DNA of 64,000 nucleotides from Streptomyces sp. 7-21. Lineage in GTDB: Bacteria; Actinomycetota; Actinomycetes; Streptomycetales; Streptomycetaceae. Below, one piece after another: positions 1 through 64,000 of this stretch (positions are counted from its first letter, which is position 1; every line of letters begins with the position of its first letter). Made by a program: the position numbers and the translations under genes. The DNA lies in the NCBI RefSeq assembly GCF_016741785.1, contig NZ_JAERRL010000001.1, positions 124,001 through 188,000 of the forward strand. The letters run 5' to 3'. The notes under the pieces were generated by a model, which saw only the letters and a list, made by a program, of their open reading frames with translations, did no database searches and was not told the DNA's origin.

Positions 1-1
1 C

Positions 2-706
2 ACCTGGACGGTGGTGGCGGTGGCGGCCGTGGTCACGATGCTGCTGGGCATCCTCGGCGCGCTCGCGCAGGACGACGTCAACCGGCTGCTGTCGTTCACG
101 CTGGTCAGCCATGTCGGCTTCATGCTCTTCGGGCTCTCGCTGTTCGACGCGGCGGGGCTGGCCGGCAGCATCCTCTACGTCGTCCACCACATCATCGTGC
201 AGGCGTCGCTGTTCCTGGTGGCCGGGCTCGTCATCGCCGTGACGGGCACGTCCGCGCTGCACCGCATGGCCGAGGGCGGGGCGCGCGGCCTGGCGCCGCG
301 CGCCCTGGCCGCGCTGTTCCTGCTGCCGGCGCTGAGCCTGGCGGGCGTGCCGCCGTTCTCCGGCTTCGTGGCCAAGCTGGCGCTGCTGCGTGCGGCGGCC
401 GCGGACGGCGGCGCCGCCGGGTACGTCCTGGCCGGGGCGGCGCTGCTGACGAGCCTGCTGACCCTGTACGCGATGCTCCGGCTGTGGCGGGCGGTGTTCT
501 GGTCGGACGAGTCCGTGCCGCGGGCGTCGGGGCGGGCCCGCCGCCCGCCCCCGCTGACGGTGGCGGCCAGCGCCGTGATGGTGCTGTCGGGCGTCACGGT
601 CGCCGTCTGCGCCGGGCCGCTGGCGGACGCGGCCGACCGCGCCGCCGGAGAGCTGCTGCGGCCGGAGCAGTACCGCGCCGCCGTCGAGGGAGAGGAAACC
701 GGATGA
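2..706 (+). CDS. mnhD: Na+/H+ antiporter subunit D, 3' part (Mnh/Mrp)
   Basis: Partial gene: the reading frame is already open at the window edge, and 234 C-terminal residues are visible. It is a run of hydrophobic membrane segments with the proton-conducting transporter signature (KLALLR segment after GVPPFSGF, and an HHIIVQASLF helix). MnhD/MrpD is one of the two large ion-translocating subunits of the multi-subunit cation/proton antiporter and is related to complex I ND4/ND5 subunits. The stop overlaps the start of mnhE (ATGA), and the E-F-G order downstream supports an Mrp assignment over a complex I subunit. The true start lies outside the window. Confidence 0.9.
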   Translation, partial: TWTVVAVAAVVTMLLGILGALAQDDVNRLLSFTLVSHVGFMLFGLSLFDAAGLAGSILYVVHHIIVQASLFLVAGLVIAVTGTSALHRMAEGGARGLAPRALAALFLLPALSLAGVPPFSGFVAKLALLRAAAADGGAAGYVLAGAALLTSLLTLYAMLRLWRAVFWSDESVPRASGRARRPPPLTVAASAVMVLSGVTVAVCAGPLADAADRAAGELLRPEQYRAAVEGEETG

Positions 707-1269
707 CCTCCTGGCACCGGCTGCCGCTGGTGGCCTGGCTGCTGCTGCTGTGGCTGCTGCTGTGGGGAACGCTGAGCGCCGCGGTGCTGCTCAGCGGCCT
801 GGCGGTGGCCGTCGGGGTGGTGGCGGCGTTCCCGATGCCGCGCGTGGTGCCCCTGGTCGTGCCGCGCCCGCTGCCGCTGGCCCAGCTGGCGCTGCGGCTG
901 CTCGCGGACGCCGCCGGCTCGGCGGTCGCCCTGGCGTGGGCGGTGGTGCGCCACGGCGACCGGGTGCGCTCCGCCGTCGTCGAGGTGCCGCTGCGCGCCG
1001 ACAGCGACCTGGTGGTGACGATGACGTCGCTGCTCACGTCCCTCACGCCCGGGTCGATGGTGCTGGAGATCGACCGCGCCCGGCTGCTGCTGTACGTGCA
1101 CGAGCTGCCCGCCAGCGGCGGGCGGGTCGCCGCGCGGCGGGAGAAGGTCCGCCGGGCGGAGCGGGAGGTGGTGCGGGCGCTCGGGTACCGCCCGCGGGAT
1201 GCCGGGGCCGCCGGGGCTGCCGGGGCTGCCGGAGCTGCCGGAGCTGCCGGAGAAGGGAGCGGCGCGTGA
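703..1269 (+). CDS. mnhE: Na+/H+ antiporter subunit E
   Basis: 188 aa. The ATG at 703 overlaps the mnhD stop. Two N-terminal hydrophobic segments are followed by a soluble domain with the MrpE pattern TSLLTSLTPGSM and a basic REKVRRAEREV helix. MrpE is a small membrane subunit needed for assembly of the antiporter in the plasma membrane. Unusual feature: the last 20 or so residues are a Gly-Ala-Ala repeat tail encoded by 9-bp repeats (1201-1256), extending the protein beyond the conserved fold. It overlaps mnhF by 4 bp (GTGA), implying translational coupling. Confidence 0.9.
   Translation: MTSWHRLPLVAWLLLLWLLLWGTLSAAVLLSGLAVAVGVVAAFPMPRVVPLVVPRPLPLAQLALRLLADAAGSAVALAWAVVRHGDRVRSAVVEVPLRADSDLVVTMTSLLTSLTPGSMVLEIDRARLLLYVHELPASGGRVAARREKVRRAEREVVRALGYRPRDAGAAGAAGAAGAAGAAGEGSGA
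1201..1256 (+). repeat. 9-bp GC-rich repeats encoding a Gly-Ala-Ala tail
   Basis: Six imperfect 9-bp units (GCCGGGGCT / GCCGGAGCT types) sit at the 3' end of mnhE and encode GAA repeats. Units are near-identical, so the count could vary between strains by slippage without shifting the frame. Confidence 0.7.
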
Positions 1270-1532
1270 CCGCCGTGTACGTCACTGTGCTGGCACTGCT
1301 GTCGGCGGCGGGCGCGCTGACGCTGGTCCGCGCAGTGCGCGGTCCGGCGCTGCTGGACCGGATCATCGCCATGGACGTGGTGATCACGCTCATCGTGGGC
1401 GCCATCTCGGTGGGGCTGCTGGTGCTGGACGAGCCGCGGGCCGCCGTGCTGCTCGTCGTCGTCGCGCTGCTGGCGTTCGTCGGCACGGTCGCCGCCGCGC
1501 ACCTGGTGGAGGAGCGGGAGGACCTGCGGTGA
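1266..1532 (+). CDS. mnhF: Na+/H+ antiporter subunit F
   Basis: 88 aa, GTG start at 1266 overlapping the mnhE stop. Three hydrophobic segments with the MrpF-typical LVRAVRGPALLDRIIAMDV stretch after the first helix. Usual MrpF length is about 90 aa. It is a small membrane subunit of the same antiporter and overlaps mnhG by 4 bp. Confidence 0.92.
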   Translation: MTAVYVTVLALLSAAGALTLVRAVRGPALLDRIIAMDVVITLIVGAISVGLLVLDEPRAAVLLVVVALLAFVGTVAAAHLVEEREDLR

Positions 1533-1897
1533 GCGGGGTGCTGGACGCGGTGCGTGACGTGGTCTGCGCCGTGCTGCTGCTGACCGGCGCGGTGCTGTGC
1601 CTGCTGGCGGCGGTGGGGCTGCTGCGGTTCCCCGACACCCTCGGGCGGCTGCACGCGGCGGCCAAGGGGCAGAACCTCGGGCTGCTGCTGATCCTGTTCG
1701 GCACGGCGGTGCGGCTGCCGCCCCGGTACGCCACGGTGCTCGTGCTGGTGGTGGTCTTCCAGATGGTGACGGCCCCCATCGCCGGACAGGTCGTCGGCCG
1801 CACCGCCTACCGGACGGGCGCCGTCCACCGCGCGGGCCTGGTCCGCGACGACCTCGCCCAGCGCCTCGCCGGGGAACGGGACCGCGGCGCGCGGTAA
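1529..1897 (+). CDS. mnhG: Na+/H+ antiporter subunit G
   Basis: 122 aa, GTG start at 1529 overlapping the mnhF stop. It carries the MnhG signature GLLRFPDTLGRLHAAAKGQ between the first and second membrane segments, with a third hydrophobic segment following. It is the last gene of the antiporter operon; the 120-bp gap downstream contains a possible SigB-type promoter for the next cassette. Confidence 0.92.
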   Translation: MSGVLDAVRDVVCAVLLLTGAVLCLLAAVGLLRFPDTLGRLHAAAKGQNLGLLLILFGTAVRLPPRYATVLVLVVVFQMVTAPIAGQVVGRTAYRTGAVHRAGLVRDDLAQRLAGERDRGAR

Positions 1898-1938
1898 CGG
1901 CGGGCGCCGGAGCCCCGCCACGCCGGGGGTTCTGTGCT

Positions 1939-1963
1939 GTTTTGTCCGTCAGGGGGCGGTTAC
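1939..1963 (+). promoter_or_regulatory. near-consensus SigB-type promoter
   Basis: GTTT (1939-1942), 15-nt spacer, GGTTAC (1958-1963). The Streptomyces SigB-family consensus is GNNT-N14-16-GGGTAY, so the -10 has one mismatch. The predicted start near 1970 would give a leader of about 48 nt for the gene at 2018. Confidence 0.4.
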
Positions 1964-2017
1964 CCGCCCTGCGTCGCCCCGCGCCGGGGCACCCGACAAG
2001 GTCACACGGAGAGACCC

Positions 2018-2443
2018 ATGACGCAGAGCCCCAACACCCCCAGAAGCACAGAACCACCGCAGCCCCAGCAGTCCGGGCAGCCGCGGCCGGCCGGCGGTGA
2101 GACCGGGTCCGGCGGGCAGGAGCACTCCCCGCCCGGGGAGGCGCAGGCCCAGCAGGCCGCGGCGACCGTGCGGAAGTGGGCCGACGACCTGGCCGGGATG
2201 GCGGAGCGCGCGCCCGGCGACTCGCCCGCACGGGGCCTCGTCTCCCGTGCCGCCGACGGCGGCCACCGCGCCGCCGACTACCTCGAACAGCGCGGCACCG
2301 GCGGGGTCGCCGAAGACCTGCGCGGATTCGCCCGCGAGCGTCCGGCGGCGTTCCTCGGCAGCGCGGCCCTGGCGGGCTTCGCGCTCGGCCGCGTGGCCAA
2401 GGCCGGCCTGGCGCAGACCGCGCACCGGAAGGAGGAAGGCTGA
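2018..2443 (+). CDS. stress-cassette protein of unknown function with C-terminal hydrophobic segment
   Basis: 141 aa. ATG at 2018 is preceded by an ACGGAGAG ribosome-binding site, which favours it over the in-frame upstream ATG at 1934. The N-terminal 45 residues are Pro/Gln/Gly-rich and probably disordered; the middle is helical and amphipathic; the C-terminus has one hydrophobic stretch (FLGSAALAGFALGRVA). Streptomycetes often carry such a gene (sometimes annotated nutrient-deprivation-induced) ahead of a holin-like, a DUF3618 and a YihY gene, as here. The biochemical role is unknown. Its stop overlaps the next start by 1 bp. Confidence 0.75.
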   Translation: MTQSPNTPRSTEPPQPQQSGQPRPAGGETGSGGQEHSPPGEAQAQQAAATVRKWADDLAGMAERAPGDSPARGLVSRAADGGHRAADYLEQRGTGGVAEDLRGFARERPAAFLGSAALAGFALGRVAKAGLAQTAHRKEEG

Positions 2444-2859
2444 TGGCGACCACCGAGCAGCACACCCGCGAGGAGCGCCCGCACGACGGCTCGATCGGCT
2501 CATTGGTCTCGGCCGTCACCTCCGACGTCCAGGCGCTGTTCCGCCAGGAGATCGAGCTGGCCAAGGCCGAGATGCGGCAGGAAGCCGCGTCGGCGGGCAA
2601 GGCCGCCGGGATGTTCGGCGGCGCCGGGTTCGCCGGGTACATGGTCGCCGTCTTCCTGTCGCTGACGGCGTGGGCGGCGCTGGACAACGTCATGGACGCG
2701 GCCTGGGCCGCGCTGATCGTCACCCTCGTCTGGGCCGTGATCGGCGCCGCCCTGTACCTGATGGCGCGCTCGCGCATGCGGCGGGTGTCGCCCAAACCCG
2801 ACCAGACCCTGGCATCCATGAAGGAGAACGCGCGATGGGCACGTCACCGCAGCAGCTGA
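2443..2859 (+). CDS. phage holin family protein (DUF1469, Phage_holin_3_6 type)
   Basis: 138 aa, ATG at 2443 after GGAGGAAGG. An amphipathic N-terminal helix with LFRQEIELAKAEMRQEA, the hallmark of this family, precedes two membrane helices (about 55-80 and 88-108). Despite the family name, chromosomal actinobacterial members are not phage genes; they are small membrane proteins found beside DUF3618 and YihY genes and are thought to act in envelope stress. The 3' end overlaps the DUF3618 gene by 25 bp. Confidence 0.85.
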   Translation: MATTEQHTREERPHDGSIGSLVSAVTSDVQALFRQEIELAKAEMRQEAASAGKAAGMFGGAGFAGYMVAVFLSLTAWAALDNVMDAAWAALIVTLVWAVIGAALYLMARSRMRRVSPKPDQTLASMKENARWARHRSS

Positions 2860-3389
2860 GAGACGAGATCACCCGCACCCGCGAGCAGCTGACCGCCGAC
2901 CTCGACCGGCTGGCCGACCGCGTCAGCCCGGGCAAGGCCGCGAGCCGCCAGGCGGACCGTTTCCGCGGCAAGGCCAGCCACCAGGCGGACCGTTTCCGCG
3001 GCGGCACGCACGGCCTGCGCGAGCGGATGTCCGGCTCCGCCTCGCAGGGCGGCGAGCAGGCCCGGCAGACCGGCCAGCACATCCGCGAGACCGCGCGCGG
3101 CGCACCGGGCCAGGCGGCGCGGCAGACCGAGGGCAACCCGGTGACCGCCGGGCTCATCGCCTTCGGTGCCGGAGTGCTGGCCGGCGCGGCGCTGCCCGAG
3201 ACCTCCGCGGAGGAACGGGCCGCGGCCAAGGCCGCCGACCGCGCCCAGCCCTACGTGGGGCCCGCCAAGGACTCGGCGCGCCAGTCCATGCAGCACCTGC
3301 GCGAGCACACCCAGGAGAACGCCCGGGAGGCCGCGCGCGAGGCGGCGCGGGGCGTGCGCGAGCGCACCGGCGGCGCCCATGGGGACTGA
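2835..3389 (+). CDS. DUF3618 domain protein
   Basis: 184 aa. The N-terminal DUF3618 motif is visible in QLRDEITRTREQLTADLDRL (residues 6-25). Next come a basic spacer with a duplicated 11-residue unit (QADRFRGKASH/QADRFRGGTHG), a Gly/Gln-rich middle, a hydrophobic segment (AGLIAFGAGVLAGAAL) and a charged helical tail rich in EAAREAAR. The fold suggests a membrane-anchored coiled-coil protein. It overlaps both neighbours, consistent with a single operon. Confidence 0.85.
   Translation: MGTSPQQLRDEITRTREQLTADLDRLADRVSPGKAASRQADRFRGKASHQADRFRGGTHGLRERMSGSASQGGEQARQTGQHIRETARGAPGQAARQTEGNPVTAGLIAFGAGVLAGAALPETSAEERAAAKAADRAQPYVGPAKDSARQSMQHLREHTQENAREAAREAARGVRERTGGAHGD
2948..3002 (+). repeat. 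33-bp in-frame duplication inside the DUF3618 gene
   Basis: A 22-bp exact block beginning CCAGGCGGACC occurs at 2948-2969 and again at 2981-3002. The 33-bp period duplicates 11 codons. Confidence 0.85.
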
Positions 3390-4299
3390 CGCCGCGGGCG
3401 CCCGCCCCGGCGGCGGGGCGGGCGCCCCGGGGCCGGCCTTTCCGGGCCGCCGCTCGTGGGGGCAGGCGCTGAAGCGGACGGGCAAGCGGTTCCGGGCCGA
3501 CAACGTAACGGACTGGGCCGCCACCCTTACCTACTACGGTGTGCTGGCCGTCTTCCCCGGGCTGCTGGCGCTGGTGTCGGTGCTGGGCGTCATCGGCAGC
3601 TCGGCCATCGACCCGATGATCGACAACGTGGGCACGCTGGCCCCCGGGCCCGCCCGCGACACCCTCACCTCGATGCTGGAGCACATGAAGGGCCGGCAGG
3701 GCGCGGCCGGGGTGGCGCTCGCCTTCGGCGTGCTGCTCGCCCTGTGGTCGGCCTCCGGTTTCGTCGGCGCGTTCATGCGGGCCGCGAACGCCCTGTACGG
3801 GGTGGGGGAGGGGCGGCCGCCGTGGCAGACGCTGCCGGCGCGGCTCGCGCTGACGCTGACCGTCGTCCTGCTGTCCGGGGCCATCGCCGTCGGCGTCGTC
3901 TTCACGGGGACGCTGGCGCGCCGGGCCGGGCAGATCCTGGGGGTGGGCGACACCGCGGTGACGGTGTGGCAGACCGCCAAATGGCCGGTGCTGCTGCTGC
4001 TCGTCGCGCTCGTCATCGCCGTGCTCTACTGGGCGGCCCCGAACGTCCGGCACGGCTTCCGGTGGGTCACGCCCGGCAGCCTGCTGGCCGTGCTGCTGTG
4101 GCTGGCGGCCTCCGCCGCCTTCGGCCTGTACGTCGCCTCGTTCGGCAGCTACGACAAGACCTACGGCAGCTTCGCCGCCATCATCGTCTTCCTGGTCTGG
4201 CTGTGGATCTCCAACATCGCGATCCTGCTGGGCCTGGAGTTCGACGCGGAGCTGGAACGCGAGGCGGGCGGGGCCGAGGAGCGGCAGCCCGCCGGCTGA
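3379..4299 (+). CDS. YihY/virulence factor BrkB family membrane protein
   Basis: 306 aa. ATG at 3379 overlaps the DUF3618 stop by 11 bp. After about 40 soluble residues comes DNVTDWAATLTYYGVLAVFP, the family's first helix with its conserved A-ATL-YY pattern. About six membrane segments follow, with the conserved late motif FGSYDKTYGSFAAII and LGLEFDAELER near the end. YihY proteins are inner-membrane proteins once confused with RNase BN; their molecular function is unknown. Last gene of the stress cassette. Confidence 0.92.
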   Translation: MGTDAAGARPGGGAGAPGPAFPGRRSWGQALKRTGKRFRADNVTDWAATLTYYGVLAVFPGLLALVSVLGVIGSSAIDPMIDNVGTLAPGPARDTLTSMLEHMKGRQGAAGVALAFGVLLALWSASGFVGAFMRAANALYGVGEGRPPWQTLPARLALTLTVVLLSGAIAVGVVFTGTLARRAGQILGVGDTAVTVWQTAKWPVLLLLVALVIAVLYWAAPNVRHGFRWVTPGSLLAVLLWLAASAAFGLYVASFGSYDKTYGSFAAIIVFLVWLWISNIAILLGLEFDAELEREAGGAEERQPAG

Positions 4300-4313
4300 C
4301 CCACGACGCACGC

Positions 4314-4363
4314 AGCGGCGTGCGGACCGCCCGGCAAACCGGCCGGACGGCCCGCACGCCGCT
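4314..4363. terminator. bidirectional hairpin terminator
   Basis: Perfect 12-bp stem AGCGGCGTGCGG / CCGCACGCCGCT with a 26-nt loop that can form an inner GC hairpin. It lies between the convergent yihY-like and chaB-like genes. There is no U-tract, as is usual in streptomycetes. Confidence 0.75.
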
Positions 4364-4385
4364 TGCGCCGCTTGCGCGGCCTGCG

Positions 4386-4790
4386 TCAGCGGCGGCGGGC
4401 GGAGCGGGTACGGGAGCGGTTCTCCTTCCTGATGGCCGCCAGCAGCCCGGCCTTGTCCATCCGCGAACGGCCCTGGATACCCAGCTCCTTCGCCACCCCG
4501 TACAGGTGCTGCCGGGACGCCTGCTCGTCGACGCCCTGGCCGCTGCGGCCGCCGCGCTGACGCGGCCGGGCCGACTGCGGATCCGACGGCCCCTTGCGGC
4601 CGCCCTCCTTGCGCTCCCAGTGGTCGCCGACCTTCTCGTAGCTGTGCTTCAGCGCCCCGTAGGCGACGCGGTGGGCGCGCTGGCCCTCCCCGTACTGCCG
4701 CACGGCGGAGTCGTGCGCCTTGATCCACGTGCGCTGCGCCCCCGCCGGGGAGCGCTCCAGGGTGGACGGCAGTTCCTCGCGACCGGGCAC
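4386..4790 (-). CDS. chaB: ChaB family protein with C-terminal Rho-N-like domain
   Basis: 134 aa. I chose the GTG at 4790 because GGAGG lies about 8 nt upstream and homologues begin with (M/V)PGREELP; an in-frame GTG at 4808 is the alternative. The ChaB domain covers residues 1-60 (ELPSTLERSP, QRTWIKAHDSAVRQYG, RAHRVAYGALKHSYEKVGD). The C-terminus (LYGVAKELGIQGRSRMDKAG) resembles a Rho-termination-factor N-terminal SAP-like fold. ChaB was named as a regulator of the ChaA cation antiporter in E. coli; the function in actinomycetes is not established. Confidence 0.85.
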   Translation of the reverse strand: MPGREELPSTLERSPAGAQRTWIKAHDSAVRQYGEGQRAHRVAYGALKHSYEKVGDHWERKEGGRKGPSDPQSARPRQRGGRSGQGVDEQASRQHLYGVAKELGIQGRSRMDKAGLLAAIRKENRSRTRSARRR

Positions 4791-4881
4791 CCTCCTCACC
4801 TCCTGCACCGTTCAGCACGGCACGTCGACGGCAGATCCGGCACCCCGGGTGCCCCGCCCCGCCGCCCGCGTAACCCCGCGC

Positions 4882-5748
4882 TCAGGCCGCGGGGAGCCCG
4901 TCGGCGGCATCGGGGGCGGCGGTGAGGGCGGACAGGCGGCCGGCGGCGGTGGCGGCGGCCTCCGGCGTCAGGCACCACCCCAGCCAGTCCGCCAGCAGCC
5001 GCTCGCCCGCCGCCGGGTCATCGGCCAGCGTCTCCCCCGGCACCACGGCGGGCCAGCCGCAGGCGCGGGCCTGCGCCGTGACCTTGGCGCCGCCGCGCAC
5101 CGGATCGACGGCCAGCGGCGGCACCCCGGCGCGCAGCGCCAGGACCAGGCCGTGCAGGCGGCTGGTGACCACGGCGTCGAGCCGGCCCAGCGCGGACAGC
5201 AGCTGCCCGGGCGAGGCGCACAGCCGCCCGTCCCGGCTGTCCAGGCGCGTCTCCAGCACCACCGGGGCGCAGTCGGTGCGCGCCAGCCACGACGTCACGC
5301 GCCGCGCGACCGGCTCGTGCAGCCGCCGCCCGCCGTACTCGTGCTGCCCCTCGGTCAGCACCACGCCGACCACCGGCGTGCGCGCGGGCGCGGGGGCGCG
5401 CAGCGCGAGGTCCGGTCCCGGCTCGCGCGCCAGCACCTCGTGGAAGCCGGTCACCGCCGGGTCGGCGGGGTCGATCACCGAGGTGCCCACGGCGATCCGC
5501 CGGCAGTGCGCGAACCGCCGGTGCAGCGCGGCGATGCCCGGCCCGTGCAGCGGCCCGCACACGAACAGCAGGCGCCGGTAGGCGGCCGGGTCGGCGTCGT
5601 CCAGCGACATCCGCTCCGGCGCGAAGCCAGGGCTCCACGCCACGTCGTACGGCTCGCCCCGCGCGTCGAGCACGGCGCACACGCGCGCGAGCGCCATCAC
5701 GTCCCCGGCCGTGGCCTCGCCGTGCAGGAGGCTGAACCAGCCGGTCAC
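4882..5748 (-). CDS. polysaccharide pyruvyl transferase-like protein
   Basis: 288 aa from GTG 5748; a GTG at 5799 would add 17 residues and neither start has a strong ribosome-binding site. The N-terminus reads VTGWFSLLHGEATAGDVMAL, followed by a Rossmann-like region (LLFVCGPLHGPG, VAVGTSVI) and the late motif LDAVVTSRLHGLVLALRAGVPPL, typical of the CsaB/pyruvyl-transferase superfamily. Members transfer pyruvate from PEP to sugars as a ketal, but sequence alone does not fix the donor. It is divergent from two glycosyltransferase genes, at the edge of the envelope-glycan cluster. Confidence 0.7.
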   Translation of the reverse strand: MTGWFSLLHGEATAGDVMALARVCAVLDARGEPYDVAWSPGFAPERMSLDDADPAAYRRLLFVCGPLHGPGIAALHRRFAHCRRIAVGTSVIDPADPAVTGFHEVLAREPGPDLALRAPAPARTPVVGVVLTEGQHEYGGRRLHEPVARRVTSWLARTDCAPVVLETRLDSRDGRLCASPGQLLSALGRLDAVVTSRLHGLVLALRAGVPPLAVDPVRGGAKVTAQARACGWPAVVPGETLADDPAAGERLLADWLGWCLTPEAAATAAGRLSALTAAPDAADGLPAA

Positions 5749-5869
5749 CAGGGTCCGGCCACCGGGGCGGTCAGCCGGGCGGTCACCTGGGCGTGTCACC
5801 GGCACCGGGTCCCCGCGCCCCGGCGCGGCCAAACGTTTCGCGCGCCGGGCCCGGGGCACCCGCAGCCGC

Positions 5870-6814
5870 GTGCCGCCTGTGCCCGCGCCCGTCGACGCGC
5901 CCGCCGGGGTGCCCGTCGACGTGGTCATCGCGACCCGCAACCGCGCCGCCGGACTGGCCCGCACGCTGGACCGGCTCGCCGGGCTGCCGGAACGCCCCGC
6001 GGTCACCGTCGTCGACAACGCCTCGGCCGACGGCACCGCCGCACTCGTGACCGCCCGCCACCCCGCCGCGCGGCTGCTGCGCCTGCCCGCCAACCGGGGC
6101 GCGCTGGCCCGCAACGACGGCGTGCGCGCCTCCCCGTACCCGTACGTGGCGTTCAGCGACGACGACTCCTGGTGGGAGCCCGGCGCCCTGGCCCGCGCCG
6201 TCGCGCTGCTGGAGGCCGACCCCCGCATCGGGCTGCTGGCCGCCCGCGTCACCGTCGCGCCCGGCGGCGCCCCCGACCCGCTCAACGACGCCCTGGCCGC
6301 CTCCCCGCTGCCCGCCCCCGGCCAGCCGCCCGCGCTGCCGGGCCCCCGCGTCCTCGGCTTCCTCGGCTGCGCCGCCGTGGCGCGGCGCGCGGCGTTCCTC
6401 GGCGTCGGCGGCTACCACCCGCTGCTGTTCTTCGGCGCCGAGGAGACGCTCCTCGCCTACGACCTCGCCGCCGCCGGCTGGCTGGTCTGCTACGCCCCCG
6501 AGGTGGTGGCCGTGCACGCGCCCGCCGGCGGCGAACGCCCCGGCCGCCGCGCCCTGGTACGCCGCAACGAGACGCTCACCGCCTGGCTGCGCCGCCCGCT
6601 GCCCGTCGCCGCGCGGCACACCGCCCGCCTGGCCCGGGACGCGGCCGGCGACGCGGCCGCCCGCCGCGCCCTGCGGCAGACCGCCGCCCGGCTCCCCGCC
6701 GCGCTGCGGGCCCGGCGGCCGCTGCCCGGCCCGGTGGAACGCGACGTCCAGCTCCTCGAACACCTGGAGGCAGCCCATGCGCACACCCGCGCCGATGCCC
6801 ACGCCCGGCGATGA
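5870..6814 (+). CDS. family 2 glycosyltransferase
   Basis: 314 aa from GTG 5870; a GTG at 5795 is possible and no clear ribosome-binding site decides. GT-A fold: VDVVIATRNRAAGLARTLDRL at the N-terminus, TVVDNASADGT, then the metal-binding DDD in AFSDDDSWWEPGAL, and an acceptor/catalytic region with FFGAEETLLAYDLA (the conserved acidic pair is GAEE). A basic helical C-terminus follows (LVRRNETLTAWLRRP). The 3' end overlaps the next glycosyltransferase by 38 bp. Probably adds one sugar to the cell-surface glycan built by the neighbouring cluster. Confidence 0.85.
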   Translation: MPPVPAPVDAPAGVPVDVVIATRNRAAGLARTLDRLAGLPERPAVTVVDNASADGTAALVTARHPAARLLRLPANRGALARNDGVRASPYPYVAFSDDDSWWEPGALARAVALLEADPRIGLLAARVTVAPGGAPDPLNDALAASPLPAPGQPPALPGPRVLGFLGCAAVARRAAFLGVGGYHPLLFFGAEETLLAYDLAAAGWLVCYAPEVVAVHAPAGGERPGRRALVRRNETLTAWLRRPLPVAARHTARLARDAAGDAAARRALRQTAARLPAALRARRPLPGPVERDVQLLEHLEAAHAHTRADAHARR

Positions 6815-7700
6815 CCGCGTCGCCGTCGTCCTCATCACCCACCGCCGGCGCGCCGAACTGCTGCACACGCTCGACCGGCTGACCGCCCTCCCCGAGCGCC
6901 CCCCGCTGGTGGTGACCGACAACGGCGCCGATCCCGGGCTGCCCGCCGCCGTCGCGCGCCGCCACCCCGGCGTCCGCGTGCTCACGCCGGGCAGCAACCT
7001 CGGCGCGGTCGGCCGCAACCTGGCGGTCCGTTACGTCACCACGCCCTACACGGCGTTCTGCGACGACGACACCTGGTGGGCGCCCGGCTCGCTGGCGCGC
7101 GCCGCCGACCTGCTCGACGCCCACCCGGAGGTGGCCGCCGTGACCGCGCGCATCGTCGTCGAGCCCTCCGGGGAAGAGGACCCCATCGTCGCCGAGCTGC
7201 GCGACTCGCCGCTGCCGCGCCCCGATGGCCTGCCCGGGCCGGCGCTGGGCTCGTTCCTGGCCGCCGCCACCGTCCTGCGCACCGGCGCGTTCCGCGAGGC
7301 GGGCGGCTTCTCGCACCGGCTGTGGCTGGGCGGCGAGGAGGAGCTGCTGGCCGCCGACCTCCAGGCGCGCGGCTGGTGGCTGGTGTTCGACGAGTCGCTG
7401 ACGGTCCACCACGCGCCGTCCGCGCTGCGCGACCCCACCCGCCGCCGCGCCGACGGCATCCGCAACACGCTGTGGACCACCTGGCTGCGCCGCCCGCCCG
7501 CCGCCGCGCTGCGCCGCACCGCCGGGCTGCTGCGTGAGGTGCCGCGTGACGCCGCCACCGGCGCGGCGCTGCTGCGCGCGCTGGGCGGCCTGCCGTGGCT
7601 GCTGCGCGAGCGCCGCGTGGTGCCGCCGGAGGTGGAGGCGCGGCTGCGCCTGCTCGACGGGCCGCAGCGGGCCTCCCGCGCCCGCCGCTACGTCGGCTAG
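6777..7700 (+). CDS. family 2 glycosyltransferase
   Basis: 307 aa, ATG at 6777. It is a close paralogue of the preceding gene with the same order of motifs: VAVVLITHRRRAELLHTLDRL, VVTDNGADPG, AFCDDDTWWAPGSL, LGGEEELLAADL and a C-terminal DGIRNTLWTTWLRRPP. The pair probably arose by tandem duplication and adds related sugars to one acceptor. It is convergent with the heptose operon, with a hairpin between. Confidence 0.87.
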   Translation: MRTPAPMPTPGDDRVAVVLITHRRRAELLHTLDRLTALPERPPLVVTDNGADPGLPAAVARRHPGVRVLTPGSNLGAVGRNLAVRYVTTPYTAFCDDDTWWAPGSLARAADLLDAHPEVAAVTARIVVEPSGEEDPIVAELRDSPLPRPDGLPGPALGSFLAAATVLRTGAFREAGGFSHRLWLGGEEELLAADLQARGWWLVFDESLTVHHAPSALRDPTRRRADGIRNTLWTTWLRRPPAAALRRTAGLLREVPRDAATGAALLRALGGLPWLLRERRVVPPEVEARLRLLDGPQRASRARRYVG

Positions 7701-7736
7701 CCCCGCCGTCCCCCGGCGGTTACGCCGCGGCGGCGG
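7700..7736. terminator. hairpin between convergent glycan genes
   Basis: Stem GCCCCGCCG / CGGCGGGGC with a 19-nt loop, spanning the 3' ends of the plus-strand glycosyltransferase and the minus-strand GT9 gene. Confidence 0.55.
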
Positions 7737-8706
7737 GGCCGGGCGCGGGCGCGCCGAGCACGGCGCCGAGCGCCGCGAGCACCTCCGCCGGGGTGATGCG
7801 CAGCAGCCGGGGGTCGGGGCGGGTGCCGTGGGGGTCGCCGGGACGCGGTGCGCGGCCGGCCGGGCCGGGATGCCACAGCACGCGGTGGCGCGCAGCGGCG
7901 GGCGGCCCCCACAGCCGCGGCGACACCGGGCCGAACAGCACCACCGACGGCGTGCCCAGGGCCGTGGCCAGATGCGCGATCCCGGTGTCGCCGACGACCA
8001 CGGCGCGCGCCGCCGCCACCAGGGCCGCCAGGCGCGGGAACGGCAGGCCGACGGCGGTGGTGACCTCCGGCCCCCGGCCGGCCAGGGCCGCGACCCGCCG
8101 CACCAGGTCCTCCTCGCCCGGCCCCCCGGTGACGGCCACGGGCAGCCCCGCCTGGCGCAGCGCGCCCCCGACCGCGCCGAAGCGCTCCGCCGGCCAGCGC
8201 CGCGCCCCCGCGTCCGCGCCCGGGTGGAGCACCACCGCGCCGGGCGCGGGGGAGCGGACGCCGGGCGGGGGCGCCAGCCGCAGGTCGCCCGGGTCGGCCG
8301 GGATGCCGTGCCAGGCCAGCAGGCGGCACCAGCGGTCCCGCTCGTGCTCGTCGGCCCGCCAGCGCGGCCCCGCCGGTGCCGCGTACGCCAGCAGGCGGCC
8401 GGGCCGCAGCGCCCGCAGCGGCGCGACGCTCGCGGGGCCGCTGCCGTGCAGGTCCACGGCCACCTCGGGCGGCCGGCCGTGCGGCCAGGGGAGCACCCCG
8501 GGCACGCCCCGGCCGGGTGCGGCGGCGGGCAGCAGCTCGTCCACGGCGCCGGTCGCCGCCGCGGCCTGGGCCAGCGCGGCGGGCGCCGCCAGCGCCAGCG
8601 TGTGCCCGGGGAACGCCCGCCGCAGCCCGCGCAGCGCGGGCACCGCCGTCAGCAGGTCGCCCAGGCCGAGCGCCCGCAGCACCAGGAGGCGGGGCCGGGC
8701 CGTCAC
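7720..8706 (-). CDS. glycosyltransferase family 9 (heptosyltransferase-like)
   Basis: 328 aa, GTG start at 8706 overlapping the hldE stop (GTGA). GT-B fold: N-terminal LLVLRALGLGDLLTAVPALR, middle VVLHPGADAGARRWP (GT9 phosphate-contact region), and VVVGDTGIAHLATALGTPSV with a conserved GDTG-AH motif, then LFGPVSPRLWGP. GT9 enzymes such as WaaC/WaaF transfer heptose from ADP-heptose to LPS core. In this Gram-positive context, directly downstream of hldE, the acceptor is more likely a cell-wall or secreted glycan. Last gene of the operon. Confidence 0.88.
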   Translation of the reverse strand: MTARPRLLVLRALGLGDLLTAVPALRGLRRAFPGHTLALAAPAALAQAAAATGAVDELLPAAAPGRGVPGVLPWPHGRPPEVAVDLHGSGPASVAPLRALRPGRLLAYAAPAGPRWRADEHERDRWCRLLAWHGIPADPGDLRLAPPPGVRSPAPGAVVLHPGADAGARRWPAERFGAVGGALRQAGLPVAVTGGPGEEDLVRRVAALAGRGPEVTTAVGLPFPRLAALVAAARAVVVGDTGIAHLATALGTPSVVLFGPVSPRLWGPPAAARHRVLWHPGPAGRAPRPGDPHGTRPDPRLLRITPAEVLAALGAVLGAPAPGPAAAA

Positions 8707-10154
8707 TGGTGGGCGCCGGCGGCGCGGCGGGCCAGCTCGGTGGTGGAGCGGCCGTCCAGGTAGGGCAGCACCAGGGTCTGCCCGCCCCACTCCCGCAGCG
8801 CGGCGGCCTCCGGCAGGTCCCGCACGCTGTAGTCGCCGCCCTTGACCCATACGTCCGGCCGCAGCCGCCGCAGCAGCCGCTCCGGGGTGTCCTCGTCGAA
8901 GACCGCCACGGCGTCCACGCAGCCCAGCCCGGCCAGCACCCGGATCCGGTCGGCGGCCGGGTTCAGCGGCCGGCCGCGCCCCTTCAGCCGCCGCACCGAG
9001 GCGTCGGAGTTGAGGCACACGATCAGGCAGTCGCCGGTGCGCCGGGCGTTCTCCAGGAACTGCACGTGCCCGGCGTGCAGCAGGTCGAAGCAGCCGCCGG
9101 CCGCGACGACCGTGCCGCCGCGCGCCCGCACCGCGTCCACCAGCGCCCGCGCGTCGCCGCCGTGGTGGCGCGGCGCGGCCGGCCCGCCGCCGTCGCGGCC
9201 GGCGGGCCCCTGCTGCCAGGCGGCGGCCGCACCGCCGCCCGCGACGAACGCGGAGGCCGCCTCGGTGGCCCGCCCCACTGCCTCCGGCGGCAGCCCGCCG
9301 TCGGCGAGCACCCCGGCGGCCGTGGCGGCGAAGCAGTCGCCCGCGCCGCACGGGTCGCCGTCGCTGGCCGCCGTCACCGGCACGTACAGCGGGTCGTCGC
9401 AGCGGGCGCGCGTCAGCACCGCGCCCCGCTCGCCCAGCGTCACCGCGACCGAGGCCGCCCGCCAGCTCTCGGCCAGCAGCGCGCCGCGCAGGCTGTGGGC
9501 GCGCAGCGTGGTGTCGTCGTCGGCGACCGGCAGGCGGGTGCCGGGGCGGCGCTCCGCCAGCTGGCGCAGGAACGCCGTGGTCTCCCGCTCGTTCGGGGTC
9601 ACCAGCCGCGCCCCCGGCACCGGCCGCCCGCCGCGCGGGTGCGGGTCCCACACCACCGGCACCCTGCGGGCCGCCTCCGCCAGCAGCGCCCGCACCGCCG
9701 CGACCGTGCCCTGCCCGTAGTCGGCGACCAGCACGGCGCGGGCGCCGAGCAGCGCCTCGCGCGCGGCGGCGCCGGGCGGGCCGGGGGTGCCGCCGCCGCT
9801 GTCCATCCGCACCACCGGCCGGCCGCCGGCCAGCACGCGCGACTTCACCGGCAGCGTGCCGTCCAGCGGCAGCGCCGCCAGCCGCACGCCCGGCGGCAGC
9901 AGGGCGCGGGCGGTCTCGCTCGCGCGGTCGGTGCCGAGCGCGGTGACGAGCACGACCTCGCGGCCGCCGCGCGCGGCGAGCGCGGCGGCGAGCCCGGCCC
10001 CGCCGGGGCGGGACCGCTCGCCCGAGACCGCGACGACGGGCACGGGCGCGTCGGGCGCGAGCCGGGTGGCGCCGCCCTCGACGTCCTGGTCGAGCAGCAG
10101 GTCGCCGACGACGGCGATGGGCTGCGGGGCGGACCCGCGGTCGGTGAGGGTCAT
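8703..10154 (-). CDS. hldE: bifunctional heptose-7-phosphate kinase / heptose-1-phosphate adenylyltransferase
   Basis: 483 aa, near the usual HldE length. Residues 1 to about 320 are a ribokinase-fold sugar kinase (VVGDLLLDQDVEG, ERSRPGGAGL, and the anion-hole/base motif GDPCGAGDCFAA). Residues about 345-483 are a nucleotidyltransferase (GGCFDLLHAGHVQFLENAR with the HxGH signature, WVKGGDYSVRDLPEA). It should phosphorylate D-glycero-D-manno-heptose 7-phosphate at C1 and, after GmhB removes the C7 phosphate, form ADP-heptose. It overlaps gmhA upstream and the GT9 gene downstream. The epimerase HldD is not seen in the window, so the product may stay as the D,D form. Confidence 0.92.
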   Translation of the reverse strand: MTLTDRGSAPQPIAVVGDLLLDQDVEGGATRLAPDAPVPVVAVSGERSRPGGAGLAAALAARGGREVVLVTALGTDRASETARALLPPGVRLAALPLDGTLPVKSRVLAGGRPVVRMDSGGGTPGPPGAAAREALLGARAVLVADYGQGTVAAVRALLAEAARRVPVVWDPHPRGGRPVPGARLVTPNERETTAFLRQLAERRPGTRLPVADDDTTLRAHSLRGALLAESWRAASVAVTLGERGAVLTRARCDDPLYVPVTAASDGDPCGAGDCFAATAAGVLADGGLPPEAVGRATEAASAFVAGGGAAAAWQQGPAGRDGGGPAAPRHHGGDARALVDAVRARGGTVVAAGGCFDLLHAGHVQFLENARRTGDCLIVCLNSDASVRRLKGRGRPLNPAADRIRVLAGLGCVDAVAVFDEDTPERLLRRLRPDVWVKGGDYSVRDLPEAAALREWGGQTLVLPYLDGRSTTELARRAAGAHQ

Positions 10155-10819
10155 GGCGCCTCCGTTCGGGACACGGCGGGGCGGGCGGGCCGGGCGGTGG
10201 GGCGCGCCGCCGCGGGCGTGCGCTCCGGCGCGCGGGTGGCGGCGAGCGCCTCGTCGAACGCCTCACACACCACGTGCACGGCCACCAGGTGCGTCTCCTG
10301 CACGGCCGCGGTGCTGGCCGCCTCGACGCTGAGCACGGCGTCCGCCTGCGCCGCCAGCGGGTTGGGCGCGGGTCCCGTGAGCGCCCACACCCGCACCCCG
10401 GCGGCGCGGGCGGCGGTCGCCGCGCCCAGCAGGTTGTCGCTGCGGCCGGACGTCGACAGCAGCATCAGCACGTCGCCGGGGCGGCCGTGCGCGGCGACCT
10501 GCCGGGCGAACACCTCGTCGAAGCCGTAGTCGTTGCCGATCGCGGTGACGCTGGAGGTCTCGGCGTGCAGCGCGAGGGCCGAGTACGGGCGCCGGTCGGC
10601 GGCGTAGCGGCCCACCAGCTCGGCCGTCAGGTGCTGCGCCTGCGCGGCGCTGCCCCCGTTGCCCGCCGCCAGCAGGCGGCCGCCCGCGGGCAGCACGCGG
10701 GCCAGCTCCCGCCCCCAGGCGGCGGCGTCCGCCAGGCCGTGCTGCTGGAAGCGCCGCAGCGCCTCCAGCAGCACGCGGCAGTGCTCCTCGGCGGCGGGCG
10801 TCGCGGCTGGGCGTCGCAT
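10151..10819 (-). CDS. gmhA: sedoheptulose-7-phosphate isomerase
   Basis: 222 aa. The ATG at 10819 has GAGGAG 6 nt upstream, preferred over the GTG 15 nt further out. SIS domain: AAGNGGSAAQAQHLTAELVG with the phosphate-binding Ser loop, AIGNDYGFDEVFARQV and LLSTSGRSDNLLGA, diagnostic of GmhA over other SIS proteins. It converts sedoheptulose 7-phosphate to D-glycero-D-manno-heptose 7-phosphate, the first step to ADP-heptose. A Pro/Ala/Arg-rich tail of about 25 residues is unusual. Overlaps hldE by 4 bp. Confidence 0.92.
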   Translation of the reverse strand: MRRPAATPAAEEHCRVLLEALRRFQQHGLADAAAWGRELARVLPAGGRLLAAGNGGSAAQAQHLTAELVGRYAADRRPYSALALHAETSSVTAIGNDYGFDEVFARQVAAHGRPGDVLMLLSTSGRSDNLLGAATAARAAGVRVWALTGPAPNPLAAQADAVLSVEAASTAAVQETHLVAVHVVCEAFDEALAATRAPERTPAAARPTARPARPAVSRTEAP

Positions 10820-10885
10820 GGCAGCTCCTCTCACGGGTCTCAGCGGGTTTCTCGCGGGTCTCGCCGGTCTCCGCCGGCCGGCGGC

Positions 10886-12142
10886 TCAGGCGGTGCCGCT
10901 GACGGGCGCGGGCCGCCGCGCGGCCAGGGCGCGGTAGACGTCCTCGGTGGCGGCCGCGACGTTCGCCCAGCGGTAGCGGGCCAGCACCCGCCGCCGCCCC
11001 GCCTCGCCGCGCGCGGCGCGCCCGGCCGGGTCGGCGAGCAGCGCGGCCGCGGCGCGCGCCAGCGCCTCCGGGTCGCGCGGCGGCACCAGGCGCCCGGTGA
11101 CCGGGTCGGCGACGGTGTCGCGCTGCCCGCCCACGGCGCTGGCGACCACCGGCACGCCGCAGGCCATGGCCTCCAGCGGCACGATGCCGAACGGCTCGTA
11201 GTCCGCCGGGCACAGCACCAGGTCGGCCGAGCGCAGCAGCGGCGGCACCTCCACCCGCGGCACGCCGCCCCGGAAGGTGACCCGGTCGGCCACGCCGTGG
11301 CGCCGCGCCGCCTCCCGCAGCCGCCGGATCTCCGGGTCGGCGGCCGGCGGCCCGGAGCGCGGCCCGCCCGCGATGACCAGTTCGGCGCCCGGCAGCCGGG
11401 CCAGCGCGGCGATGGACACCTCGGCGCCCTTGCGCGGCACCAGCCGGCCCAGCTGCACCAGCCGGTGCGGGTGCGGCCCGCGCGGCTCGGCCGGGCCGAC
11501 GGGCGTGAAGCGGCCGGTGTCGACGCCGCACGGCACGACGCTGACGCGGTGGACCGGCAGCCCCATGGCCGCCAGCTCGGCGACCTCGTCGCGGCAGGTG
11601 GCCACGATCCGGTCGCACGACAGCGCCACCCGCCGCTCGCAGGCGATGCGTTCGGGCGGGCTGGTGTCCGCCGCGCCCTGGTGGCGGCGCTTGACGGTGC
11701 CCAGGGCGTGGAAGGTGTGCGCGACCGGAATGCCCAGCGGCGCCGCCGCCTGGAGCGTGGCCAGGCCCGACATCCAGAAGTGGGAGTGCGCCACATCCGG
11801 CGGGTCGGCGGCCCACTCGCGGGCCAGCCAGGCGCCGAACCGCGGCATGTACGGCAGCAGCCGGTCCTTGGGCACGGGCGCGGGCGGCCCGGCGGGCACG
11901 TGCCGCACGGCGACGCCGTCGCGCAGCCGCACCGTGTCGGGCGGCTCGGGGGAGTCGCGCCGGGTGTAGACGGTCACGGCGTGGCCGCGGTCGGCCAGCG
12001 CCCCGGCGAGCTGCGCCACGTGCACGTTCTGCCCGCCGGCGTCCTCGCCGCCGAGCGCGGCCAGCGGGCTGGCGTGCTCGGACACCAGCGCGATGGCGAG
12101 CCCGTGCCGCGGCCGGTGGGCGGTCCTGCTCATCGGCGTCAT
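10886..12142 (-). CDS. glycosyltransferase family 4
   Basis: 418 aa; ATG at 12142 overlaps the upstream stop, with a second ATG at 12133. GT-B retaining enzyme: N-terminal VSEHASPLAALGGEDAGGQN (glycogen-synthase-like GG loop), HSHFWMSGLATL, then the C-terminal donor domain with VPCGVDTGRFTPVGP and the E-x7-E motif in YEPFGIVPLEAMACG. Resembles sucrose-phosphate-synthase/MshA-like GT4 enzymes, but context places it in glycan assembly. 66 bp separates it from gmhA. Confidence 0.88.
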   Translation of the reverse strand: MTPMSRTAHRPRHGLAIALVSEHASPLAALGGEDAGGQNVHVAQLAGALADRGHAVTVYTRRDSPEPPDTVRLRDGVAVRHVPAGPPAPVPKDRLLPYMPRFGAWLAREWAADPPDVAHSHFWMSGLATLQAAAPLGIPVAHTFHALGTVKRRHQGAADTSPPERIACERRVALSCDRIVATCRDEVAELAAMGLPVHRVSVVPCGVDTGRFTPVGPAEPRGPHPHRLVQLGRLVPRKGAEVSIAALARLPGAELVIAGGPRSGPPAADPEIRRLREAARRHGVADRVTFRGGVPRVEVPPLLRSADLVLCPADYEPFGIVPLEAMACGVPVVASAVGGQRDTVADPVTGRLVPPRDPEALARAAAALLADPAGRAARGEAGRRRVLARYRWANVAAATEDVYRALAARRPAPVSGTA

Positions 12143-13107
12143 CGGCGGATTACCTCCTCCAGCAGCAGGTCCCAGTCGGCGAGGAAGCGCTTGAGGCCGT
12201 AGCGTTCGAGCGCGGCCTGCCGCGCCGCCAGGCCCGCCTCGAACGCCGCGTCGGGGTCCCGCAGGAACGCGGCGGCGGCGCGGGCGAGCCGCTCCGGCCG
12301 CGTGGACAGCGTCCCGGCCTCGCGGGGCACGGCCTCGACGGCCTCGGTGGTGGCCAGGGCGACGACGGGCATGCCCAGGTGCATGGCCTCGATCAGGGAC
12401 AGGCCCAGCGAGGTCCAGCGCACCGGGTGCAGGTACAGGCGGCGCCGGGCCATGGCCTGGTGCAGCTCGTGCTGCGGCAGGTCCACGGCGCGGCAGCGGT
12501 CCGGGGGCAGCCCGAGGTGCGCGGCCAGGCCGCCGGTGCCCATGCCGAAGACGTCCAGCGGGGCGGCCAGCGCCAGGCCGGGCAGCAGGTCGGTGCCGGT
12601 GGTGCGGCCGCGCCGCAGCGGCTCGTTGACGACGACGGCGGCGCGTTCCAGCTCCCCGGTGTAGCGGTGGCCGGGGTCCACGACGCCGTGCTCGACGACG
12701 GCGGTGGGGGTGGTGCCGCTGTCCCAGAACAGCCGGTTGAAGTGCGTGACGTGCACCAGCAGCAGGTCGTCGCGGTCGGCGGCCGGGTGCCGGGCGTGCG
12801 GCACCGGCCCGTCCGGCGCGTTGTGCTCGAGGTACACGGCGGGCACGTCCCGCCCGGGGCGGCGCCCGCCGAGCCAGCGCTCGGCCAGCCGGGCCTCGTG
12901 CGGGCGCTGGAGCACCACGACGTCCACGTGCTCCTCCCGCAGCTGCGCGGGCGTCACCTCGCGGGCGCTGGCGGGCCAGTCCCAGGTGCGGGCCCGGCCC
13001 AGGCCGTCGGGGCCGCGGCCGGGCAGCACCGGGATCAGGTAGGTGTGGGGCCCCTGGACGAACGCGGTGGTCCACGAGCCGTGCACGTGCCAGATCAGGA
13101 TGTTCAT
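12139..13107 (-). CDS. glycosyltransferase (GT-B fold)
   Basis: 322 aa, ATG at 13107, coupled to genes on both sides by 4-bp overlaps. Starts MNILIWHVHGSWTTAFVQGPH; the middle has YLEHNAPDGP; the C-terminal donor half has HPVRWTSLGLSLIEAMHLGM, the E-containing loop of GT4-like transferases. Homologous genes are found next to the same SIS/hldE genes in other streptomycetes, as far as I recall. Substrate not predictable. Confidence 0.82.
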   Translation of the reverse strand: MNILIWHVHGSWTTAFVQGPHTYLIPVLPGRGPDGLGRARTWDWPASAREVTPAQLREEHVDVVVLQRPHEARLAERWLGGRRPGRDVPAVYLEHNAPDGPVPHARHPAADRDDLLLVHVTHFNRLFWDSGTTPTAVVEHGVVDPGHRYTGELERAAVVVNEPLRRGRTTGTDLLPGLALAAPLDVFGMGTGGLAAHLGLPPDRCRAVDLPQHELHQAMARRRLYLHPVRWTSLGLSLIEAMHLGMPVVALATTEAVEAVPREAGTLSTRPERLARAAAAFLRDPDAAFEAGLAARQAALERYGLKRFLADWDLLLEEVIRR

Positions 13108-14156
13108 GCGGGCGCCTTCCGGCTGGCGGTGCCGCGCAGCCGCCCCGGCGCGGTGAGCGCGGCGACGGCCGACAGCACCTCCTCGTCGGTGATGGAGTCC
13201 AGGCAGGGATGGCCCGCCACCGGGCACATCCGGGCGCGCGTCCCGGCGCACGGCGTGTCCTGGCGGCCGAGCCGCAGGTGCGGCACGCGGTACGGCAGCC
13301 AGCGGTCGGCGCTGACCACGGGCGCGAACAGGCTGATGACGGGCGTGCGCACGGCCGCCGCCAGGTGGGCGGGGCCGGTGTTGCCCGCGATCACGACGCG
13401 GGCGCCGGCCAGCACCCCGGCCAGCTCGGCCATGCCGGTCCGGCCGCCGAGGTCCAGCGCGTGCTCCCCGGCGACCCGGGCGGTGAGGGCCTCCTCGCCG
13501 GGTCCGCCGGTCACCACCACGCGGTGCCCGGCCCGGGCCAGGGCCGCCACCGCGGCCGCCGCCCGCGCGGGCGTCCAGGTGCGGGCGGGCACGGCCGCGC
13601 CCGGGTGCACCACCAGGTACGGCTCCGGGCCGGTGAGCGCGGTGGCGTCCGGGCAGGACCGCACGCGCAGCGCGCCGCCGTCGCCGGGCGGCAGCGTGTA
13701 CCCGGCCGCCTCGGCCAGCTCCAGCGCGGCGGCGGCCTCGTGCCGGTAGGGCGCGCGGCGGTGGCGCAGCTGGAGCAGCGAGCCGGGGTAGTGCTCGCTG
13801 TCGGCCGCCACCCACGGCACGCCCGCCATCTTCAGCAGCAGCGCGGCGGGCAGCGGGCTCTGGTGGTGCGAGGCGAAGATCAGGGCCCGGTCGTACCGCC
13901 CGGCGGCCAGGCGGTCGACCAGCTCGTTGACGGACTCGCGCCGCAGCGCCGGCGGCGACAGGCTCACCCACGGCGCGTCGTAGACGGCGATGTCGTCGAC
14001 GCCGGGCAGCAGCCGGGCCGCGGCCTCGCCGCGCGGGCCGCACAGCAGCGTGACGTGCGAGGACCCGGCGGCGACCGCCCGGATCGCGGGCCCGGCCAGC
14101 AGCACGTCACCGGCGCTGTCCAGCCGGACGACGAGGGTGCGCGGGGAACGGGTCAT
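13104..14156 (-). CDS. glycosyltransferase family 9 (ADP-heptose:acceptor heptosyltransferase-like)
   Basis: 350 aa, ATG at 14156. N-terminal LVVRLDSAGDVLLAGPAIRA (the conserved GD contact), YLVVHPGAAVPARTWTP, then VVIAGNTGPAHLAAAVRTPV with the GNTG-AH donor motif and LFAPVVSADRW. Near the end DTPCAGTRARMCPVAGHPCL contains three Cys. Second GT9 in the operon, so at least two heptose additions are plausible. Overlaps both neighbours by 4 bp. Confidence 0.9.
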   Translation of the reverse strand: MTRSPRTLVVRLDSAGDVLLAGPAIRAVAAGSSHVTLLCGPRGEAAARLLPGVDDIAVYDAPWVSLSPPALRRESVNELVDRLAAGRYDRALIFASHHQSPLPAALLLKMAGVPWVAADSEHYPGSLLQLRHRRAPYRHEAAAALELAEAAGYTLPPGDGGALRVRSCPDATALTGPEPYLVVHPGAAVPARTWTPARAAAAVAALARAGHRVVVTGGPGEEALTARVAGEHALDLGGRTGMAELAGVLAGARVVIAGNTGPAHLAAAVRTPVISLFAPVVSADRWLPYRVPHLRLGRQDTPCAGTRARMCPVAGHPCLDSITDEEVLSAVAALTAPGRLRGTASRKAPA

Positions 14157-14815
14157 GCCGGGTCACCTCCGCCGGAGCCGCCCAGCGTGCCGTCGAGCAC
14201 GCCGCGCACCGCCGCCAGCAGGTCGGGGGCCCACCGGCCGGCGGTGCGGGCGGCGCGTATCTCGCCGGCGCGGGTGGCGGGCGCGGGCACCAGCACCCCG
14301 CGCGCCCCGGCGGCGCGGGCGGCGGCCTGGTCGGCGGCGATGTCGCCGATCACGACGGTGCGGTGCGGCGGCACGCCCAGCCGCGCGCAGGCCGCCAGCA
14401 CCAGCCCGGGGGCGGGCTTGCGGCAGGCGCAGCCGTCGTCCTCGGCGTGCGGGCAGACCGCCCACACGCCGAAGCCGCCGAGGAGCTCCTCGGCGCGCCG
14501 CCGCACCGCGTCGACGTCCGCGCGGGTCAGCAGGCCGCGCGCCACGCCCGACTGGTTGCTGACGACGCCGGTGGCCACGCCGCGGGCCCGCAGCAGCCGC
14601 AGCGCGGCGGCGGCGCGGGGGACGGGCCGCACCCGGGCCGGGTCGCCGTTGTACGGCACGTCGTGCACGAGCGTCCCGTCGCGGTCGAAGAGCACGGCCG
14701 CGGGCGCCGGAGCCGGCGGCGGCGGGCCCGCCCGGCGGACGGACGGGCCGGTGGCGGGGAAGATCCACGGCCCGTCCGCCCGGCGGGCGCCCCGCCGCGG
14801 ACCAGTCAATGACAT
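14153..14815 (-). CDS. gmhB: D-glycero-D-manno-heptose-1,7-bisphosphate 7-phosphatase-like HAD-IIIA protein
   Basis: 220 aa from ATG 14815; an ATG at 14830 is also possible. The first 35 residues are Pro/Arg-rich. The HAD-IIIA core follows: AVLFDRDGTLVHD (nucleophile and acid Asp), VVSNQSGVARGLL, the Cys/His zinc loop CPHAEDDGCACRKPAPGL characteristic of GmhB/histidinol-phosphatase enzymes, and VVIGDIAADQAAARAAG. It should remove the C7 phosphate of heptose 1,7-bisphosphate between the two HldE steps. Located in the same operon as gmhA and hldE. Confidence 0.85.
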   Translation of the reverse strand: MSLTGPRRGARRADGPWIFPATGPSVRRAGPPPPAPAPAAVLFDRDGTLVHDVPYNGDPARVRPVPRAAAALRLLRARGVATGVVSNQSGVARGLLTRADVDAVRRRAEELLGGFGVWAVCPHAEDDGCACRKPAPGLVLAACARLGVPPHRTVVIGDIAADQAAARAAGARGVLVPAPATRAGEIRAARTAGRWAPDLLAAVRGVLDGTLGGSGGGDPA

Positions 14816-14837
14816 AGTGCGATAAGTCATATACGAG

Positions 14838-15902
14838 TTAGTTGCCCGATATGGCCGGATCAAACGGATCCGGAGGGGACAGTTCCGCACCGGCCGGGTC
14901 CGCATCGCAGCCCGTCCCGACCCGCTCCACCCCCCGGTGCACGACCTGCCCGGCCAGCCAGTACGCCGTCGCCACCGGCGGGATCGCCACGCTGCTGAGC
15001 ACCATCCGGCGCACCTCATCCGCCGTGCGCGGGCCCGGCCAGATCCGCGCCAGCGCGAACTCCGCCGTCCCCGCCGCCCACGCCGCCGCGCACCCCGCCG
15101 CCAGCCGCGGCCGGTGCGCCGCCGCCGCGCCCAGCGCCGCCACGGCCGCCGCCGTCACCGCCAGGTGGCCGGGCAGCCGCCCCCGCGGCGCCTGCGCCCG
15201 CCGCCACCAGCGGCGGCCGTGCAGCCGCGCCATCAGCACGTCGTCGGCGTTCCCCGCCTGGCCGCGCACCGACACCCAGTCATCCGCCGGGCGCACCGGA
15301 TGCGTCGTGCGCCGCTCACCCATCGCGAGCGTCCACCCGGCCGCGCTCACCCGCAGCGCCAGGTCGGCGTCCTCCCGGAATGCCCGCGGGAACCGCTCGT
15401 CGAAGCCGCCGACCGCCTCCAGTGCCGCGCGCCGGTACGCCATGTCGGCCGTAATCCACCGGGCCGTCGCCAGCCCCGCCGTGGTCCGCTCCCAGTCCGT
15501 CGGCCGCCGGTCCTCCGGCAACGGCACCATGATCCGGCCCTGGATGCCGCCCGTGCCGTCGTCCGCCAGCGCCAGGTCCGCCGACAGCGCCGCCGCCCAC
15601 GCCGGGCCCGGCACCACGTCGTCGTCGAGGAACGCGATCCACGGCTCCGGCGCCCGCCGCCACCCCGTGTTCCGGGCGGCGGCCGGGCCCGCGCCCCGCC
15701 CCGGCACCACCTCCACCAGGTCCGCCAGCTCGTCGGGCACCCACACCACCAGCGGCGAGGGGTCACGCGGCGGCCGGTCGTCCACGATCACAATCCGCCG
15801 GGGCCGCGGCCCCGACCCCGCCGCCAGCGCCTCCAGCAGCCGCGACAGGCTCGGCCGCCCCAGCGTCGGGATCACCACGGCGTAGGGCACCGGCGCGCTC
15901 AT
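14838..15902 (-). CDS. membrane-associated family 2 glycosyltransferase
   Basis: 354 aa, ATG at 15902 overlapping the carbamoyltransferase stop. GT-A core in residues 1 to about 230: YAVVIPTLGRPSLSRLLEAL, IVIVDDRPPRD, AFLDDDVVPGPAW (metal site), FPRAFREDADLALRVSAAGW. The last 110 residues hold Ala/Leu-rich hydrophobic segments, probably two or three membrane helices. Likely a lipid-linked or membrane-proximal sugar addition step. Confidence 0.87.
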   Translation of the reverse strand: MSAPVPYAVVIPTLGRPSLSRLLEALAAGSGPRPRRIVIVDDRPPRDPSPLVVWVPDELADLVEVVPGRGAGPAAARNTGWRRAPEPWIAFLDDDVVPGPAWAAALSADLALADDGTGGIQGRIMVPLPEDRRPTDWERTTAGLATARWITADMAYRRAALEAVGGFDERFPRAFREDADLALRVSAAGWTLAMGERRTTHPVRPADDWVSVRGQAGNADDVLMARLHGRRWWRRAQAPRGRLPGHLAVTAAAVAALGAAAAHRPRLAAGCAAAWAAGTAEFALARIWPGPRTADEVRRMVLSSVAIPPVATAYWLAGQVVHRGVERVGTGCDADPAGAELSPPDPFDPAISGN

Positions 15903-17572
15903 CGGCCCGCCTCCCGTCCCCCGCCGCCGCCCGGCAGGAACTCCTGCCGCCGCACCAGGAACGGGCCCATCGCCAGCACGTCCACGGGCGCCGAGCCGAA
16001 GCACTCCAGCGCGTCCCGGGGATCGTCCACCATCGGCCGGCCCGCCGTGTTCAGGCTGGTGTTGACCACCACCGGCAGGCCCGTCAGCTGCTCGAACCGC
16101 GCCAGCATCCGCGCCACCAGCGGCTCCGCCGCCGCGTCGACCGTCTGGATCCGCGCCGTGCCGTCCACGTGCACCACGGCCGGTATCCGCTCCCGCCACT
16201 GCGGCCGCACGTCGTGCACGAACAGCATGTACGGGCTCGGCAGCGGCCCGTCGAAGATCTCCGCCGCCCGCTCCGCCAGCACCATCGGCGCCACCGGGCG
16301 GAACTGCTCGCGCCCCTTGATGTCGTTCAGCCGCTCCAGGTTCCCCGACCGGCCCGGGTGCGCCAGCAGCGACCGGTGCCCCAGCGCGCGCGGCCCGTAC
16401 TCGGCGCGGCCCTGGAACCACGCGACCACCGCGTTGCCCGCCAGCGCCTCCGCCACCGCCTCCGCCACGTCGGGCGGCCGCTCGAACGGCACCGCCGCCG
16501 TCTTCAGCCACGCCTCCAGCTCCGCGTCCGACCAGCCGCGCCCCAGGTCCGTGCCGGGCGGCGGCAGCGCGGGCGCCGGATCCTGCTCGGCCGCGTGCAG
16601 CATCGCCCCGCCCAGCGCCGTGCCCGCGTCGCCCGAGGCGGGCTGCACCCACACCCGGTCGAACGGGCCCTCGCGCGCGATCCGGGAGTTGGCCACGCAG
16701 TTGAGCGCCACGCCGCCCGCCATCGTCAGCACCCGGTCGTGCGTGCGGCCGTGCAGCCACCGCACCAGGTCCAGCAGCACCTCCTCCAGCACCGCCTGCG
16801 CGCTCGCCGCCAGGTCCGCGTGGCGCTGCCCCCACGCCTGGCCGGGGCGGCGCGGCTCGCACAGCTGCGCCCACGGCACCCCGGAGGCGTGGAAGCCGCC
16901 GTCACCGGTCGGGTAGACGTAGCGCCGCAGCTCCGGCAGGAACCGCGGCGTGCCGTACGACGCCAGCGCCATCACCTTGTACTCGTCGCTGGAGCGCAGG
17001 AACCCCAGGTGCTCGGTCAGCTCCTCGTACACCAGGCCCAGCGACTGCGGCAGCTCCTGCCCGGCCAGCGGCTCGAGCTCCTGCCCGCCGCGCCGCGCCG
17101 CCAGGTGCGACGTCGCCTCGCCCCGGCCGTCCAGCACCAGCACCGAGGCGCGCTCGGCGTCCGGCGCGGCGAAGGCGGCGGACGCGGCGTGCGCCATGTG
17201 GTGCGGCACGAACCGGACGATGCCGGGGTCGAGCCCGGGCAGCGCGCTCGCCAGGAACCGCGGCGCCTCCCAGGCGTAGGTCTGCCGCAGGTGGTCCCAC
17301 GGGTCGTGCAGCCCCATCTCCCGGGCCTGCCGGGCCAGCGACGGGTCGTAGGAGTAGGTGACAGCGTCCAGGTCCTCCGGCCGCAGCCCCGCCTGGCCCA
17401 GGCACCAGGCCGCCGCCCGCTCCGGCAGCTCCCAGGCGGCGAACGGCACCGGCCGCTTGCCGTGCTTGCGGCGGCTGAACCGTTCCTCCTCGGCGGCGGC
17501 GACGGTGCGGCCGTCGATGACGAGCGCCGCCGCCGGATCGTGGAACAGGGCGTTGATACCAAGGACACGCAT
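15899..17572 (-). CDS. carbamoyltransferase (CmcH/NodU/TobZ family)
   Basis: 557 aa, usual family length. ATG at 17572 has GGAGG about 5 nt upstream. N-terminal Kae1-like domain (residues 1 to about 350): LGINALFHDPAAALVIDG, VPHHMAHAASAAFAA with metal-binding His, LDGRGEATS, and AGGVALNCVANSRI. C-terminal YrdC-like domain: WFQGRAEYGPRALGHRSLLA and LPVVVNTSLNTAGRPM. It uses carbamoyl phosphate and ATP to O-carbamoylate a sugar. First enzyme of the tightly overlapped glycan block, so the glycan is probably carbamoylated. Confidence 0.93.
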   Translation of the reverse strand: MRVLGINALFHDPAAALVIDGRTVAAAEEERFSRRKHGKRPVPFAAWELPERAAAWCLGQAGLRPEDLDAVTYSYDPSLARQAREMGLHDPWDHLRQTYAWEAPRFLASALPGLDPGIVRFVPHHMAHAASAAFAAPDAERASVLVLDGRGEATSHLAARRGGQELEPLAGQELPQSLGLVYEELTEHLGFLRSSDEYKVMALASYGTPRFLPELRRYVYPTGDGGFHASGVPWAQLCEPRRPGQAWGQRHADLAASAQAVLEEVLLDLVRWLHGRTHDRVLTMAGGVALNCVANSRIAREGPFDRVWVQPASGDAGTALGGAMLHAAEQDPAPALPPPGTDLGRGWSDAELEAWLKTAAVPFERPPDVAEAVAEALAGNAVVAWFQGRAEYGPRALGHRSLLAHPGRSGNLERLNDIKGREQFRPVAPMVLAERAAEIFDGPLPSPYMLFVHDVRPQWRERIPAVVHVDGTARIQTVDAAAEPLVARMLARFEQLTGLPVVVNTSLNTAGRPMVDDPRDALECFGSAPVDVLAMGPFLVRRQEFLPGGGGGREAGR

Positions 17573-17635
17573 GGGGCCTCCAGCGGGCAGACCGGGATTC
17601 GGGATCGGAGAACGGAAGGTCACTGAGCGGGGAGC

Positions 17636-17695
17636 GGAAAGAGGAGAGATAAGGAGAGATAAGGAGAGAGAGGAAGGACAGAGGAAGGGAGACAC
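17636..17695 (-). repeat. pyrimidine-rich 10-bp repeats in the leader of the carbamoyltransferase gene
   Basis: The plus strand has GGAGAGATAA twice in tandem (17643-17662) followed by a third partial unit, within a purine-only tract. The minus-strand transcript would carry a CU-rich leader here, in the 133-bp gap between two cluster genes. Confidence 0.6.
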
Positions 17696-17705
17696 CCGGG
17701 GCGGA

Positions 17706-18647
17706 TCAGCCCCCGGTCTCGCGGAACCAGGCCACCGTCGCGGCGAGCCCCTCCTCGGCCGGGACCCGCGGCTCCCACTGGAGCTTGCCGCGCGCCAGCG
17801 TGATGTCCGGGCAGCGCACGTGCGGATCGTCCGTGGGCCGCTCCACCATCCGCACCGGCGAGCGCGAGCCCGTCAGCCGCAGCACGGTGTGCGCCAGGTC
17901 GAGCATCGTGATCTCCACCGGGTTCCCGAGGTTCACCGGCCCGCGCAGCTCCGAGCCCGCCATCGCGAGGATCCCGCGCACCGTGTCCTCGACGTACGTC
18001 AGCGACCGGGTCTGCCGCCCGTCGCCCGTCACCGTCAGCGGCTCGCCCGCCAGCGCCTGGCGGATGAACGTCGGCACCGCCCGGCCGTCGTAGCCGCGCA
18101 TCCGCGGGCCGTAGGTGTTGAACAGCCGCACGATGCCGGTGTCGGTGCCGTGGACGGCCGCCTCCGCCGTGGTCAGCGCCTCGGCGAAGCGTTTCGCCTC
18201 GTCGTACACGCTGCGCGGGCCGACCGGGTTCACGTTCCCCCAGTACGTCTCCGGCTGCGGATGCTGGAGCGGGTCACCGTAGACCTCCGAGGTGGACGCC
18301 AGCAGGAACCGCGCGCCGTCGCGCCGCGCCAGCGCCAGCGCGTTCCGCGTGCCGAGGCTGCCGGTGTCCAGCGTGTGCAGCGGCATCCGCAGGTAGTCGG
18401 CGGGGGAGGCGGGCGAGGCCAGGTGCAGCACCAGATCCGCGGGCCGCCCCGGCTCGAACGGCTCGCTCACATCCGCCCGCAGCATCGTGAAGCCCGGCCG
18501 GTCCCGCAGGTGGGCCACGTTCCCGCTCCGCCCCGTGCTCAGGTCGTCCACGCAGGTCACGGCCGTGCCCTCATCGAGCAGGGCCGCGCACACATGCGAG
18601 CCGAGAAACCCGGCTCCCCCCGTCACGACGGCGTGCCGGAAACGCAT
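17706..18647 (-). CDS. NAD-dependent nucleotide-sugar epimerase/decarboxylase (UDP-glucuronate decarboxylase-like)
   Basis: 313 aa. Extended SDR: VTGGAGFLGSHVC (NAD-binding Gly motif, residues 8-20), LHLASPASPADYL, STSEVYGDP, the catalytic pair in SVYDEAKRFAE (YxxxK), FNTYGPRMR and VEDTVRGI. The SPASPADY and GDP-x-HPQ-E pattern is that of UDP-xylose synthases. It would supply UDP-xylose or a related sugar to the glycan cluster. It begins the minus-strand operon and has a perfect SigB-type promoter about 45 bp upstream. Confidence 0.88.
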   Translation of the reverse strand: MRFRHAVVTGGAGFLGSHVCAALLDEGTAVTCVDDLSTGRSGNVAHLRDRPGFTMLRADVSEPFEPGRPADLVLHLASPASPADYLRMPLHTLDTGSLGTRNALALARRDGARFLLASTSEVYGDPLQHPQPETYWGNVNPVGPRSVYDEAKRFAEALTTAEAAVHGTDTGIVRLFNTYGPRMRGYDGRAVPTFIRQALAGEPLTVTGDGRQTRSLTYVEDTVRGILAMAGSELRGPVNLGNPVEITMLDLAHTVLRLTGSRSPVRMVERPTDDPHVRCPDITLARGKLQWEPRVPAEEGLAATVAWFRETGG

Positions 18648-18691
18648 CGGGGTCTCCCTTCGTCGGTCGGCTCACGCACAACGGCACCCAA

Positions 18692-18716
18692 GTACCCCGG
18701 CCAAACGGCACAAAAC
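18692..18716 (-). promoter_or_regulatory. SigB-type promoter for the glycan operon
   Basis: On the minus strand: GTTT (18716-18713), 15-nt spacer, GGGTAC (18697-18692). This matches the streptomycete SigB-family consensus GNNT-N14-16-GGGTAY exactly. Predicted start near 18685, about 38 nt before the ATG at 18647. Confidence 0.7.
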
Positions 18717-18752
18717 GCATAAACGAAGCAATTGCCTACGGTCCGTGGCGCC

Positions 18753-18777
18753 GTTTCGGCCCCGGCCGCCCGGGTAC
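18753..18777 (+). promoter_or_regulatory. SigB-type promoter for the epimerase gene
   Basis: GTTT (18753-18756), 15-nt spacer, GGGTAC (18772-18777); exact consensus match, back to back with the minus-strand site. Predicted start near 18785, leaving a 30-nt leader that contains the GGGAGG ribosome-binding site of the gene at 18815. Confidence 0.7.
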
Positions 18778-18814
18778 CTGGCAAGCCCAGCCGCCGCCGA
18801 CCGGGAGGGTGCCG

Positions 18815-19936
18815 ATGCCCACGCCGAACTCCCCCGAGCCCGACCCGCCCACCGGACCCGGCGCGACCGCCAGCGGCAAACGCGTCGTCATCACCGGCGC
18901 CACCGGCAACGTCGGCAGCGCCCTGGTACGCGCGCTGGCCCTCGACCCCGAGGTCGCCTCCGTGCTCGGCCTGGCACGCCGCGTCCCCCACTGGACCATC
19001 GCCAAGACCACATGGGCCCCCGTCGACCTGCGTGACGGCGACGCCACCGCCACCCTCACCCGGTACTTCCGCGACGCCGACGCCGTCGTCCACCTCGCCT
19101 GGATGATCCAGCCCGCCCGCGACCCGGTCATGACCTGGCGCACCAACGTCCTCGGCACCACCCGCGTGCTGCGCGCCGTCGCCGAGGCCCAGGTGCCCGC
19201 CCTGCTGTACGCCTCGTCCGTCGGCGCCTACTCCCCGGGCCCGCAGGACCGCGCCGTCACCGAGAACTGGCCCACCCACGGCTGGCCCGAAGCGTCCTAC
19301 ACCCGCGAAAAGGCGTACGTCGAACGCCTGCTGGACGCCTTCGAGCCGCGCCACCCCGGCACGCGCGTGGTGCGGCTGCGGCCCGGCTTCATCTTCTCCC
19401 GCGAGGCCGCCTCCGCCCAGCGCCGCCTCTTCCTCGGCCCGCTCGTCTTCGGCCCCCTGGTGCGGCCTGAGCGCAGCCCCGTCGTGCCCGACGTGCCCGG
19501 CCTGCGCGTCCAGGTGATCCGCGCCTCCGACGCCGCCGAGGCGTACCGCCGCGCCCTGCACGCCCCGGTCACCGGCGCGTTCAACATCGCGGCCGACCCC
19601 GTCGTCGACGCCGCGCTCCTGGGGCGCCTGTTCGACGCCCGGCCCGTCCGCGTGCCGCGCCCGCTGCTGCGCACCGCCCTAGCCGCCGCCTACGGCGCCC
19701 ACCTCGCCCCGGCGCAGCCCGAGCTGTTCGACGCCCTGATGCGGCTGCCCGTCATGGACTGCTCCCGCGCCGCCGCCGAACTCGGCTGGCGGCCCGCGTT
19801 CAGCGCCGAACGCGCCCTGCGCGACCTGGTGCACGGGCTGCGCGAGGGCACCGGCATGGACACCCCGCCGCTGGCCGCCCGGCTGCGGCACGGCCGCCTC
19901 AGCGAGTTCGCCACCGGCATCGGGCAACGGCCGTAA
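18815..19936 (+). CDS. NAD-dependent epimerase/dehydratase family protein (extended SDR)
   Basis: 373 aa. ATG at 18815 lies 6 nt after GGAGG; a GTG at 18809 is too close. After about 22 disordered residues comes VVITGATGNVGSALVRAL, then AVVHLAWMIQPARDP, LLYASSVGAYSPGP and YTREKAYVERLLDAFEP (YxxxK). The C-terminus ends with GMDTPPLAARLR. Substrate unknown. A paralogue with the same architecture and the same TPPL tail lies at 49487-50560. Runs from its own SigB-type promoter and is followed by two more oxidoreductases on the same strand. Confidence 0.88.
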   Translation: MPTPNSPEPDPPTGPGATASGKRVVITGATGNVGSALVRALALDPEVASVLGLARRVPHWTIAKTTWAPVDLRDGDATATLTRYFRDADAVVHLAWMIQPARDPVMTWRTNVLGTTRVLRAVAEAQVPALLYASSVGAYSPGPQDRAVTENWPTHGWPEASYTREKAYVERLLDAFEPRHPGTRVVRLRPGFIFSREAASAQRRLFLGPLVFGPLVRPERSPVVPDVPGLRVQVIRASDAAEAYRRALHAPVTGAFNIAADPVVDAALLGRLFDARPVRVPRPLLRTALAAAYGAHLAPAQPELFDALMRLPVMDCSRAAAELGWRPAFSAERALRDLVHGLREGTGMDTPPLAARLRHGRLSEFATGIGQRP

Positions 19937-19988
19937 CCCGCACGCCTTGTGACGCACCGCCGCACCGCGCACGGAGGGACACCCCGGC

Positions 19989-20948
19989 ATGACCCGATAC
20001 GGCTACTTCCTCGCCAGCGAGGACCACGGCCCGCGCGCCCTCGCCGAACAGGCCCGCATGGCTGAACAGGCCGGCTTCGAGGCGCTGTGGATCTCCGACC
20101 ACTACCACCCGTGGCTCGACACCCAGGGCCACAGCCCGTTCGTGTGGACCACCATCGGCGCGCTGGCCCAGGCCAGTTCACTGCCGGTGCAGACCGCCGT
20201 GACCTGCCCCACGGTGCGGATCCACCCCGCCGTGCTGGCCCAGGCCGCGGCGACCAGCGGCGTGCTGCACGAGGGCCGCTTCCGGCTCGGCGTCGGCTCC
20301 GGCGAGGCGCTCAACGAGCACATCCTCGGCACCGCCTGGCCGCGCGCCGCCGTGCGGCTGGAGATGCTGGAAGAAGCCGTCGGCATCATCCGCCGCCTGC
20401 TGACCGGCGAACGCGTCAGCCACCGCGGCCGCTACTACACCGTCGAGAACGCCCGCCTGTACACCGTCCCCGACGAGCCCGTGCCCATCGACGTCTCCGC
20501 CTACGGGCCCGCCTCAGCGGACGTCGCCGCCCGCATCGGCGACGGCTTCGTCACCATGGGCCCCGAAGGCGGCCTGCTGCGCCGCTACCGCGACCACGGC
20601 GGCGGCGCACGGCGCACCTCCTGCGGCACCAAGGTCTGCTACGACACCGACCGCGACCGCGCGGTGCGCACCGTCCACCACCGCTGGCCCACCATGCTGC
20701 TCCCCGGCGAGCTCGCCGCCCAGCTCCCGGAACCGGCGCACTTCGCCCAGGCCACCCAGCTCATCACCGAAGACCACGTCCGCAGCGGCCCGTTCGCCCT
20801 CGGCGCCGACCCCGACGAACACGTCCGGGCCCTGACGGCGTGCGCCGAGGCGGGCTTCGACTACGTCTACGTCAACCAGATCGGCGAGGACATGCGCGGC
20901 TTTTTCGACCTGTACCGCACCAAGGTCCTCCCGCAACTGCCCCGCTGA
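19989..20948 (+). CDS. F420-dependent LLM-class oxidoreductase (G6PDH-like family)
   Basis: 319 aa, ATG at 19989 after ACGGAGGGAC. Luciferase-like TIM barrel: YGYFLASEDHGPRALAEQAR at the start, ALWISDHYHPWLDTQGHSPF (the coenzyme-F420 binding His/Asp region of the FGD-like family), LGVGSGEALNEHILG, and a C-terminal GFDYVYVNQIGEDMRGFFDL. Related to F420-dependent glucose-6-phosphate dehydrogenase, but the natural substrate of most family members is unknown. 52 bp after the epimerase and 12 bp before the SDR: probably one transcript. Confidence 0.9.
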   Translation: MTRYGYFLASEDHGPRALAEQARMAEQAGFEALWISDHYHPWLDTQGHSPFVWTTIGALAQASSLPVQTAVTCPTVRIHPAVLAQAAATSGVLHEGRFRLGVGSGEALNEHILGTAWPRAAVRLEMLEEAVGIIRRLLTGERVSHRGRYYTVENARLYTVPDEPVPIDVSAYGPASADVAARIGDGFVTMGPEGGLLRRYRDHGGGARRTSCGTKVCYDTDRDRAVRTVHHRWPTMLLPGELAAQLPEPAHFAQATQLITEDHVRSGPFALGADPDEHVRALTACAEAGFDYVYVNQIGEDMRGFFDLYRTKVLPQLPR

Positions 20949-20960
20949 GAGGAAGCCCTC

Positions 20961-21830
20961 ATGTCCGACCGCCCCCAGCAGCCGCACCCGCGACCGGAGT
21001 TCCCCTCCCAGTCGCAGCCCACCCCCGGCGGCACCGGGGAGATGTCGCCGCGCCCCGACCACGGCGAGGACTCCTACACCGGCTGCGGCAGGCTCCGCGA
21101 CCGGCGGACCGTCATCACCGGCGGCGACTCCGGCATCGGCCGCGCCGTCGCCCTCGCTTTCGCCCGCGAAGGCGCCGACGTGCTGTTCACGTACCTGCCG
21201 GAGGAGGAGTCCGACGCCGAGGAGACCGCCCGCCTGGTGCGCGACGCGGGCCGCCGTGCCGTCGCCGTGGCCTGCGACGTGCGCGAGGAGACGGAGTGCC
21301 AGCGGCTGACGGACCACGCCATCGCCGAGTTCGGGCGGGTCGACGTGCTGGTGAACAACGCCGCCTTCCAGATGTCCCAGCCCCAGGGCATCGAGGCGAT
21401 CACCACCGAGCAGCTGGACCGGGTCATCCGCACCAACCTGTACGGCATGTTCTGGCTGTGCCGCATGACGCTGCCCCATATCCCCGAAGGCGGCAGCATC
21501 ATCAACACCACGTCCGTGCAAGGCTTCCAGCCCCGCCCGCATCTGCTGGACTACGCCATGACCAAGGGCGCCATCGCCACCTTCACCCAGGGCCTGGCCG
21601 CCCAGGTCGCCGAGCGCGGCATCCGCGTCAACGCCGTCGCGCCCGGCCCGGTGTGGACGCCGCTGATCCCGGCCACGATGCCGGACACCTCGAAGTTCGG
21701 CGCCAACACGGCCTTCGGCCGCCCGGCCCAGCCCGCCGAGATGGCCCCCGCCTACGTTTTCCTCGCTTCGCCCGGGGCGTCCTTCATCACCGCCGAGATC
21801 GTCAACGCCACGGGCGGCGCGCCGCTGTGA
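20961..21830 (+). CDS. short-chain dehydrogenase (YghA-like)
   Basis: 289 aa. A 45-residue N-terminal extension rich in Pro/Gln ends with RPDHGEDSYTGCGRL, as in the YghA/general-stress SDR group. Classical SDR core: VITGGDSGIGRAVALAFA, LVNNAAFQMSQ, INTTSVQGFQP, YAMTKGAI (YxxxK) and RVNAVAPGPVWTPLIP. Members are often stress-induced aldehyde/ketone reductases, which fits the SigB-type promoter upstream of this gene group. Confidence 0.9.
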   Translation: MSDRPQQPHPRPEFPSQSQPTPGGTGEMSPRPDHGEDSYTGCGRLRDRRTVITGGDSGIGRAVALAFAREGADVLFTYLPEEESDAEETARLVRDAGRRAVAVACDVREETECQRLTDHAIAEFGRVDVLVNNAAFQMSQPQGIEAITTEQLDRVIRTNLYGMFWLCRMTLPHIPEGGSIINTTSVQGFQPRPHLLDYAMTKGAIATFTQGLAAQVAERGIRVNAVAPGPVWTPLIPATMPDTSKFGANTAFGRPAQPAEMAPAYVFLASPGASFITAEIVNATGGAPL

Positions 21831-21879
21831 CCGTGCCCGACGCCTTTGCGCCCGCCGCAAAACCCGGGTGACGGCACGG
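21831..21879 (+). terminator. nested hairpin terminator
   Basis: Outer stem CCGTGCC / GGCACGG encloses an inner TTTGCG-CCCGC-CGCAAA hairpin (21845-21861), directly after the SDR stop codon. Confidence 0.6.
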
Positions 21880-22000
21880 AAGAACGCGGGCATGCTCTGC
21901 GGTCAGGTGCCCGCGGACAACGGGGGGACGGGCACCACCCCCTTGTGCCGTCCGTGCGGGCATCCGTCCGCAGCAGCACACGACCCAAGGGGGTTCGCTC

Positions 22001-22442
22001 ATGACCGCACGCACGAGCACGGGCAGGAAAACGCGCAAGGGCCTCGCCGTGGCGGCGGCCGCGCTCGCCATCTCTGGCACGCTTCCCGGCCTCGGCCGCC
22101 ACCGCGCCCGGCGACGTCAGCGCCTCCTCCTACCGGTGCAGCGGCGAGTTCACCAACGGGCGCTGGTACTACGGGTACTACGACGGCATGACGGTCATCC
22201 CCTCCACCTCCGGGGTGTCGGCAGCGGGCATCGAGGCCCAGTGCTCCCTCGTCCGCGCCAGCCGCGACCTCGGGCACGCGGGGATGAATCCGGGCACCGT
22301 CGACGGCATCTTCGGCCGCAACTCCCAGAACGCGATGCGCGAGTTCCAGCGGTGGGTCAACCGGACCTTCGGCGCGGGCAGCGTTGCCGAGGACGGCCTT
22401 CCCGGCCCCGAGTCCTGGCCCTATCTGCGCAGGTTCTTCTGA
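22001..22442 (+). pseudogene. secreted peptidoglycan-binding-like protein, frameshifted in its signal peptide
   Basis: ATG 22001 opens a signal peptide (RTSTGRKTRKGLAVAAAALA) that runs out of frame at about 22082. From there the +1 frame encodes a coherent secreted domain: PASAATAPGDVSASSYRCSG, then GIEAQCSLVRASRDLGHAG, NPGTVDGIFGRNSQNAMREF (peptidoglycan-binding-domain-1 pattern), and a stop at 22442. Removing one T of the TT at 22083-22084 restores a continuous protein with a perfect Ala-x-Ala signal-peptidase site, about 146 aa. Either a real single-base insertion or a sequencing error. Confidence 0.75.
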
Positions 22443-22512
22443 CAGCCCACAGCCGTCCCGCCGCCCGGCCGGGTGGCCAGCGCCCGCCACGGCCGCGGTC
22501 ACCCGGTCCCTG

Positions 22513-22532
22513 GCATGGCCCTCCGGCCATGC
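22513..22532. terminator. hairpin between convergent genes
   Basis: Perfect 8-bp stem GCATGGCC / GGCCATGC with a CTCC loop, between the frameshifted secreted-protein gene and the last immunity gene. It probably ends transcription from both sides. Confidence 0.65.
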
Positions 22533-22671
22533 GCTTGTTGTGGCGCTGGCGCACAGCAGTTGCAGTGTCGAGAGGTGATTACCACAGGCGCTCTCGTCTA
22601 GTGGGCCTGCGGCGGCCAAGAGGGAAAGGTACTTCCTGCACTGGGTCGGCGGCGCCGTGAGGCGCGTCTGC

Positions 22672-23478
22672 TCACAGTTTATGAATCTCTGTATGGATGT
22701 GCTGCACGAATTCCTTTAGTTCTTCTTCGGTCATGTCGCCCTCTTCTCGGGTGGAGGGGTCGATGGCATACCGGTCGTCGAGCTCGTAGAAGACCTGGTT
22801 CAGCAGGTGCTCAAAGGCAATTCTTAACATTTCCCCTTCTTTGAGCCCTTGGCTTCGCACCCGGAACCACTGGCGAGCGAAGTGCGACCCATCGATACGC
22901 CCGCGCAGCAGATCCTCCATGAGTTGTAGCTGTTCGCTGGCGGCGCTGCCTGGAGCGACTTCGCTGACTGTTCGCCAGGACCTCTTGCGGGGAGCGTACT
23001 GCCGCGACAGCGCCAGTAGTTCAACGGGATGCTCCCGGTGGTAGCTAGCGTAGTATTCGAACCTTTCACGAGCCCAGTCCACTCCTATGACGGTGGCCCG
23101 CATGAAATCTTTGGATCCGGCCGCCAGCATGTACCCCAGGGAGCTGATGACCACGGCCGCGCTCAGGTCTGGAGCGGTGATGAGAGCGTCACCGCCGAGT
23201 GTTTCGAGCCGTTCGGGTAGTCGTGCCAGCTCCATGGGCGGCGACATGTCCACACGGACCCCCTCCGGGCCGGACGTGCCCACCTTTCCCGTCACGACGT
23301 GTGAGCAATCAATGCTTTCAAATCCGCTCCGGATGCGCCGCTGGATATATGAGTCCACCCCGTTGGGCGCAGGGAGCGGCGCGCCTTCTTTCCCGTCAAT
23401 GCACAGCCAGGCGGGGTTGAAGATTCCGCGGTCATCTAAGATCTGCCGGTACCGATCATCCGGTGCTGCTTTGCTCAC
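22672..23478 (-). CDS. colicin-D-type immunity protein paralogue 1
   Basis: 268 aa, GTG at 23478 with GGAGG about 7 nt upstream. Residues about 183-268 (LQLMEDLLRGRIDGSHFARQ ... DMTEEELKEFVQHI) match the helical colicin D immunity family (PF09204-type), similar in size to the 88-aa ImmD. Residues 1-175 form an extra domain shared by all four paralogues, with conserved FNPAWLCIDGK, PAPNGVDS, LITAPDLSAAVV and YAPRKRSWRT motifs, which I do not recognise. Last gene of the toxin operon and the most divergent copy. AT-richer than the flanks, suggesting transfer. Confidence 0.82.
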   Translation of the reverse strand: MSKAAPDDRYRQILDDRGIFNPAWLCIDGKEGAPLPAPNGVDSYIQRRIRSGFESIDCSHVVTGKVGTSGPEGVRVDMSPPMELARLPERLETLGGDALITAPDLSAAVVISSLGYMLAAGSKDFMRATVIGVDWARERFEYYASYHREHPVELLALSRQYAPRKRSWRTVSEVAPGSAASEQLQLMEDLLRGRIDGSHFARQWFRVRSQGLKEGEMLRIAFEHLLNQVFYELDDRYAIDPSTREEGDMTEEELKEFVQHIHTEIHKL

Positions 23479-23618
23479 TTACTTCCTCCAGAGCTTGTGT
23501 AATATCGACTGGCAGAGATCCAGGATGCGTCTACTGCGATATCAGATCTCTTTCAATAAGGAAGTGCGCCGAATCGTCTCTTCGTTCCAGCGCCAGCCAG
23601 GGCTGCGGGAGAACATAC

Positions 23619-24425
23619 TTATAGCTTATGAAGTTCGGTCAGGATATATCGAGCGAAGTTCTTCAGTTCTTCTCCAGGCATCCCTGCCTCCTCCTGCAAA
23701 GTGGACTCGATGGGATATCGGTTTTCGAGCTCCTGGGATACCAGATCCAGCAGGTGTTGCATAGCTCGGCTTGGGCTGTCTTTCTCTCTCAGTGCTCGCC
23801 TGCTTGTCTCGAACCACTGGCGAGCGAAGTACTCTCTTTCGATATCCCCCTGAGAGACGATCTCCAGCAGTCTGATATTTTCACTGGTGGCGCTACCTGC
23901 CGGAATCTCGCTGAGTGTTCTCCAGGACCTCCTGCGGGGGGCGTACCGAAGTGCTACTTCGAGTAGTTTACGGGGTGATTTTTTGAGGCTGTGGCCAGCA
24001 TAGTGTTCGAAGTCTTCTCTGGCCCATTCCACATTCGGCACAACACTGGCCATGAACTGCTCCGTTCCGGCTACCAGAACGTAGCCCAAGGAATCGGTAA
24101 CCACAGCCGCGCTGAGATCCGGAGCAGCAATCAGTGCGTCATCGCCGAGCTCCGCGATCCGTTGCGGAAGGCGTTCGATGGCCGTGGGCGGCGACACTTC
24201 AACTCGGATGTCGTCCGGGTCAACCTTCCGCACTGACCCTGTCAGGACGCTGAAGCAACGAATCGCTGCAAAACCGCGTGCAAGGCATGCCAGGGTAGAC
24301 GAGTCAACCCCCTCAGGTGCAGGAAGTGGGGCGCAATCTTTTTGATCGATGCGCAGCCAGGACGGATTGAAGAGCCCGGAGCTATCTAGTATCTCCTGAT
24401 AGCGCCTATCTGAGCCCATATTCAT
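23619..24425 (-). CDS. colicin-D-type immunity protein paralogue 2
   Basis: 268 aa; ATG at 24425, with a second ATG at 24419. Same two-part architecture: the unknown N-terminal domain (GLFNPSWLRIDQKDCAPLPA, LIAAPDLSAAVVTDSLGYV, YAPRRRSWRT) and a C-terminal immunity-like helical domain (IVSQGDIEREYFARQWF ... EEAGMPGEELKNFARYI). The truncated copy at 25377-25523 is closest to this gene over its first 49 codons. It lies 74 bp downstream of paralogue 3. Confidence 0.82.
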   Translation of the reverse strand: MNMGSDRRYQEILDSSGLFNPSWLRIDQKDCAPLPAPEGVDSSTLACLARGFAAIRCFSVLTGSVRKVDPDDIRVEVSPPTAIERLPQRIAELGDDALIAAPDLSAAVVTDSLGYVLVAGTEQFMASVVPNVEWAREDFEHYAGHSLKKSPRKLLEVALRYAPRRRSWRTLSEIPAGSATSENIRLLEIVSQGDIEREYFARQWFETSRRALREKDSPSRAMQHLLDLVSQELENRYPIESTLQEEAGMPGEELKNFARYILTELHKL

Positions 24426-24499
24426 TCGTCACTCCGTACTTGTTTCACTTGGGAGTCAAGCAAGTGTGCGCGTGCACCGCTCCTCGACAGCTTCCTCAT

Positions 24500-25309
24500 T
24501 CATAGCTTGCGAATCTTTGTCAGGCAGGCCCGAACTACATCTCTGAGCTGTTCATCTGTCATATCGTCCTCGTCTCGCAAAGATGGATCGATGGTGTAGC
24601 TGTCGTCTATTGCATAAAATAGCTCATCCAGGAAATGCAGGATCGCAAACGTCAGCATCTCCCTTTGATCAATCGCCTGACTGCGGTTGTTCAACCATTG
24701 CCGAGCAAAGGCTGCTCCCTCGATGCGACCGTGTATGAAATCTTCCATCAGTTGGAGCTGTTTTCCGGTGGAGCTATCCGGTGGGACTTCGCTTGCTGTT
24801 CTCCAGGACCGCTTACGCGGAGCATATTCCCGCGCAACTTCAAATAGTTTTGCAGAGTTTGTAGGATGCGTTCCGGCATAGTGCTCGAAGTCTTCTCGAG
24901 GGTAATCGACTCCAAATGAATCTACGCCCTTCATGAATTCCTCTACTCCAGCAATGAGCGCATAATCCATTCCGCTGATAAACATGCCCGCACTGAGGTC
25001 TGCGGTGGCAATCAGCACGTCTTTTTTGAGACTTTCGGTGTGCCGAAAGAGCTCTTCTATTGTCGCGTAAATCACGACGTCTGTGGAAATCCGTTCCGAA
25101 CTTGACAATCGTACTTTCCCGACCAAGAGATCTTCGCATCCAATGCTTCGGCATCCATATTCGAGGTATCTCATAAGTTTTGCATTAATCCCGCCCGGAG
25201 CTGGATATGGCGCGCATGCTTTTGCATCCATAGCAAGCCAGGACGAATTGAAGAGTCCACTCTGATTTAGGATTTTTTTGTACTGTTCGATGATTACCTT
25301 TTGTGCCAT
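24500..25309 (-). CDS. colicin-D-type immunity protein paralogue 3
   Basis: 269 aa from ATG 25309; a GTG at 25318 overlaps a relic toxin stop codon. The frame stays open to 25450, but that upstream part is relic toxin tail and immunity sequence read out of frame. N-terminal domain: YKKILNQSGLFNSSWLAMDA; C-terminal immunity domain: LMEDFIHGRIEGAAFARQWL ... DEDDMTDEQLRDVVRACL. Over an 84-residue central block (SLKKDVLIAT to TASEVP) it differs from paralogue 4 at only two positions, while the first 95 residues differ much more. Confidence 0.83.
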   Translation of the reverse strand: MAQKVIIEQYKKILNQSGLFNSSWLAMDAKACAPYPAPGGINAKLMRYLEYGCRSIGCEDLLVGKVRLSSSERISTDVVIYATIEELFRHTESLKKDVLIATADLSAGMFISGMDYALIAGVEEFMKGVDSFGVDYPREDFEHYAGTHPTNSAKLFEVAREYAPRKRSWRTASEVPPDSSTGKQLQLMEDFIHGRIEGAAFARQWLNNRSQAIDQREMLTFAILHFLDELFYAIDDSYTIDPSLRDEDDMTDEQLRDVVRACLTKIRKL

Positions 25310-25314
25310 TTCGT

Positions 25315-25374
25315 TCACCAATCCATTTCGCCGCCTGTCATGGCCTGACTTTGCTTTTTTCCAGGTTTCCAGCA
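25315..25374 (-). pseudogene. relic 3' end of a second colicin-D-like toxin gene
   Basis: The last 19 codons plus stop of a toxin gene: CWKPGKKQSQAMTGGEMDW then TGA, against CWKPGKKQRQAMADGEMAW at the end of the intact toxin. The flanking 67 bp (25311-25377) align with 26412-26479. The sequence breaks off abruptly into an immunity-gene fragment. It keeps the same overlap geometry with paralogue 3 that the intact toxin has with paralogue 4. Confidence 0.85.
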
Positions 25375-25376
25375 TG

Positions 25377-25523
25377 CCCGCGTGCAAGGCATGCCAGGGT
25401 AGACGAGTCAACACCCTCAGGTGCAGGAAGTGGGGTGCAGTCTCTGTCATTGATGCGCAACCAGGATGGATTGAAGAGCCCGAAACTATCTACTATCTCC
25501 CGATAGCGTCTATCTGATTCCAT
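25377..25523 (-). pseudogene. truncated fifth immunity gene (paralogue-2 type)
   Basis: ATG 25523 opens 49 codons (MESDRRYREIVDSFGLFNPS ... PAPEGVDSSTLACLARG) nearly matching the start of paralogue 2, then runs into the relic toxin tail. About 220 residues are missing. The spacer upstream of it (25524-25599) also matches the paralogue 3-2 spacer, so it is a degraded copy of the paralogue-2 position. Confidence 0.85.
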
Positions 25524-25599
25524 GTAATTCTTCACTCCGAATTTGTTCCATTTGGGAACCAAACAGTGTGCCTGTGAAGCTTTCTTGCAGCTTCCGTAT

Positions 25600-26412
25600 C
25601 TATAGCCTGAAAATCTTTGTCAGGCTTGTCCGAACTACCTCCCTGAGCTGTTCATCTGTCATATCATCCTCGTCTCGCAAAGATGGATCGATGGTGTAGC
25701 TGTCATCTATTGCATAGAATACCTCACTCAAGAAATATAGGATCGCAAATGACAGCATTTCTTTTTCATCGATCGCCTGACTGCGGTTGTCCAACCATTG
25801 TCGAGCGAAGGCTGCTCCCTCGATGCGACCGTGGATAAAATCCTCCATCAGCTGAAGCTGTTTTCCAGTGCAACTATCCGACGGGACTTCGCTTGCCGTT
25901 CTCCAGGACCGCTTACGCGGAGCATACTCCCGCGCAACTTCAAATAGTTTTGCAGAGTTTGCAGGATGCGTTCCGGCATAGTGCTCGAAGTCTTCTCGAG
26001 GGTAATCGACTCCAAATGGATCTACGCCCTTCATGAATTCCTCTACTCCAGCAATGAGCGCATAATCCATTCCGCTGATAAACATGCCCGCACTGAGGTC
26101 TGCGGTGGCAATCAGCACGTCTTTTTTGAGACTTTCGACGTACCGAGGTAGTTCTTCTATTGTTGCGTAAGTTACGAGGTCTATGGCAGGCCGTTCTGAA
26201 CCTGGCAATCGCACTTTTCCAACCAGGGTATGTGCGCACTCAATGCTTCGACATCCGCGTTTAAAGAATTTGATGAGTTCTGCATTAATTCCACTCGGGG
26301 CTGGATATGGCGCGCATGCTTTTACATTGATAGCAAGCCAGGACGGATTAAAGACTCCACTCTGATTTAGGATTTGTTGTTGATACTGATTGATGATCGC
26401 TTTTTGTGTCAT
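25600..26412 (-). CDS. colicin-D-type immunity protein paralogue 4 (cognate of the intact toxin)
   Basis: 270 aa from ATG 26412, 5 nt after the toxin stop; a GTG at 26421 overlaps that stop (GTGA). Either start implies translational coupling to the toxin. N-terminal unknown domain with QSGVFNPSWLAINVKACAPY and LIATADLSAGMFISGMDYAL; C-terminal immunity domain LQLMEDFIHGRIEGAAFARQ ... DEDDMTDEQLREVV. Its position directly behind the toxin makes it the best candidate for the cognate inhibitor, which in colicin D blocks the tRNase active site. Confidence 0.85.
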   Translation of the reverse strand: MTQKAIINQYQQQILNQSGVFNPSWLAINVKACAPYPAPSGINAELIKFFKRGCRSIECAHTLVGKVRLPGSERPAIDLVTYATIEELPRYVESLKKDVLIATADLSAGMFISGMDYALIAGVEEFMKGVDPFGVDYPREDFEHYAGTHPANSAKLFEVAREYAPRKRSWRTASEVPSDSCTGKQLQLMEDFIHGRIEGAAFARQWLDNRSQAIDEKEMLSFAILYFLSEVFYAIDDSYTIDPSLRDEDDMTDEQLREVVRTSLTKIFRL

Positions 26413-26417
26413 TTTGT

Positions 26418-29400
26418 TCACCAAGCCATTTCGCCGTCTGCCATGGCCTGCCTTTGCTTTTTTCCAGGTTTCCAGCATGACCAAAATCTGCCGTCGTCGT
26501 GAAGCATAACCATGAGCCCTGTCTTCTTGTTGAAGAAAGCAAGCGCTTCGCCTTGGTTGCGCCAATTGAACCTGTGCATTGTTGTATCTGGGCTAGCGAT
26601 GTGCTCGCGCATGGCTTGTTCAAATTCGCGCAACCTCTGATTGTTTCTGTTGCCCGTGATGCCGAAATCTTCAGCATGTCGGTCATACTTCTTGTTCATG
26701 GTGCGTCTGTCGCTGAAATCTGCCCGTTCGGCCCACTCCTGATTGGAGCATGGCGTCAGCCCGAGGGGGTCGGTCCAGGTGTGGGGGTTGTGGACGTAGG
26801 TCTGCGGGTTGGGGGCAGGGGCGAGGCCGAGGGGGTCGGGGGTGAGGTAGCGGGCGGTGGTGGGGTCGTAGTGGCGGTAGAGGTTGTAGTGGAGCCCGGT
26901 TTCTGGGTCGTAGTACTGCCCCGGGAAGCGCAGCGGGGTGTAGGCGGTGGCGTCGGCGGACCAGGCGGTGGTGCCCCAGAGGGTAGAGCGGGTACGCCAT
27001 GCCGTGGTGCCGGACTCGTCGACGAGGTCGGTCGGGGTTCCGGTCAGGTCGGTGACGATGGCGAAGAACCGCCGGTCGATTTCGTGCTGGGGGTCGTCGG
27101 CGGCCGTGCGCCGTTCAGTCTGGGCCAGCGGGCGGAAGCCGTCGTGGTCCCAGGTGAGGGTGACCGGGAGGGGTAACTCCGGGGCTTCGGTGATCTGTTC
27201 TGCGAGTGTGACGTTGTCCCAGCTGAAGCGGGTGCGCTCGACGACGGTGGCGTCGTCGGCCGCGAGGCGTTCCTTGGCGATGCGGCGGCCGAGCGGGTCG
27301 TACCGGTACCGCCAGCGGGTCCCGTCCGGGGTAATGACGGCGGTGAGGCGGTCCTCGGCGTCCCATTCGTAGCGCCAGATGTCCGGCTTCTTCGACAGGC
27401 GGCTCTTCCGCCGCACCACGACACGCCCCGCCGCGTCGTACTCGTAGCGCAGCCGCCCGGCCCGGGTGAGGCGGTTGCCGGTGTATGCCCGCGGGCCCAC
27501 GGCGTCCGGCGCGGCATGGTGGGAGGGCCAGACGGCGTGGGTCTGGTTGCCCGCCGCGTCGTAGGCGTAGGTCTCCCGCCAGCCCTCGGCCCGCACACCG
27601 GTGACGCGCCCGGCCGGGTCGAGGGTGAACGCCCAGTCACCGCTGGCGTCGTCGTGGAGCCAGGTGAGGTAGCCGTCCGGGCGGTAGGTGTACGTGCGGT
27701 GCCGCAGCCGCCGTGAGGACGGGCCGGTGAGTGTCTGGGCGGTGAGGCGGCCGGCCGCGTCCCAGTCCTGGGAGAGGGTGAGCACGTCCCCGATGCGGCG
27801 GACCGTCTCCCGCCCGCTCGCGTCGTGCGAGAAGGACAGCGCGTGGCCGGAGGCGACCAGCTGGGTGCGGCGGCCCGCCGCGTCGTACGACGAACGCGAG
27901 ACGGCGCCGGACGGCGTGGTGCGGGTGACGATGCGGCCCAGCGCGTCGTACGCGTAGGTGAGCGTGCGCCCGGCCGTGGTCTCTTCCGTGACGCGTCCGG
28001 CCTCATCGCGGCGCAGCGTGAGCGTGGCGTCCGGGCCCTCGGCGGCGGCCAGGCGCCCGGCCGCGTCATAGGAGTAGGTCGTCACCTGCCCGTCGGCGTC
28101 CTTGCGGACGACGCGGCCCAGCGCGTCCCGGCCCAGCGTCACGGTCTGGCCCAGCGGGTTGGTGCGCGAGACCAGCGCGCCGGTGGCGTCGTAGGCGTAG
28201 CGCAGGGTGCGGCCGTCGAAGTCGGTCTCGGCGGCCAGCTGGCCCGCGGCGTCGTACTCGTACGTCCACGTCAGCCCGGCCGGGTTGGTGACCTGGCGCA
28301 GCCGCAGCTGGCTGTCGTGGGTGAACTCGTAGCGCGTGCCGTCCGGTTCGGTGCGGGCGGCGAGCAGGTCGAAGTGCGTGTACGCGAAGGTCGTCACGCC
28401 GCCCGCCGCGTTGACGTGGCGCACGCAGTTGCCCTCGCCGTCGTACTCCCAGGTCTGCTCCGCCCCGGTGCCGTCCACGTGCCGGGCGAGCCTGCCCTCC
28501 GGCGTCCACGCCATCCGCTCAGTCGCGCCCGCCGGATCGGTGACGGCGACGGGCCGGCCGAACGCGTCGCGGCGGCACACCGTCGTGCCGCCCAGCGGGT
28601 CGGTGATCTCCACCGGCAGCCCGGCGGCGTCGCACCGCACCCGCGTGGTGTGGCCGAGGGCGTCGGTGACGGCGGCCAGGTGCCCGCGCGCGTCGTAGGC
28701 GTAGCGCGTCGTCTGCCCGTCCGGGCCGGTGACGGCGGTCCGGTTGCCGCGCTCGTCATACTCCTGCCGCCAGGTGGCGCGCCCGCCCGGTTCGGTGATC
28801 TCCACCGGCAGGTTGAGGGAGTTGTAGGAGGCGGTGGCCTGGCGGCCGTCCGGGAGTGTGATGGCCGTGAGGTTGCCGCGCTCGTCGTACTCGTAGGCAG
28901 TGGTGTGGCCGAGGGCGTCGGTGCGTGAGGTGACGCGGCCGCGCGCGTCGTAGCTGGTGCGGGTGGTGCGGCCCAGCGGGTCGGTGGCGGCGATGACGCG
29001 GCAGTCGCGGTCGACGGTGTAGCGCGTGGTGTGGCCGTCGGCGGTGGTGAGGGTGGTGTGCCGCAGGCCGGTCAGCGGGTCGGGCTCGCCGTAGGCGATC
29101 CGCACCGCCAGGTGCCCCTCGGTACCGCCTTCCGCCACGCAGCGGTGCGACGCGTCGTAGACGTAGTCGTAGCGGCAGCCGTTGGTGTCGGTCCACGCCA
29201 CCACGCGGTGCTGGTCGTCGTAGTCGAAACGCAGCGGCAGGCCGGAGGAGTTGATGACCTCGGTGAGGTCGCCGCCGGTGTAGCCGTAGCGGACGAGCAC
29301 GAGGTCCCCGCCGCCGTCGGCCGCGCCCGCCAGTGACAGGGCCGTGACGCGGCCGTCCCGCACGGTCAGCTTCAGGTGGTAGCCGCCGGAGTGGACCAGG

Positions 29401-31115
29401 CCCAGGGGAGTGCCGTCCTCGTCGTACTCAAGGGTGACGCGGTCGCCGTTGCGGTCGCTGATCTCCGCCAGCGGCGCCTCGCCGTCCGCGCCGGTCTCGC
29501 CGCCGGGGCCCAGCGGCCCGGCGAAGCGGCGGGTGACGCCCGTGTCGGGGTGGGTGAGCATGTAGTCGCCGCCGGGCGTGCGCTCCAGCGGCCAGCCGGG
29601 GCCGCTCTGCGGCAGCGTCGGCACGCCGGGCGCCGGGTGCGGGTAGGTGAGGACCAGCCCGTCCTCGGAGAGGTAGACCACGCCCTCGGCGTCGATCTCC
29701 AGGCGCTCGTCCACCGTGCTGGACCAGGACGGGCCGAACCACCGCCCGGCCCGGTAGCCGGATTCCACGCGGCGGCGGAATGCCAGCGGCAGCGCGCCCG
29801 GCAGCTCGACGTCGGTCTGCGGCAGGAACATGCGGCCGGTGGCGAGGTCGACCGGGTCCGTGCCCTCGGCCACCCGGTCGCGGTCCGGGGTGGAGTGCGT
29901 CCCGGGCCCGTCCTCGCGTGCCTGCGCGCGGCCCCGCGACGGCGAGCTGCCCGCACGCCCGGCCGTGCCCGCGCCGCGCCCGGCCGTGCCCGCGCCGCGC
30001 CCGGCGGTGCCCGCGCCCCGCCCGGCGCCCCGCAGGCCGATGAGCTCAGGCACCAGGCGGCCCGCGCCCTCGGCCGGGTCGCCCTGGAACGACTCGGCCA
30101 TCGCCGAGGCCGTGCCCACCGGGTTCTGCTGGGCCTCCATCAGCCCCAGCGCCGTGCTGTTCAGGTGGGTGAGGTACTCCGCCGGGTGCGTCAGGTTGTA
30201 GGGGTCCAGCGGGTTCACCCCGCGCACGGTGTTCACCAGACCCGACGCTCCCCGCAGCATGCCGCCCGCGAAGTGCGAGGAGGCCAGTTCCACGCGCGTG
30301 AAGGCGTCGCCGGCCTGCTCGCCGTAGGAGGGCTTCGGCGGCGCCATCTCCCGTGCGTCGTCGATCTCGCGCACCGCCCGCGTACGGGCCTCGTCCCGCT
30401 GCGCGCGTGCCTCGGTGAGGATCTCCTCCGCCTCCTGGCGCAGGCCCGGGCCCGGGTCCTCGAACTCGGTCGGGCAGGGCGGCAGCATGATCCCGGCACG
30501 CTCGTCCTCGGGCGTGTCGTAGTACTCCTCCACCGCCTGGTTGTAGGCCTCGACCCGCGCGTCGTGCTCGGCGCGCGCCTCGTCCGACACCCGCTGCGCC
30601 TCGTCGTAGAGGTCGATCGCCTCCTGGGCCCGCCCCTGCGCCCACTCCACGGTGTCGGCGAAGCCGGACAGCGCCTCCGCGGCCTTCCGGCAGGCTTCCT
30701 CGGCCGTGAACCACTTCTGCGGCTCGATGGAGATGGTCTCCTGGAACGCATCCGCCGTCAGGCCGCGTAACTCCCCGGTGTTCAGGCCGCGCAGCCCGGC
30801 GCCGACGTCCGCGAAGGCGTCCGCGAAGACGCGCAGATGGGCGGCGGTGGAGCGCAGCTTGCCGGGGCTGCCGTAGATCAGCTTCTTCGGGTCGTCCGTC
30901 TGGCCCAGGGACAGCTCGCTGACGTCCGCGCCGAGCCGGTTGGCCGCCGAGGTGCCGGTCTCGCGCAGCCAGTTGGCGGCGCCGTCCGCGCCGAAGTCCT
31001 CAAGGCGGTCCGCGCCCCAGTTCGTGAGCTCCTCGACGCCCTCGCCGATCAGCTCGGTGCCGAACTCGGCGGCCTCCTCGATGAAGTCGGGCGTGAGGTC
31101 GTCCAGCCACCCCAC
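26418..31115 (-). CDS. T7SS-type DUF6531/RHS polymorphic toxin with colicin-D-like tRNase C-terminus
   Basis: 1565 aa, GTG start at 31115. Residues 1-300: helical N-terminus typical of putative T7SS-secreted proteins (GSPGKLRSTAAHLRVFADAF, QKWFTAEEA). Residues 362-388: GRGAGTA repeats. From about 419: DUF6531 entry (DPVDLATGRMFLPQTDVELP) and more than twenty YD/RHS repeats, ending with the RHS core YYDPETGLHYNLYRHYDP and WTDPLGL. Residues 1454-1565: 112-aa tip with KKYDRHAEDFGITGNRNN, EHIASPDTTM, FFNKKTGLMVMLHDDGRF and CWKPGKK, matching the colicin D catalytic domain, which cleaves tRNA-Arg anticodon loops. His1479 probably corresponds to the colicin D catalytic His. The tip is AT-rich while the rest is GC-rich. 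Confidence 0.88.
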   Translation of the reverse strand: MGWLDDLTPDFIEEAAEFGTELIGEGVEELTNWGADRLEDFGADGAANWLRETGTSAANRLGADVSELSLGQTDDPKKLIYGSPGKLRSTAAHLRVFADAFADVGAGLRGLNTGELRGLTADAFQETISIEPQKWFTAEEACRKAAEALSGFADTVEWAQGRAQEAIDLYDEAQRVSDEARAEHDARVEAYNQAVEEYYDTPEDERAGIMLPPCPTEFEDPGPGLRQEAEEILTEARAQRDEARTRAVREIDDAREMAPPKPSYGEQAGDAFTRVELASSHFAGGMLRGASGLVNTVRGVNPLDPYNLTHPAEYLTHLNSTALGLMEAQQNPVGTASAMAESFQGDPAEGAGRLVPELIGLRGAGRGAGTAGRGAGTAGRGAGTAGRAGSSPSRGRAQAREDGPGTHSTPDRDRVAEGTDPVDLATGRMFLPQTDVELPGALPLAFRRRVESGYRAGRWFGPSWSSTVDERLEIDAEGVVYLSEDGLVLTYPHPAPGVPTLPQSGPGWPLERTPGGDYMLTHPDTGVTRRFAGPLGPGGETGADGEAPLAEISDRNGDRVTLEYDEDGTPLGLVHSGGYHLKLTVRDGRVTALSLAGAADGGGDLVLVRYGYTGGDLTEVINSSGLPLRFDYDDQHRVVAWTDTNGCRYDYVYDASHRCVAEGGTEGHLAVRIAYGEPDPLTGLRHTTLTTADGHTTRYTVDRDCRVIAATDPLGRTTRTSYDARGRVTSRTDALGHTTAYEYDERGNLTAITLPDGRQATASYNSLNLPVEITEPGGRATWRQEYDERGNRTAVTGPDGQTTRYAYDARGHLAAVTDALGHTTRVRCDAAGLPVEITDPLGGTTVCRRDAFGRPVAVTDPAGATERMAWTPEGRLARHVDGTGAEQTWEYDGEGNCVRHVNAAGGVTTFAYTHFDLLAARTEPDGTRYEFTHDSQLRLRQVTNPAGLTWTYEYDAAGQLAAETDFDGRTLRYAYDATGALVSRTNPLGQTVTLGRDALGRVVRKDADGQVTTYSYDAAGRLAAAEGPDATLTLRRDEAGRVTEETTAGRTLTYAYDALGRIVTRTTPSGAVSRSSYDAAGRRTQLVASGHALSFSHDASGRETVRRIGDVLTLSQDWDAAGRLTAQTLTGPSSRRLRHRTYTYRPDGYLTWLHDDASGDWAFTLDPAGRVTGVRAEGWRETYAYDAAGNQTHAVWPSHHAAPDAVGPRAYTGNRLTRAGRLRYEYDAAGRVVVRRKSRLSKKPDIWRYEWDAEDRLTAVITPDGTRWRYRYDPLGRRIAKERLAADDATVVERTRFSWDNVTLAEQITEAPELPLPVTLTWDHDGFRPLAQTERRTAADDPQHEIDRRFFAIVTDLTGTPTDLVDESGTTAWRTRSTLWGTTAWSADATAYTPLRFPGQYYDPETGLHYNLYRHYDPTTARYLTPDPLGLAPAPNPQTYVHNPHTWTDPLGLTPCSNQEWAERADFSDRRTMNKKYDRHAEDFGITGNRNNQRLREFEQAMREHIASPDTTMHRFNWRNQGEALAFFNKKTGLMVMLHDDGRFWSCWKPGKKQRQAMADGEMAW
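29952..30032 (-). repeat. GRGAGTA linker repeats in the toxin gene
   Basis: Three near-identical 21-bp units encode AGRGAGT-type heptads between the export region and the DUF6531/RHS shell (residues 362-388). Length could vary in frame by slippage. Confidence 0.8.
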
Positions 31116-31144
31116 GGTGGTCTATCCCCCTCCGCGTCGCGCGC

Positions 31145-31690
31145 CTACTGCTGGCTGTCGCCGTTCAGATACGGGTCCAGGGCGAGGTCACCCGGGCCGC
31201 GGTTGTACTCGTCCCAGGTCTGGCGGATGTCCTGCCAGGCCTGCTGGAAGGACTCGGCGCTGTAGTCAGGGGCGTCCAGCGACAGGATGTCGCCGAAGCT
31301 CTGCCCGGACAGCTCCTCCTCGGTGGCGTGCGGATTGCCGGTGGGCAGCAGGGCGTTGGCCGCGATGCGGAGGTTGTCGGACCAGTACCTGTCTTCCTCG
31401 TACGTCATCCCGGCGGCCAGGCCCAGGGCCCTGGCGATCTCGTCGGCGTGCTGGATCAGCCCGCGCACGCCCCACTCCCACTGCTCGCAGAAGTCCTCGA
31501 ACGACTCGGTCAGCGAGCCGCCGCCGGACTCCATCTCGGTGAGCGACATGTTCTCGAAGCCGCTGCCCATCAGCTTCTCCGTGTCGCTGGCGCCCACGTT
31601 GCCCAGCTCGTCGATGGCGCTGTTGATCCCGCGCGTGATCAGTTCGACCGTCTCCTGGCTCATTGCCAGGTCAGGCTGTTCCCCGGACAC
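31145..31690 (-). CDS. WXG100-like/T7SS-associated small protein
   Basis: 181 aa; GTG at 31690 follows AGGGGGG, with an ATG at 31663 as alternative. It is acidic and helical: ELITRGINSAIDELGNVG, FEDFCEQWEWGVRGLIQHAD (a W-x-W-G turn reminiscent of WXG100), and LSLDAPDYSAESFQQAWQDI. It lies 29 bp upstream of the RHS toxin. Such small helical proteins often serve as export partners or chaperones for T7SS toxins. The secretion machinery itself is not in this window. Confidence 0.7.
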   Translation of the reverse strand: MSGEQPDLAMSQETVELITRGINSAIDELGNVGASDTEKLMGSGFENMSLTEMESGGGSLTESFEDFCEQWEWGVRGLIQHADEIARALGLAAGMTYEEDRYWSDNLRIAANALLPTGNPHATEEELSGQSFGDILSLDAPDYSAESFQQAWQDIRQTWDEYNRGPGDLALDPYLNGDSQQ

Positions 31691-31725
31691 GTGCCCCCCT
31701 CGCTCGCTCCATGCGTCACCGCTCC

Positions 31726-32115
31726 TCACCGCCGCGGCGCGTCCACCGCCACCGCGTCCGGCACGATGCCCCGCACGGGCGGGAACAGCATGGCGCCGTC
31801 CTCGTCCGCCACGTTCAGGGCCACTCCCGTCGGCGGGCCGCCCAGCGACGGCACCACCACGTCCAGCAGCCGGGCGCCCAGCACCGCCGCGTACTCCCAC
31901 TCCTCGCCGGGCGGGACGCCGCGTGCCGCCGCGAAGCGCGCCATCGCGGCCTCGTCGGTGAACGCGTAGATCCAGCGGATGCCGTCGCGTTCCGCCGACA
32001 TCAGCCCGCCGCCGAGCAGCGGCACGAGTACGGCGGTGCGCCGGAGTTCACCGACCATCGCCGCCGGATTCCCCGATCCGGCACGTACTGCCGCGAGTTC
32101 TCCCCCCAACGTCAC
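31726..32115 (-). CDS. SseB-like protein upstream of the toxin operon
   Basis: 129 aa from GTG 32115, with no clear ribosome-binding site; an ATG at 32058 is possible. Contains RRTAVLVPLLGGGLMSAERD, GIRWIYAFTDEAAMARFAAA and LNVADEDGAMLFPP, features of the SseB N-terminal-like family common beside WXG/T7SS toxin genes in streptomycetes. Function unknown. 35 bp separates it from the WXG-like gene, suggesting the first gene of the toxin operon. Confidence 0.75.
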   Translation of the reverse strand: MTLGGELAAVRAGSGNPAAMVGELRRTAVLVPLLGGGLMSAERDGIRWIYAFTDEAAMARFAAARGVPPGEEWEYAAVLGARLLDVVVPSLGGPPTGVALNVADEDGAMLFPPVRGIVPDAVAVDAPRR

Positions 32116-32255
32116 GCACCGTATCGTTCACCGAGCGGAGGGTTGGCGCAACTCATTTCGCGGAGCGAGCGTGACGATCTGGCCACCCGCCCGCGGCTAC
32201 CGTGGACACCGCCCGCCGGCACCCGGCGCGGCGGGAAAGAGAGGAGACCGCCACC

Positions 32256-33236
32256 GTGCACGCCCTGGTCCTCGACCGCCCCGGCCCGCCCGAGAGCCTG
32301 CGCCGCGCCGAGCTGCCGCTGCCCGAGCCCGGCCCCGGCCAGGTGCGGATCCGGGTCGAGGCGTGCGGGCTGAACCCCGTGGACTACCAGCTCGCCGCCG
32401 CCGGCCACCCCGACTGGACCTGGCCGCACGTGCTTGGCCTGGACGTGGCGGGCACCGTGGACGCCGTCGGCGAGGGCGTGACCCGCGTCCGCCCCGGCCA
32501 GCGCGTCGCCTGCCACGGCGACCTGCGCCGCCACGGCGGCCTCGCCGCGTACACGCTGGCCGACGCGGCCGCGGTGGCCGGGCTGCCCGACGGGCTCGAC
32601 GCGGCGTCGGCCGCCGCGCTGCCGTGCGCCGGGATGACGGCCTACCAGGCGGTGGTGCGGCGGCTGCGCGTCGCCGAGGGCGACACGGTCCTGGTCACAG
32701 GCGGCGCGGGCGGCGTCGGCGGCTTCGCCGTGCAGCTCGCCGCGCTGGCCGGGGCGCGCGTGCTGGCGACGGCCTCCGCGCCCAACGCCGCGCACGTGCG
32801 GGCGCTGGGCGCGCAGGAGGTCATCGACTACCGCACCGAGGACGTCCCGGCGCGGGTGCGGGAGCTCACCGGCGGCCGCGGCGTGGACGCGGTCGTGGAC
32901 ACCGTGGGCCCGGACTCGGCCACGGCGCTGCTGGCGTCGCTGTCCTTCGGCGGCGGGCTGGCCGCCGTCGCCGGGCGGCCGGACCTGGCGGCGCTGCCGC
33001 CGTTCACCACCGCCCCGTCCGTGCACGAGATCGCGCTGGGCGCGGCGTACGCGCACGGCGGCGAGCGCGACATCGCGGACCTCTCCGAGATGCTGTCCGC
33101 GCTGGCCGCCCTCGCCGCCGACGGCAGGCTCGCGCCGATGCTCGCCCGCACGCTGCCGCTGTCCGACGCCCCGGCGGCCCTGGCGGAACTCGCCGGGCGG
33201 CACGTGCGCGGCAAGCTGGTGGTGCGGCCGGACTAG
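32256..33236 (+). CDS. NADPH:quinone oxidoreductase / zinc-type alcohol dehydrogenase-like protein (MDR)
   Basis: 326 aa, GTG at 32256 after GAGAGGAG. Medium-chain dehydrogenase fold: N-terminal GroES-like part (CGLNPVDYQLAA, HVLGLDVAGTVDAVG), Rossmann motif VLVTGGAGGVGGFAVQLAAL, then GAQEVIDYRTED and GVDAVVDTVG. No structural-zinc Cys cluster, so it belongs to the zinc-free quinone oxidoreductase group. Convergent with the GH5 gene; their stops are only 8 bp apart. Confidence 0.9.
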   Translation: MHALVLDRPGPPESLRRAELPLPEPGPGQVRIRVEACGLNPVDYQLAAAGHPDWTWPHVLGLDVAGTVDAVGEGVTRVRPGQRVACHGDLRRHGGLAAYTLADAAAVAGLPDGLDAASAAALPCAGMTAYQAVVRRLRVAEGDTVLVTGGAGGVGGFAVQLAALAGARVLATASAPNAAHVRALGAQEVIDYRTEDVPARVRELTGGRGVDAVVDTVGPDSATALLASLSFGGGLAAVAGRPDLAALPPFTTAPSVHEIALGAAYAHGGERDIADLSEMLSALAALAADGRLAPMLARTLPLSDAPAALAELAGRHVRGKLVVRPD

Positions 33237-33244
33237 CCGCCGGA

Positions 33245-34336
33245 CTAGCCGGTCAGGCCCCAGGCGTGCTGCAGCCGGTCGGCCATGCTCTGGCTGCGCA
33301 GCCGCAGCGTCAGGTCGGTGCCGCTGCCCTCCAGGGCGTACAGCGAGTACCAGTCGTAGTCGGGCCGCTCGGTGTGCTTGCCGCCGAGCGCGGGCCAGTA
33401 CACGGCGCCCATGCCCTCCTCGCGGACCGTGTCGGTGACGGCGCGGATGTACCGCACGAAGTTGTCGGCGCTGTCCGGGTCGTTGTAGTCGCGGCCGTCG
33501 TCCGTCGGCGCCCCGAACTCGTCAACGACCGTGCGGGAGCCGCAGCCGCCGACGCGGGAGCGGACGGTCTCGCGCCAGGCGCCGTAGTCCATCTCGCCGA
33601 AGAAGAACGTGTACACGTGCAGCGAGAGGTACGTGCCGTCCAGGCGGCTGTCCCCGCACACGGCCGTGACGTCCCCGTTGTAGCCGTGGCCGCTGACGAA
33701 GACCCGCTCGCGCGGCACCTCGGGCCGGTCGGCGAGCCAGGCGGCGGCGATATCGGCCCACTCCTGCGCGCTGTAGCCGTGCGGCTCGTTCATCGGCTCG
33801 AAGTAGACCCGGTCATCGGGCAGCCACCGGTCGACGACGGCGTCCCACATCGCGTTGAAGGCGGCCATGTCGTCGATGCGGCCGTTGGCGGTGGAGGAGC
33901 CCTCCCAGACGGAGAGGACCACGTTGAACCCGGCGTCCGTGGCGGCATCGACGGCCCCGGCGTAGGCGTCGCCCCAGGCCGTGCCGGGCACGGAGTCGGC
34001 GTTGATGGGCAGCCGGACGGTGTTGGCGCCGATGGTGGACTCGAACTCCCCGATGATGGCGGCCGCTTTGGCGTAGACCGTGTCGTAGTCGTCCGACCGG
34101 CTCAGCCCTTCGGGGACGACCGGGTCGTCGGTGAAGTTGTCGCCGGGCATCGCCCAGTTGACGCCGCGGAAGCCGGAAGCGTCCAGCTGCGCGGCGGCCG
34201 GTGGGGCGCCGGCAGCGGTGGCGGGCGGGGCCGCCGCGAGCGGAACGGCGGCGAACGCGGCCAGCCCGGCGAGGGACGCGGTCACCGCCGTCACGGGGCG
34301 GCTGCGGGGCTGGCGGGTGCTGCGGAAGGGGAACAT
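33245..34336 (-). CDS. secreted glycoside hydrolase family 5 (cellulase-like)
   Basis: 363 aa, ATG at 34336 with AAAGGA upstream. The signal peptide runs to about residue 42 (basic RSTRQPRSRP, hydrophobic LAGLAAFAAVPLAA, APPATAA cleavage). GH5 barrel: LDASGFRGVNWAMPGDNF, TVRLPINADS, the acid/base in YFEPMNEPHGYS, HVYTFFFGEMDY, the nucleophile in TVVDEFGAP, and GAVYWPALGG. Acts outside the cell on beta-glucans or mannans; exact substrate not predictable. No carbohydrate-binding module is attached. Confidence 0.9.
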   Translation of the reverse strand: MFPFRSTRQPRSRPVTAVTASLAGLAAFAAVPLAAAPPATAAGAPPAAAQLDASGFRGVNWAMPGDNFTDDPVVPEGLSRSDDYDTVYAKAAAIIGEFESTIGANTVRLPINADSVPGTAWGDAYAGAVDAATDAGFNVVLSVWEGSSTANGRIDDMAAFNAMWDAVVDRWLPDDRVYFEPMNEPHGYSAQEWADIAAAWLADRPEVPRERVFVSGHGYNGDVTAVCGDSRLDGTYLSLHVYTFFFGEMDYGAWRETVRSRVGGCGSRTVVDEFGAPTDDGRDYNDPDSADNFVRYIRAVTDTVREEGMGAVYWPALGGKHTERPDYDWYSLYALEGSGTDLTLRLRSQSMADRLQHAWGLTG

Positions 34337-34499
34337 GACCGTCCTTTCCGTGCGGTGCCGCGCCATGACGGGGGAGCGGCGCGGCGGTTCCGGTGGGGAG
34401 GGGAAGGAGCGGCGGGCCGTGCGCGGAACGGAAGCCGCGAGCCGAGACTGCGGCCTGGCGGCCCAACGGTCAACGACAGCCGCACCGTTCGATCACAGT

Positions 34500-34515
34500 C
34501 GATCGGGAACGATCG
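34500..34515. promoter_or_regulatory. CGATCG repeat pair, possible operator
   Basis: Two CGATCG palindromes separated by GGAA (with a CGATCA copy just before), in the divergent space between the GH5 and VOC genes. Position fits a regulator site, but no known streptomycete operator matches by eye. Confidence 0.25.
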
Positions 34516-34577
34516 CCGCGCCCAGGGGGAGCGCCTGCTGGGCGCCAAAACCCGTGGTAACGCGGGGGCCGTCTCCC

Positions 34578-34583
34578 TACACT
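34578..34583 (+). promoter_or_regulatory. TACACT -10 box, leaderless pattern
   Basis: TACACT ends 8 nt before the ATG at 34592, and there is no ribosome-binding site. Expected initiation would fall at or near the start codon. No good -35 hexamer is visible. Confidence 0.45.
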
Positions 34584-34591
34584 CGCCGGGC

Positions 34592-34990
34592 ATGGCATGC
34601 CGCATCAGTGAGCTGGTCATCGAAGCCGCCGACCCTGAGCGGCTTGCCGCGTTCTGGAGCGAGGTCCTGGGCTACACCGAGATCGAGCGAAAACCCGGCG
34701 GCAGCATCGTCATCGGCCCGCCCGGCGCCGGCTCCGGCGGCCCCCAGCCGGTGCTGATCCTCAGCCCCAACCCCGAACCGAAGCCGCGCAAGCACCGGCT
34801 GCACTTCGACGTCAACGCCACCGACCGCGACCAGGACGCCGAACTGGAACGGCTCCTCGCCCTGGGTGCGCGGCCCGCCGACGTCGGCCAGACCGGCGAG
34901 GAGAGCTGGCACGTCCTGGCCGACCCGGAGGGCAACGTCTTCTGCCTGCTGCGCCGCCGCCTGGACCCGCTGCCGGGCGCACCAAGCTAG
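34592..34990 (+). CDS. VOC-family (glyoxalase/bleomycin-resistance-like) protein
   Basis: 132 aa, ATG at 34592. beta-alpha-beta-beta-beta fold pattern: ELVIEAADPERLAAFWSEVL, GPQPVLILSPN, KHRLHFDVNATDRDQDAELE and SWHVLADPEGNVFCLL. Single-domain member that would dimerise. Possible metal ligands are the His in HRLHFDV and a C-terminal Glu. Substrate unknown. Confidence 0.87.
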   Translation: MACRISELVIEAADPERLAAFWSEVLGYTEIERKPGGSIVIGPPGAGSGGPQPVLILSPNPEPKPRKHRLHFDVNATDRDQDAELERLLALGARPADVGQTGEESWHVLADPEGNVFCLLRRRLDPLPGAPS

Positions 34991-35022
34991 CCGCGCCGCG
35001 CCCGCTGCGCGCCGGTGACTGA

Positions 35023-35036
35023 CGGAAAAAGTTCCG
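35023..35036. promoter_or_regulatory. short inverted repeat upstream of the ECF sigma gene
   Basis: CGGAA-AAAG-TTCCG about 67 bp before the sigma factor start. It could be an autoregulatory site, but it does not fit the GGAAC-N16-CGTC ECF consensus. Confidence 0.25.
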
Positions 35037-35102
35037 ACGCCCCTGTAAGAACCGGGCTCTTGCGCACACAGACAGGGTGTGAGGCCACGCGGAGGGGCGT
35101 TG

Positions 35103-35645
35103 ATGGGACAGCAGCGGTTTCGGGCGATGTACGCACAGCACTACGAGGCAGTGCTGCGGTATGCCCGGCGCCGGGTAGGGGCGGACGCGGCGCCGGACGT
35201 GGCGGCGGAGGTGTTCGCCACTGCCTGGCGCCGGATTGACGCCGTCCCACGGGACGCCCTGCCGTGGCTGTACGGCGTCGCGCGGAACACCGTGGCCAGT
35301 CACGTGCGGGCCGAGCGGCACGCCGTGCACCTGGCTGAGCGAGTGGCGCACACCCACCCGCCCGGGACCGGGCGTGACGCCGGTGACCAGGTGGCCGCGC
35401 GGCATCTGGTGCTCGCCGCGTGGTCGTCGCTGGCCGAGCCGGACCGCGAACTGCTCGCCCTGATCGGCTGGGAAGGGCTCACGGTCCGGCAGGCGGCGCG
35501 GGCGCTGGGGTGTTCCGCCGCGACGTGTTCGGTACGGCTGCACCGCGCCCGCGCGCGGCTGCGGAGCGCCCTGGCCCAGCAGGAACGGGGCGGAGCCGGC
35601 GAATTGCAGGGTGAGCAGGATGAGAAGGGGCAGGCATGGGTGTGA
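35103..35645 (+). CDS. ECF-type RNA polymerase sigma factor
   Basis: 180 aa; ATG at 35103 has GGAGGGG 6 nt upstream. Region 2: YAQHYEAVLRYARRRVG, then AAEVFATAWRRID and LPWLYGVARNTVASHVRAER. Region 4 HTH: LTVRQAARALGCSAATCSVR. It belongs to the group paired with CU044_5270-family membrane proteins; the partner follows with a 10-bp overlap and may serve as its regulator. The target promoter is unknown. Confidence 0.92.
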   Translation: MGQQRFRAMYAQHYEAVLRYARRRVGADAAPDVAAEVFATAWRRIDAVPRDALPWLYGVARNTVASHVRAERHAVHLAERVAHTHPPGTGRDAGDQVAARHLVLAAWSSLAEPDRELLALIGWEGLTVRQAARALGCSAATCSVRLHRARARLRSALAQQERGGAGELQGEQDEKGQAWV

Positions 35646-36583
35646 CCAGGGACGTCAGGAAGCTGATGGCGGCGGCGGATCCCGCCGCTGACCTGCGGGT
35701 GGACGAGGAGCGGGCACGGGCCGACCTGGAGGCCATCCTGGCGCGGGCACCTCAGCCCGGGCCCGCCCGGCAGCCGTGGCGGCCGCCGCGGTGGCTGACG
35801 GTCGCGGCGGGCGCCACGGCTGTGGCCGCCCTCGCCGCCGTGCTGACGGTGCTGCCTGGAGACAGCGGCGGCACCGGCGACGGAGGGACCGGCTACACGA
35901 CCGCGTCGCCGCTGCCGTACGAGGCCGCCACGGCGGAGCGGCCGGCGGACGAGCTGCTGGCGGAGATCGCGGACCGTGCCGCCGCGCAGCCGGAGCCGGA
36001 CGGCCGTGCCGTGGAGATCCGCTACCTCGAATGGACGCTGGCGCAGACCTCCGACGAGCCGCTGCTGGGCATGGAAGCGGACGTCCGTAACCGGCTGAGC
36101 CCGGACGGGACGGTCACGCAGACGCGGAAGGTGCTGGGCGCCACGACGACGTCCGAGTACGGGCCGACGCCCTACATGCAGCCCGCACCGGCGGATCCGG
36201 AGGAGTTCCGGGCCTGGCTGGAGTCGGCGCACGGTGCGCCGGTCGCGGCACCCATCGACCTGACGGCGGCGATGCACGACCTGCTCACCGTGCAGGACCT
36301 CGGTCCGCAGCAGCGGGCGGCCTTCCTGCGCATGCTGGCCGACATGCCGGGACTGACGTACGACGGCGAGGCGACCGACCGGGCCGGACGGCACGTGCAG
36401 GCGTTCTCCCTCACCTCGTCGAAGAGCGGGGAGCCGACGCGCTACACCTTCCTCATCGACCCCGCCACGGGCCGCGTGCTCGGCCAGGAGGCCACCCTCA
36501 CCGAGGCCGCGGACGAGCCGGACCTCCCGCTGCCGTTCGTCATCTCCTACCAGGTCTACTTCCCGGCCCTCCGGGACGGCTGA
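35636..36583 (+). CDS. CU044_5270 family protein (putative sigma-factor partner)
   Basis: 315 aa. A cytoplasmic N-terminus of about 52 residues, one membrane helix (WLTVAAGATAVAALAAVLTV), then an extracytoplasmic domain with AAMHDLLTVQDLGPQQRAAF and an ATGRVLGQEATL ending. This architecture is standard for proteins co-encoded with this ECF group. Topology resembles an anti-sigma factor, but no zinc-binding anti-sigma motif is visible, so the mechanism is inferred from context. Confidence 0.87.
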   Translation: MGVTRDVRKLMAAADPAADLRVDEERARADLEAILARAPQPGPARQPWRPPRWLTVAAGATAVAALAAVLTVLPGDSGGTGDGGTGYTTASPLPYEAATAERPADELLAEIADRAAAQPEPDGRAVEIRYLEWTLAQTSDEPLLGMEADVRNRLSPDGTVTQTRKVLGATTTSEYGPTPYMQPAPADPEEFRAWLESAHGAPVAAPIDLTAAMHDLLTVQDLGPQQRAAFLRMLADMPGLTYDGEATDRAGRHVQAFSLTSSKSGEPTRYTFLIDPATGRVLGQEATLTEAADEPDLPLPFVISYQVYFPALRDG

Positions 36584-36599
36584 CCCGGCGCGCGAGGGG

Positions 36600-37282
36600 C
36601 CAGGAAGCCGGTCTGCCACCCCAGCACGGGGCAACGCTGACCAACGCCGCCGCCACGACGCACTGCCGCGCCAGGGCAGCCGCTTCGCCCGGCTGTGGCC
36701 ACTGGCCATCAAGTACGCCTGTCCGCCGTGGTTCCGGCATGACGTCGAGCTGGTGTGGATGGCGACGTCGATCCGCATGGTCAACCCCCGACTGGTTCCC
36801 GGACTCGTTCAGACGGAGGACTATGCCCGCACTGTCCTCGCGGCTGGTCGCCCGGAAAACCTGGAGGACCTGGTCACGGCGCGCCTACAGCGTCAGCATG
36901 TCCTGTCGAGGGACGAGAACCCCGCCGCGTTGTGGCTTGTCCTCGAGGAGTCAGTTCTGCGTCGGCGGGTGGGCAGTGAGGAAGTTATGCGCGCACAGCT
37001 GAAAAAGCTGTGTGCCATCGCTGAAACGCCTCGCCACGTCGTGCAGATTATCCCGAGCGGCACTCAGGTGGTTCACGATTCGGGTTGTCCGTATGGTGTG
37101 CTGTCCTTCGATGAGAAAGCCGAGGTGGTGCACGTGGACGGCTTCCCAAGAGGCTACGTGCTGGCTGAACCTTGCGATGTCAGGGAGGCGAGCCGCGCGT
37201 ACATCTCCTCAAGGCCGCCGCACACGGCCCCGAGGAGTCCGCTCTTCTGATCGAGTCGGTCATCAAGGGACTGTCATCATGA
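36600..37282 (+). pseudogene. decayed DUF5753 (XRE-type) regulator gene
   Basis: DUF5753 sequence with no start or HTH: RFARLWPLAIKYACPPWFRH, then MVNPRLVPGLVQTEDYARTV, LWLVLEESVLRRRVGSEEVM, HVVQIIPSGTQVVHDSG and LSFDEKAEVVHVDGFPRGYV. At about 37202 one base is missing: the expected ending LLKAAAHGPEESALLIESVI continues in another frame to a TGA at 37280-37282. That TGA overlaps the DUF397 start as in intact loci. A shorter frame from 36753 to 37250 remains open but ends aberrantly. The N-terminal DNA-binding half is lost. Confidence 0.75.
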
Positions 37283-37479
37283 CCTGTCCGCGCATCCCTG
37301 AGACGGCTTGGCACCGCAGCAGCTATAGCTCCTCAAACGGCGGCGAGTGCGTTGAAGTGGCCTTCGGCCGCGCCGGGCTGGTGCCGGTGCGGGACAGCAA
37401 GAGCCCGGATCAGGTGGTGGCGGTGTCGGTACCGGCCTGGTCGGCGTTCGTGGCGGCGCTGCGGAGCGGCGGTTCCTGA
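37279..37479 (+). CDS. DUF397 protein
   Basis: 66 aa, ATG at 37279. Contains WHRSSYSSSNGGECVEVAFG, VPVRDSKSPDQVV and VPAWSAFVAALRSG, the full DUF397 consensus. These small proteins pair with XRE/DUF5753 regulators (the Scr1/BldB-related group) and have been proposed as toxin-antitoxin-like pairs. Here the partner is decayed. The last 70 bp overlap the 3' end of the convergent MFS gene. Confidence 0.87.
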   Translation: MTCPRIPETAWHRSSYSSSNGGECVEVAFGRAGLVPVRDSKSPDQVVAVSVPAWSAFVAALRSGGS

Positions 37480-38714
37480 GGCAGGTGGCGTTCCAGCCGC
37501 AGCATGAGGAGGGCGCCCAGGACGGCCAGGAGGCCCACGGCGAGCCAGGGGAGCAGCCGGTTCTGGCTGAAGAGCAGGCCGAACAGGCTGGGCGCGACGA
37601 TGTTGGCGACGGCGAAGCTGTACTGGTAGGCGGCCAGGTACGTGCCGCGTGACCCGGGCGGCGCCGCGTCGGCGGCCAGCGCGTTCGTCGCGGGCCCGGA
37701 GATCATCTCGGCGGCGGTGTAGCACACCACCGTCGCCGCCAGGAACGGCACCAGCACCGCCGTGCGGGCCGGGAGCAGCACGGCCGACGCCGTGGCGGCG
37801 CACCACAGGGCCCACAGCCCGCCGGCGCAGGCCAGGGCGCGGGGCCGGGTCAGGCGGCGGCGGACGAAGCGGGTGAGAGCCGCCGTGCAGGTGGCCAGCA
37901 GCAGCGTGTTCAGCGCCAGCAGCGGCCCGGGCAGCCAGGCCGGCCCGTCGAGGCCCTGGACGACGTAGACCGGCAGCGACAGCACGAGAAACGTGCTGCA
38001 CAGCGCGAAGATCGTGCACGTCCCGATCAGCCCGAGGTAGGGCCGGTCGCGCAGCAGGGCGCGGATGCCGGTCCGGCCCTCGGGCGGCGGCGGGGCCTGC
38101 GGGACGGACGGGACGGCGAGGACGACGACGAGCGCGGCGGCCAGGTACGCCACCGCGCTGCCGAGGATCAGCCAGTCGTAGACGCGGGCCGAGTCGAGGG
38201 CGAGCAGGCCGCCGGTGAGCAGCGCCCCGCCTCCGCCGCCCGCCTCGCGGATCATGCCGGTCCGGGCGAACCACTGGTCCTTGGCCTCGGCTTCCCCTTC
38301 GGCGTCGGCCTGGTCGGCGATCAGGGTGAAGATGGACGACCAGTAGACCCGCAGGCCCACCGACGTCACCAGCACGGCCCCCACCAGGGACGCCGCCCCG
38401 GACACTGTCAGGTAGCACAGGAAGCCGGCGCCTTGCAGTGCCTGGCCGGCCGCGACCACGAGCCGGGGCCCGAGCCGGTCGACCAGCCGCCCGGTGAGGA
38501 GCGGGAACGGCAGGGCCAGGGCGGTCGTCACGCTGACGAGCACGCCGATCGCCGCCACGTCCAGGTCGGTGGCGTGGAGGAAGTACAGCAGCGACAGCGG
38601 CAGGTACAGGCCCATGCCGAGGGCGTCGACCGCGACGGCCAGCAGCAGCGCACAGTGCCGTCGGCGGGCCGTCCGCTTGCTGTCCGCCGCTGTGCTTCCC
38701 GGCACCTTGTACAC
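37410..38714 (-). CDS. MFS transporter
   Basis: 434 aa from GTG 38714; GTG codons just downstream are alternatives. About 12 membrane segments. The loop 2-3 signature LLTGRLVDRLGPRLVVAAGQ follows the second helix, and GVLVSVTTALALPFP precedes it. Central loop EGEAEAKDQWFARTGMIREA; later helices YLAAYQYSFAVANIVAPSLF. Probably an efflux permease of the DHA1 type; substrate unknown. Its tail overlaps the DUF397 gene on the other strand. Confidence 0.88.
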   Translation of the reverse strand: MYKVPGSTAADSKRTARRRHCALLLAVAVDALGMGLYLPLSLLYFLHATDLDVAAIGVLVSVTTALALPFPLLTGRLVDRLGPRLVVAAGQALQGAGFLCYLTVSGAASLVGAVLVTSVGLRVYWSSIFTLIADQADAEGEAEAKDQWFARTGMIREAGGGGGALLTGGLLALDSARVYDWLILGSAVAYLAAALVVVLAVPSVPQAPPPPEGRTGIRALLRDRPYLGLIGTCTIFALCSTFLVLSLPVYVVQGLDGPAWLPGPLLALNTLLLATCTAALTRFVRRRLTRPRALACAGGLWALWCAATASAVLLPARTAVLVPFLAATVVCYTAAEMISGPATNALAADAAPPGSRGTYLAAYQYSFAVANIVAPSLFGLLFSQNRLLPWLAVGLLAVLGALLMLRLERHLPQEPPLRSAATNADQAGTDTATT

Positions 38715-38804
38715 CGCCTTGTTCCGTCCGGCCGCCGATTCTCACAGCGCAGGCGGCGGCGCTCAAGCGCGTTTCGGTGCGCGGCGGCCGGGCGGAACCG
38801 CTGC

Positions 38805-40085
38805 TCAGCGGGTCGCGGCGGGCAGCGCCGACGGCGTGGGCAGCACCGGCGGGGCGGTGGCGGCGCGGGCCGGGGACAGCGCGTCCTCGCCGCACAGCGC
38901 CACGACGAGGTGGATGGAGGCGGCCTGGTCGGCCGGGTGCGGCACCAGCTCGCCGTCCTCGGTGACCTCCTGGTACTTCATGCGCGTGAGGCCCAGCGAC
39001 GCCTGCCGCTCGCCGTCGGGCGAGGAGAAGGCGTAGGTGCCCGCGCCCCAGACGGCGCCGTCGTGGCCCCAGAACGTGCCGCAGGGCAGCTGGAGCGGGT
39101 AGAGGCCCAGACCGTAGGCGCCGACGATCTGGCCGGTGGCGTCCTCGACGGGCACGGTGGTCATCATCTCGGCCAGGGACGCGTCGCTGATCAGCTCGCC
39201 GCTGAACAGCGCGGCGTAGAAGGTGTTGAGGTCGTCCATGGTGGAGACCAGCGCCCCGGCCTCGGCGGCCCAGGACATGTGGTAGACGCTGAAGTCCCGT
39301 GGCGGGTCGAGGAGTCCGTGCAGGCCCTCGTACATCTTCGCGTGCGGGCCGCGCAGGCGGGGCCCGTCGGGGAAGTAGGTGTGCCGCAGCCCGGCGGGGC
39401 GGATGACGTGCTCGGTGAGGTAGTCCTGGGCGTCGGTGCCGGTGACCTCTTCCAGCAGCAGGCCCGCGATGACGTAGTTGGTGTTGGAGTAGGAGTGGCG
39501 CTCGCCCGGCTCGCCGGTGCGGGGAGCCTGGAGGCCCAGGGCCACGAGCTCCTCGCGCGTGATCTCGCGGAAGCGGTGCTCCTCCAGGCTGTCCCCGGTG
39601 CCTTCGAGGAGGGAGGGGAAGGCGAGGAGGACGTAGTCGCCGATGCCGCTGGTGTGGTTGAGCAGCATCCGGACCGTGACGGCCTGCCCGAGGTCGTCGG
39701 GGAGCAGGCCGGGCAGGTAGTCGGCGACGGGGGCGTCGAGGTCGACAGTGCCGCGTTCGGCCTGCTGGAGGAGGCCGACGGCGGTGAACGTCTTGGTGAC
39801 GCTGCCGATGCGGTGCCGCATCTGCGGCTGGGTGGGGCGGCCGGTGCTGGTGTCGGCGACGCCGGAGGCGCCGTGCCACCGCTGGCCGCCGTCGCGGGTG
39901 GCGCCGTAGACGCCGGGTATGCCCGCTTCGTGTATCCGGGCGAGGGTCTCGTCGAGCGGTTCACCGGTGCCGGCGGGCCCGGCCGACGCCGGGGCGGGGG
40001 CGAGCGCGGCCCCGGCGAGGGCCAGGCCGGCGGCGCCGAGGGCGAGTGAACGGCGCCGGTTACGTGGGGGGTTGGGGGATGACAC
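38805..40085 (-). CDS. secreted serine hydrolase (beta-lactamase / D-alanyl-D-alanine carboxypeptidase family)
   Basis: 426 aa, GTG at 40085. Signal peptide with RRRSLALGAAGLALAGAALA and an ASA cleavage site near residue 35. Class C/PBP-like fold: SVTK nucleophile motif in RIGSVTKTFTAVGLLQQ, Tyr motif YSNTNYVIAGLLLEE, and HDGAVWGAG as the KTG-equivalent. Similar to streptomycete R61 DD-peptidase and to EstB-like esterases. Likely acts on peptidoglycan peptides or esters outside the cell. Confidence 0.9.
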   Translation of the reverse strand: MSSPNPPRNRRRSLALGAAGLALAGAALAPAPASAGPAGTGEPLDETLARIHEAGIPGVYGATRDGGQRWHGASGVADTSTGRPTQPQMRHRIGSVTKTFTAVGLLQQAERGTVDLDAPVADYLPGLLPDDLGQAVTVRMLLNHTSGIGDYVLLAFPSLLEGTGDSLEEHRFREITREELVALGLQAPRTGEPGERHSYSNTNYVIAGLLLEEVTGTDAQDYLTEHVIRPAGLRHTYFPDGPRLRGPHAKMYEGLHGLLDPPRDFSVYHMSWAAEAGALVSTMDDLNTFYAALFSGELISDASLAEMMTTVPVEDATGQIVGAYGLGLYPLQLPCGTFWGHDGAVWGAGTYAFSSPDGERQASLGLTRMKYQEVTEDGELVPHPADQAASIHLVVALCGEDALSPARAATAPPVLPTPSALPAATR

Positions 40086-40196
40086 GTAATCGTCCTTGTG
40101 GGTCGGTGCTGGCGCCGCTGGTCGCGGCGCGGCTCCGTCCCATGGTGCGTGACGGTCACGCGGCGGGTGCCGGGCGGGGGTGCTGGACGCGGCGCG

Positions 40197-41804
40197 TCAG
40201 GAGACGTGCACCGTCACGCGGTGGTGGCCGGTGGCCCCGTCGGGCACGGCGCCGGACTCCTCGGCGGTCTGTGTCTCGCCGGTGCGGTCCGTGGCGCGGA
40301 CCTCCAGCACGTGCGTGCCCGCCGTGGCCTCCCACTGCCAGACCCACTGCCGCCAGGTGTCGACGCTGGCCTCCTCGGCCAGCTCCGCCTCGTGCCACGG
40401 GCCGTCGTCGACCCGCACCTCGACCCGGTCGATGCCGGTGTGCTGCGCCCACGCCACCCCGGCGACCGGCACCGTGCCGGGCTGGACCGTGGCGGAGTGG
40501 CCGGGGGTGTCGATGCGGGACTGCGTCTTGATGGGGCCGTCCGGCGACCAGCCGCCGCGGATCCAGTAGGCGTCGAAGTCGGAGAACCGGGTCAGTTCGA
40601 GGTCCTGCAGCCACTTGCACGCCGAGACGTAGCCGTACAGGCCGGGCACGACCATGCGGACGGGGAAGCCGTGCTCGAACGGCAGGGGTTCGCCGTTCAT
40701 GCCGATGGCGAGCAGGGCGTCGCGGCCGTCCATCACCGTCTCTACCGGGCTGCCGAGCGTCATGCCGTCCACCGAGCGCGCCACCAGCTGGTCCGCCGGG
40801 CCGCCCTCAGACGGCGGGCGGACGCCCGCCTCGCGCAGCAGGTCGGCCAGGCGGACGCCGAGCCAGCGGGCGTTGCCGACCAGGTTGCCGCCGACCGTGT
40901 TGGACACGCAGGTCAGGGTGATGTCGCGTTCCACGATCTCGCGGCGCAGCAGGTCGCGGTAGCTGAGGGTCAGCGGCTGCGGCACGCCCCGGCCGTGGAT
41001 CGTCAGTTGCCACGCCTCGGCGTCCACGTGGGGCACCGACAGCGCGGTGTCGATGCGGTAGAAGCGGTCGTTGGGGGTGAAGTACGGGTCGAGGCCGCGC
41101 ACGCTGAGCTGGGCGCCGCGGGACACGGGCGGCGCGGGGGAGTCGGGGGCGGGGAGCCGCACGGCGGTCCGCGCGGCCTCCGCCTGGGCGGTCTCGGCGC
41201 CGCGCAGGGTGCGGGCGAGGGCGCCGCCGCCCGCCGAGGCGGCGGTGGCGGTGGCGGCGGCGACAAGGAACGCGCGCCTGCCCGTCGCCGGTGCGTCGTC
41301 CGCGTCGCCGGGGGGTGTGGTGCCCGGGATCCGGCGGGCCAGCACCAGCAGCACCACGGCGGCGATGACCGAGCCGAGCAGGGACGGCCCGGCGTCGGAG
41401 GGCTGGGCGTCCGGACGGCTCCAGGCCGCCGCCGCGCCGACGGCGCCGAAGGCGAGTGCCCCGGCCGCCGCCAGCGGGCGGCCGGGGACGCGGCGCGCCA
41501 GCGTGAGCAGGCCGAGCCCGGCGGCGTACAGGGCGAGCAGGAGGACGATGCCGCACTGGAGGGCCAGCTTGTCGGCGGTGCCGAACGTCGCGATCGCCCA
41601 TTCCTTCACCGCCGGCGGGGTGCGGTCGATGACGGCCTCGCCGACGGCGGTGACGGGGCTGGACTCGGGCCGCACGGCCACCGCCGCCAGCTCCGCCGAG
41701 GCCAGCCCGGCCGCCGCCGCGAGCAGCCCGGCGAGGGCGGCGAACGCCGGGCGGCGCGATGGGGGAGAGGGTCGGGCGTCGTCCACCCCGCCATTCGACT
41801 CCAC
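40197..41804 (-). CDS. membrane-anchored molybdopterin-dependent oxidoreductase (sulfite-oxidase-like)
   Basis: 535 aa, GTG at 41804. The N-terminal 200 residues contain four or five membrane segments and a loop, then a Tat-like RRAFLVAAATATAASAGG segment (about 174-191). The catalytic domain starts near 230: LSVRGLDPYFTPNDRFYRID, the Mo-ligand Cys in ITLTCVSNTVGGNLVGNARW, GFPVRMVVPGLYGYVSACKW, and a C-terminal Mo-co dimerisation domain (GVAWAQHTGIDRVEVRVDDG). Resembles the YedY/sulfite oxidase family. The physiological substrate is unknown. Confidence 0.9.
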   Translation of the reverse strand: MESNGGVDDARPSPPSRRPAFAALAGLLAAAAGLASAELAAVAVRPESSPVTAVGEAVIDRTPPAVKEWAIATFGTADKLALQCGIVLLLALYAAGLGLLTLARRVPGRPLAAAGALAFGAVGAAAAWSRPDAQPSDAGPSLLGSVIAAVVLLVLARRIPGTTPPGDADDAPATGRRAFLVAAATATAASAGGGALARTLRGAETAQAEAARTAVRLPAPDSPAPPVSRGAQLSVRGLDPYFTPNDRFYRIDTALSVPHVDAEAWQLTIHGRGVPQPLTLSYRDLLRREIVERDITLTCVSNTVGGNLVGNARWLGVRLADLLREAGVRPPSEGGPADQLVARSVDGMTLGSPVETVMDGRDALLAIGMNGEPLPFEHGFPVRMVVPGLYGYVSACKWLQDLELTRFSDFDAYWIRGGWSPDGPIKTQSRIDTPGHSATVQPGTVPVAGVAWAQHTGIDRVEVRVDDGPWHEAELAEEASVDTWRQWVWQWEATAGTHVLEVRATDRTGETQTAEESGAVPDGATGHHRVTVHVS

Positions 41805-41989
41805 CGGGCCCGCCCGCCGGTAGGGAAAAAGAAGAACGAAACGCTGACGGATCGCGGGCGGGCCGCTGGCGGCGGCGCGGACGGCCGGCGCCCTCGATCA
41901 GCGCGAGCGGCTCGGCGGTCAGGACCGGGTCGTGGCAGCCGTCGTAATCCCAGCGCCGGTTCCGCCGGGCGCGGCACCGCCGCCGTTCG

Positions 41990-41995
41990 TACACT
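41990..41995 (+). promoter_or_regulatory. TACACT -10 box, leaderless pattern
   Basis: TACACT ends 7 nt before the ATG at 42003 with no ribosome-binding site in between. The 198-bp divergent region upstream also holds a purine run (GGGAAAAAGAAGAACG) at about 41822. Confidence 0.5.
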
Positions 41996-42002
41996 TGTGC
42001 CG

Positions 42003-42941
42003 ATGCTGCTGCCCGCCGACCTGCCCACGCCGCTGACACCCGTGGCGGACCCGGTGCTGGCGCGGGCCGGGGTGGAGGTGCGGCTGAAGCGGGACGACCT
42101 GCTCGGCCCGGACGTTCCCGGCAACAAGTGGCGCAAGCTCACGCCGAACCTGCGCGCCGCCCTCGATCAGGGCCACACCCGTCTGCTCACCTTCGGCGGC
42201 GCCTACTCCCACCACGTCCACGCGGTCGCTGCCGCGGCGGCGGCGCTGGGGCTGGAGAGCACCGGCGTCATCCGCGGTGACGAACTGGCCGGTGCGCCCC
42301 GCAACTGGCTGCTGGCGGCGGCCGAACGCAACGGCATGCGGCTGGAGTTCGTCGACCGGCGCACCTACCGGGCGCTGCGGGACGGGCTGGGCACGGCCGC
42401 CGTGCGGCGGGACATCGAACGCCGCTGGGGCCGCGCGTACGTGCTGCCCGAGGGCGGCAGCAACGCGCTGGCCGCGCGCGGCACCGCCGGGATCGCCGCC
42501 GAACTGCCCGGCCTGGGGCCGCGCGATCTCGTCTGCTGCCCCGTCGGCACCGGCGGCACGCTGGCGGGCATCGCCGCCGCCCTGCCGCCCGGCGCGCGAG
42601 CCTGGGGTGTCGCCGTCCTCAAGGGCGCCGAGGGCTACCTGGAGCGCGAGGTGGAGCGGCTGCACCGCGAGGGCTGGGGGCGGACGTTCGCCAACTGGCA
42701 CATCAGCCACACCCACCACGGCGGCGGCTACGGCAGACTGCCCGCCGCGCTCACCGAGTTCGCCGACGCCTTCGAGGCGCGCCACGGCGTGCCGCTGGAG
42801 CGCCGCTACGTCGCCAAGGCCCTCAAGTGCGTGTACGACACGGCCCCTTCGCTGCCGCCCGGCACCCGCGTCACCGTCGTCGTCACCGGTCCGCCCACCA
42901 CCGCGCTGCGCGCCGGGACCGTGCCCGTACCCTCCCGGTGA
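42003..42941 (+). CDS. ACC deaminase / D-cysteine desulfhydrase family PLP enzyme
   Basis: 312 aa. Fold-type II PLP enzyme: VRLKRDDLLGPDVPGNKWRK contains the PLP Lys in the NKWRKL motif; TFGGAYSHHVHAVAAAAAAL binds substrate carboxylate; ARAYVLPEGGSN-like region (YVLPEGGSNALA); CPVGTGGTLAGIAAAL is the phosphate loop. Family members open aminocyclopropane carboxylate or remove H2S from D-cysteine; the second is more common outside plant associates. Confidence 0.87.
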   Translation: MLLPADLPTPLTPVADPVLARAGVEVRLKRDDLLGPDVPGNKWRKLTPNLRAALDQGHTRLLTFGGAYSHHVHAVAAAAAALGLESTGVIRGDELAGAPRNWLLAAAERNGMRLEFVDRRTYRALRDGLGTAAVRRDIERRWGRAYVLPEGGSNALAARGTAGIAAELPGLGPRDLVCCPVGTGGTLAGIAAALPPGARAWGVAVLKGAEGYLEREVERLHREGWGRTFANWHISHTHHGGGYGRLPAALTEFADAFEARHGVPLERRYVAKALKCVYDTAPSLPPGTRVTVVVTGPPTTALRAGTVPVPSR

Positions 42942-43033
42942 GCCCGCCGCCCCGCACCGGCGTAGCGTCGGGGCGAGGGGCGGAACCGGCACCCGGCCGC
43001 CCGAGGCGCGGCGAAGGGGGCGAAGGAGCCGAC

Positions 43034-44257
43034 ATGGAGACGGGCAGCACAGCGCCGAACGCGTGGGACGCGCGGGAGACCGCCGCGAGGCTGCGGGCGG
43101 TCTGCGCGGAGCTGTCGGACCGGTTCTACGAACGGGACGACGTGGTGCGGACGCTGGTGACCACGCTGCTGGCCGGGCAGCACTCGCTGCTGCTCGGGCC
43201 GCCGGGCACGGCCAAGTCCGAGCTGGCCCGGGAGCTGACCGGCCGGATCGACGGGGCCTCGTACTGGGAGATCCTGCTGTCGAAGTTCACCGCGCCGACC
43301 CGGATGTTCGGGCCCATCGACGTCGCCGCCCTCGCCCGCGGCGAGTACCGGCAGGTGTACGACGGCCGCGCCACGACCGCGCACGTCGCGTTCATCGACG
43401 AGATCTTCAAGTGCTCCACGGCCGCGCTCAACGAGACGCTGGGCTTCCTCAACGAGCGGATCTACCACCCCGAGAACGGCGGCGAGCCGATCCGCTGCCC
43501 CCTGATCAGCGCCATCACCGCCAGCAACGAGCTGCCCGGCGACGACGACGCGGCCGCCATCTACGACCGGCTGCTGGTACGGGTCGAGGTCGGCTACCTG
43601 GCCGACCCCGCCAACTTCGCCGCACTGCTGCGCTCCGCCGTCCGGCGCCCCGCCGAGCCCGCCGCCCGCACCACCGTCGAACTCGCCGCGCTGCGCTGGG
43701 CGGTGACCGAGGCGGTGCCTGCCGTGGCGGTTCCCGACCCGGTCGTCGACGCGCTGTGCACGCTGCGCGCCGCGCTGCGCCGCAGGGAACTCGTCGCCTC
43801 CGACCGCCGCTGGCGGCAGGCGGTCGGGCTGCTCCAGGCGTCCGCCTTCCTCGGCGGCCGCGCCCACGTCGCCGAGCAGGACCTGCCGGTGCTCACCCAC
43901 GTGCTGTGGCACTCGCCCGCCGAACGCCCCGCCGTCGAACGCGAGGTGCTGCACCTGGTCAACCCCAGCGCCCGGGAGGCGCTGGAGGTGTCCGACGAAC
44001 TCGACGAGCTGGAGGCGCAGCTCGACGCCATGGCCGGGCAGTCCCGCGAGGCGCTGAGCGAGTGGGTCATCAAGGTCGCCCACAGCCGGCTGGCCCGGGC
44101 GGGCACCCGGCTGGAGCGGCTGCGCGAGACGGCGGCGCGCGCCGGCCGCTCCACCACCGCCATCGACCGCGTCGCCGGCCGTCAGCGCGCCGTCCGCGCC
44201 CGCGTCCTCACCGAGGCGCTCGGCGTGGACGCCAGCGCGGTGCGGGCCCAGCCGTGA
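43034..44257 (+). CDS. MoxR-family AAA ATPase (RavA-like)
   Basis: 407 aa, ATG at 43034 after GAAGGAGCC. Walker A in LLLGPPGTAKSELARELTG, Walker B in HVAFIDEIFKCSTAALNETL, sensor I in ISAITASNELPGD, and arginine-finger region YDRLLVRVEV. The C-terminal third is helical with LERLRETAARAGRS. RavA/MoxR ATPases act with a VWA-domain partner as chaperone-like remodelers; the partner gene follows with a GTGA overlap. Confidence 0.92.
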   Translation: METGSTAPNAWDARETAARLRAVCAELSDRFYERDDVVRTLVTTLLAGQHSLLLGPPGTAKSELARELTGRIDGASYWEILLSKFTAPTRMFGPIDVAALARGEYRQVYDGRATTAHVAFIDEIFKCSTAALNETLGFLNERIYHPENGGEPIRCPLISAITASNELPGDDDAAAIYDRLLVRVEVGYLADPANFAALLRSAVRRPAEPAARTTVELAALRWAVTEAVPAVAVPDPVVDALCTLRAALRRRELVASDRRWRQAVGLLQASAFLGGRAHVAEQDLPVLTHVLWHSPAERPAVEREVLHLVNPSAREALEVSDELDELEAQLDAMAGQSREALSEWVIKVAHSRLARAGTRLERLRETAARAGRSTTAIDRVAGRQRAVRARVLTEALGVDASAVRAQP

Positions 44258-45702
44258 CGGGCGGCCAGCCCGGCACCGGCCCCGGGCGCCACACCCGGGC
44301 CGTGCCCGCCGACCCGGCCGACCGCATGGCCTGGCGCGACACCCTCGGCCAGTCCGCCGGACTGCGGGAGCTGGCCGCGGAGCTGACGGCGCGTCACCCG
44401 CACGCCGCGGACCTGCTCGCCGATGTCTTCCTGGCGGCGTACCAGGTGCGGCCCCGGCTGCGCGACCGCGCCGGGATGGACGCCTCCCGGCTGGCCAACC
44501 ACCGCGTCGTCACCGCGCTGGTGGCGTCCCGGGAGTTCGCGGACCTGCGCCGCGAGACCGCCGGTGACCCGTACGCCGCCGCCATGGCCGTGCTGGCCCA
44601 GGCCAGTGCGCTGCGCCGGATGCTGGAGCACGCCCGCGACGCCGCCGACCCGGCCGGGCGGGCGGCCCGGGCCCGGCGGCCGGACGGGGCGGCGGCGGGG
44701 CACGCGGCCGCGGCAGCCGCCGGGGCCGCTGCGCGCCAGGCGGCGTCCGCCCTGCGCGCCGCCGCCCGGACCGGAGCGGCGGCCGCCGCCGAGGCGCTGC
44801 GGCAGGAAGCCGCGCTGACCCGGGCGTGGGGCGTTGGCCCCGGCGAGCTGGCGCGGCTGCCGTTCGCCGAACGCGCCCGGCTGGCCGAGCGGCTGCGCAC
44901 CTCCCGGCTGGCGGCCTGGGCCGATCTCATCGGCCGCTTCCGGCAGATGGCCAGCGGCGAGCGCGCCCGCCGGACCGAGCACGCCACCGGCGAACTCGTC
45001 GGCGTCACCCTGGGCGACGACCTGACCCGCCTCGTCCCCTCCGAACTGGTCCACCTTGGCCTGCCGCAGCTGCGCGCGGTGTTCGCCGCCCGCTACGCCG
45101 CCGGGGAGCTGATGCGCTACGACAGCCAGGGCGAGCAGGCCACCGGCCGCGGCGCCGTCATCGCGTGCGTGGACACCTCGCACTCCATGCTCGTCTCCGG
45201 GCCCGGCGGCGTCACCCGGGAGGCGTGGGCCAAGGCGTGCGCGCTGGCGCTGCTCGACCAGGCCCGGCGCGCCGGGCGGGACTTCGTCGGAATCCTGTTC
45301 TCCTCCGCTGACCGGCTCCGCGTCTGCCGCTTCCCGGCCGGGCAGCCCGCCGCCACCGCCGACGTGCTCGCCTTCGCCGAGACGTTCCTCGGCGGCGGCA
45401 CCAGCTACCAGGCGCCGCTGACGGCCGCGAGCCGGCTGCTGGCCGAGGAGTTCGACGGCGCCGCCCGCGCCCGCGGCGACATCGTGCTGCTCACCGACGA
45501 CGAGTGCGACGTGACCCAGGAGTGGACGCGCGGCTGGCAGCGGGCCAAGCGGCGGCTCGGATTCCGGCTGTTCGGCGTCGCCGTCGGCGCCCCGCGCGCC
45601 GCCGCGGCCGGATCGGTGCTGGACGCGCTGTGCGACAACCTCCGGTCCGTGACGGACCTGACGGACCCGCGCGCCGCCGCCGACCTGTTCCGGGTGATCT
45701 GA
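44254..45702 (+). CDS. VWA-domain protein (ViaA-like partner of MoxR)
   Basis: 482 aa, GTG at 44254 overlapping the ATPase stop. The N-terminal 270 residues are helical and Ala/Arg-rich. The VWA domain begins near 305 with the MIDAS pattern AVIACVDTSHSMLVSG (DxSxS-like, with Thr in place of the first Ser), then GGTSYQAPLTAASRLL and IVLLTDDECDVTQEW. Comparable to E. coli ViaA, which modulates RavA. A hairpin follows directly. Confidence 0.88.
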   Translation: MTGGQPGTGPGRHTRAVPADPADRMAWRDTLGQSAGLRELAAELTARHPHAADLLADVFLAAYQVRPRLRDRAGMDASRLANHRVVTALVASREFADLRRETAGDPYAAAMAVLAQASALRRMLEHARDAADPAGRAARARRPDGAAAGHAAAAAAGAAARQAASALRAAARTGAAAAAEALRQEAALTRAWGVGPGELARLPFAERARLAERLRTSRLAAWADLIGRFRQMASGERARRTEHATGELVGVTLGDDLTRLVPSELVHLGLPQLRAVFAARYAAGELMRYDSQGEQATGRGAVIACVDTSHSMLVSGPGGVTREAWAKACALALLDQARRAGRDFVGILFSSADRLRVCRFPAGQPAATADVLAFAETFLGGGTSYQAPLTAASRLLAEEFDGAARARGDIVLLTDDECDVTQEWTRGWQRAKRRLGFRLFGVAVGAPRAAAAGSVLDALCDNLRSVTDLTDPRAAADLFRVI

Positions 45703-45721
45703 CCGGTGCTCACGGCACCGG
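45703..45721. terminator. hairpin between convergent genes
   Basis: CCGGTGC-TCACG-GCACCGG immediately after the VWA gene stop, overlapping the last codons of the minus-strand gene. Confidence 0.55.
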
Positions 45722-46129
45722 CTCGTCGAAGGAGGCGAGGAGTTCGGCCAGCAGCCGCGCCTGCGGGGTGCGCAGCCGGATCTCGCGCGTGCCCGGCCGG
45801 TCCGGGCGGAACAGCCCGGCGTCGTAGCAGAACACCACCCGGTCCGGGCGGTCGGCTGTCACGGTCACCAGGCGGCGCAGGCTGTGGCCGTGCGCCACGT
45901 CCAGGTGGCGGGCCACCCGGCCGGTCCACACCACCAGCCGCTCGCCCGTCACCGCGACGCCGCCCGCGAACGCGCGGGTGCTGACCGCGCCCGGCAGGCG
46001 GCACCGGTAGACGCCGAACAGCTCCTCTTCCAGGAGGATCAGCCCTTCGCGGGCGAGCAGGGCGCGCAGGTCGTCGGGGAAGCGGCCCCCGCCGTGCAGC
46101 CGCAGCGCCACCCGGCGTAAGCGCGACAT
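45710..46129 (-). CDS. conserved hypothetical protein
   Basis: 139 aa, ATG at 46129. Mostly beta-strand-like with FPDDLRALLAREGLILLEEE, VYRCRLPGAVSTRAFAGGVA, RLVVWTGRVARHLDVAHGHS and an end typical of PH-like domains (RTPQARLLAELLASF). I do not recognise a named family with certainty; a PH-fold role is a guess. The start has no ribosome-binding site but a -10 box 7 nt upstream. Confidence 0.75.
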   Translation of the reverse strand: MSRLRRVALRLHGGGRFPDDLRALLAREGLILLEEELFGVYRCRLPGAVSTRAFAGGVAVTGERLVVWTGRVARHLDVAHGHSLRRLVTVTADRPDRVVFCYDAGLFRPDRPGTREIRLRTPQARLLAELLASFDEPVP

Positions 46130-46136
46130 GCGGCAC

Positions 46137-46142
46137 AGCGTA
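46137..46142 (-). promoter_or_regulatory. TACGCT -10 box, leaderless pattern
   Basis: On the minus strand TACGCT ends 7 nt before the ATG at 46129. Confidence 0.45.
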
Positions 46143-46178
46143 CGGCCCCCGGGCCGGGGCGCGCACGGGGTGCGCCAG

Positions 46179-46517
46179 TCAGCGGTTCCCCTTGGGCTTC
46201 CCGGACTGGTGCGGGGTGCCGTGCGGCGGCGGCGAGTGCGGCGGCGCGGCCGTCGCCGGGGACACCGGGGAGCCGTGCCGCCCGCCGGCCGGTGCCGTCT
46301 CCGCGGCGCCGCCAAAGGACTGCTCGGCGCCGGCGGCGAGGGCGTCCTCGCGTGCCGTGAGCATCATCAGCACCTGCGGGCGGGCCGCGTGCGCGCGCTC
46401 GTACTCGCGCACGCGCCGCAGGTCCTCGCGGCCCAGCGACCGGATGCGGTGGCCGAGGTCGCCGGTCCTGAGCTGGTCGTAGTCCGCGATCGGAAGGTCC
46501 TCACCATGGTGCGTCAT
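46179..46517 (-). CDS. conserved actinomycete protein of unknown function
   Basis: 112 aa, ATG at 46517. Residues 1-65 are an ordered region: DLPIADYDQLRTGDLGHRIR, LGREDLRRVREYERAHAARP, VLMMLTAREDALAAGAEQSF. The rest is Pro/Gly/His-rich and disordered, ending in a basic KPKGNR. The IxDYDxL-x-HRIRSL pattern recurs in actinomycete proteins of unknown role. It lies 42 bp downstream of the P450 gene. Confidence 0.7.
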   Translation of the reverse strand: MTHHGEDLPIADYDQLRTGDLGHRIRSLGREDLRRVREYERAHAARPQVLMMLTAREDALAAGAEQSFGGAAETAPAGGRHGSPVSPATAAPPHSPPPHGTPHQSGKPKGNR

Positions 46518-46559
46518 GACCGCCGGGTACCCGCCCGCGCCGGGGTGTCCCCCGCCGGG

Positions 46560-47888
46560 TCATCCGGGCGCGACGGTGAAGCGCAGCGCGAAGTGGTCCA
46601 GCGTCACGGGCACGGGCGCCTGCGGCGTCAGCGGCACCGGGGGGCGCAGCAGGAACGTGTGGCCCGCCAGCAGCGCCGCCAGCCACGCGGCCGCCGCCAG
46701 CAGCACCGTGTGCGCTCCCGGGCAGTGGCCGGTGCCGCCGCCGAACGGCACGAACGCCGGGCTGGCCGCGGCCCGCCCGTCCAGCCACATCTCCGGCACG
46801 AAGGCATCGGCGGCCGGGCCCGCGGGCCCGTCACGGTGGAAGTAGGGGATGGAGGCGGCGAACACCGTCCCGGCCGGGATCAGCGCGCCCCGCCAGGCCG
46901 TGGCGCGGGTGCTCACCCGCAGCAGCAGCGGCGCCGGCGGCCACAGCCGCACCGACTCGCGCACGCAGGCCCGCAGGAACGGCGGCTCGCCGGTGCCCTC
47001 CAGGCCGCCGGCCAGCGCCAGCTCCCCCCGCACCCGCGCCGCGTGCTGCGGGCTGGCCGCCAGCAGCGCCAGCGCCCGCAGCGTGACGGGCCCGCCGGTG
47101 CCGAACGCGGACAGCCACTGCGGCACGAGATCCACCGGGTCGGTCCCGGCCTGCCGCGCGGCCCCGGCCAGCGAGTCCGGCGGCGCCTGCGCGGCCCGCT
47201 GCCGCACCCGGTCCAGGAACTCCGTGCGCGCGCGCCGCGGCGCCGGGCGCGGCACGGTCCAGCCGCCGGCGTTCCGCAGCAGGGCCAGCCGGTCCGTCAG
47301 CGCCCGGTCCCCGGCCGCCGCGTCGCCGAGCACGACGCGCCGCGCCGCGCGCCACCAGCCCTCGGCGAAGCCGTCCCACGTCAGGGCGCCGGCCGCGGCC
47401 GCCTGCCGCAGCGTCGCGCCGGCCTCCTCATGCACCCGCCGCGCCACGGCCAGCGCCACCTGGCGGGGCGGCGGCTCCGGATCGGGCGCCGCCGCGGTGA
47501 CGCGGCGGCCTGGCGCGGGTGCCGGGGCGAGCGCCCGGAACCGGGCCCGCGCCCGCCGCTGCTCCGCGACGGCGGGCGCGAACGGCTCCGGCGTCTCGCG
47601 CCGCACCCGCGCCAGGTCGCCGGGGTCGAGCAGCAGCGCCATGGGCCTGCCGCCCGCGCGCAGCCGCAGCGGCCCGGGGCCGTACCGGTCGCGCAGGCCG
47701 CGCACCGTGTCGATGGCCGGCCGGTCCGCCTGCCGCCGCTCCGCCCGCGCCATCGCGCCGCGCCGCCGCTGGGCCAGGCCCCCGGCCAGCGCCGGGAGCA
47801 GCACGTGCGTGGCGACGAGCGCCTCGTCGGCGGCCGAGGCGCGCGGCAGGCCGGCCCGGGGACCGGCCCCGGCGGGCTGGGTGGGCAT
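46560..47888 (-). CDS. cytochrome P450, atypical I-helix
   Basis: 442 aa, ATG at 47888. Heme-binding loop FVPFGGGTGHCPGAHTVLLA with the Cys ligand; ExxR in ACVRESVRLWPPAPLLLR; PERF-equivalent FVPEMWLDGRAA. The I-helix region reads QWLSAFGTGGPVTLRALALL, lacking the usual (A/G)GxDT oxygen-activation motif. The N-terminal region is soluble. No ferredoxin gene is adjacent. Located between an unknown small gene and the sigma factor gene on the same strand. Confidence 0.87.
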   Translation of the reverse strand: MPTQPAGAGPRAGLPRASAADEALVATHVLLPALAGGLAQRRRGAMARAERRQADRPAIDTVRGLRDRYGPGPLRLRAGGRPMALLLDPGDLARVRRETPEPFAPAVAEQRRARARFRALAPAPAPGRRVTAAAPDPEPPPRQVALAVARRVHEEAGATLRQAAAAGALTWDGFAEGWWRAARRVVLGDAAAGDRALTDRLALLRNAGGWTVPRPAPRRARTEFLDRVRQRAAQAPPDSLAGAARQAGTDPVDLVPQWLSAFGTGGPVTLRALALLAASPQHAARVRGELALAGGLEGTGEPPFLRACVRESVRLWPPAPLLLRVSTRATAWRGALIPAGTVFAASIPYFHRDGPAGPAADAFVPEMWLDGRAAASPAFVPFGGGTGHCPGAHTVLLAAAAWLAALLAGHTFLLRPPVPLTPQAPVPVTLDHFALRFTVAPG

Positions 47889-47945
47889 GCGGGCTCCTTC
47901 GGGTCGTCGTCGCGACGGGGCGGTGCCAGGGGCCCGCGGGCCGCG

Positions 47946-48770
47946 TCAGCCGGACGCGCGCTCGCCGGCGTCGCCGGCCGTGCCGTCCACCGCCTCCCGC
48001 ACCCGCGCGCAGGCGCGGGCCAGCAGCCGGGAGACGTGCATCTGCGAGATGCCCAGGTGCGCGGCGATGCGGCTCTGGGTCATGCCGCGGAAGAAACGCA
48101 GGTAGAGGATCTGCCGCTCCCGCTCGGGCAGGTCGCGCAGCGGGTCGCGGACGGACTCGCGGTCCACGACCTGGTCGTAGGCCGGCTCGTTGCCGCCGAG
48201 CGCGTCCTTCAGGCAGTAGTCGCCGTCGGTGCCGGGCAGGCCGGCCTCCAGCGACAGCGGGCTGAAGCACTCCATGGCGGCGAGGCCGGTGCGGACCTCG
48301 TCCTCGCTCAGGCCGCTGTGGCGGGCGAGCTGGCCGATGTCGGGCGGCCGTTCGTCGACGCGGCAGTCGAGCTGGCGGACGCTGGCGCGCACCCGGTTGC
48401 GCAGCTCCTGGGTGTGGCGGGGCACGTGGACGCCCCAGACGTGGTCGCGGAAGTGCCGCTTGACCTCGCCGGTGATCGTCGGCACCGCGTAGCTCTCGAA
48501 GGCCCGGCCGCGGTGCGGGTCGAACCGGTGGACCGCCTTGACCAGTCCCAGCGCGGCCACCTGCTCCAGGTCCTCCAGCGACTCGCCGCGGTCACGGAAG
48601 GTGCGGGCGAGCCGCCCGGCCATCGGCATCCACGCGCGGACCACGTCCTCGTAGAGCCGGTCCCGCTCGCGGCAGGGCGGCAGCTGCGCGATGCGCGCGA
48701 ACTGGCGGCTGGTGTCGGGTGCGTCGTGATGGGGGTGACGCCTGGGGCGCCGATGTGTGGGTGTGTTCAT
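47946..48770 (-). CDS. SigB/SigF-family stress sigma factor
   Basis: 274 aa; ATG at 48770 with GGGAGAG upstream. Region 2: RDRLYEDVVRAWMPMAGRLA, GESLEDLEQVAALGLVKAVH, RFDPHRGRAFESYAVPTITG. Region 3: RPPDIGQLARHSGLSEDEVR. Region 4: LPERERQILYLRFFRGMTQS then RIAAHLGISQMHVSRLLARA. Members respond to osmotic and other stress and recognise GNNT-N14-16-GGGTAY, which occurs at several genes in this window. No anti-sigma or anti-anti-sigma gene is adjacent. Confidence 0.93.
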   Translation of the reverse strand: MNTPTHRRPRRHPHHDAPDTSRQFARIAQLPPCRERDRLYEDVVRAWMPMAGRLARTFRDRGESLEDLEQVAALGLVKAVHRFDPHRGRAFESYAVPTITGEVKRHFRDHVWGVHVPRHTQELRNRVRASVRQLDCRVDERPPDIGQLARHSGLSEDEVRTGLAAMECFSPLSLEAGLPGTDGDYCLKDALGGNEPAYDQVVDRESVRDPLRDLPERERQILYLRFFRGMTQSRIAAHLGISQMHVSRLLARACARVREAVDGTAGDAGERASG

Positions 48771-48885
48771 CGTGCTCTCCCTGGGTCGGTTCCCAGTCTG
48801 CGCGCCGCTGCGGGTCCCTACATCTCGAACATACACGCGCAAATCGGGCAGGGGAAACGGGTGGGCGAACCGGTTCACCTCAGGC

Positions 48886-48911
48886 GTTTCCGCTCCGGAA
48901 CGGCCGGATAC
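48886..48911 (+). promoter_or_regulatory. near-consensus SigB-type promoter
   Basis: GTTT (48886-48889), 16-nt spacer, GGATAC (48906-48911), one mismatch in the -10. It lies in the divergent region between the sigma factor and the DUF2267 gene, giving a leader of about 65 nt for the latter. Confidence 0.4.
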
Positions 48912-48983
48912 CCGCTCCTGGCACGCGGCGAGCAACGAGCGCACTGAGTGAGCACCAAGTGAGCACTAAGGAGGGACGACGAC

Positions 48984-49370
48984 GTGTCCTACGGAGAATT
49001 CCTCGCGACCGTGCGCGAGCGCGGTGAGTATCCCGGTGACGAGGCGGAACGGATCGTGGGAGCGGTGCTGGAGACGCTCGGCGAGCGGCTGCCCCCGAGG
49101 TCGGCGCAGCACCTGGCGGACCAGCTGCCGACGCCGCTGGACGAGGTGGTCGAGAACGCCGAGGACGGCTCCGGCCGCAGCTGGGGCGTGGAAGAGTTCC
49201 TGCGCCACGTCGCCGAGCGGGCGGAGGAGGACGAGGAGACGGCGGAGACCGACACCCGCGTCGTGTTCTCCGTGCTCTCCGACCAGGTGACGGGCGGCGA
49301 GATGAACAAGGTGCTCAGCCAGCTGCCCACCGGGTACGCGGAGCTGTTCGGCTACTCGGAACTGACCTGA
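48984..49370 (+). CDS. DUF2267 domain protein
   Basis: 128 aa, GTG at 48984 after AAGGAGGG. MSYGEFLATVRERGEYPGDE-like start, then AVLETLGERLPPRSAQHLAD and VLSDQVTGGEMNKVLSQLPT, the DUF2267 repeat pattern. Small helical cytosolic protein, often in stress regulons. Function unknown. Divergent from the sigma factor gene and ended by a strong hairpin. Confidence 0.87.
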   Translation: MSYGEFLATVRERGEYPGDEAERIVGAVLETLGERLPPRSAQHLADQLPTPLDEVVENAEDGSGRSWGVEEFLRHVAERAEEDEETAETDTRVVFSVLSDQVTGGEMNKVLSQLPTGYAELFGYSELT

Positions 49371-49382
49371 TGCCCCCGCCCC

Positions 49383-49410
49383 GCCCGGCCGCTCCGCGGA
49401 GCGGCCGGGC
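49383..49410 (+). terminator. strong palindromic terminator
   Basis: 28-bp perfect palindrome beginning GCCCGGCCGCTCC, 13 bp after the DUF2267 stop. Confidence 0.75.
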
Positions 49411-49486
49411 CGGCGTGTGCCCCGGGCCGGGCCGCCGGCGCGCCCGCCGGGGTTTCCGCCGCCCGCTCGCGGCAACCCGGTCGGGC

Positions 49487-50560
49487 GTGAGCGGTCACCC
49501 CACGCCACCGCGCGTCGTCGTGGTCGGCGCCACCGGCACCATCGGCACCGCCCTGCTGCGGCGGCTGTCCGGCGGCCCGTACGCCGGGGCGGTCACCGGC
49601 CTGTCCCGCCGCCCGCCCGGTGCCACCCCGCCCGGCACCCGCTGGCGGCACGCGGACATCACCGCGGCCACGGCGGACGAGCTGGCCGCGCTGTTCGACG
49701 GCGCGGAGGCCGTCGTGCACCTCGCATGCCTGTTCCAGCCCTCCCACCGGCCCCGCGTCACCTGGCGCACCAACTGCGTCGGCGCCGCGCGCGTCTTCGA
49801 CGCGGTGGCCGCCGCCGGGGTGCCGGTGCTGGTGCACGCCTCGTCTCTCGTGGCCTACTCGCCGGCGCCGAAGGACCAGGCGATCGACGAGTCGTGGCCC
49901 ACGCACGCCTGGCCCACCGCCGCCTACCCGCGCGAGAAGGCGTACGCGGAGCGCCTGCTCGACGCCTTCGAAGCGCGCAACCCCGGCGTGCGTACCGTGC
50001 GGATGCGCCCCAGTGTCGTCGTCAGCGACGAGTCGCCCGCCCACCAGCGGCGGATGTTCGCCGGACCGCTGCTGCCGCGGGTGCGCCCGCCCCGCCCGCT
50101 GCGGCTGGTGCCGAAGCTGCCGGGGCTGCGCTTCCAGGTCACCCACGCCGAGGACATCGCCGAGGCGTTCGCCCTCGCCCTGACCAGGCCGGTCTCCGGG
50201 CCGTTCAACCTGGCGGCGGGCCCGGTCGCCGACCCGGAGATGCTGGCGCGCGCCACCGGCGGCAGGGCCGTGCCGCTGCCGTACCGGCCGGTGCGGGCCG
50301 CCGTCTCCGCCGCCTGGCGGCTGCGGCTGGTGCCCACCTCGCCGTACATGCTCGACGCGGTGACGACGTTCCCCGTCATGGACACCGGCCGGGCCGAGCG
50401 CGAACTCGGCTGGCGGCCGCGGCGCCCGGCCGACGAGACGGTCGCCGCGTTCGCCCGGGGCCTGGCGCGCGGCGCAGGCGGCGACACCCCGCCGCTGCGG
50501 GGCCGCCGCCCCGGCGGGCGGGCCGGCGAGATCGCTGCGGGACCGGGGGAGCGGGAATGA
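49487..50560 (+). CDS. NAD-dependent epimerase/dehydratase family protein (extended SDR)
   Basis: 357 aa from GTG 49487; the frame is open upstream but that sequence is the terminator region. VVVVGATGTIGTALLRRLSG, AVVHLACLFQPSHRPRVTWR, VHASSLVAYSPAPKD, YPREKAYAERLLDAFEARNP (YxxxK), RTVRMRPSVVVSDES and a GDTPPLRGRR tail. Paralogue of the gene at 18815-19936. The stop overlaps the next start by 4 bp. Confidence 0.87.
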   Translation: MSGHPTPPRVVVVGATGTIGTALLRRLSGGPYAGAVTGLSRRPPGATPPGTRWRHADITAATADELAALFDGAEAVVHLACLFQPSHRPRVTWRTNCVGAARVFDAVAAAGVPVLVHASSLVAYSPAPKDQAIDESWPTHAWPTAAYPREKAYAERLLDAFEARNPGVRTVRMRPSVVVSDESPAHQRRMFAGPLLPRVRPPRPLRLVPKLPGLRFQVTHAEDIAEAFALALTRPVSGPFNLAAGPVADPEMLARATGGRAVPLPYRPVRAAVSAAWRLRLVPTSPYMLDAVTTFPVMDTGRAERELGWRPRRPADETVAAFARGLARGAGGDTPPLRGRRPGGRAGEIAAGPGERE

Positions 50561-52200
50561 CGGCGGCGGGACCGGCGGCACCGGTGGCGGGCACGGGCGG
50601 CGGCGGGACGCGCGACGCCGACGCCATCGTCATCGGCGCGGGCCCCAACGGCCTGGTCGCGGCGAACGTCCTCGCCGACGCGGGCTGGCGCGTGCTCGTG
50701 CTGGAGGCCGAGGCCGAGCCGGGCGGCGCCGTGCGCAGCGACGAGGGCGTCGAGCCCGGCTTCGTCAGTGACCTGTTCAGCTCCTTCTACCCGCTCGCCG
50801 CCGCCTCCCCGGCGCTGCGCGCGCTCCAGCTGGAGCGGCACGGCCTGCGGTGGTCCCACGCGCCGTCCGTGCTGGCGCACCCGAGGGACGGCGGGCGGGC
50901 CGCCGTGCTGCACCGGGAGCCGGAGCGCACCGCCGAGGCCCTGGAGCGGTCCGCGCCCGGCGACGGCGAGGCCTACCTGCGGCTGCTGGGGCTGTGGGAC
51001 CAGGTCTCCGGGCCGCTGCTCGACGCGCTGCTCGGGCCGTTCCCGCCGGTGCGGGCCGGGGCGCGGCTGGCGCGGGCGGTGCACGGCGCGGGCGGGACGC
51101 GGCTGCTGCGGCTGCTCACGCTGCCCGCGCGGCGGCTGGGCCAGGAGTGGTTCCGCGGCCCGGGGGCGCCGCTGCTGCTGACCGGCTGCGGCCTGCACGC
51201 CGACTTTCTGCCGGAGTCGCCGGGCAGCGGCGCGTTCGGCTGGCTGCTGGTGATGCTCGGGCAGCGCCTGGGCTGGCCGGTGCCGGAAGGCGGCGCGAGC
51301 GCGCTGACCGGGGCGCTGGTGCGGCGCCTGGCGGCGCGCGGCGGCGTCGTGCGCTGCGGTGAACCCGTGGCCGGCGTCGTGGTGGCGCGCGGCCGGTGCG
51401 TGGGGGTGCGGACGGCGGGCGGCGAGACGCTGCGCGCCGGGCGCGCGGTGCTGGCGGACGTGCCCGCGCCCGCGCTGTACGGCGGGCTGGTGCCCGAGGA
51501 GGAGCTGCCCGCGAGGCTCCGGGCCGACATCCGGCGGTTCCAGTGGGACTTCGCGACGTTCAAGACGGACTGGGCGCTGGACGGCCCCATCCCGTGGGCG
51601 GCGCCGGAGGCGGCCGGGGCCGGGACCGTGCACGTCGCCGGCGGGCTCAGCCACCTCAGCCACGCCACGCTCGACGTCATCACCGGGGTGCTGCCCGAGC
51701 GGCCCTGCCTGGTGCTGGGCCAGATGACGACCGCCGACCCCAGCCGTTCGCCCGAGGGCACCGAGTCGGCGTGGGCGTACACCCACGTCCCGCAGCACCC
51801 GCGCGACGGCGCGGACTGGGGCCCGCGCCGCCGCGAGGAGCTGGCGGCGCGCGTCGAGGCAGCCGTCGAGCACTACGCGCCCGGCTTCCGCGCCGCGGTG
51901 CGTGCCCGGCGCGTGCTGGCCCCGCCCGACCTCCAGGCGCGCAACCGCAGCCTCGTCGGCGGCTCGCTCAACGGCGGCACGGCCGCCCCGCACCAGCAGC
52001 TGATCTTCCGCCCCGTCCCCGGCACCGGCCGGCCCGCCACCCCCATCCCCGGCCTGTTCCTGGCCTCCTCCTCCGCCCACCCGGGCGGCGGCGTGCACGG
52101 CGCCTGCGGGGCGAACGCCGCGCGGGCGGCGCTGCGGTCCGCCTGGCGGCCCGTCCGGCGCCGCCGTTCCCCCACCCGCACACCACAGGAGCACAGCTGA
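50557..52200 (+). CDS. FAD-dependent oxidoreductase (phytoene-desaturase-like)
   Basis: 547 aa, ATG at 50557. FAD-binding start AIVIGAGPNGLVAANVLADA and VLVLEAEAEPGGAVRSDEGV; central LPESPGSGAFGWLLVMLGQR and WPVPEGGASALTGALVRRLA; C-terminal FAD motif IPGLFLASSSAHPGGGVHGA. Belongs to the CrtI/all-trans-retinol-saturase-like group; no carotenoid genes are nearby, so the substrate is open. Followed immediately by an SRPBCC gene. Confidence 0.88.
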   Translation: MTAAGPAAPVAGTGGGGTRDADAIVIGAGPNGLVAANVLADAGWRVLVLEAEAEPGGAVRSDEGVEPGFVSDLFSSFYPLAAASPALRALQLERHGLRWSHAPSVLAHPRDGGRAAVLHREPERTAEALERSAPGDGEAYLRLLGLWDQVSGPLLDALLGPFPPVRAGARLARAVHGAGGTRLLRLLTLPARRLGQEWFRGPGAPLLLTGCGLHADFLPESPGSGAFGWLLVMLGQRLGWPVPEGGASALTGALVRRLAARGGVVRCGEPVAGVVVARGRCVGVRTAGGETLRAGRAVLADVPAPALYGGLVPEEELPARLRADIRRFQWDFATFKTDWALDGPIPWAAPEAAGAGTVHVAGGLSHLSHATLDVITGVLPERPCLVLGQMTTADPSRSPEGTESAWAYTHVPQHPRDGADWGPRRREELAARVEAAVEHYAPGFRAAVRARRVLAPPDLQARNRSLVGGSLNGGTAAPHQQLIFRPVPGTGRPATPIPGLFLASSSAHPGGGVHGACGANAARAALRSAWRPVRRRRSPTRTPQEHS

Positions 52201-52643
52201 TGGCGGTCAGACCCATCCTCATCCGGCGCCCGCCCCAGGACGTATGGCGCGTGCTGTGCGACGGGCGCACCTACGCCCGGTGGGTCGTCGGCACCACCGG
52301 CTCCCGCCCGCTGGACGACCGCTGGCCCGCCGAGGGCTCCGCGATCCGCTACACCGCCGGCGCCGGGCCGCTGCGCTTCAGCGGCCGCACCGTGGTGCGC
52401 CGCTGCGAGCCGGGCAAGCTGCTCGAACTGGAGGCGCAGTCGCGCCCGCTGGGCTCGGCCCGCATCGCCATCGACGTGCGGCCGTGGGGCGAGAACACGC
52501 TCGTCATCATCGACGAGCACCCGCTGACCGGCCCGGGCGGACGCATGCACAACCGCCTCTCCGAGGCGGTGCTCCAGCTGCGGCACCGCCGCATGCTGAA
52601 GAACTTCGCCCGGCTCGTCGAGGAAACGCCCACTGCGGAGTGA
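52200..52643 (+). CDS. SRPBCC family protein (START-like ligand-binding fold)
   Basis: 147 aa, ATG at 52200 sharing one base with the previous stop. RRPPQDVWRVLCDGRTYARW, STRPLDDRWP-like loop (GSRPLDDRWPAEGS) and IAIDVRPWGENTLVIIDEHP are typical of polyketide-cyclase/START-like proteins. With the two genes before it, it forms a three-gene redox/lipid-like operon; it may bind the hydrophobic substrate. Confidence 0.85.
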   Translation: MAVRPILIRRPPQDVWRVLCDGRTYARWVVGTTGSRPLDDRWPAEGSAIRYTAGAGPLRFSGRTVVRRCEPGKLLELEAQSRPLGSARIAIDVRPWGENTLVIIDEHPLTGPGGRMHNRLSEAVLQLRHRRMLKNFARLVEETPTAE

Positions 52644-52718
52644 ATTGCCCGCCTTCCGCCGTACCGCCGCTACAACGGGGCGGCGAAGACACCCCCCCAG
52701 CGACGGGATGACACGGCG

Positions 52719-54446
52719 ATGGCGACAACCAACACCGACAGCGCGGAGCGGACCGAGCCGCCCGCCAGGATGATCCGGCCGCGGCGGCCCCGGGGCGAGG
52801 CCATCGTGGACTGGCTGACGACGACCGACCACAAGCGGATCGGCATCCTCTACATCACCAGCTCCTTCGGCTTCTTCCTCATCGGCGGCCTGCTGGCCAT
52901 GGCGATGCGCATCGAGCTGGCCCGGCCCGGGCTCCAGCTGCTGACAGCCGAGCAGTACAACCAGGCGTTCACGCTGCACGGCACGATCATGATGCTGATG
53001 TTCGCGACCCCGCTGTTCGCCGGGTTCGCCAACGCCGTCATGCCGCTCCAGATCGGCGCGCCCGACGTGGCGTTCCCCCGTCTGAACGCGCTGTCGTACT
53101 GGCTGTTCGCCTTCGGCGGGCTGCTGGTCGTCGCCTCGCTGCTGACCCCGACCGGCGGCGCGAGCTTCGGCTGGTTCGCCTACGCGCCGCTCAACCGCGA
53201 GACGTTCTCGCCCGGCATCGGCCACGACATGTGGATCATGGGCCTGGCGCTGTCGGGCTTCGGCACCATCTTCGGCGCCGTCAACTTCGCCACGACCATC
53301 ATCTGCATGCGCGCGCCCGGCATGACGATGTTCCGCATGCCGATCTTCACCTGGAACGTCCTGCTCACCAGCGTGCTGGTGCTGATGGCGTTCCCGGTGC
53401 TGGCGGCGGCGCTGTTCGGCCTCGCCGCGGACCGCACGTTCGGGTCCCACATCTTCGACGCGTCCAACGGCGGCTCGCTGCTGTGGCAGCACCTGTTCTG
53501 GTTCTTCGGCCACCCCGAGGTGTACATCATCGCGCTGCCGTTCTTCGGCGTCATCACCGAGATCATCCCGGTCTTCAGCCGCAAGCCGATCTTCGGCTAC
53601 ATCGGCCTGGTCGGCGCCACCATCGCCATCACCGGGCTGTCGGTGACGGTGTGGGCGCACCACATGTACGCCACCGGCGCGGTGCTGCTGCCGTTCTTCT
53701 CCATGCTGTCCTTCCTCATCGCGGTACCCACCGGCGTGAAGTTCTTCAACTGGATCGGCACGATGATGAAGGGCTCGCTGTCGTTCGAGACGCCGATGCT
53801 GTGGGCCGTCGGCTTCCTCGTCACCTTCCTCTTCGGCGGCCTGACCGGTGTGCTGCTGGCCTCCCCGCCGCTGGACTTCCACGTCACCGACAGCTACTTC
53901 GTCGTGGCCCACTTCCACTACGTCGTCTTCGGCACCGTGGTCTTCGCGATGTTCGCCGGATTCCACTTCTGGTGGCCGAAGTTCACCGGCACGATGCTCA
54001 GCGAACGGCTCGGCAAGATCCACTTCTGGACGCTCTTCGTCGGCTTCCACGGCACGTTCCTGGTCCACCACTGGCTGGGCGCCGAGGGCATGCCGCGCCG
54101 CTACGCCGACTACCTGGCCGCCGACGGCTTCACCGCCCTCAACACCGTCTCCTCCATCGGCGCCTTCCTGCTGGGCCTGTCCACCCTGCCGTTCCTGTAC
54201 AACGTGTGGTGGACCGCCCGGCACGCCCCGAAGGTCACTGTGGACGACCCGTGGGGCTGGGGCCGCTCCCTGGAGTGGGCCACCTCCTGCCCGCCGCCCC
54301 GCCACAACTTCACCTCGCTGCCCCGCATCCGCTCCGAGTCGCCGGCCTTCGACCTGCACCACCCCGACGTCGTCCCCGGCGACCAGGCCCGCGAGACCGG
54401 CCGCCGCGACATCGGCGAGGGCGCGGCCGAGGCCCTGGGCGGGTGA
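52719..54446 (+). CDS. ctaD: cytochrome c oxidase subunit I (aa3-type), stand-alone copy
   Basis: 575 aa, ATG at 52719. Twelve membrane helices with heme and copper ligands: [20 protein letters not shown] (heme a His), [20 protein letters not shown] (CuB His and the Tyr cross-link partner of the D/K channels), [40 protein letters not shown] (heme a3 His). K-channel residues appear conserved. No ctaC, ctaE or qcr genes flank it, so it is probably a second copy beside the main cluster elsewhere. Confidence 0.95.
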
Positions 54447-54454
54447 GGGCCGGC

Positions 54455-54559
54455 ATGGACCACGACGCCGCCCGCACCAGGCGGGTGCTGTGCGCCTGCC
54501 TGTGCGGGCTCACCGCCCTGACCAGCCTGACCGTCGCCTGGCTGTCCTATCTGGTGTGA
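54455..54559 (+). CDS. possible 34-residue membrane peptide
   Basis: ATG at 54455, 8 bp after the ctaD stop. One hydrophobic helix (VLCACLCGLTALTSLTVAWL) after a charged start. Small single-helix subunits often accompany oxidases, which makes it plausible, but nothing beyond position and hydrophobicity supports it. Confidence 0.4.
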   Translation: MDHDAARTRRVLCACLCGLTALTSLTVAWLSYLV

Positions 54560-54604
54560 CTTCTGCCCAATCTGCCCGTGATCGGTCCGGGGTGACCGGG
54601 AAGG

Positions 54605-54610
54605 TAGGTT
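54605..54610 (+). promoter_or_regulatory. TAGGTT -10 box, leaderless pattern
   Basis: TAGGTT ends 7 nt before the ATG at 54618, which has no good ribosome-binding site. Confidence 0.45.
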
Positions 54611-54617
54611 GCGGGTC

Positions 54618-55403
54618 ATGAGCACTTCCGCCTTCCCCGACATCACCCTCAACAACGGCGTGCGGATGCCGCAGCTCGGCTTCGGCACCTACAAGGTCGG
54701 CGGCGAGGCCACCGCCGCCGCCCTGGCCGCCGGCTACCGCAGCATCGACACCGCCGAGATGTACGGCAACGAGGAGGAGATCGGCCGCGCTCTCGCCGAG
54801 TCCGGCATCCCGCGCGAGGAACTGTTCGTCACCTCCAAGGTGTGGAACGACCACCACGGCTACCAGGCCACGCTCGACGCCTTCGAGGGCAGCCGCCGCC
54901 GGCTCGGCCTGGACTACCTCGACCTGTACCTCATCCACTGGCCGCAGCCGCAGCTCGGCCTGCACGCCGAGACCTGGCGCGCCCTGGAGAAGCTGCTGGC
55001 CGACGGCGCCGTCCGCGCCATCGGCGTCTCCAACTTCACGCCCCAGGACCTCGACGAGCTGCTGCGCACCGCCGGGACCGTGCCAGCCGTCAACCAGATC
55101 GAGCTCAACCCCTACCGGCCGCGCGCCGCCGAGCGGGAGTACCACGCCCGGCACGGCATCGCCACCCAGGCGTGGGCGCCGCTGGCCCGCGCCGGTGACC
55201 TGCTCGCCGAGCCCGCCGTGCGGGAGGCCGCCGAGGCGCACGGCCGCACGCCCGCCCAGGTCGTGATCCGCTGGCACCTCCAGACCGGCACCATCGCCAT
55301 CCCCCGCTCCTCCGACCCCGGCCGCATCGCCGCCAACGCCGACGTCATGGGTTTCCGCCTCAGCGACGAGGAGATGGCGCGGCTGACCGCCCTCGGCAAC
55401 TAG
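54618..55403 (+). CDS. aldo/keto reductase
   Basis: 261 aa from ATG 54618. TIM barrel: NNGVRMPQLGFGTYKVG, SIDTAEMYGNEEEIG (catalytic Asp and Tyr), VTSKVWNDHH (Lys), LDLYLIHWPQPQLGL (His), and the NADPH-contact loop IPRSSDPGRIAANADV near the end. NADPH-dependent reductase of aldehydes, likely similar to 2,5-diketo-gluconate reductases. Convergent with the ligase gene. Confidence 0.92.
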   Translation: MSTSAFPDITLNNGVRMPQLGFGTYKVGGEATAAALAAGYRSIDTAEMYGNEEEIGRALAESGIPREELFVTSKVWNDHHGYQATLDAFEGSRRRLGLDYLDLYLIHWPQPQLGLHAETWRALEKLLADGAVRAIGVSNFTPQDLDELLRTAGTVPAVNQIELNPYRPRAAEREYHARHGIATQAWAPLARAGDLLAEPAVREAAEAHGRTPAQVVIRWHLQTGTIAIPRSSDPGRIAANADVMGFRLSDEEMARLTALGN

Positions 55404-55422
55404 CGGCAGGCGGGGGAGGCGT

Positions 55423-56448
55423 TCAGGCCGGCGGCGCCGCGTCCGGCAGCCTGACGTCGCCGGGCGCGACGTCGGGCCGCAGCCCCCGCCACACCGGGTG
55501 GCGCAGCCGCCGGTCGCGCGTCCAGGTCCGGAACGCCACCTCCCCGGTCAGCCGCGGCGCCACCCACCGCGCTCGCCGGGCCTGCGGCGCGGGCACGGCG
55601 TTGGCGAACGGGCTGCCGGGCCGGGCCAGCGGCGCCAGCTGCTCCGAGAGGCCAGCGAGCGCGCGGTCGCTGAAGCCGGTGCCGACGTGCCCGATGTACC
55701 GCAGCGCCCCGGCCGCGTCGTGCGCGCCCAGCAGCAGCGAGCCGATCGACGCGGCGCGGTGGCCCGAGCCCGGCTGCCAGCCGCCGATGACGACCTCCTG
55801 CGTGGCGAACAGCGCCTTCTTCACCCACAGCCGGGAGCGGCGCCCCGGCAGGTACGGGGAGTCCAGGCGCTTGGCCACCACGCCCTCCAGGCCGTGGCGC
55901 CGCGCCACGCCGAGCAGGTCGCCAGGGCCGATCTCCGCGCGCGGGTAGTGCGGCGGCACGGCCAGCGCCGGGAAGTCCGCGGGGGTGCGCGCCGCCAGCT
56001 CCGCCAGCCGCTCACGCCGCCGCCGGTATGTCTCGTCCAGCAGCGGCTGGCCGCCGAGCCGCAGCACGTCGAACGCGAAGTACGTCACCGGCACCCCGGC
56101 CAGCACGCCGGGGCCCGGGGAGCGCTGGTGGCGGCGCTGGAGCAGGCCGAAGTCCGGGCGGCCGTCGGCGTCGAGGGCGACGATCTCGCCGTCGAGCACC
56201 AGGTCGCCGCCGGCGGTCACCGCGCGGGGCAGCCGGGCCAGCTCGGGGTAGGTGGCGGTGAGGTCCTTGCCGCCCCGGCTGGTCAGCCGGGCCGTGCCGC
56301 TGGGCGCGGCGCACAGGCAGCAGCGGTAGCCGTCCCACTTGTACTCGTACGCCCAGCCCTCGGCGTCGGGCAGCGGGGCATCGGTGGCCAGCATCGGCGC
56401 CACCGCCTGGGGGACGTCCTCGCCGCCGTCGCCGGCCCGCCGTGCCAT
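55423..56448 (-). CDS. ATP-dependent DNA ligase
   Basis: 341 aa, ATG at 56448. Adenylation motif EYKWDGYR with nucleophilic Lys37; motif III-like LVLDGEIVALDADGRPDFGL; motif IV region LEGVVAKRLDSPYLPGRRS; motif V LWVKKALFATQEVVIGGW; then an OB-fold half with GHVGTGFSDRAL and WVAPRLTGEVAFRTWTRDRR. This resembles the ligase domain of LigD and the actinobacterial LigC group, without polymerase or nuclease domains; likely used in NHEJ-type or base-excision repair. Confidence 0.92.
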   Translation of the reverse strand: MARRAGDGGEDVPQAVAPMLATDAPLPDAEGWAYEYKWDGYRCCLCAAPSGTARLTSRGGKDLTATYPELARLPRAVTAGGDLVLDGEIVALDADGRPDFGLLQRRHQRSPGPGVLAGVPVTYFAFDVLRLGGQPLLDETYRRRRERLAELAARTPADFPALAVPPHYPRAEIGPGDLLGVARRHGLEGVVAKRLDSPYLPGRRSRLWVKKALFATQEVVIGGWQPGSGHRAASIGSLLLGAHDAAGALRYIGHVGTGFSDRALAGLSEQLAPLARPGSPFANAVPAPQARRARWVAPRLTGEVAFRTWTRDRRLRHPVWRGLRPDVAPGDVRLPDAAPPA

Positions 56449-56660
56449 GCCGCCCGCCGTTCCTTTCCGCTCGCGGTCCGCTGGTTCACTCCGGCCAGTA
56501 CACGCGCCGCCGGGCCGCCGGGCGGCGCGCCCGCCCGGCCCGGCGGCCCGGTGTGACCGGGATGGACCAGCGGGCGGGCGGCCGCCGCCGGCGGGTGTCA
56601 CGCTGCCAGATGAGAGGGGCGCCCGGCGGGCGGGTGTCCCGCGGACCGGAAGGACCCAGC

Positions 56661-57461
56661 GTGATCACCACCGACTACGTCCCGGGCTCGCCGTCCTGGC
56701 TCGACCTGGGGACGCCGGACGTCGCGGCGGCCGCCGCGTTCTACGGAGGTGTCTTCGGCTGGGAGCTGCGCCCGATGGGGAAGAACCCCAGCGGCTACGG
56801 CGCGTTCCTGCTGGAGGGCAGAACCGCCGCGGCGGTGGGGCTGCTGACCGAGGAGGGCGCCGTCCCGGCCTGGACGGTCTACTTCACCACCACGGACGCC
56901 CAGGCCACGGCCCGCGCGGTGGTCAGCGCGGGCGGCTCGGTGCGGGTGCCGCCGACGAAGCTGGGCGAGGAGGCGACGTTCGCGCAGTTCAGCGACCCGG
57001 CGGGCGGCCAGTTCGCCGTGTTCCGGCCGGGACGGGGGCAGGGCGGCATCGAGGCGGTGGACGAGCCGGGTGCCCTGGTGTGGGTCGAGTACTGCACCCC
57101 GGACCCGGCCGCGGCGAGGGAGTTCTACGGCAGCGTCTTCGGCTGGCAGACCGACGAGATGACCGTGCCCGGCGGCGGGGGCTCATACACCATGCTGACC
57201 CCGGCCGGGGAGAGCCAGCAGCGCATGCACGGCGGCATCGCCGAGGCGCAGCCGGAGCACCTGACGCAGACCGGCGGGCGCCGGCCCTACTGGCACCCGG
57301 TGTTCGCCACGGCGGACTGCGACGCGACCGCGGCCAGCGTGAACGCCTTCGGCGGCACGGTGCGGATGGCCCCCAGCGACGCCGAGGGCGTGGGGCGCCT
57401 CGCCGTGTGCGCGGATGTGGCCGGGGCCGAGTTCGTGCTGCTGACGCCGGCACCGATGTGA
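56661..57461 (+). CDS. two-domain VOC-family protein
   Basis: 266 aa, GTG at 56661 after GGAAGGA. Two tandem VOC modules: first with SWLDLGTPDVAAAAAFYGGV and WELRPMGKNPSGYG, second with WVEYCTPDPAAAREFYGSVF and WQTDEMTVPGGGG, then HPVFATADCDATAASVNAFG. In streptomycetes such pairs are annotated as glyoxalase-like hydroxylases; the reaction is unknown. Confidence 0.88.
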   Translation: MITTDYVPGSPSWLDLGTPDVAAAAAFYGGVFGWELRPMGKNPSGYGAFLLEGRTAAAVGLLTEEGAVPAWTVYFTTTDAQATARAVVSAGGSVRVPPTKLGEEATFAQFSDPAGGQFAVFRPGRGQGGIEAVDEPGALVWVEYCTPDPAAAREFYGSVFGWQTDEMTVPGGGGSYTMLTPAGESQQRMHGGIAEAQPEHLTQTGGRRPYWHPVFATADCDATAASVNAFGGTVRMAPSDAEGVGRLAVCADVAGAEFVLLTPAPM

Positions 57462-57603
57462 GCACGCCGCCGGCAGCCGGGGACCCTCCCGTCCCCGGGG
57501 GAGCGCCACCCGGGAACGGGAGGGCAGCGTGGCGGCAGGGCGGCGGCCAGCAGCGCCCCAGGAGTCGCCGTCCGGCCGTCGCCGGCTGCGCCCGCAGAGC
57601 GAC

Positions 57604-57636
57604 TATAGAAAGCTTAATTAGATTAGTGAAGTAACC
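57604..57636. other. short AT-rich patch in intergenic DNA
   Basis: A run starting TATAGAAAGCTTAATTAGAT, strikingly AT-rich against its surroundings, lies in the 257-bp convergent gap after the VOC gene. No gene, repeat or known attachment site could be matched to it. The rest of the gap is GC-rich and, apart from the terminator downstream, featureless. Confidence 0.5.
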
Positions 57637-57668
57637 TCACGGGCCCTTCTGCGGCGGCCTGTGCCGGC

Positions 57669-57692
57669 CCGTGCCGGGGAGAGCCGGCACGG
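57669..57692. terminator. hairpin terminator
   Basis: 9-bp stem CCGTGCCGG / CCGGCACGG with a GGAGAG loop between the convergent VOC and GlsB-like genes. Confidence 0.65.
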
Positions 57693-57718
57693 CGCCGGGG
57701 GCCGGGCCTGCCGCCGCG

Positions 57719-57982
57719 TCAGGTGCGGACCTTGACCCGGTCCACCGCGGCGACGCCGACGATGGCCAGCACCAGCTGGAGGAGCAGCTCGATCCAGTCC
57801 ACGCCGTCGGTGTCGGCCACGCCGAAGGCCGCCGCCAGGGCGGTGCCGATCAGTGCCGCCACGATGCCGACGACGACCGTCCAGATGATCCCGATGTGCT
57901 GGCGTCCCGGCAGGATCAGCCGGGCCAGCAGGCCGATGATCAGGCCGATCACGATCGCGCTGATGATCCCTGAAATCTCCAC
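57719..57982 (-). CDS. GlsB/YeaQ/YmgE family membrane protein (transglycosylase-associated)
   Basis: 87 aa, GTG at 57982 after AGGTGAGG. Three hydrophobic helices with ISAIVIGLIIGLLARLILPG and GIIWTVVVGIVAALIGTALA, the family pattern, and a C-terminal IELLLQLVLAIVGVAAVD. Small general-stress membrane protein; molecular role unknown. Confidence 0.9.
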   Translation of the reverse strand: MEISGIISAIVIGLIIGLLARLILPGRQHIGIIWTVVVGIVAALIGTALAAAFGVADTDGVDWIELLLQLVLAIVGVAAVDRVKVRT

Positions 57983-58090
57983 GTTCCTCACCTTTCGCGC
58001 GGTGTGGTTGCCCTGACGAGTGCCCCGCCGTGCCCGGCTCACTCACCGGCGGCCGGGCCACCCGCGCGAAGCGGCCGCATCATGGGAGGC

Positions 58091-58921
58091 ATGCCCGAGG
58101 GAGACACCGTCCGGCAGGCCGCCGGCCGGCTGCACGCCGCACTGGCCGGACGCGTGCTCACCCGCTGCGACCTGCGGGTGCCGCGTCTGGCAACGGCCGA
58201 CCTGCGCGGCCGCGCCGTCCTGGACGTCACCCCGCGCGGCAAGCACCTGCTGACCCGGATCGACGGCGGGCTCACCCTCCACTCCCACCTGCGCATGGAG
58301 GGCGCCTGGCGCGTCTACGCCCCCGGGGAGCGGTGGCGCGGCGGCCCCGGCCACCAGATCCGCGCCATCCTCGGCACCGCGGAGAACACCGCCGTCGGCT
58401 ACCGGCTGCCCGTGCTGAACCTGGTGCGCACCGCCGAGGAACCGAGGCTGGTCGGCCACCTCGGACCCGACCTGCTCGGCCCCGACTGGGACCCCGCCGA
58501 GGCGCTGCGCCGCCTCACCGCCGACCCCGGCCGCGCCCTCGGCGCCGCCCTGCTCGACCAGCGGACGATGGCCGGGATCGGCAACGTGTACATGGCCGAG
58601 CTGTGCTTCCTCGCCCGGGTCACGCCCTGGACACCCGTCGGCGGCCTTGCCGGGCCCGGGGAGCTGGTCGCCACCGCCAAGCGGCTGCTGGAGGCCAACC
58701 GCGACCGTCCCGCGCGGACCACCACCGCCCCCGCCGAGCAGGCCCGCACCCGCCAGCGGCTGTACGTGTACGGGCGGGCGCGGCGCCCGTGCCTGGTGTG
58801 CGGCACACCGGTGCGGCTGGCCGAGGACAGCTTCGGCGCGCCCGGCCGGCCGCGCCCGGTCTACTGGTGCCCCCGCTGCCAGGACGGCCCGGTGCCCGCG
58901 GCGGCCCGGACCGGGAGCTGA
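58091..58921 (+). CDS. nei: Fpg/Nei-type DNA glycosylase
   Basis: 276 aa, ATG at 58091. Starts MPEGDTVRQAA, so the catalytic Pro2 and Glu3 are present as in Nei. H2TH region ALLDQRTMAGIGNVYMAELC; C-terminal zinc finger CLVCGTPVRLAEDSFG ... YWCPRCQ with four Cys. Bifunctional glycosylase/AP lyase that excises oxidised pyrimidines. Actinobacteria carry several Nei paralogues, so numbering is not assigned. Unrelated to the neighbours in function. Confidence 0.92.
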   Translation: MPEGDTVRQAAGRLHAALAGRVLTRCDLRVPRLATADLRGRAVLDVTPRGKHLLTRIDGGLTLHSHLRMEGAWRVYAPGERWRGGPGHQIRAILGTAENTAVGYRLPVLNLVRTAEEPRLVGHLGPDLLGPDWDPAEALRRLTADPGRALGAALLDQRTMAGIGNVYMAELCFLARVTPWTPVGGLAGPGELVATAKRLLEANRDRPARTTTAPAEQARTRQRLYVYGRARRPCLVCGTPVRLAEDSFGAPGRPRPVYWCPRCQDGPVPAAARTGS

Positions 58922-58967
58922 CCGCCCGCCCGACTTTGCCCGCCAGGCGTCCTAGATCTCACGGAAA

Positions 58968-58977
58968 CTTTGCAAAG
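58968..58977. promoter_or_regulatory. CTTTGCAAAG palindrome, possible operator
   Basis: 10-bp perfect palindrome in the 165-bp region upstream of the ThuA gene, set in an AT-richer patch. Size and position suit a LacI-type sugar regulator, but none is encoded nearby. Confidence 0.35.
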
Positions 58978-59086
58978 GGGGTTCCCTCGCCGGAGAAAGT
59001 GGTTACGGTCCTGCGTGGACATCCCACCCCGTCCACACCCAGGCCACCCGCCCGCGAGGGCCGGCCGGAAGGAGAGTGACCCCCGC

Positions 59087-60460
59087 ATGCGGTCCCCCCA
59101 TGACCGACGCCGTAACCAACGCCGCCACCGGATGCTCGCGGCCTGGGCCGCCTGCGGCCTGATCTGTGCCGCCGCCCTGCCCACCGCGTCCGCCGCGGAC
59201 CGCCACCACCCCCACCACCCGGACACCGACTTCGACGTGCTGGTCTTCTCCAAGACCGCCGGCTTCCGCCACGACTCCATCGAGGAGGGCGTCGCCGCCC
59301 TCACCCAGCTCGGTGAGGAGAACGGCTTCACCGTCACCGCCACGGAGAACTCCGCCGCGTTCAACCGGCACAACCTCGCCCGCTACGAGGCCGTCGTCTT
59401 CCTGTCCACCACCGGGGACGTCCTCAACCCCGGCCAGCAGCGCGCGTTCGAGCACTACATCGCGCACGGCGGCGGCTACGTCGGCATCCACGCCGCCTCC
59501 GACACCGAGTACGACTGGCCCTGGTACGGCGGCCTGGTCGGCGCGTACTTCGACTCCCACCCCGAGATCCAGCAGGCCGACATCCTCGTCGAGGACCACG
59601 CCCACGACGCCACCGCGCACCTGCCGGACACCTGGACGCGCACCGACGAGTGGTACAACTACCGGGACAACCCCCGCACCGAGACCCACGTGCTGGCGTC
59701 CCTGGACGAGTCCAGCTACTCCGGCGGCACCATGGACGGCGACCACCCCATCTCCTGGTGCCACGAGTACGACGGCGGCCGGTCGTTCTACACCGGGCTC
59801 GGGCACACCGAAGAGTCCTTCCACGAACCCGAGTTCATGCGCCACGTACTGGGCGGCATCCGCTACGCCGCGGGCCAGGTGCAGGCCGACTGCCGCCCCG
59901 AGGAGGGGTACACGCCGCTGTTCGACGGCACCTCGACCGAGGGCTGGACCCAGGCCGGGCCCGGCTCGTTCGTCCTCGGCGAGGACGGCACCCTCACCAG
60001 CGAGGGCGGCATGGGCCTGCTGTGGTACGAGGCCGAGTCCTTCAGGTCCTACTCGCTGAAGCTGGACTGGCGCATGGAAGGCGACGACAACTCCGGTGTG
60101 TTCGTTGGCTTCCCGCCCTCTGACGACCCGTGGTCGGCCGTGGACAACGGCTACGAGATCCAGATCGACGCCACCGACGCCGACGACCGCACCACCGGCT
60201 CCGTCTACGGCTTCCAGTCCGCCGACCTCGAGGCCCGCGACGCCGCGCTCAACCCGCCCGGCCAGTGGAACACCTACGAGATCCGCGTCGAGGGCGAGCG
60301 CCTGCGCGTCTACCTCAACGGCACGCTCATCAACGACTTCACCAACACCGACCCGGCCCGCAGCCTGACCGACGGGCACATCGGCATCCAGAACCACAGC
60401 GACGACGACACCGTGTCGTTCCGCGACATCCGCATCAAGGAACTGCCCGCCCAGGGCTGA
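59087..60460 (+). CDS. secreted ThuA plus DUF1080 (3-keto-glycoside hydrolase-like) protein
   Basis: 457 aa, ATG at 59087 with GAAGGAG upstream; a second Met lies 15 codons in. Signal peptide MLAAWAACGLICAAALPTAS. ThuA domain (about 40-270): DVLVFSKTAGFRHDSIEEGV, HGGGYVGIHAASDTEYDWPW, SWCHEYDGGRSFYTGLGHTE. DUF1080 domain (about 285-455): YTPLFDGTSTEGWTQAG, GMGLLWYEAESFRSYSLKLD, GHIGIQNHSDDDTVSFRDIR. Both domains occur in enzymes handling trehalose-like and 3-keto sugars, acting outside the cell. Confidence 0.9.
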   Translation: MRSPHDRRRNQRRHRMLAAWAACGLICAAALPTASAADRHHPHHPDTDFDVLVFSKTAGFRHDSIEEGVAALTQLGEENGFTVTATENSAAFNRHNLARYEAVVFLSTTGDVLNPGQQRAFEHYIAHGGGYVGIHAASDTEYDWPWYGGLVGAYFDSHPEIQQADILVEDHAHDATAHLPDTWTRTDEWYNYRDNPRTETHVLASLDESSYSGGTMDGDHPISWCHEYDGGRSFYTGLGHTEESFHEPEFMRHVLGGIRYAAGQVQADCRPEEGYTPLFDGTSTEGWTQAGPGSFVLGEDGTLTSEGGMGLLWYEAESFRSYSLKLDWRMEGDDNSGVFVGFPPSDDPWSAVDNGYEIQIDATDADDRTTGSVYGFQSADLEARDAALNPPGQWNTYEIRVEGERLRVYLNGTLINDFTNTDPARSLTDGHIGIQNHSDDDTVSFRDIRIKELPAQG

Positions 60461-60478
60461 CACCCCACCGCCGGCCCC

Positions 60479-60522
60479 GGCAGGGCCCCGGCCCCGCGCC
60501 CCGCGCGCGCCGGGGCCCTGCC
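60479..60522. terminator. strong bidirectional hairpin
   Basis: 14-bp perfect stem GGCAGGGCCCCGGC / GCCGGGGCCCTGCC with a 16-nt loop, between convergent genes. Confidence 0.75.
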
Positions 60523-60541
60523 CGCATCCGGCGGCACGCCG

Positions 60542-61309
60542 CTACGGCACGGGCAGCGGCACGCCCGTCAGCTCCGCGCAGGCCGCGAGCAGCTGGTCCT
60601 GCACCGTGGTGTCCGAGGCCGCCGGATGCGCCGCGACGGGCCGGCGGCGCGCGAAGAACCGCCCCGACACCCGCGCCGCCGGGTCGTCGCTGACGGCCAG
60701 CCACGCCGGGGTGTCCGCCCCCTCCGCGGCGTCCGCCGGCGCCCCCGGGCCGCCCATCCGCGTGCTGACCCAGCCCGGGTCCACGGCGTTGACCAGCGTG
60801 CCGCGCCACCGCCGGGCGACCGCGAACGCCAGCGCCACGCCGTACAGCGTGGAGTCGGCGTACGCCTGCGCGGCGCTCCACTCCCGCACCTCGTACTGGA
60901 GGTCGTCCAGCACCGGCTCGCCCGCCGCCTGGAGCCCGGACGACAGGTACACCAGCCGCGCGGGCCGGGGCATCAGCGCCGTCAGCAGATAGGGGGAGAC
61001 CACGTTCACGTGGAAGAGGCGCTCGATGCCGTCCCCGGTGGCCTGCCGGTGCGGGCCGCCGCTGATCCCGGCGTTGTGCACCACCGCGTCGAAGGCGCCC
61101 GCCGACTCGCCCAGCGCCCGCGTCGACGCCAGCGACGCCAGGTCACCGACGAGCACCCCGTCCGCCCCCGGCACCGCGGCCTCCGCCTGCCGCGCCCGCT
61201 CCGCGTTCCGCGCGTGCAGCACCACCCGGTGCCCGGCCCGCACCAGGGCCGCCGCCGTGGCCCGCCCGATGCCGTCGGCCGACCCCGTGAGGAACACGCT
61301 CATCGCCAT
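60542..61309 (-). CDS. SDR family protein with altered catalytic site
   Basis: 255 aa, ATG at 61309 with GGAGGTGA 7 nt upstream. Cofactor motif LTGSADGIGRATAAALVRAG, AVVHNAGISGG (NAG), LVYLSSGLQAAGE (Ser), LVNAVDPGWVSTRMGG. At the active site it reads AYADSTLYGVALAF where relatives have Y-x-x-x-K: the Tyr is present but the Lys is Thr. Without the Lys, classical proton transfer should be impaired, so it may be inactive or non-catalytic. Confidence 0.85.
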   Translation of the reverse strand: MAMSVFLTGSADGIGRATAAALVRAGHRVVLHARNAERARQAEAAVPGADGVLVGDLASLASTRALGESAGAFDAVVHNAGISGGPHRQATGDGIERLFHVNVVSPYLLTALMPRPARLVYLSSGLQAAGEPVLDDLQYEVREWSAAQAYADSTLYGVALAFAVARRWRGTLVNAVDPGWVSTRMGGPGAPADAAEGADTPAWLAVSDDPAARVSGRFFARRRPVAAHPAASDTTVQDQLLAACAELTGVPLPVP

Positions 61310-61387
61310 GGCGGCCTCACCTCCGGATCACCGCTGCCCGCCGCGCCCGCCACTGTAGGCGCGCGCAGCCGGGCAGGTGACCGGCGG

Positions 61388-61921
61388 TCAGGCCGTGTCC
61401 CGGCCGATCAGGGACGCGTAGACGCGCGGGTCGGCGTCCTCGTAGCCGCGCAGCCCGAACCGCAGCGACCAGTCGCCCGCCTCGACGCGCACGAACTCCC
61501 CGACCGTCGCCGCCGTGCAGCCGGCCACGGCGCTGAAGTCGTCCCGCGCCAGCTCGTCGTAGCCCTCCGCGAACCGGACCAGGGTGCCCGGAACGTCGCC
61601 GAACGTCTTGCGGCCCGCCCGCTGCTGGATGGTGACCCCGATGACCACGCGGCCGTACTCCGGTGCCAGGCGGTCGAGTTCGAAGACCATCACCTCGTCG
61701 TAGCCGAAGCCCTGGCCGGTGCGGCTGTCGCGGTTGAGCGTGATCGTGCCGTCGGGGGAACGGCTGTCGAAGTGCACCAGATAGGCGGGCTTGCCGGTGG
61801 GATCCGCCGCGCGGAACGTCGCGGCGATGAGATCCAGGTCGTGGTCGGGTTCACCCAGCGGGCTGGGATCCCACTTCAGCCCGACCTCGGCCTTGCTGAT
61901 TCCTTTGCTGGGACCGCTCAC
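61388..61921 (-). CDS. TerD-family protein
   Basis: 177 aa, GTG at 61921 after GGAGGGAAACC. VGLKWDPSPLGEPDHDLDLI with Ca2+-binding Asp cluster, AYLVHFDSRSPDGTITLNRD, and the second cluster FGYDEVMVFELDRLAPEYGR. TerD-type proteins bind calcium and occur in tellurite- or stress-response operons. Streptomycetes carry many copies, so the specific role is open. Confidence 0.92.
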   Translation of the reverse strand: MSGPSKGISKAEVGLKWDPSPLGEPDHDLDLIAATFRAADPTGKPAYLVHFDSRSPDGTITLNRDSRTGQGFGYDEVMVFELDRLAPEYGRVVIGVTIQQRAGRKTFGDVPGTLVRFAEGYDELARDDFSAVAGCTAATVGEFVRVEAGDWSLRFGLRGYEDADPRVYASLIGRDTA

Positions 61922-62292
61922 GGTGGTTTCCCTCCGCCCCGCGCCGCTGACGATACGTCCATGGTGCCACGCAGCGCGCCGTCACCGCTGCCCCGCCGGC
62001 CCCCGCACCCCCACCGCCGGCGGCGATGTACAGGTTTTCTCAAGGGTTTCGTCCCCCTTGGCGGGCATGCCCCTCGCGGGACGGCTCCCACCTGCCTCCG
62101 ACCGGGGCCGGCAGCCGTCCGCCCGCAGCGCCCGCCGGTCCCGTGGGCCGCCCTGACGGCGCTGCTGCGCCAGCCCGGCGTCCCCGGGCGGGAGCCCTCC
62201 GCCCCCGACCGCGGCGGAGGCGGCGGCCCTGTGGCGGACCGTCCTGAGCCGGTGCCGCCGGGTGAAACGGATGTGCGCCGTACACTCACGCC
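61922..62292. other. 371-bp divergent intergenic region
   Basis: Between the TerD and kinase genes. It holds the TerD ribosome-binding site and a TATCGT-like -10 on the minus strand at about 61950, and the kinase -10 box at 62281. A 28-codon minus-strand frame (61982-62068) begins MPAKGDETLEKTCTSPP, but nothing else supports it as a gene. No repeats or RNA structure were recognised. Confidence 0.5.
62281..62286 (+). promoter_or_regulatory. TACACT -10 box, leaderless pattern
   Basis: TACACT ends 6 nt before the GTG at 62293 (9 nt before the ATG at 62296). No ribosome-binding site is present. Confidence 0.5.
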
Positions 62293-63174
62293 GTGATGTC
62301 GCCACGTATGCCCGCTGCCGAGGTCAGCGTGTCCGCCGGGGTGGTGCGGGAGCTGCTGGCCGCGCAGCACCCCGATCTGGCGTCCGCGCCGGTCGAGGTC
62401 ATGACCAACGGCTGGGACAACCTGGTGTGCCGGCTCGGCGAGGAGCTGCTGGTCCGGCTGCCCCGGCGGGCCCTGGCCGCCCGGCTGGTGCGGAACGAGC
62501 AGCAATGGCTGCCCATCCTCGCGCCGCGCCTGCCGCTGCCGGTGCCGGCGCCGGTGCGGACCGGGAAGCCGGGCAGCGGCTACCCGTGGGCGTGGAGCGT
62601 GGTGCCGTACTTCCCGGGCGAGACCGCCGCGCACCGCGCCCCCGGTGACGCGCGGGCGGCGGCCGAGACGCTGGGGGCCTTCCTCGCGGCGCTGCACCGG
62701 CCCGCGCCGCCGGACGCCCCGGTCAACGAGTACCGCGGCGTCCCGCTCGCCCGGCGGGCCGACCGGGTCGCCGGGCAACTGGCCCAGCTGGACGGGCGGC
62801 CGGAGCGCGAGGCGGCCGCACGGGTGTGGCGGGAGGCCGTCGCGGCGCCCGGGTGGGACGGGCCGCCGCTGTGGCTGCACGGAGACCTGCACCCGGCCAA
62901 CATCCTGGTCAGCCAGGACCGGATCAGCGCCGTCATCGACTTCGGCGACCTCACCTCCGGCGACCCCGCCTCCGACCTGTGCGTGGCGTGGATGCTGTTC
63001 CCGCCCCGGGAGCGCGCCGTCTTCCGCCAGGCGTACGGCGGGGCGGACGACGCCACGTGGGCCCGGGCGCGCGGCTGGGCGCTGGCGCTGGCGCTCGTGC
63101 TGATGACGCGCTCGGCCGACAACCCGCTCATGGCCGGCATCGGGGAACGGACCTTCGCCGCGGTGCTGGCGTGA
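62293..63174 (+). CDS. aminoglycoside-phosphotransferase-family kinase
   Basis: 293 aa, GTG at 62293 or ATG 62296. Kinase-like fold: NGWDNLVCRLGEELLVRLPR (nucleotide-binding lobe), catalytic loop LWLHGDLHPANILV (HGDxxxxN), and metal-binding Asp in ISAVIDFGDLTSGDPASDLC. This is the APH/choline-kinase superfamily; the natural substrate is not known and resistance cannot be assumed. Confidence 0.9.
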   Translation: MMSPRMPAAEVSVSAGVVRELLAAQHPDLASAPVEVMTNGWDNLVCRLGEELLVRLPRRALAARLVRNEQQWLPILAPRLPLPVPAPVRTGKPGSGYPWAWSVVPYFPGETAAHRAPGDARAAAETLGAFLAALHRPAPPDAPVNEYRGVPLARRADRVAGQLAQLDGRPEREAAARVWREAVAAPGWDGPPLWLHGDLHPANILVSQDRISAVIDFGDLTSGDPASDLCVAWMLFPPRERAVFRQAYGGADDATWARARGWALALALVLMTRSADNPLMAGIGERTFAAVLA

Positions 63175-63356
63175 CCGGGGCGGCGCCCCCCCGGTTGCCG
63201 TCCGGCCTCACACACACGGCGGAAGGCCCCGCGCTCGATTCGCCGCCGGCGAGGTGCGCGGCCCGTCCCCCTAGGGAGAGGCCACGGCTGTCCCGGAACC
63301 GTTCCAGGTGTGCTACGTACGCCCACGGGATGACGACTGACCCCCCGGTCATCTCA

Positions 63357-63362
63357 TAGGCT
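63357..63362 (+). promoter_or_regulatory. TAGGCT -10 box, leaderless pattern
   Basis: TAGGCT ends 6 nt before the ATG at 63369 with no ribosome-binding site. Confidence 0.45.
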
Positions 63363-63368
63363 CGGCGT

Positions 63369-64000
63369 ATGGACCACGTGATCATCGAGGCCGTCGAGGA
63401 GTTCATTTCGACTCCTTGGGTCTACCTCGCGCTCCTGGCCATCACCAAGCTCGATGGCTTCTTCCCCGTGGTCCCCAGTGAAACCCTCGTGATCACGCTC
63501 GGGGTCTTCGCGGCCTCGCACTCCGAGCCCAATCTCTTCCTCATCATCCTCATCGCCGCCATCGGCGCCTTCGCCGGCGACCACATCTCCTATCTGATCG
63601 GCTACAAGGCCGGACCCCGGGTGATGTCGAGGTTCAAGGAGGGCAGCCGTGCCCGCAAGGCGTACGACCGGGTCGGCGTCATGCTGAAGAAGCGCGGCGG
63701 CCTGGTGCTGATCACCGCCCGGTACATCCCCGGCGGCAGGACGGCGGCCACGCTGACCACCGGCGCCACCCGGTACCCGCTGCGCCGTTTCTCCGCCTAC
63801 GACGCGGTCGCCGCCCTCAGCTGGGCGACGTACTCGGCGCTGATCGGCTACATCGGCGGCGCCACCTTTGAGGAGAACCCGCTGCTCGGCCTCGCCATGG
63901 GCCTGGGCCTGGCGGCGACCATCACGGGCGTGCACGAGGGCGTGCGCGTGGTGTACGAGCGCCGCAAGCGGCGCAGGGAACGCGCCGCGTCCGCCTCCGG
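63369..64000 (+). CDS. DedA-family membrane protein, 3' end beyond window
   Basis: At least 210 residues; the frame is still open at the window edge. DedA/VTT signatures: FFPVVPSETLVITLGVFAAS, AGDHISYLIGYKAGPRVM, LVLITARYIPGGRTAATLTT (the conserved R-x-x-PGGR) and SWATYSALIGYIGG. Members are lipid scramblases/flippases, e.g. for undecaprenyl phosphate. Probably complete except for a short basic tail (YERRKRRRERAA). Confidence 0.92.
   Translation, partial: MDHVIIEAVEEFISTPWVYLALLAITKLDGFFPVVPSETLVITLGVFAASHSEPNLFLIILIAAIGAFAGDHISYLIGYKAGPRVMSRFKEGSRARKAYDRVGVMLKKRGGLVLITARYIPGGRTAATLTTGATRYPLRRFSAYDAVAALSWATYSALIGYIGGATFEENPLLGLAMGLGLAATITGVHEGVRVVYERRKRRRERAASAS

Follow-up and report, generated by a model that had tools for sequence, protein, structure and literature searches.

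Evidence for two outward-facing SigB-type promoters between a glycan operon and an oxidoreductase operon in Streptomyces sp. 7-21

The short gap between a putative heptose-type glycan operon and a divergent oxidoreductase operon of Streptomyces sp. 7-21 very probably holds two real, conserved promoters of the SigB class, each facing outward. That there are two SigB-family promoters here, one per operon, had been proposed in an earlier note on this DNA, and the proposal is well supported by the sequence and by conservation in five relatives. Such a pair belongs to a known promoter class and is a sound but fairly ordinary form of gene control, through which synthesis of an unusual sugar coat is probably coupled to stress in this case.

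The probable promoter pair and the two operons

Within the window, by which we mean the whole stretch of 64,000 nucleotides that was analysed, the gap, its two predicted promoters and the genes on either side were annotated as follows.

18648..18814, intergenic region of 167 bp between divergent start codons
18692..18716, minus strand, predicted SigB-type promoter of the glycan operon (-35 GTTT 18713-18716, -10 GGGTAC 18692-18697, 15-nt spacer)
18753..18777, plus strand, predicted SigB-type promoter of the oxidoreductase operon (-35 GTTT 18753-18756, -10 GGGTAC 18772-18777, 15-nt spacer)
17706..18647, minus strand, epi, NAD-dependent sugar epimerase/dehydratase, gene 1 of the glycan operon (Pfam PF01370)
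15899..17695, minus strand, carb, NodU-like carbamoyltransferase (Pfam PF02543/PF16861; NodU model below cut-off)
14838..15885, minus strand, family-2 glycosyltransferase (Pfam PF00535; start approximate, ORF open further upstream)
14153..15019, minus strand, HAD phosphatase, GmhB-like (longest ORF; domain from about residue 108, true start possibly further in; GmhB models below cut-off)
13104..14156, minus strand, family-9 (heptosyltransferase-type) glycosyltransferase (Pfam PF01075)
10886..12040, minus strand, family-4 glycosyltransferase (start approximate)
10151..10834, minus strand, SIS-domain isomerase, GmhA-like (below GmhA cut-off)
8703..10154, minus strand, HldE-like kinase/adenylyltransferase (TIGR02199 189.7 bits, cut-off 181.5; kinase half below cut-off)
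18815..19936, plus strand, nad, NAD(P)-binding epimerase/reductase family protein, gene 1 of the oxidoreductase operon
19989..20948, plus strand, F420-dependent LLM-class oxidoreductase (TIGR03557 454 bits, cut-off 210.4)
20961..21830, plus strand, SDR oxidoreductase

Both GTTT-N15-GGGTAC sites of the gap face outward. The minus-strand site lies 44 nt ahead of the epi ATG (18645-18647) with a predicted start point at about 18684-18686, and the plus-strand site 37 nt ahead of the nad ATG at 18815, which is preceded by the ribosome site GGGAGGG, with a predicted start point at about 18783-18785. The earlier note had the positions, the outward orientation and the 167-bp gap right, the exact motif occupying 18692-18716 on the minus and 18753-18777 on the plus strand. 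It had also called the promoters perfect, and both boxes are indeed exact, with GTTT each for the -35 element GNNT (best form GTTT), GGGTAC each for the -10 element GGGTAY and N15 each for the spacing of N14-16; perfect is nevertheless a relative term, the published Streptomyces SigB-class consensus being GNNT-N14-16-GGGTAY (Lee et al. 2004, as quoted in PMC5402319).

The same GTTT/GNNT -35 box, GGGTAY -10 box and spacing characterize the 24 SigB-family promoters mapped in S. coelicolor, as given in Table 2 of PMC8346170. One entry of that table, SCO1089p (GTTT-N15-GGGTAT), is identical to the gap sites in the frame GTTT-N15-GGGTA and is described there as driving an operon that includes a putative oxidoreductase; the paper also names four cell-wall biogenesis genes as SigB-dependent. 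In contrast to the mapped S. coelicolor promoters, the two described here stand back to back in one gap and are predicted from sequence. The two boxes are also those of the B. subtilis SigB promoter Pctc, quoted in PMC8346170 as GTTTAA-N14-GGGTAT and stated there (data not shown in that paper) to be active with all nine S. coelicolor homologues, although the -35 box of the gap sites continues with CG or TG and not with AA. Counted after a six-base -35 element, the spacing of the gap sites is 13, which falls within the quoted N12-14. Matching boxes do not guarantee induction by osmotic stress: according to section 2.3 of PMC8346170, the mapped promoter SCO3557p was not observed in vivo in osmotically stressed S. 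coelicolor. A GTTT-N16-GGGTAC site that is one base off SCO3557p, as listed in that paper, is present in the genome studied here (G000:C2:23754-23779, L063), about 360 bp before a 370-aa ORF.

Outward-facing exact GTTT-N15-GGGTAC pairs like that of the gap were found twice on contig C13 of another Streptomyces genome, G067 (L163), at 43848/43881 and 46096/46155, so this locus is not the only one with such an arrangement. These two pairs (43848-43905 and 46096-46179), with 8 and 34 bp between their sites, lie within 2.3 kb of DNA and 16-18 kb from the nad gene of G067, and their downstream genes differ from those considered here, as they stand beside carboxylate-amine-ligase-like and ferritin-like-looking genes (names assigned by eye). 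A limited literature search covering an ADP-heptose operon in Streptomyces, divergent SigB promoters and SigB together with an NAD-dependent epimerase found nothing on this system.

Read from its gene set, the minus-strand operon would make a heptose-type glycan, and all glycan genes presumably belong to one transcript. We use the label 'heptose-type' only, because the adenylyltransferase domain of HldE is the one heptose model above its curated cut-off; GmhA (156.1 vs 209.45), GmhB (53.5 vs 149.6) and the HldE kinase (109.9 vs 345) all score below theirs.

Conservation in relatives and the candidate sigma factors

Both gene sets occur together in five relatives, namely S. hoynatensis (G210; L034, L130), Streptomyces sp. 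SBT349 (G723; L035) and the genomes G145 (L067, L129), G710 (L096, L126) and G369 (L098, L123), which were compared with our strain as a clade of six species. On the glycan side GTTT-N15/16-GGGTAC-TTGG is present in all six, the spacer being 15 in five species and 16 in one; all four -35 columns, all six -10 columns and the next four bases TTGG are invariant, compared with 1 of 15 spacer columns. The redox side has GTKT-N15/16-GGGTAC in 6/6 species, with GTTT in two and GTGT in four and with N15 and N16 in three each, and here the invariant columns number 6/6 for the -10 box, 3/4 for the -35 box and 0/15 for the spacer. Within the clade, conservation is stronger at the glycan-side site than at the redox-side one. 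The earlier note had stated that its proposal would be refuted if close relatives sharing the gene order had lost the hexamers; such a loss was looked for and did not turn up, the hexamers being kept in all six species.

The geometry of the pair is far less stable. In the five species with facing genes the gap between the two -35 boxes measures 36, 4, 17, 3 and 16 bp, the 4 bp belonging to S. hoynatensis and the 3 bp to G145. In G369 it is the SDR gene that the glycan operon faces, with nad about 4.8 kb away, and the two promoters precede genes that have the SDR gene between them; where it faces epi, the SDR gene shows no GNNT-N14-16-GGGTAY of its own. A single bidirectional element of fixed geometry was therefore rejected, and the retention of the boxes while spacers and inter-promoter distance drift is what two independently maintained promoters would show. 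The gene content of the redox side varies as well: the F420-dependent LLM gene is present in our strain, G710 and G369 and was not found in the stretches retrieved for S. hoynatensis, SBT349 and G145, and about 1.9-2 kb of other DNA precede the SDR gene in G710, SBT349 and G145.

The window also encodes a candidate for the sigma factor that reads these promoters.

47946..48770, minus strand, SigB/SigF/SigG-family sigma factor (TIGR02980 252.3 bits, cut-off 234.35)

Its ORF is open to 48944, the conserved start being the ATG at 48770 as judged from the G710 and G145 sequences. We regard this protein as a plausible partner of the two promoters. In the sigma tree, which was midpoint-rooted and gave a long-branch warning for one outgroup row, it forms one group of six (96/93) with the copies of G710, SBT349, G145, S. 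hoynatensis and G369, and its best match lies about 0.2 kb from the cluster SDR gene in G710, 0.6 kb in SBT349 and 2.4 kb in G145.

We see an even chance, though, that the promoters are of the SigB type and are read by another of the family members of this genome, of which there are six besides the window sigma factor, the latter being a mere neighbour. Such a reading is compatible with the two-promoter explanation and contests only the link to the gene at 47946-48770 that the earlier note had drawn. Seven SigB/F/G-family genes of our strain score above the curated cut-off and the window gene scores lowest among them; about 26 kb separate it from the SDR gene, and its orthologue is unlinked in S. 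hoynatensis (C20) and G369 (C11), where the promoters persist. Moreover, another member of the SigB family is encoded on the glycan side of the cluster in four of the six genomes, at a distance of 33 kb in our strain (G000:C1:108678-109352, L056), 19 kb in G710 (C1:1092178), 32 kb in G145 (C4:68806) and 29 kb in S. hoynatensis (C2:100522), so there may be a sigma gene on either side of the cluster; the sigma tree does not decide whether these second genes share a common descent. In S. coelicolor almost all of the 24 mapped promoters are read by at least two of the nine homologues, for which the account in PMC8346170 gives no distinguishing sequence feature, and given such overlapping use sequence cannot decide which sigma factor acts. 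What favours the window gene over the six other family members is its phylogenetic grouping with the three orthologues that sit within 0.2-2.4 kb of the SDR gene. The proposed link is thus supported in part, by gene order in three of five relatives, and weakened by the two unlinked cases, by the distance in our strain and by the number of competing family members.

Beside the sigma gene of the window, where a partner-switch anti-sigma factor might be expected, the neighbours scanned are genes for a P450, for a protein with DUF2267 and for one resembling epimerases. On the side of the sigma gene that faces away from the SDR gene, G710 and G145 share with the window the genes for the last two of these proteins, the epimerase-like one having 51 and 53% identity to nad. 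A sequence GTTTCC-N14-GGATAC at 48886-48911, with a weight-matrix score of 14.76, faces the DUF2267 gene and is divergent from the sigma gene; it was dropped as a SigB-type promoter of the DUF2267 gene, the corresponding gaps of G710 and G145 having no clear counterpart. Between the redox operon and the sigma gene, the region 24500-31115 is, judged from its domains, a polymorphic toxin locus in which the immunity gene is duplicated: an RHS-repeat protein of 1565 aa (26418-31115, minus strand) carries a T7SS secretion signal and a colicin-D domain, and after it come two ORFs, at 25600-26565 and 24500-25450 on the minus strand, that encode colicin-immunity domains. The toxin-bearing stretch between the SDR and sigma genes is probably a later insertion.

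Upstream regions across Streptomyces and motif frequency

In order to compare the glycan side outside the clade, 36 epi orthologues (L005-L015, L097, L099-L122) were used whose fetched 1.5-kb flank holds neither nad nor the cluster SDR gene. Within 300 bp of the aligned start the loose motif GNNT-N14-16-GGGTAY was present in two of them (L100, L108) and absent in the other 34, showing that the glycan-side promoter is not general. The difference from the clade (6/6 vs 2/36) gives a Fisher p = 5e-6 with relatedness ignored, and in the epi tree of 42 rows the six bearers of the GTTT promoter form one group (94/84). The genome G067, which is not part of the set of 36, has an epi gene of 68% identity about 1.3 kb from its nad; this nad has an exact promoter, and no such motif was found upstream of the epi gene. 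Among the 42 epi genes examined, the GTTT-type glycan-side promoter is found in one clade only.

The redox side gives another picture. A gene matching nad at E <= 1e-60 is present in 235/392 genomes of the genus, and we examined 31 upstream regions, comprising 29 of the 30 best-matching loci (our own excluded) together with L035 and L043. Within 250 bp of the aligned nad start GGGTAC occurs on the sense strand in 23/31 and on the antisense strand in 8/31, at least three of the latter being the divergent glycan promoters of L035, L067 and L068. For 120 permuted hexamers the median was 2/31, and GGGTAC ranks top among the 960 hexamers with two A/T. The fuller pattern GNNT-N14-16-GGGTAY was found in 14 sense and 4 antisense cases out of 31. 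Four of the upstream regions (L035, L067, L068, L070) belong to the six-species clade and all four have a sense GGGTAC, which is absent from the sense strand in 8 of the 31. GGGTAC frequently continues as TCGG in these upstream regions, as in L069, L073, L081, L084, L087 and L095, and several of these lack GTTT at the -35 distance, which suggests a promoter sub-type. From these comparisons, the promoter of the redox side appears to be old and widespread, and that of the glycan side peculiar to one clade.

The wider retention of the nad promoter and the 34 motif-free epi upstream regions would also fit a situation in which stress acts through the redox-side promoter alone, the glycan boxes being weak or silent and the glycan operon driven mainly from elsewhere. 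In S. hoynatensis and G145, moreover, the -35 boxes lie so close together that two polymerases would probably hinder each other. We nevertheless consider this unlikely, as GTTT, GGGTAC and TTGG on the glycan side do not vary in any species of the clade and as a search of 18500-18950 with a simple E. coli-style consensus, which is not a Streptomyces promoter model, found no sigma-70-type alternative.

Very unlikely, in our view, is a role of GGGTAC as the site of a DNA-binding regulator instead of a -10 box. The palindromic GGTACC at 18773-18778 and the frequent continuation into TCGG upstream of nad orthologues could be taken in this sense, but GTTT or GNNT stands at promoter distance, the hexamer has a strand bias (23 sense and 8 antisense cases), and each copy in the gap is a leader's length away from its start codon.

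The counts show how far the motif itself can be trusted. GTTT-N13-17-GGGTAC has two matches in the whole window, both in the gap, where 0.04 are expected, and exact GTTT-N15-GGGTAC has three in the 4.81-Mb genome (58 contigs), two of them within the gap. The form GTTT-N14-16-GGGTAY gives six matches in our genome, again two of them in the gap, vs three for the reversed control. Of the other four, one is the site close to SCO3557p mentioned above, one is found some 195 bp ahead of a universal-stress-like ORF, one close to the probable start of a Rieske-like ORF, the longest frame of which overruns the motif, and one in a 16S rRNA region (the last three names read from the sequence). Across 61 Streptomyces genomes the exact motif occurs 101 times vs 98 for the reversed control, and the idea that it marks promoters genome-wide was rejected for this lack of excess. 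A weight matrix built from the 24 mapped S. coelicolor promoters ranks the gap sites 4th and 5th in the window, three others scoring higher, and is too tolerant for ranking sites. A single match carries no weight by itself, and it is the pairing of the sites, their orientation and their conservation that speak for promoters. When the gap was shuffled 200,000 times with dinucleotides preserved, the exact motif appeared on the plus strand in 25 cases, on the minus strand in 193 and on both in none, and the loose GNNT-N14-16-GGGTAY was found on both strands in 87. Functionless chance matches in GC-rich DNA, to which the background rate of single matches might point, are the least probable reading of all and were rejected for the pair, given these shuffles and the conservation of the boxes in five relatives with diverged spacers.

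A possibly stress-responsive promoter pair and its meaning

According to the two-promoter explanation, RNA polymerase with one or more of the seven SigB-family sigma factors would start both transcripts once such a factor is freed by osmotic, oxidative or developmental signals, so that the heptose-type glycan operon and the redox operon with its NAD epimerase-like, F420-dependent LLM and SDR enzymes would rise together. The redox promoter would be the older one, and that of the glycan operon would have been gained in one clade. More tentatively, the SigB-family sigma factor, the old redox set and the heptose-type carbamoylated glycan operon could be one inherited stress module with the sigma gene beside its own targets, in which the glycan operon gained its SigB promoter on coming beside the redox operon and in which the surface glycan and the F420/NAD redox enzymes are remodelled together.

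In summary, two well-supported members are added to the SigB-type promoter class of Streptomyces, and the nad family looks like a conserved member of the stress regulon. If the glycan operon is truly induced by stress, the locus would offer a testable case of a Gram-positive bacterium making a heptose-type surface sugar on demand as well as of a neighbouring sigma factor recruiting a target operon.
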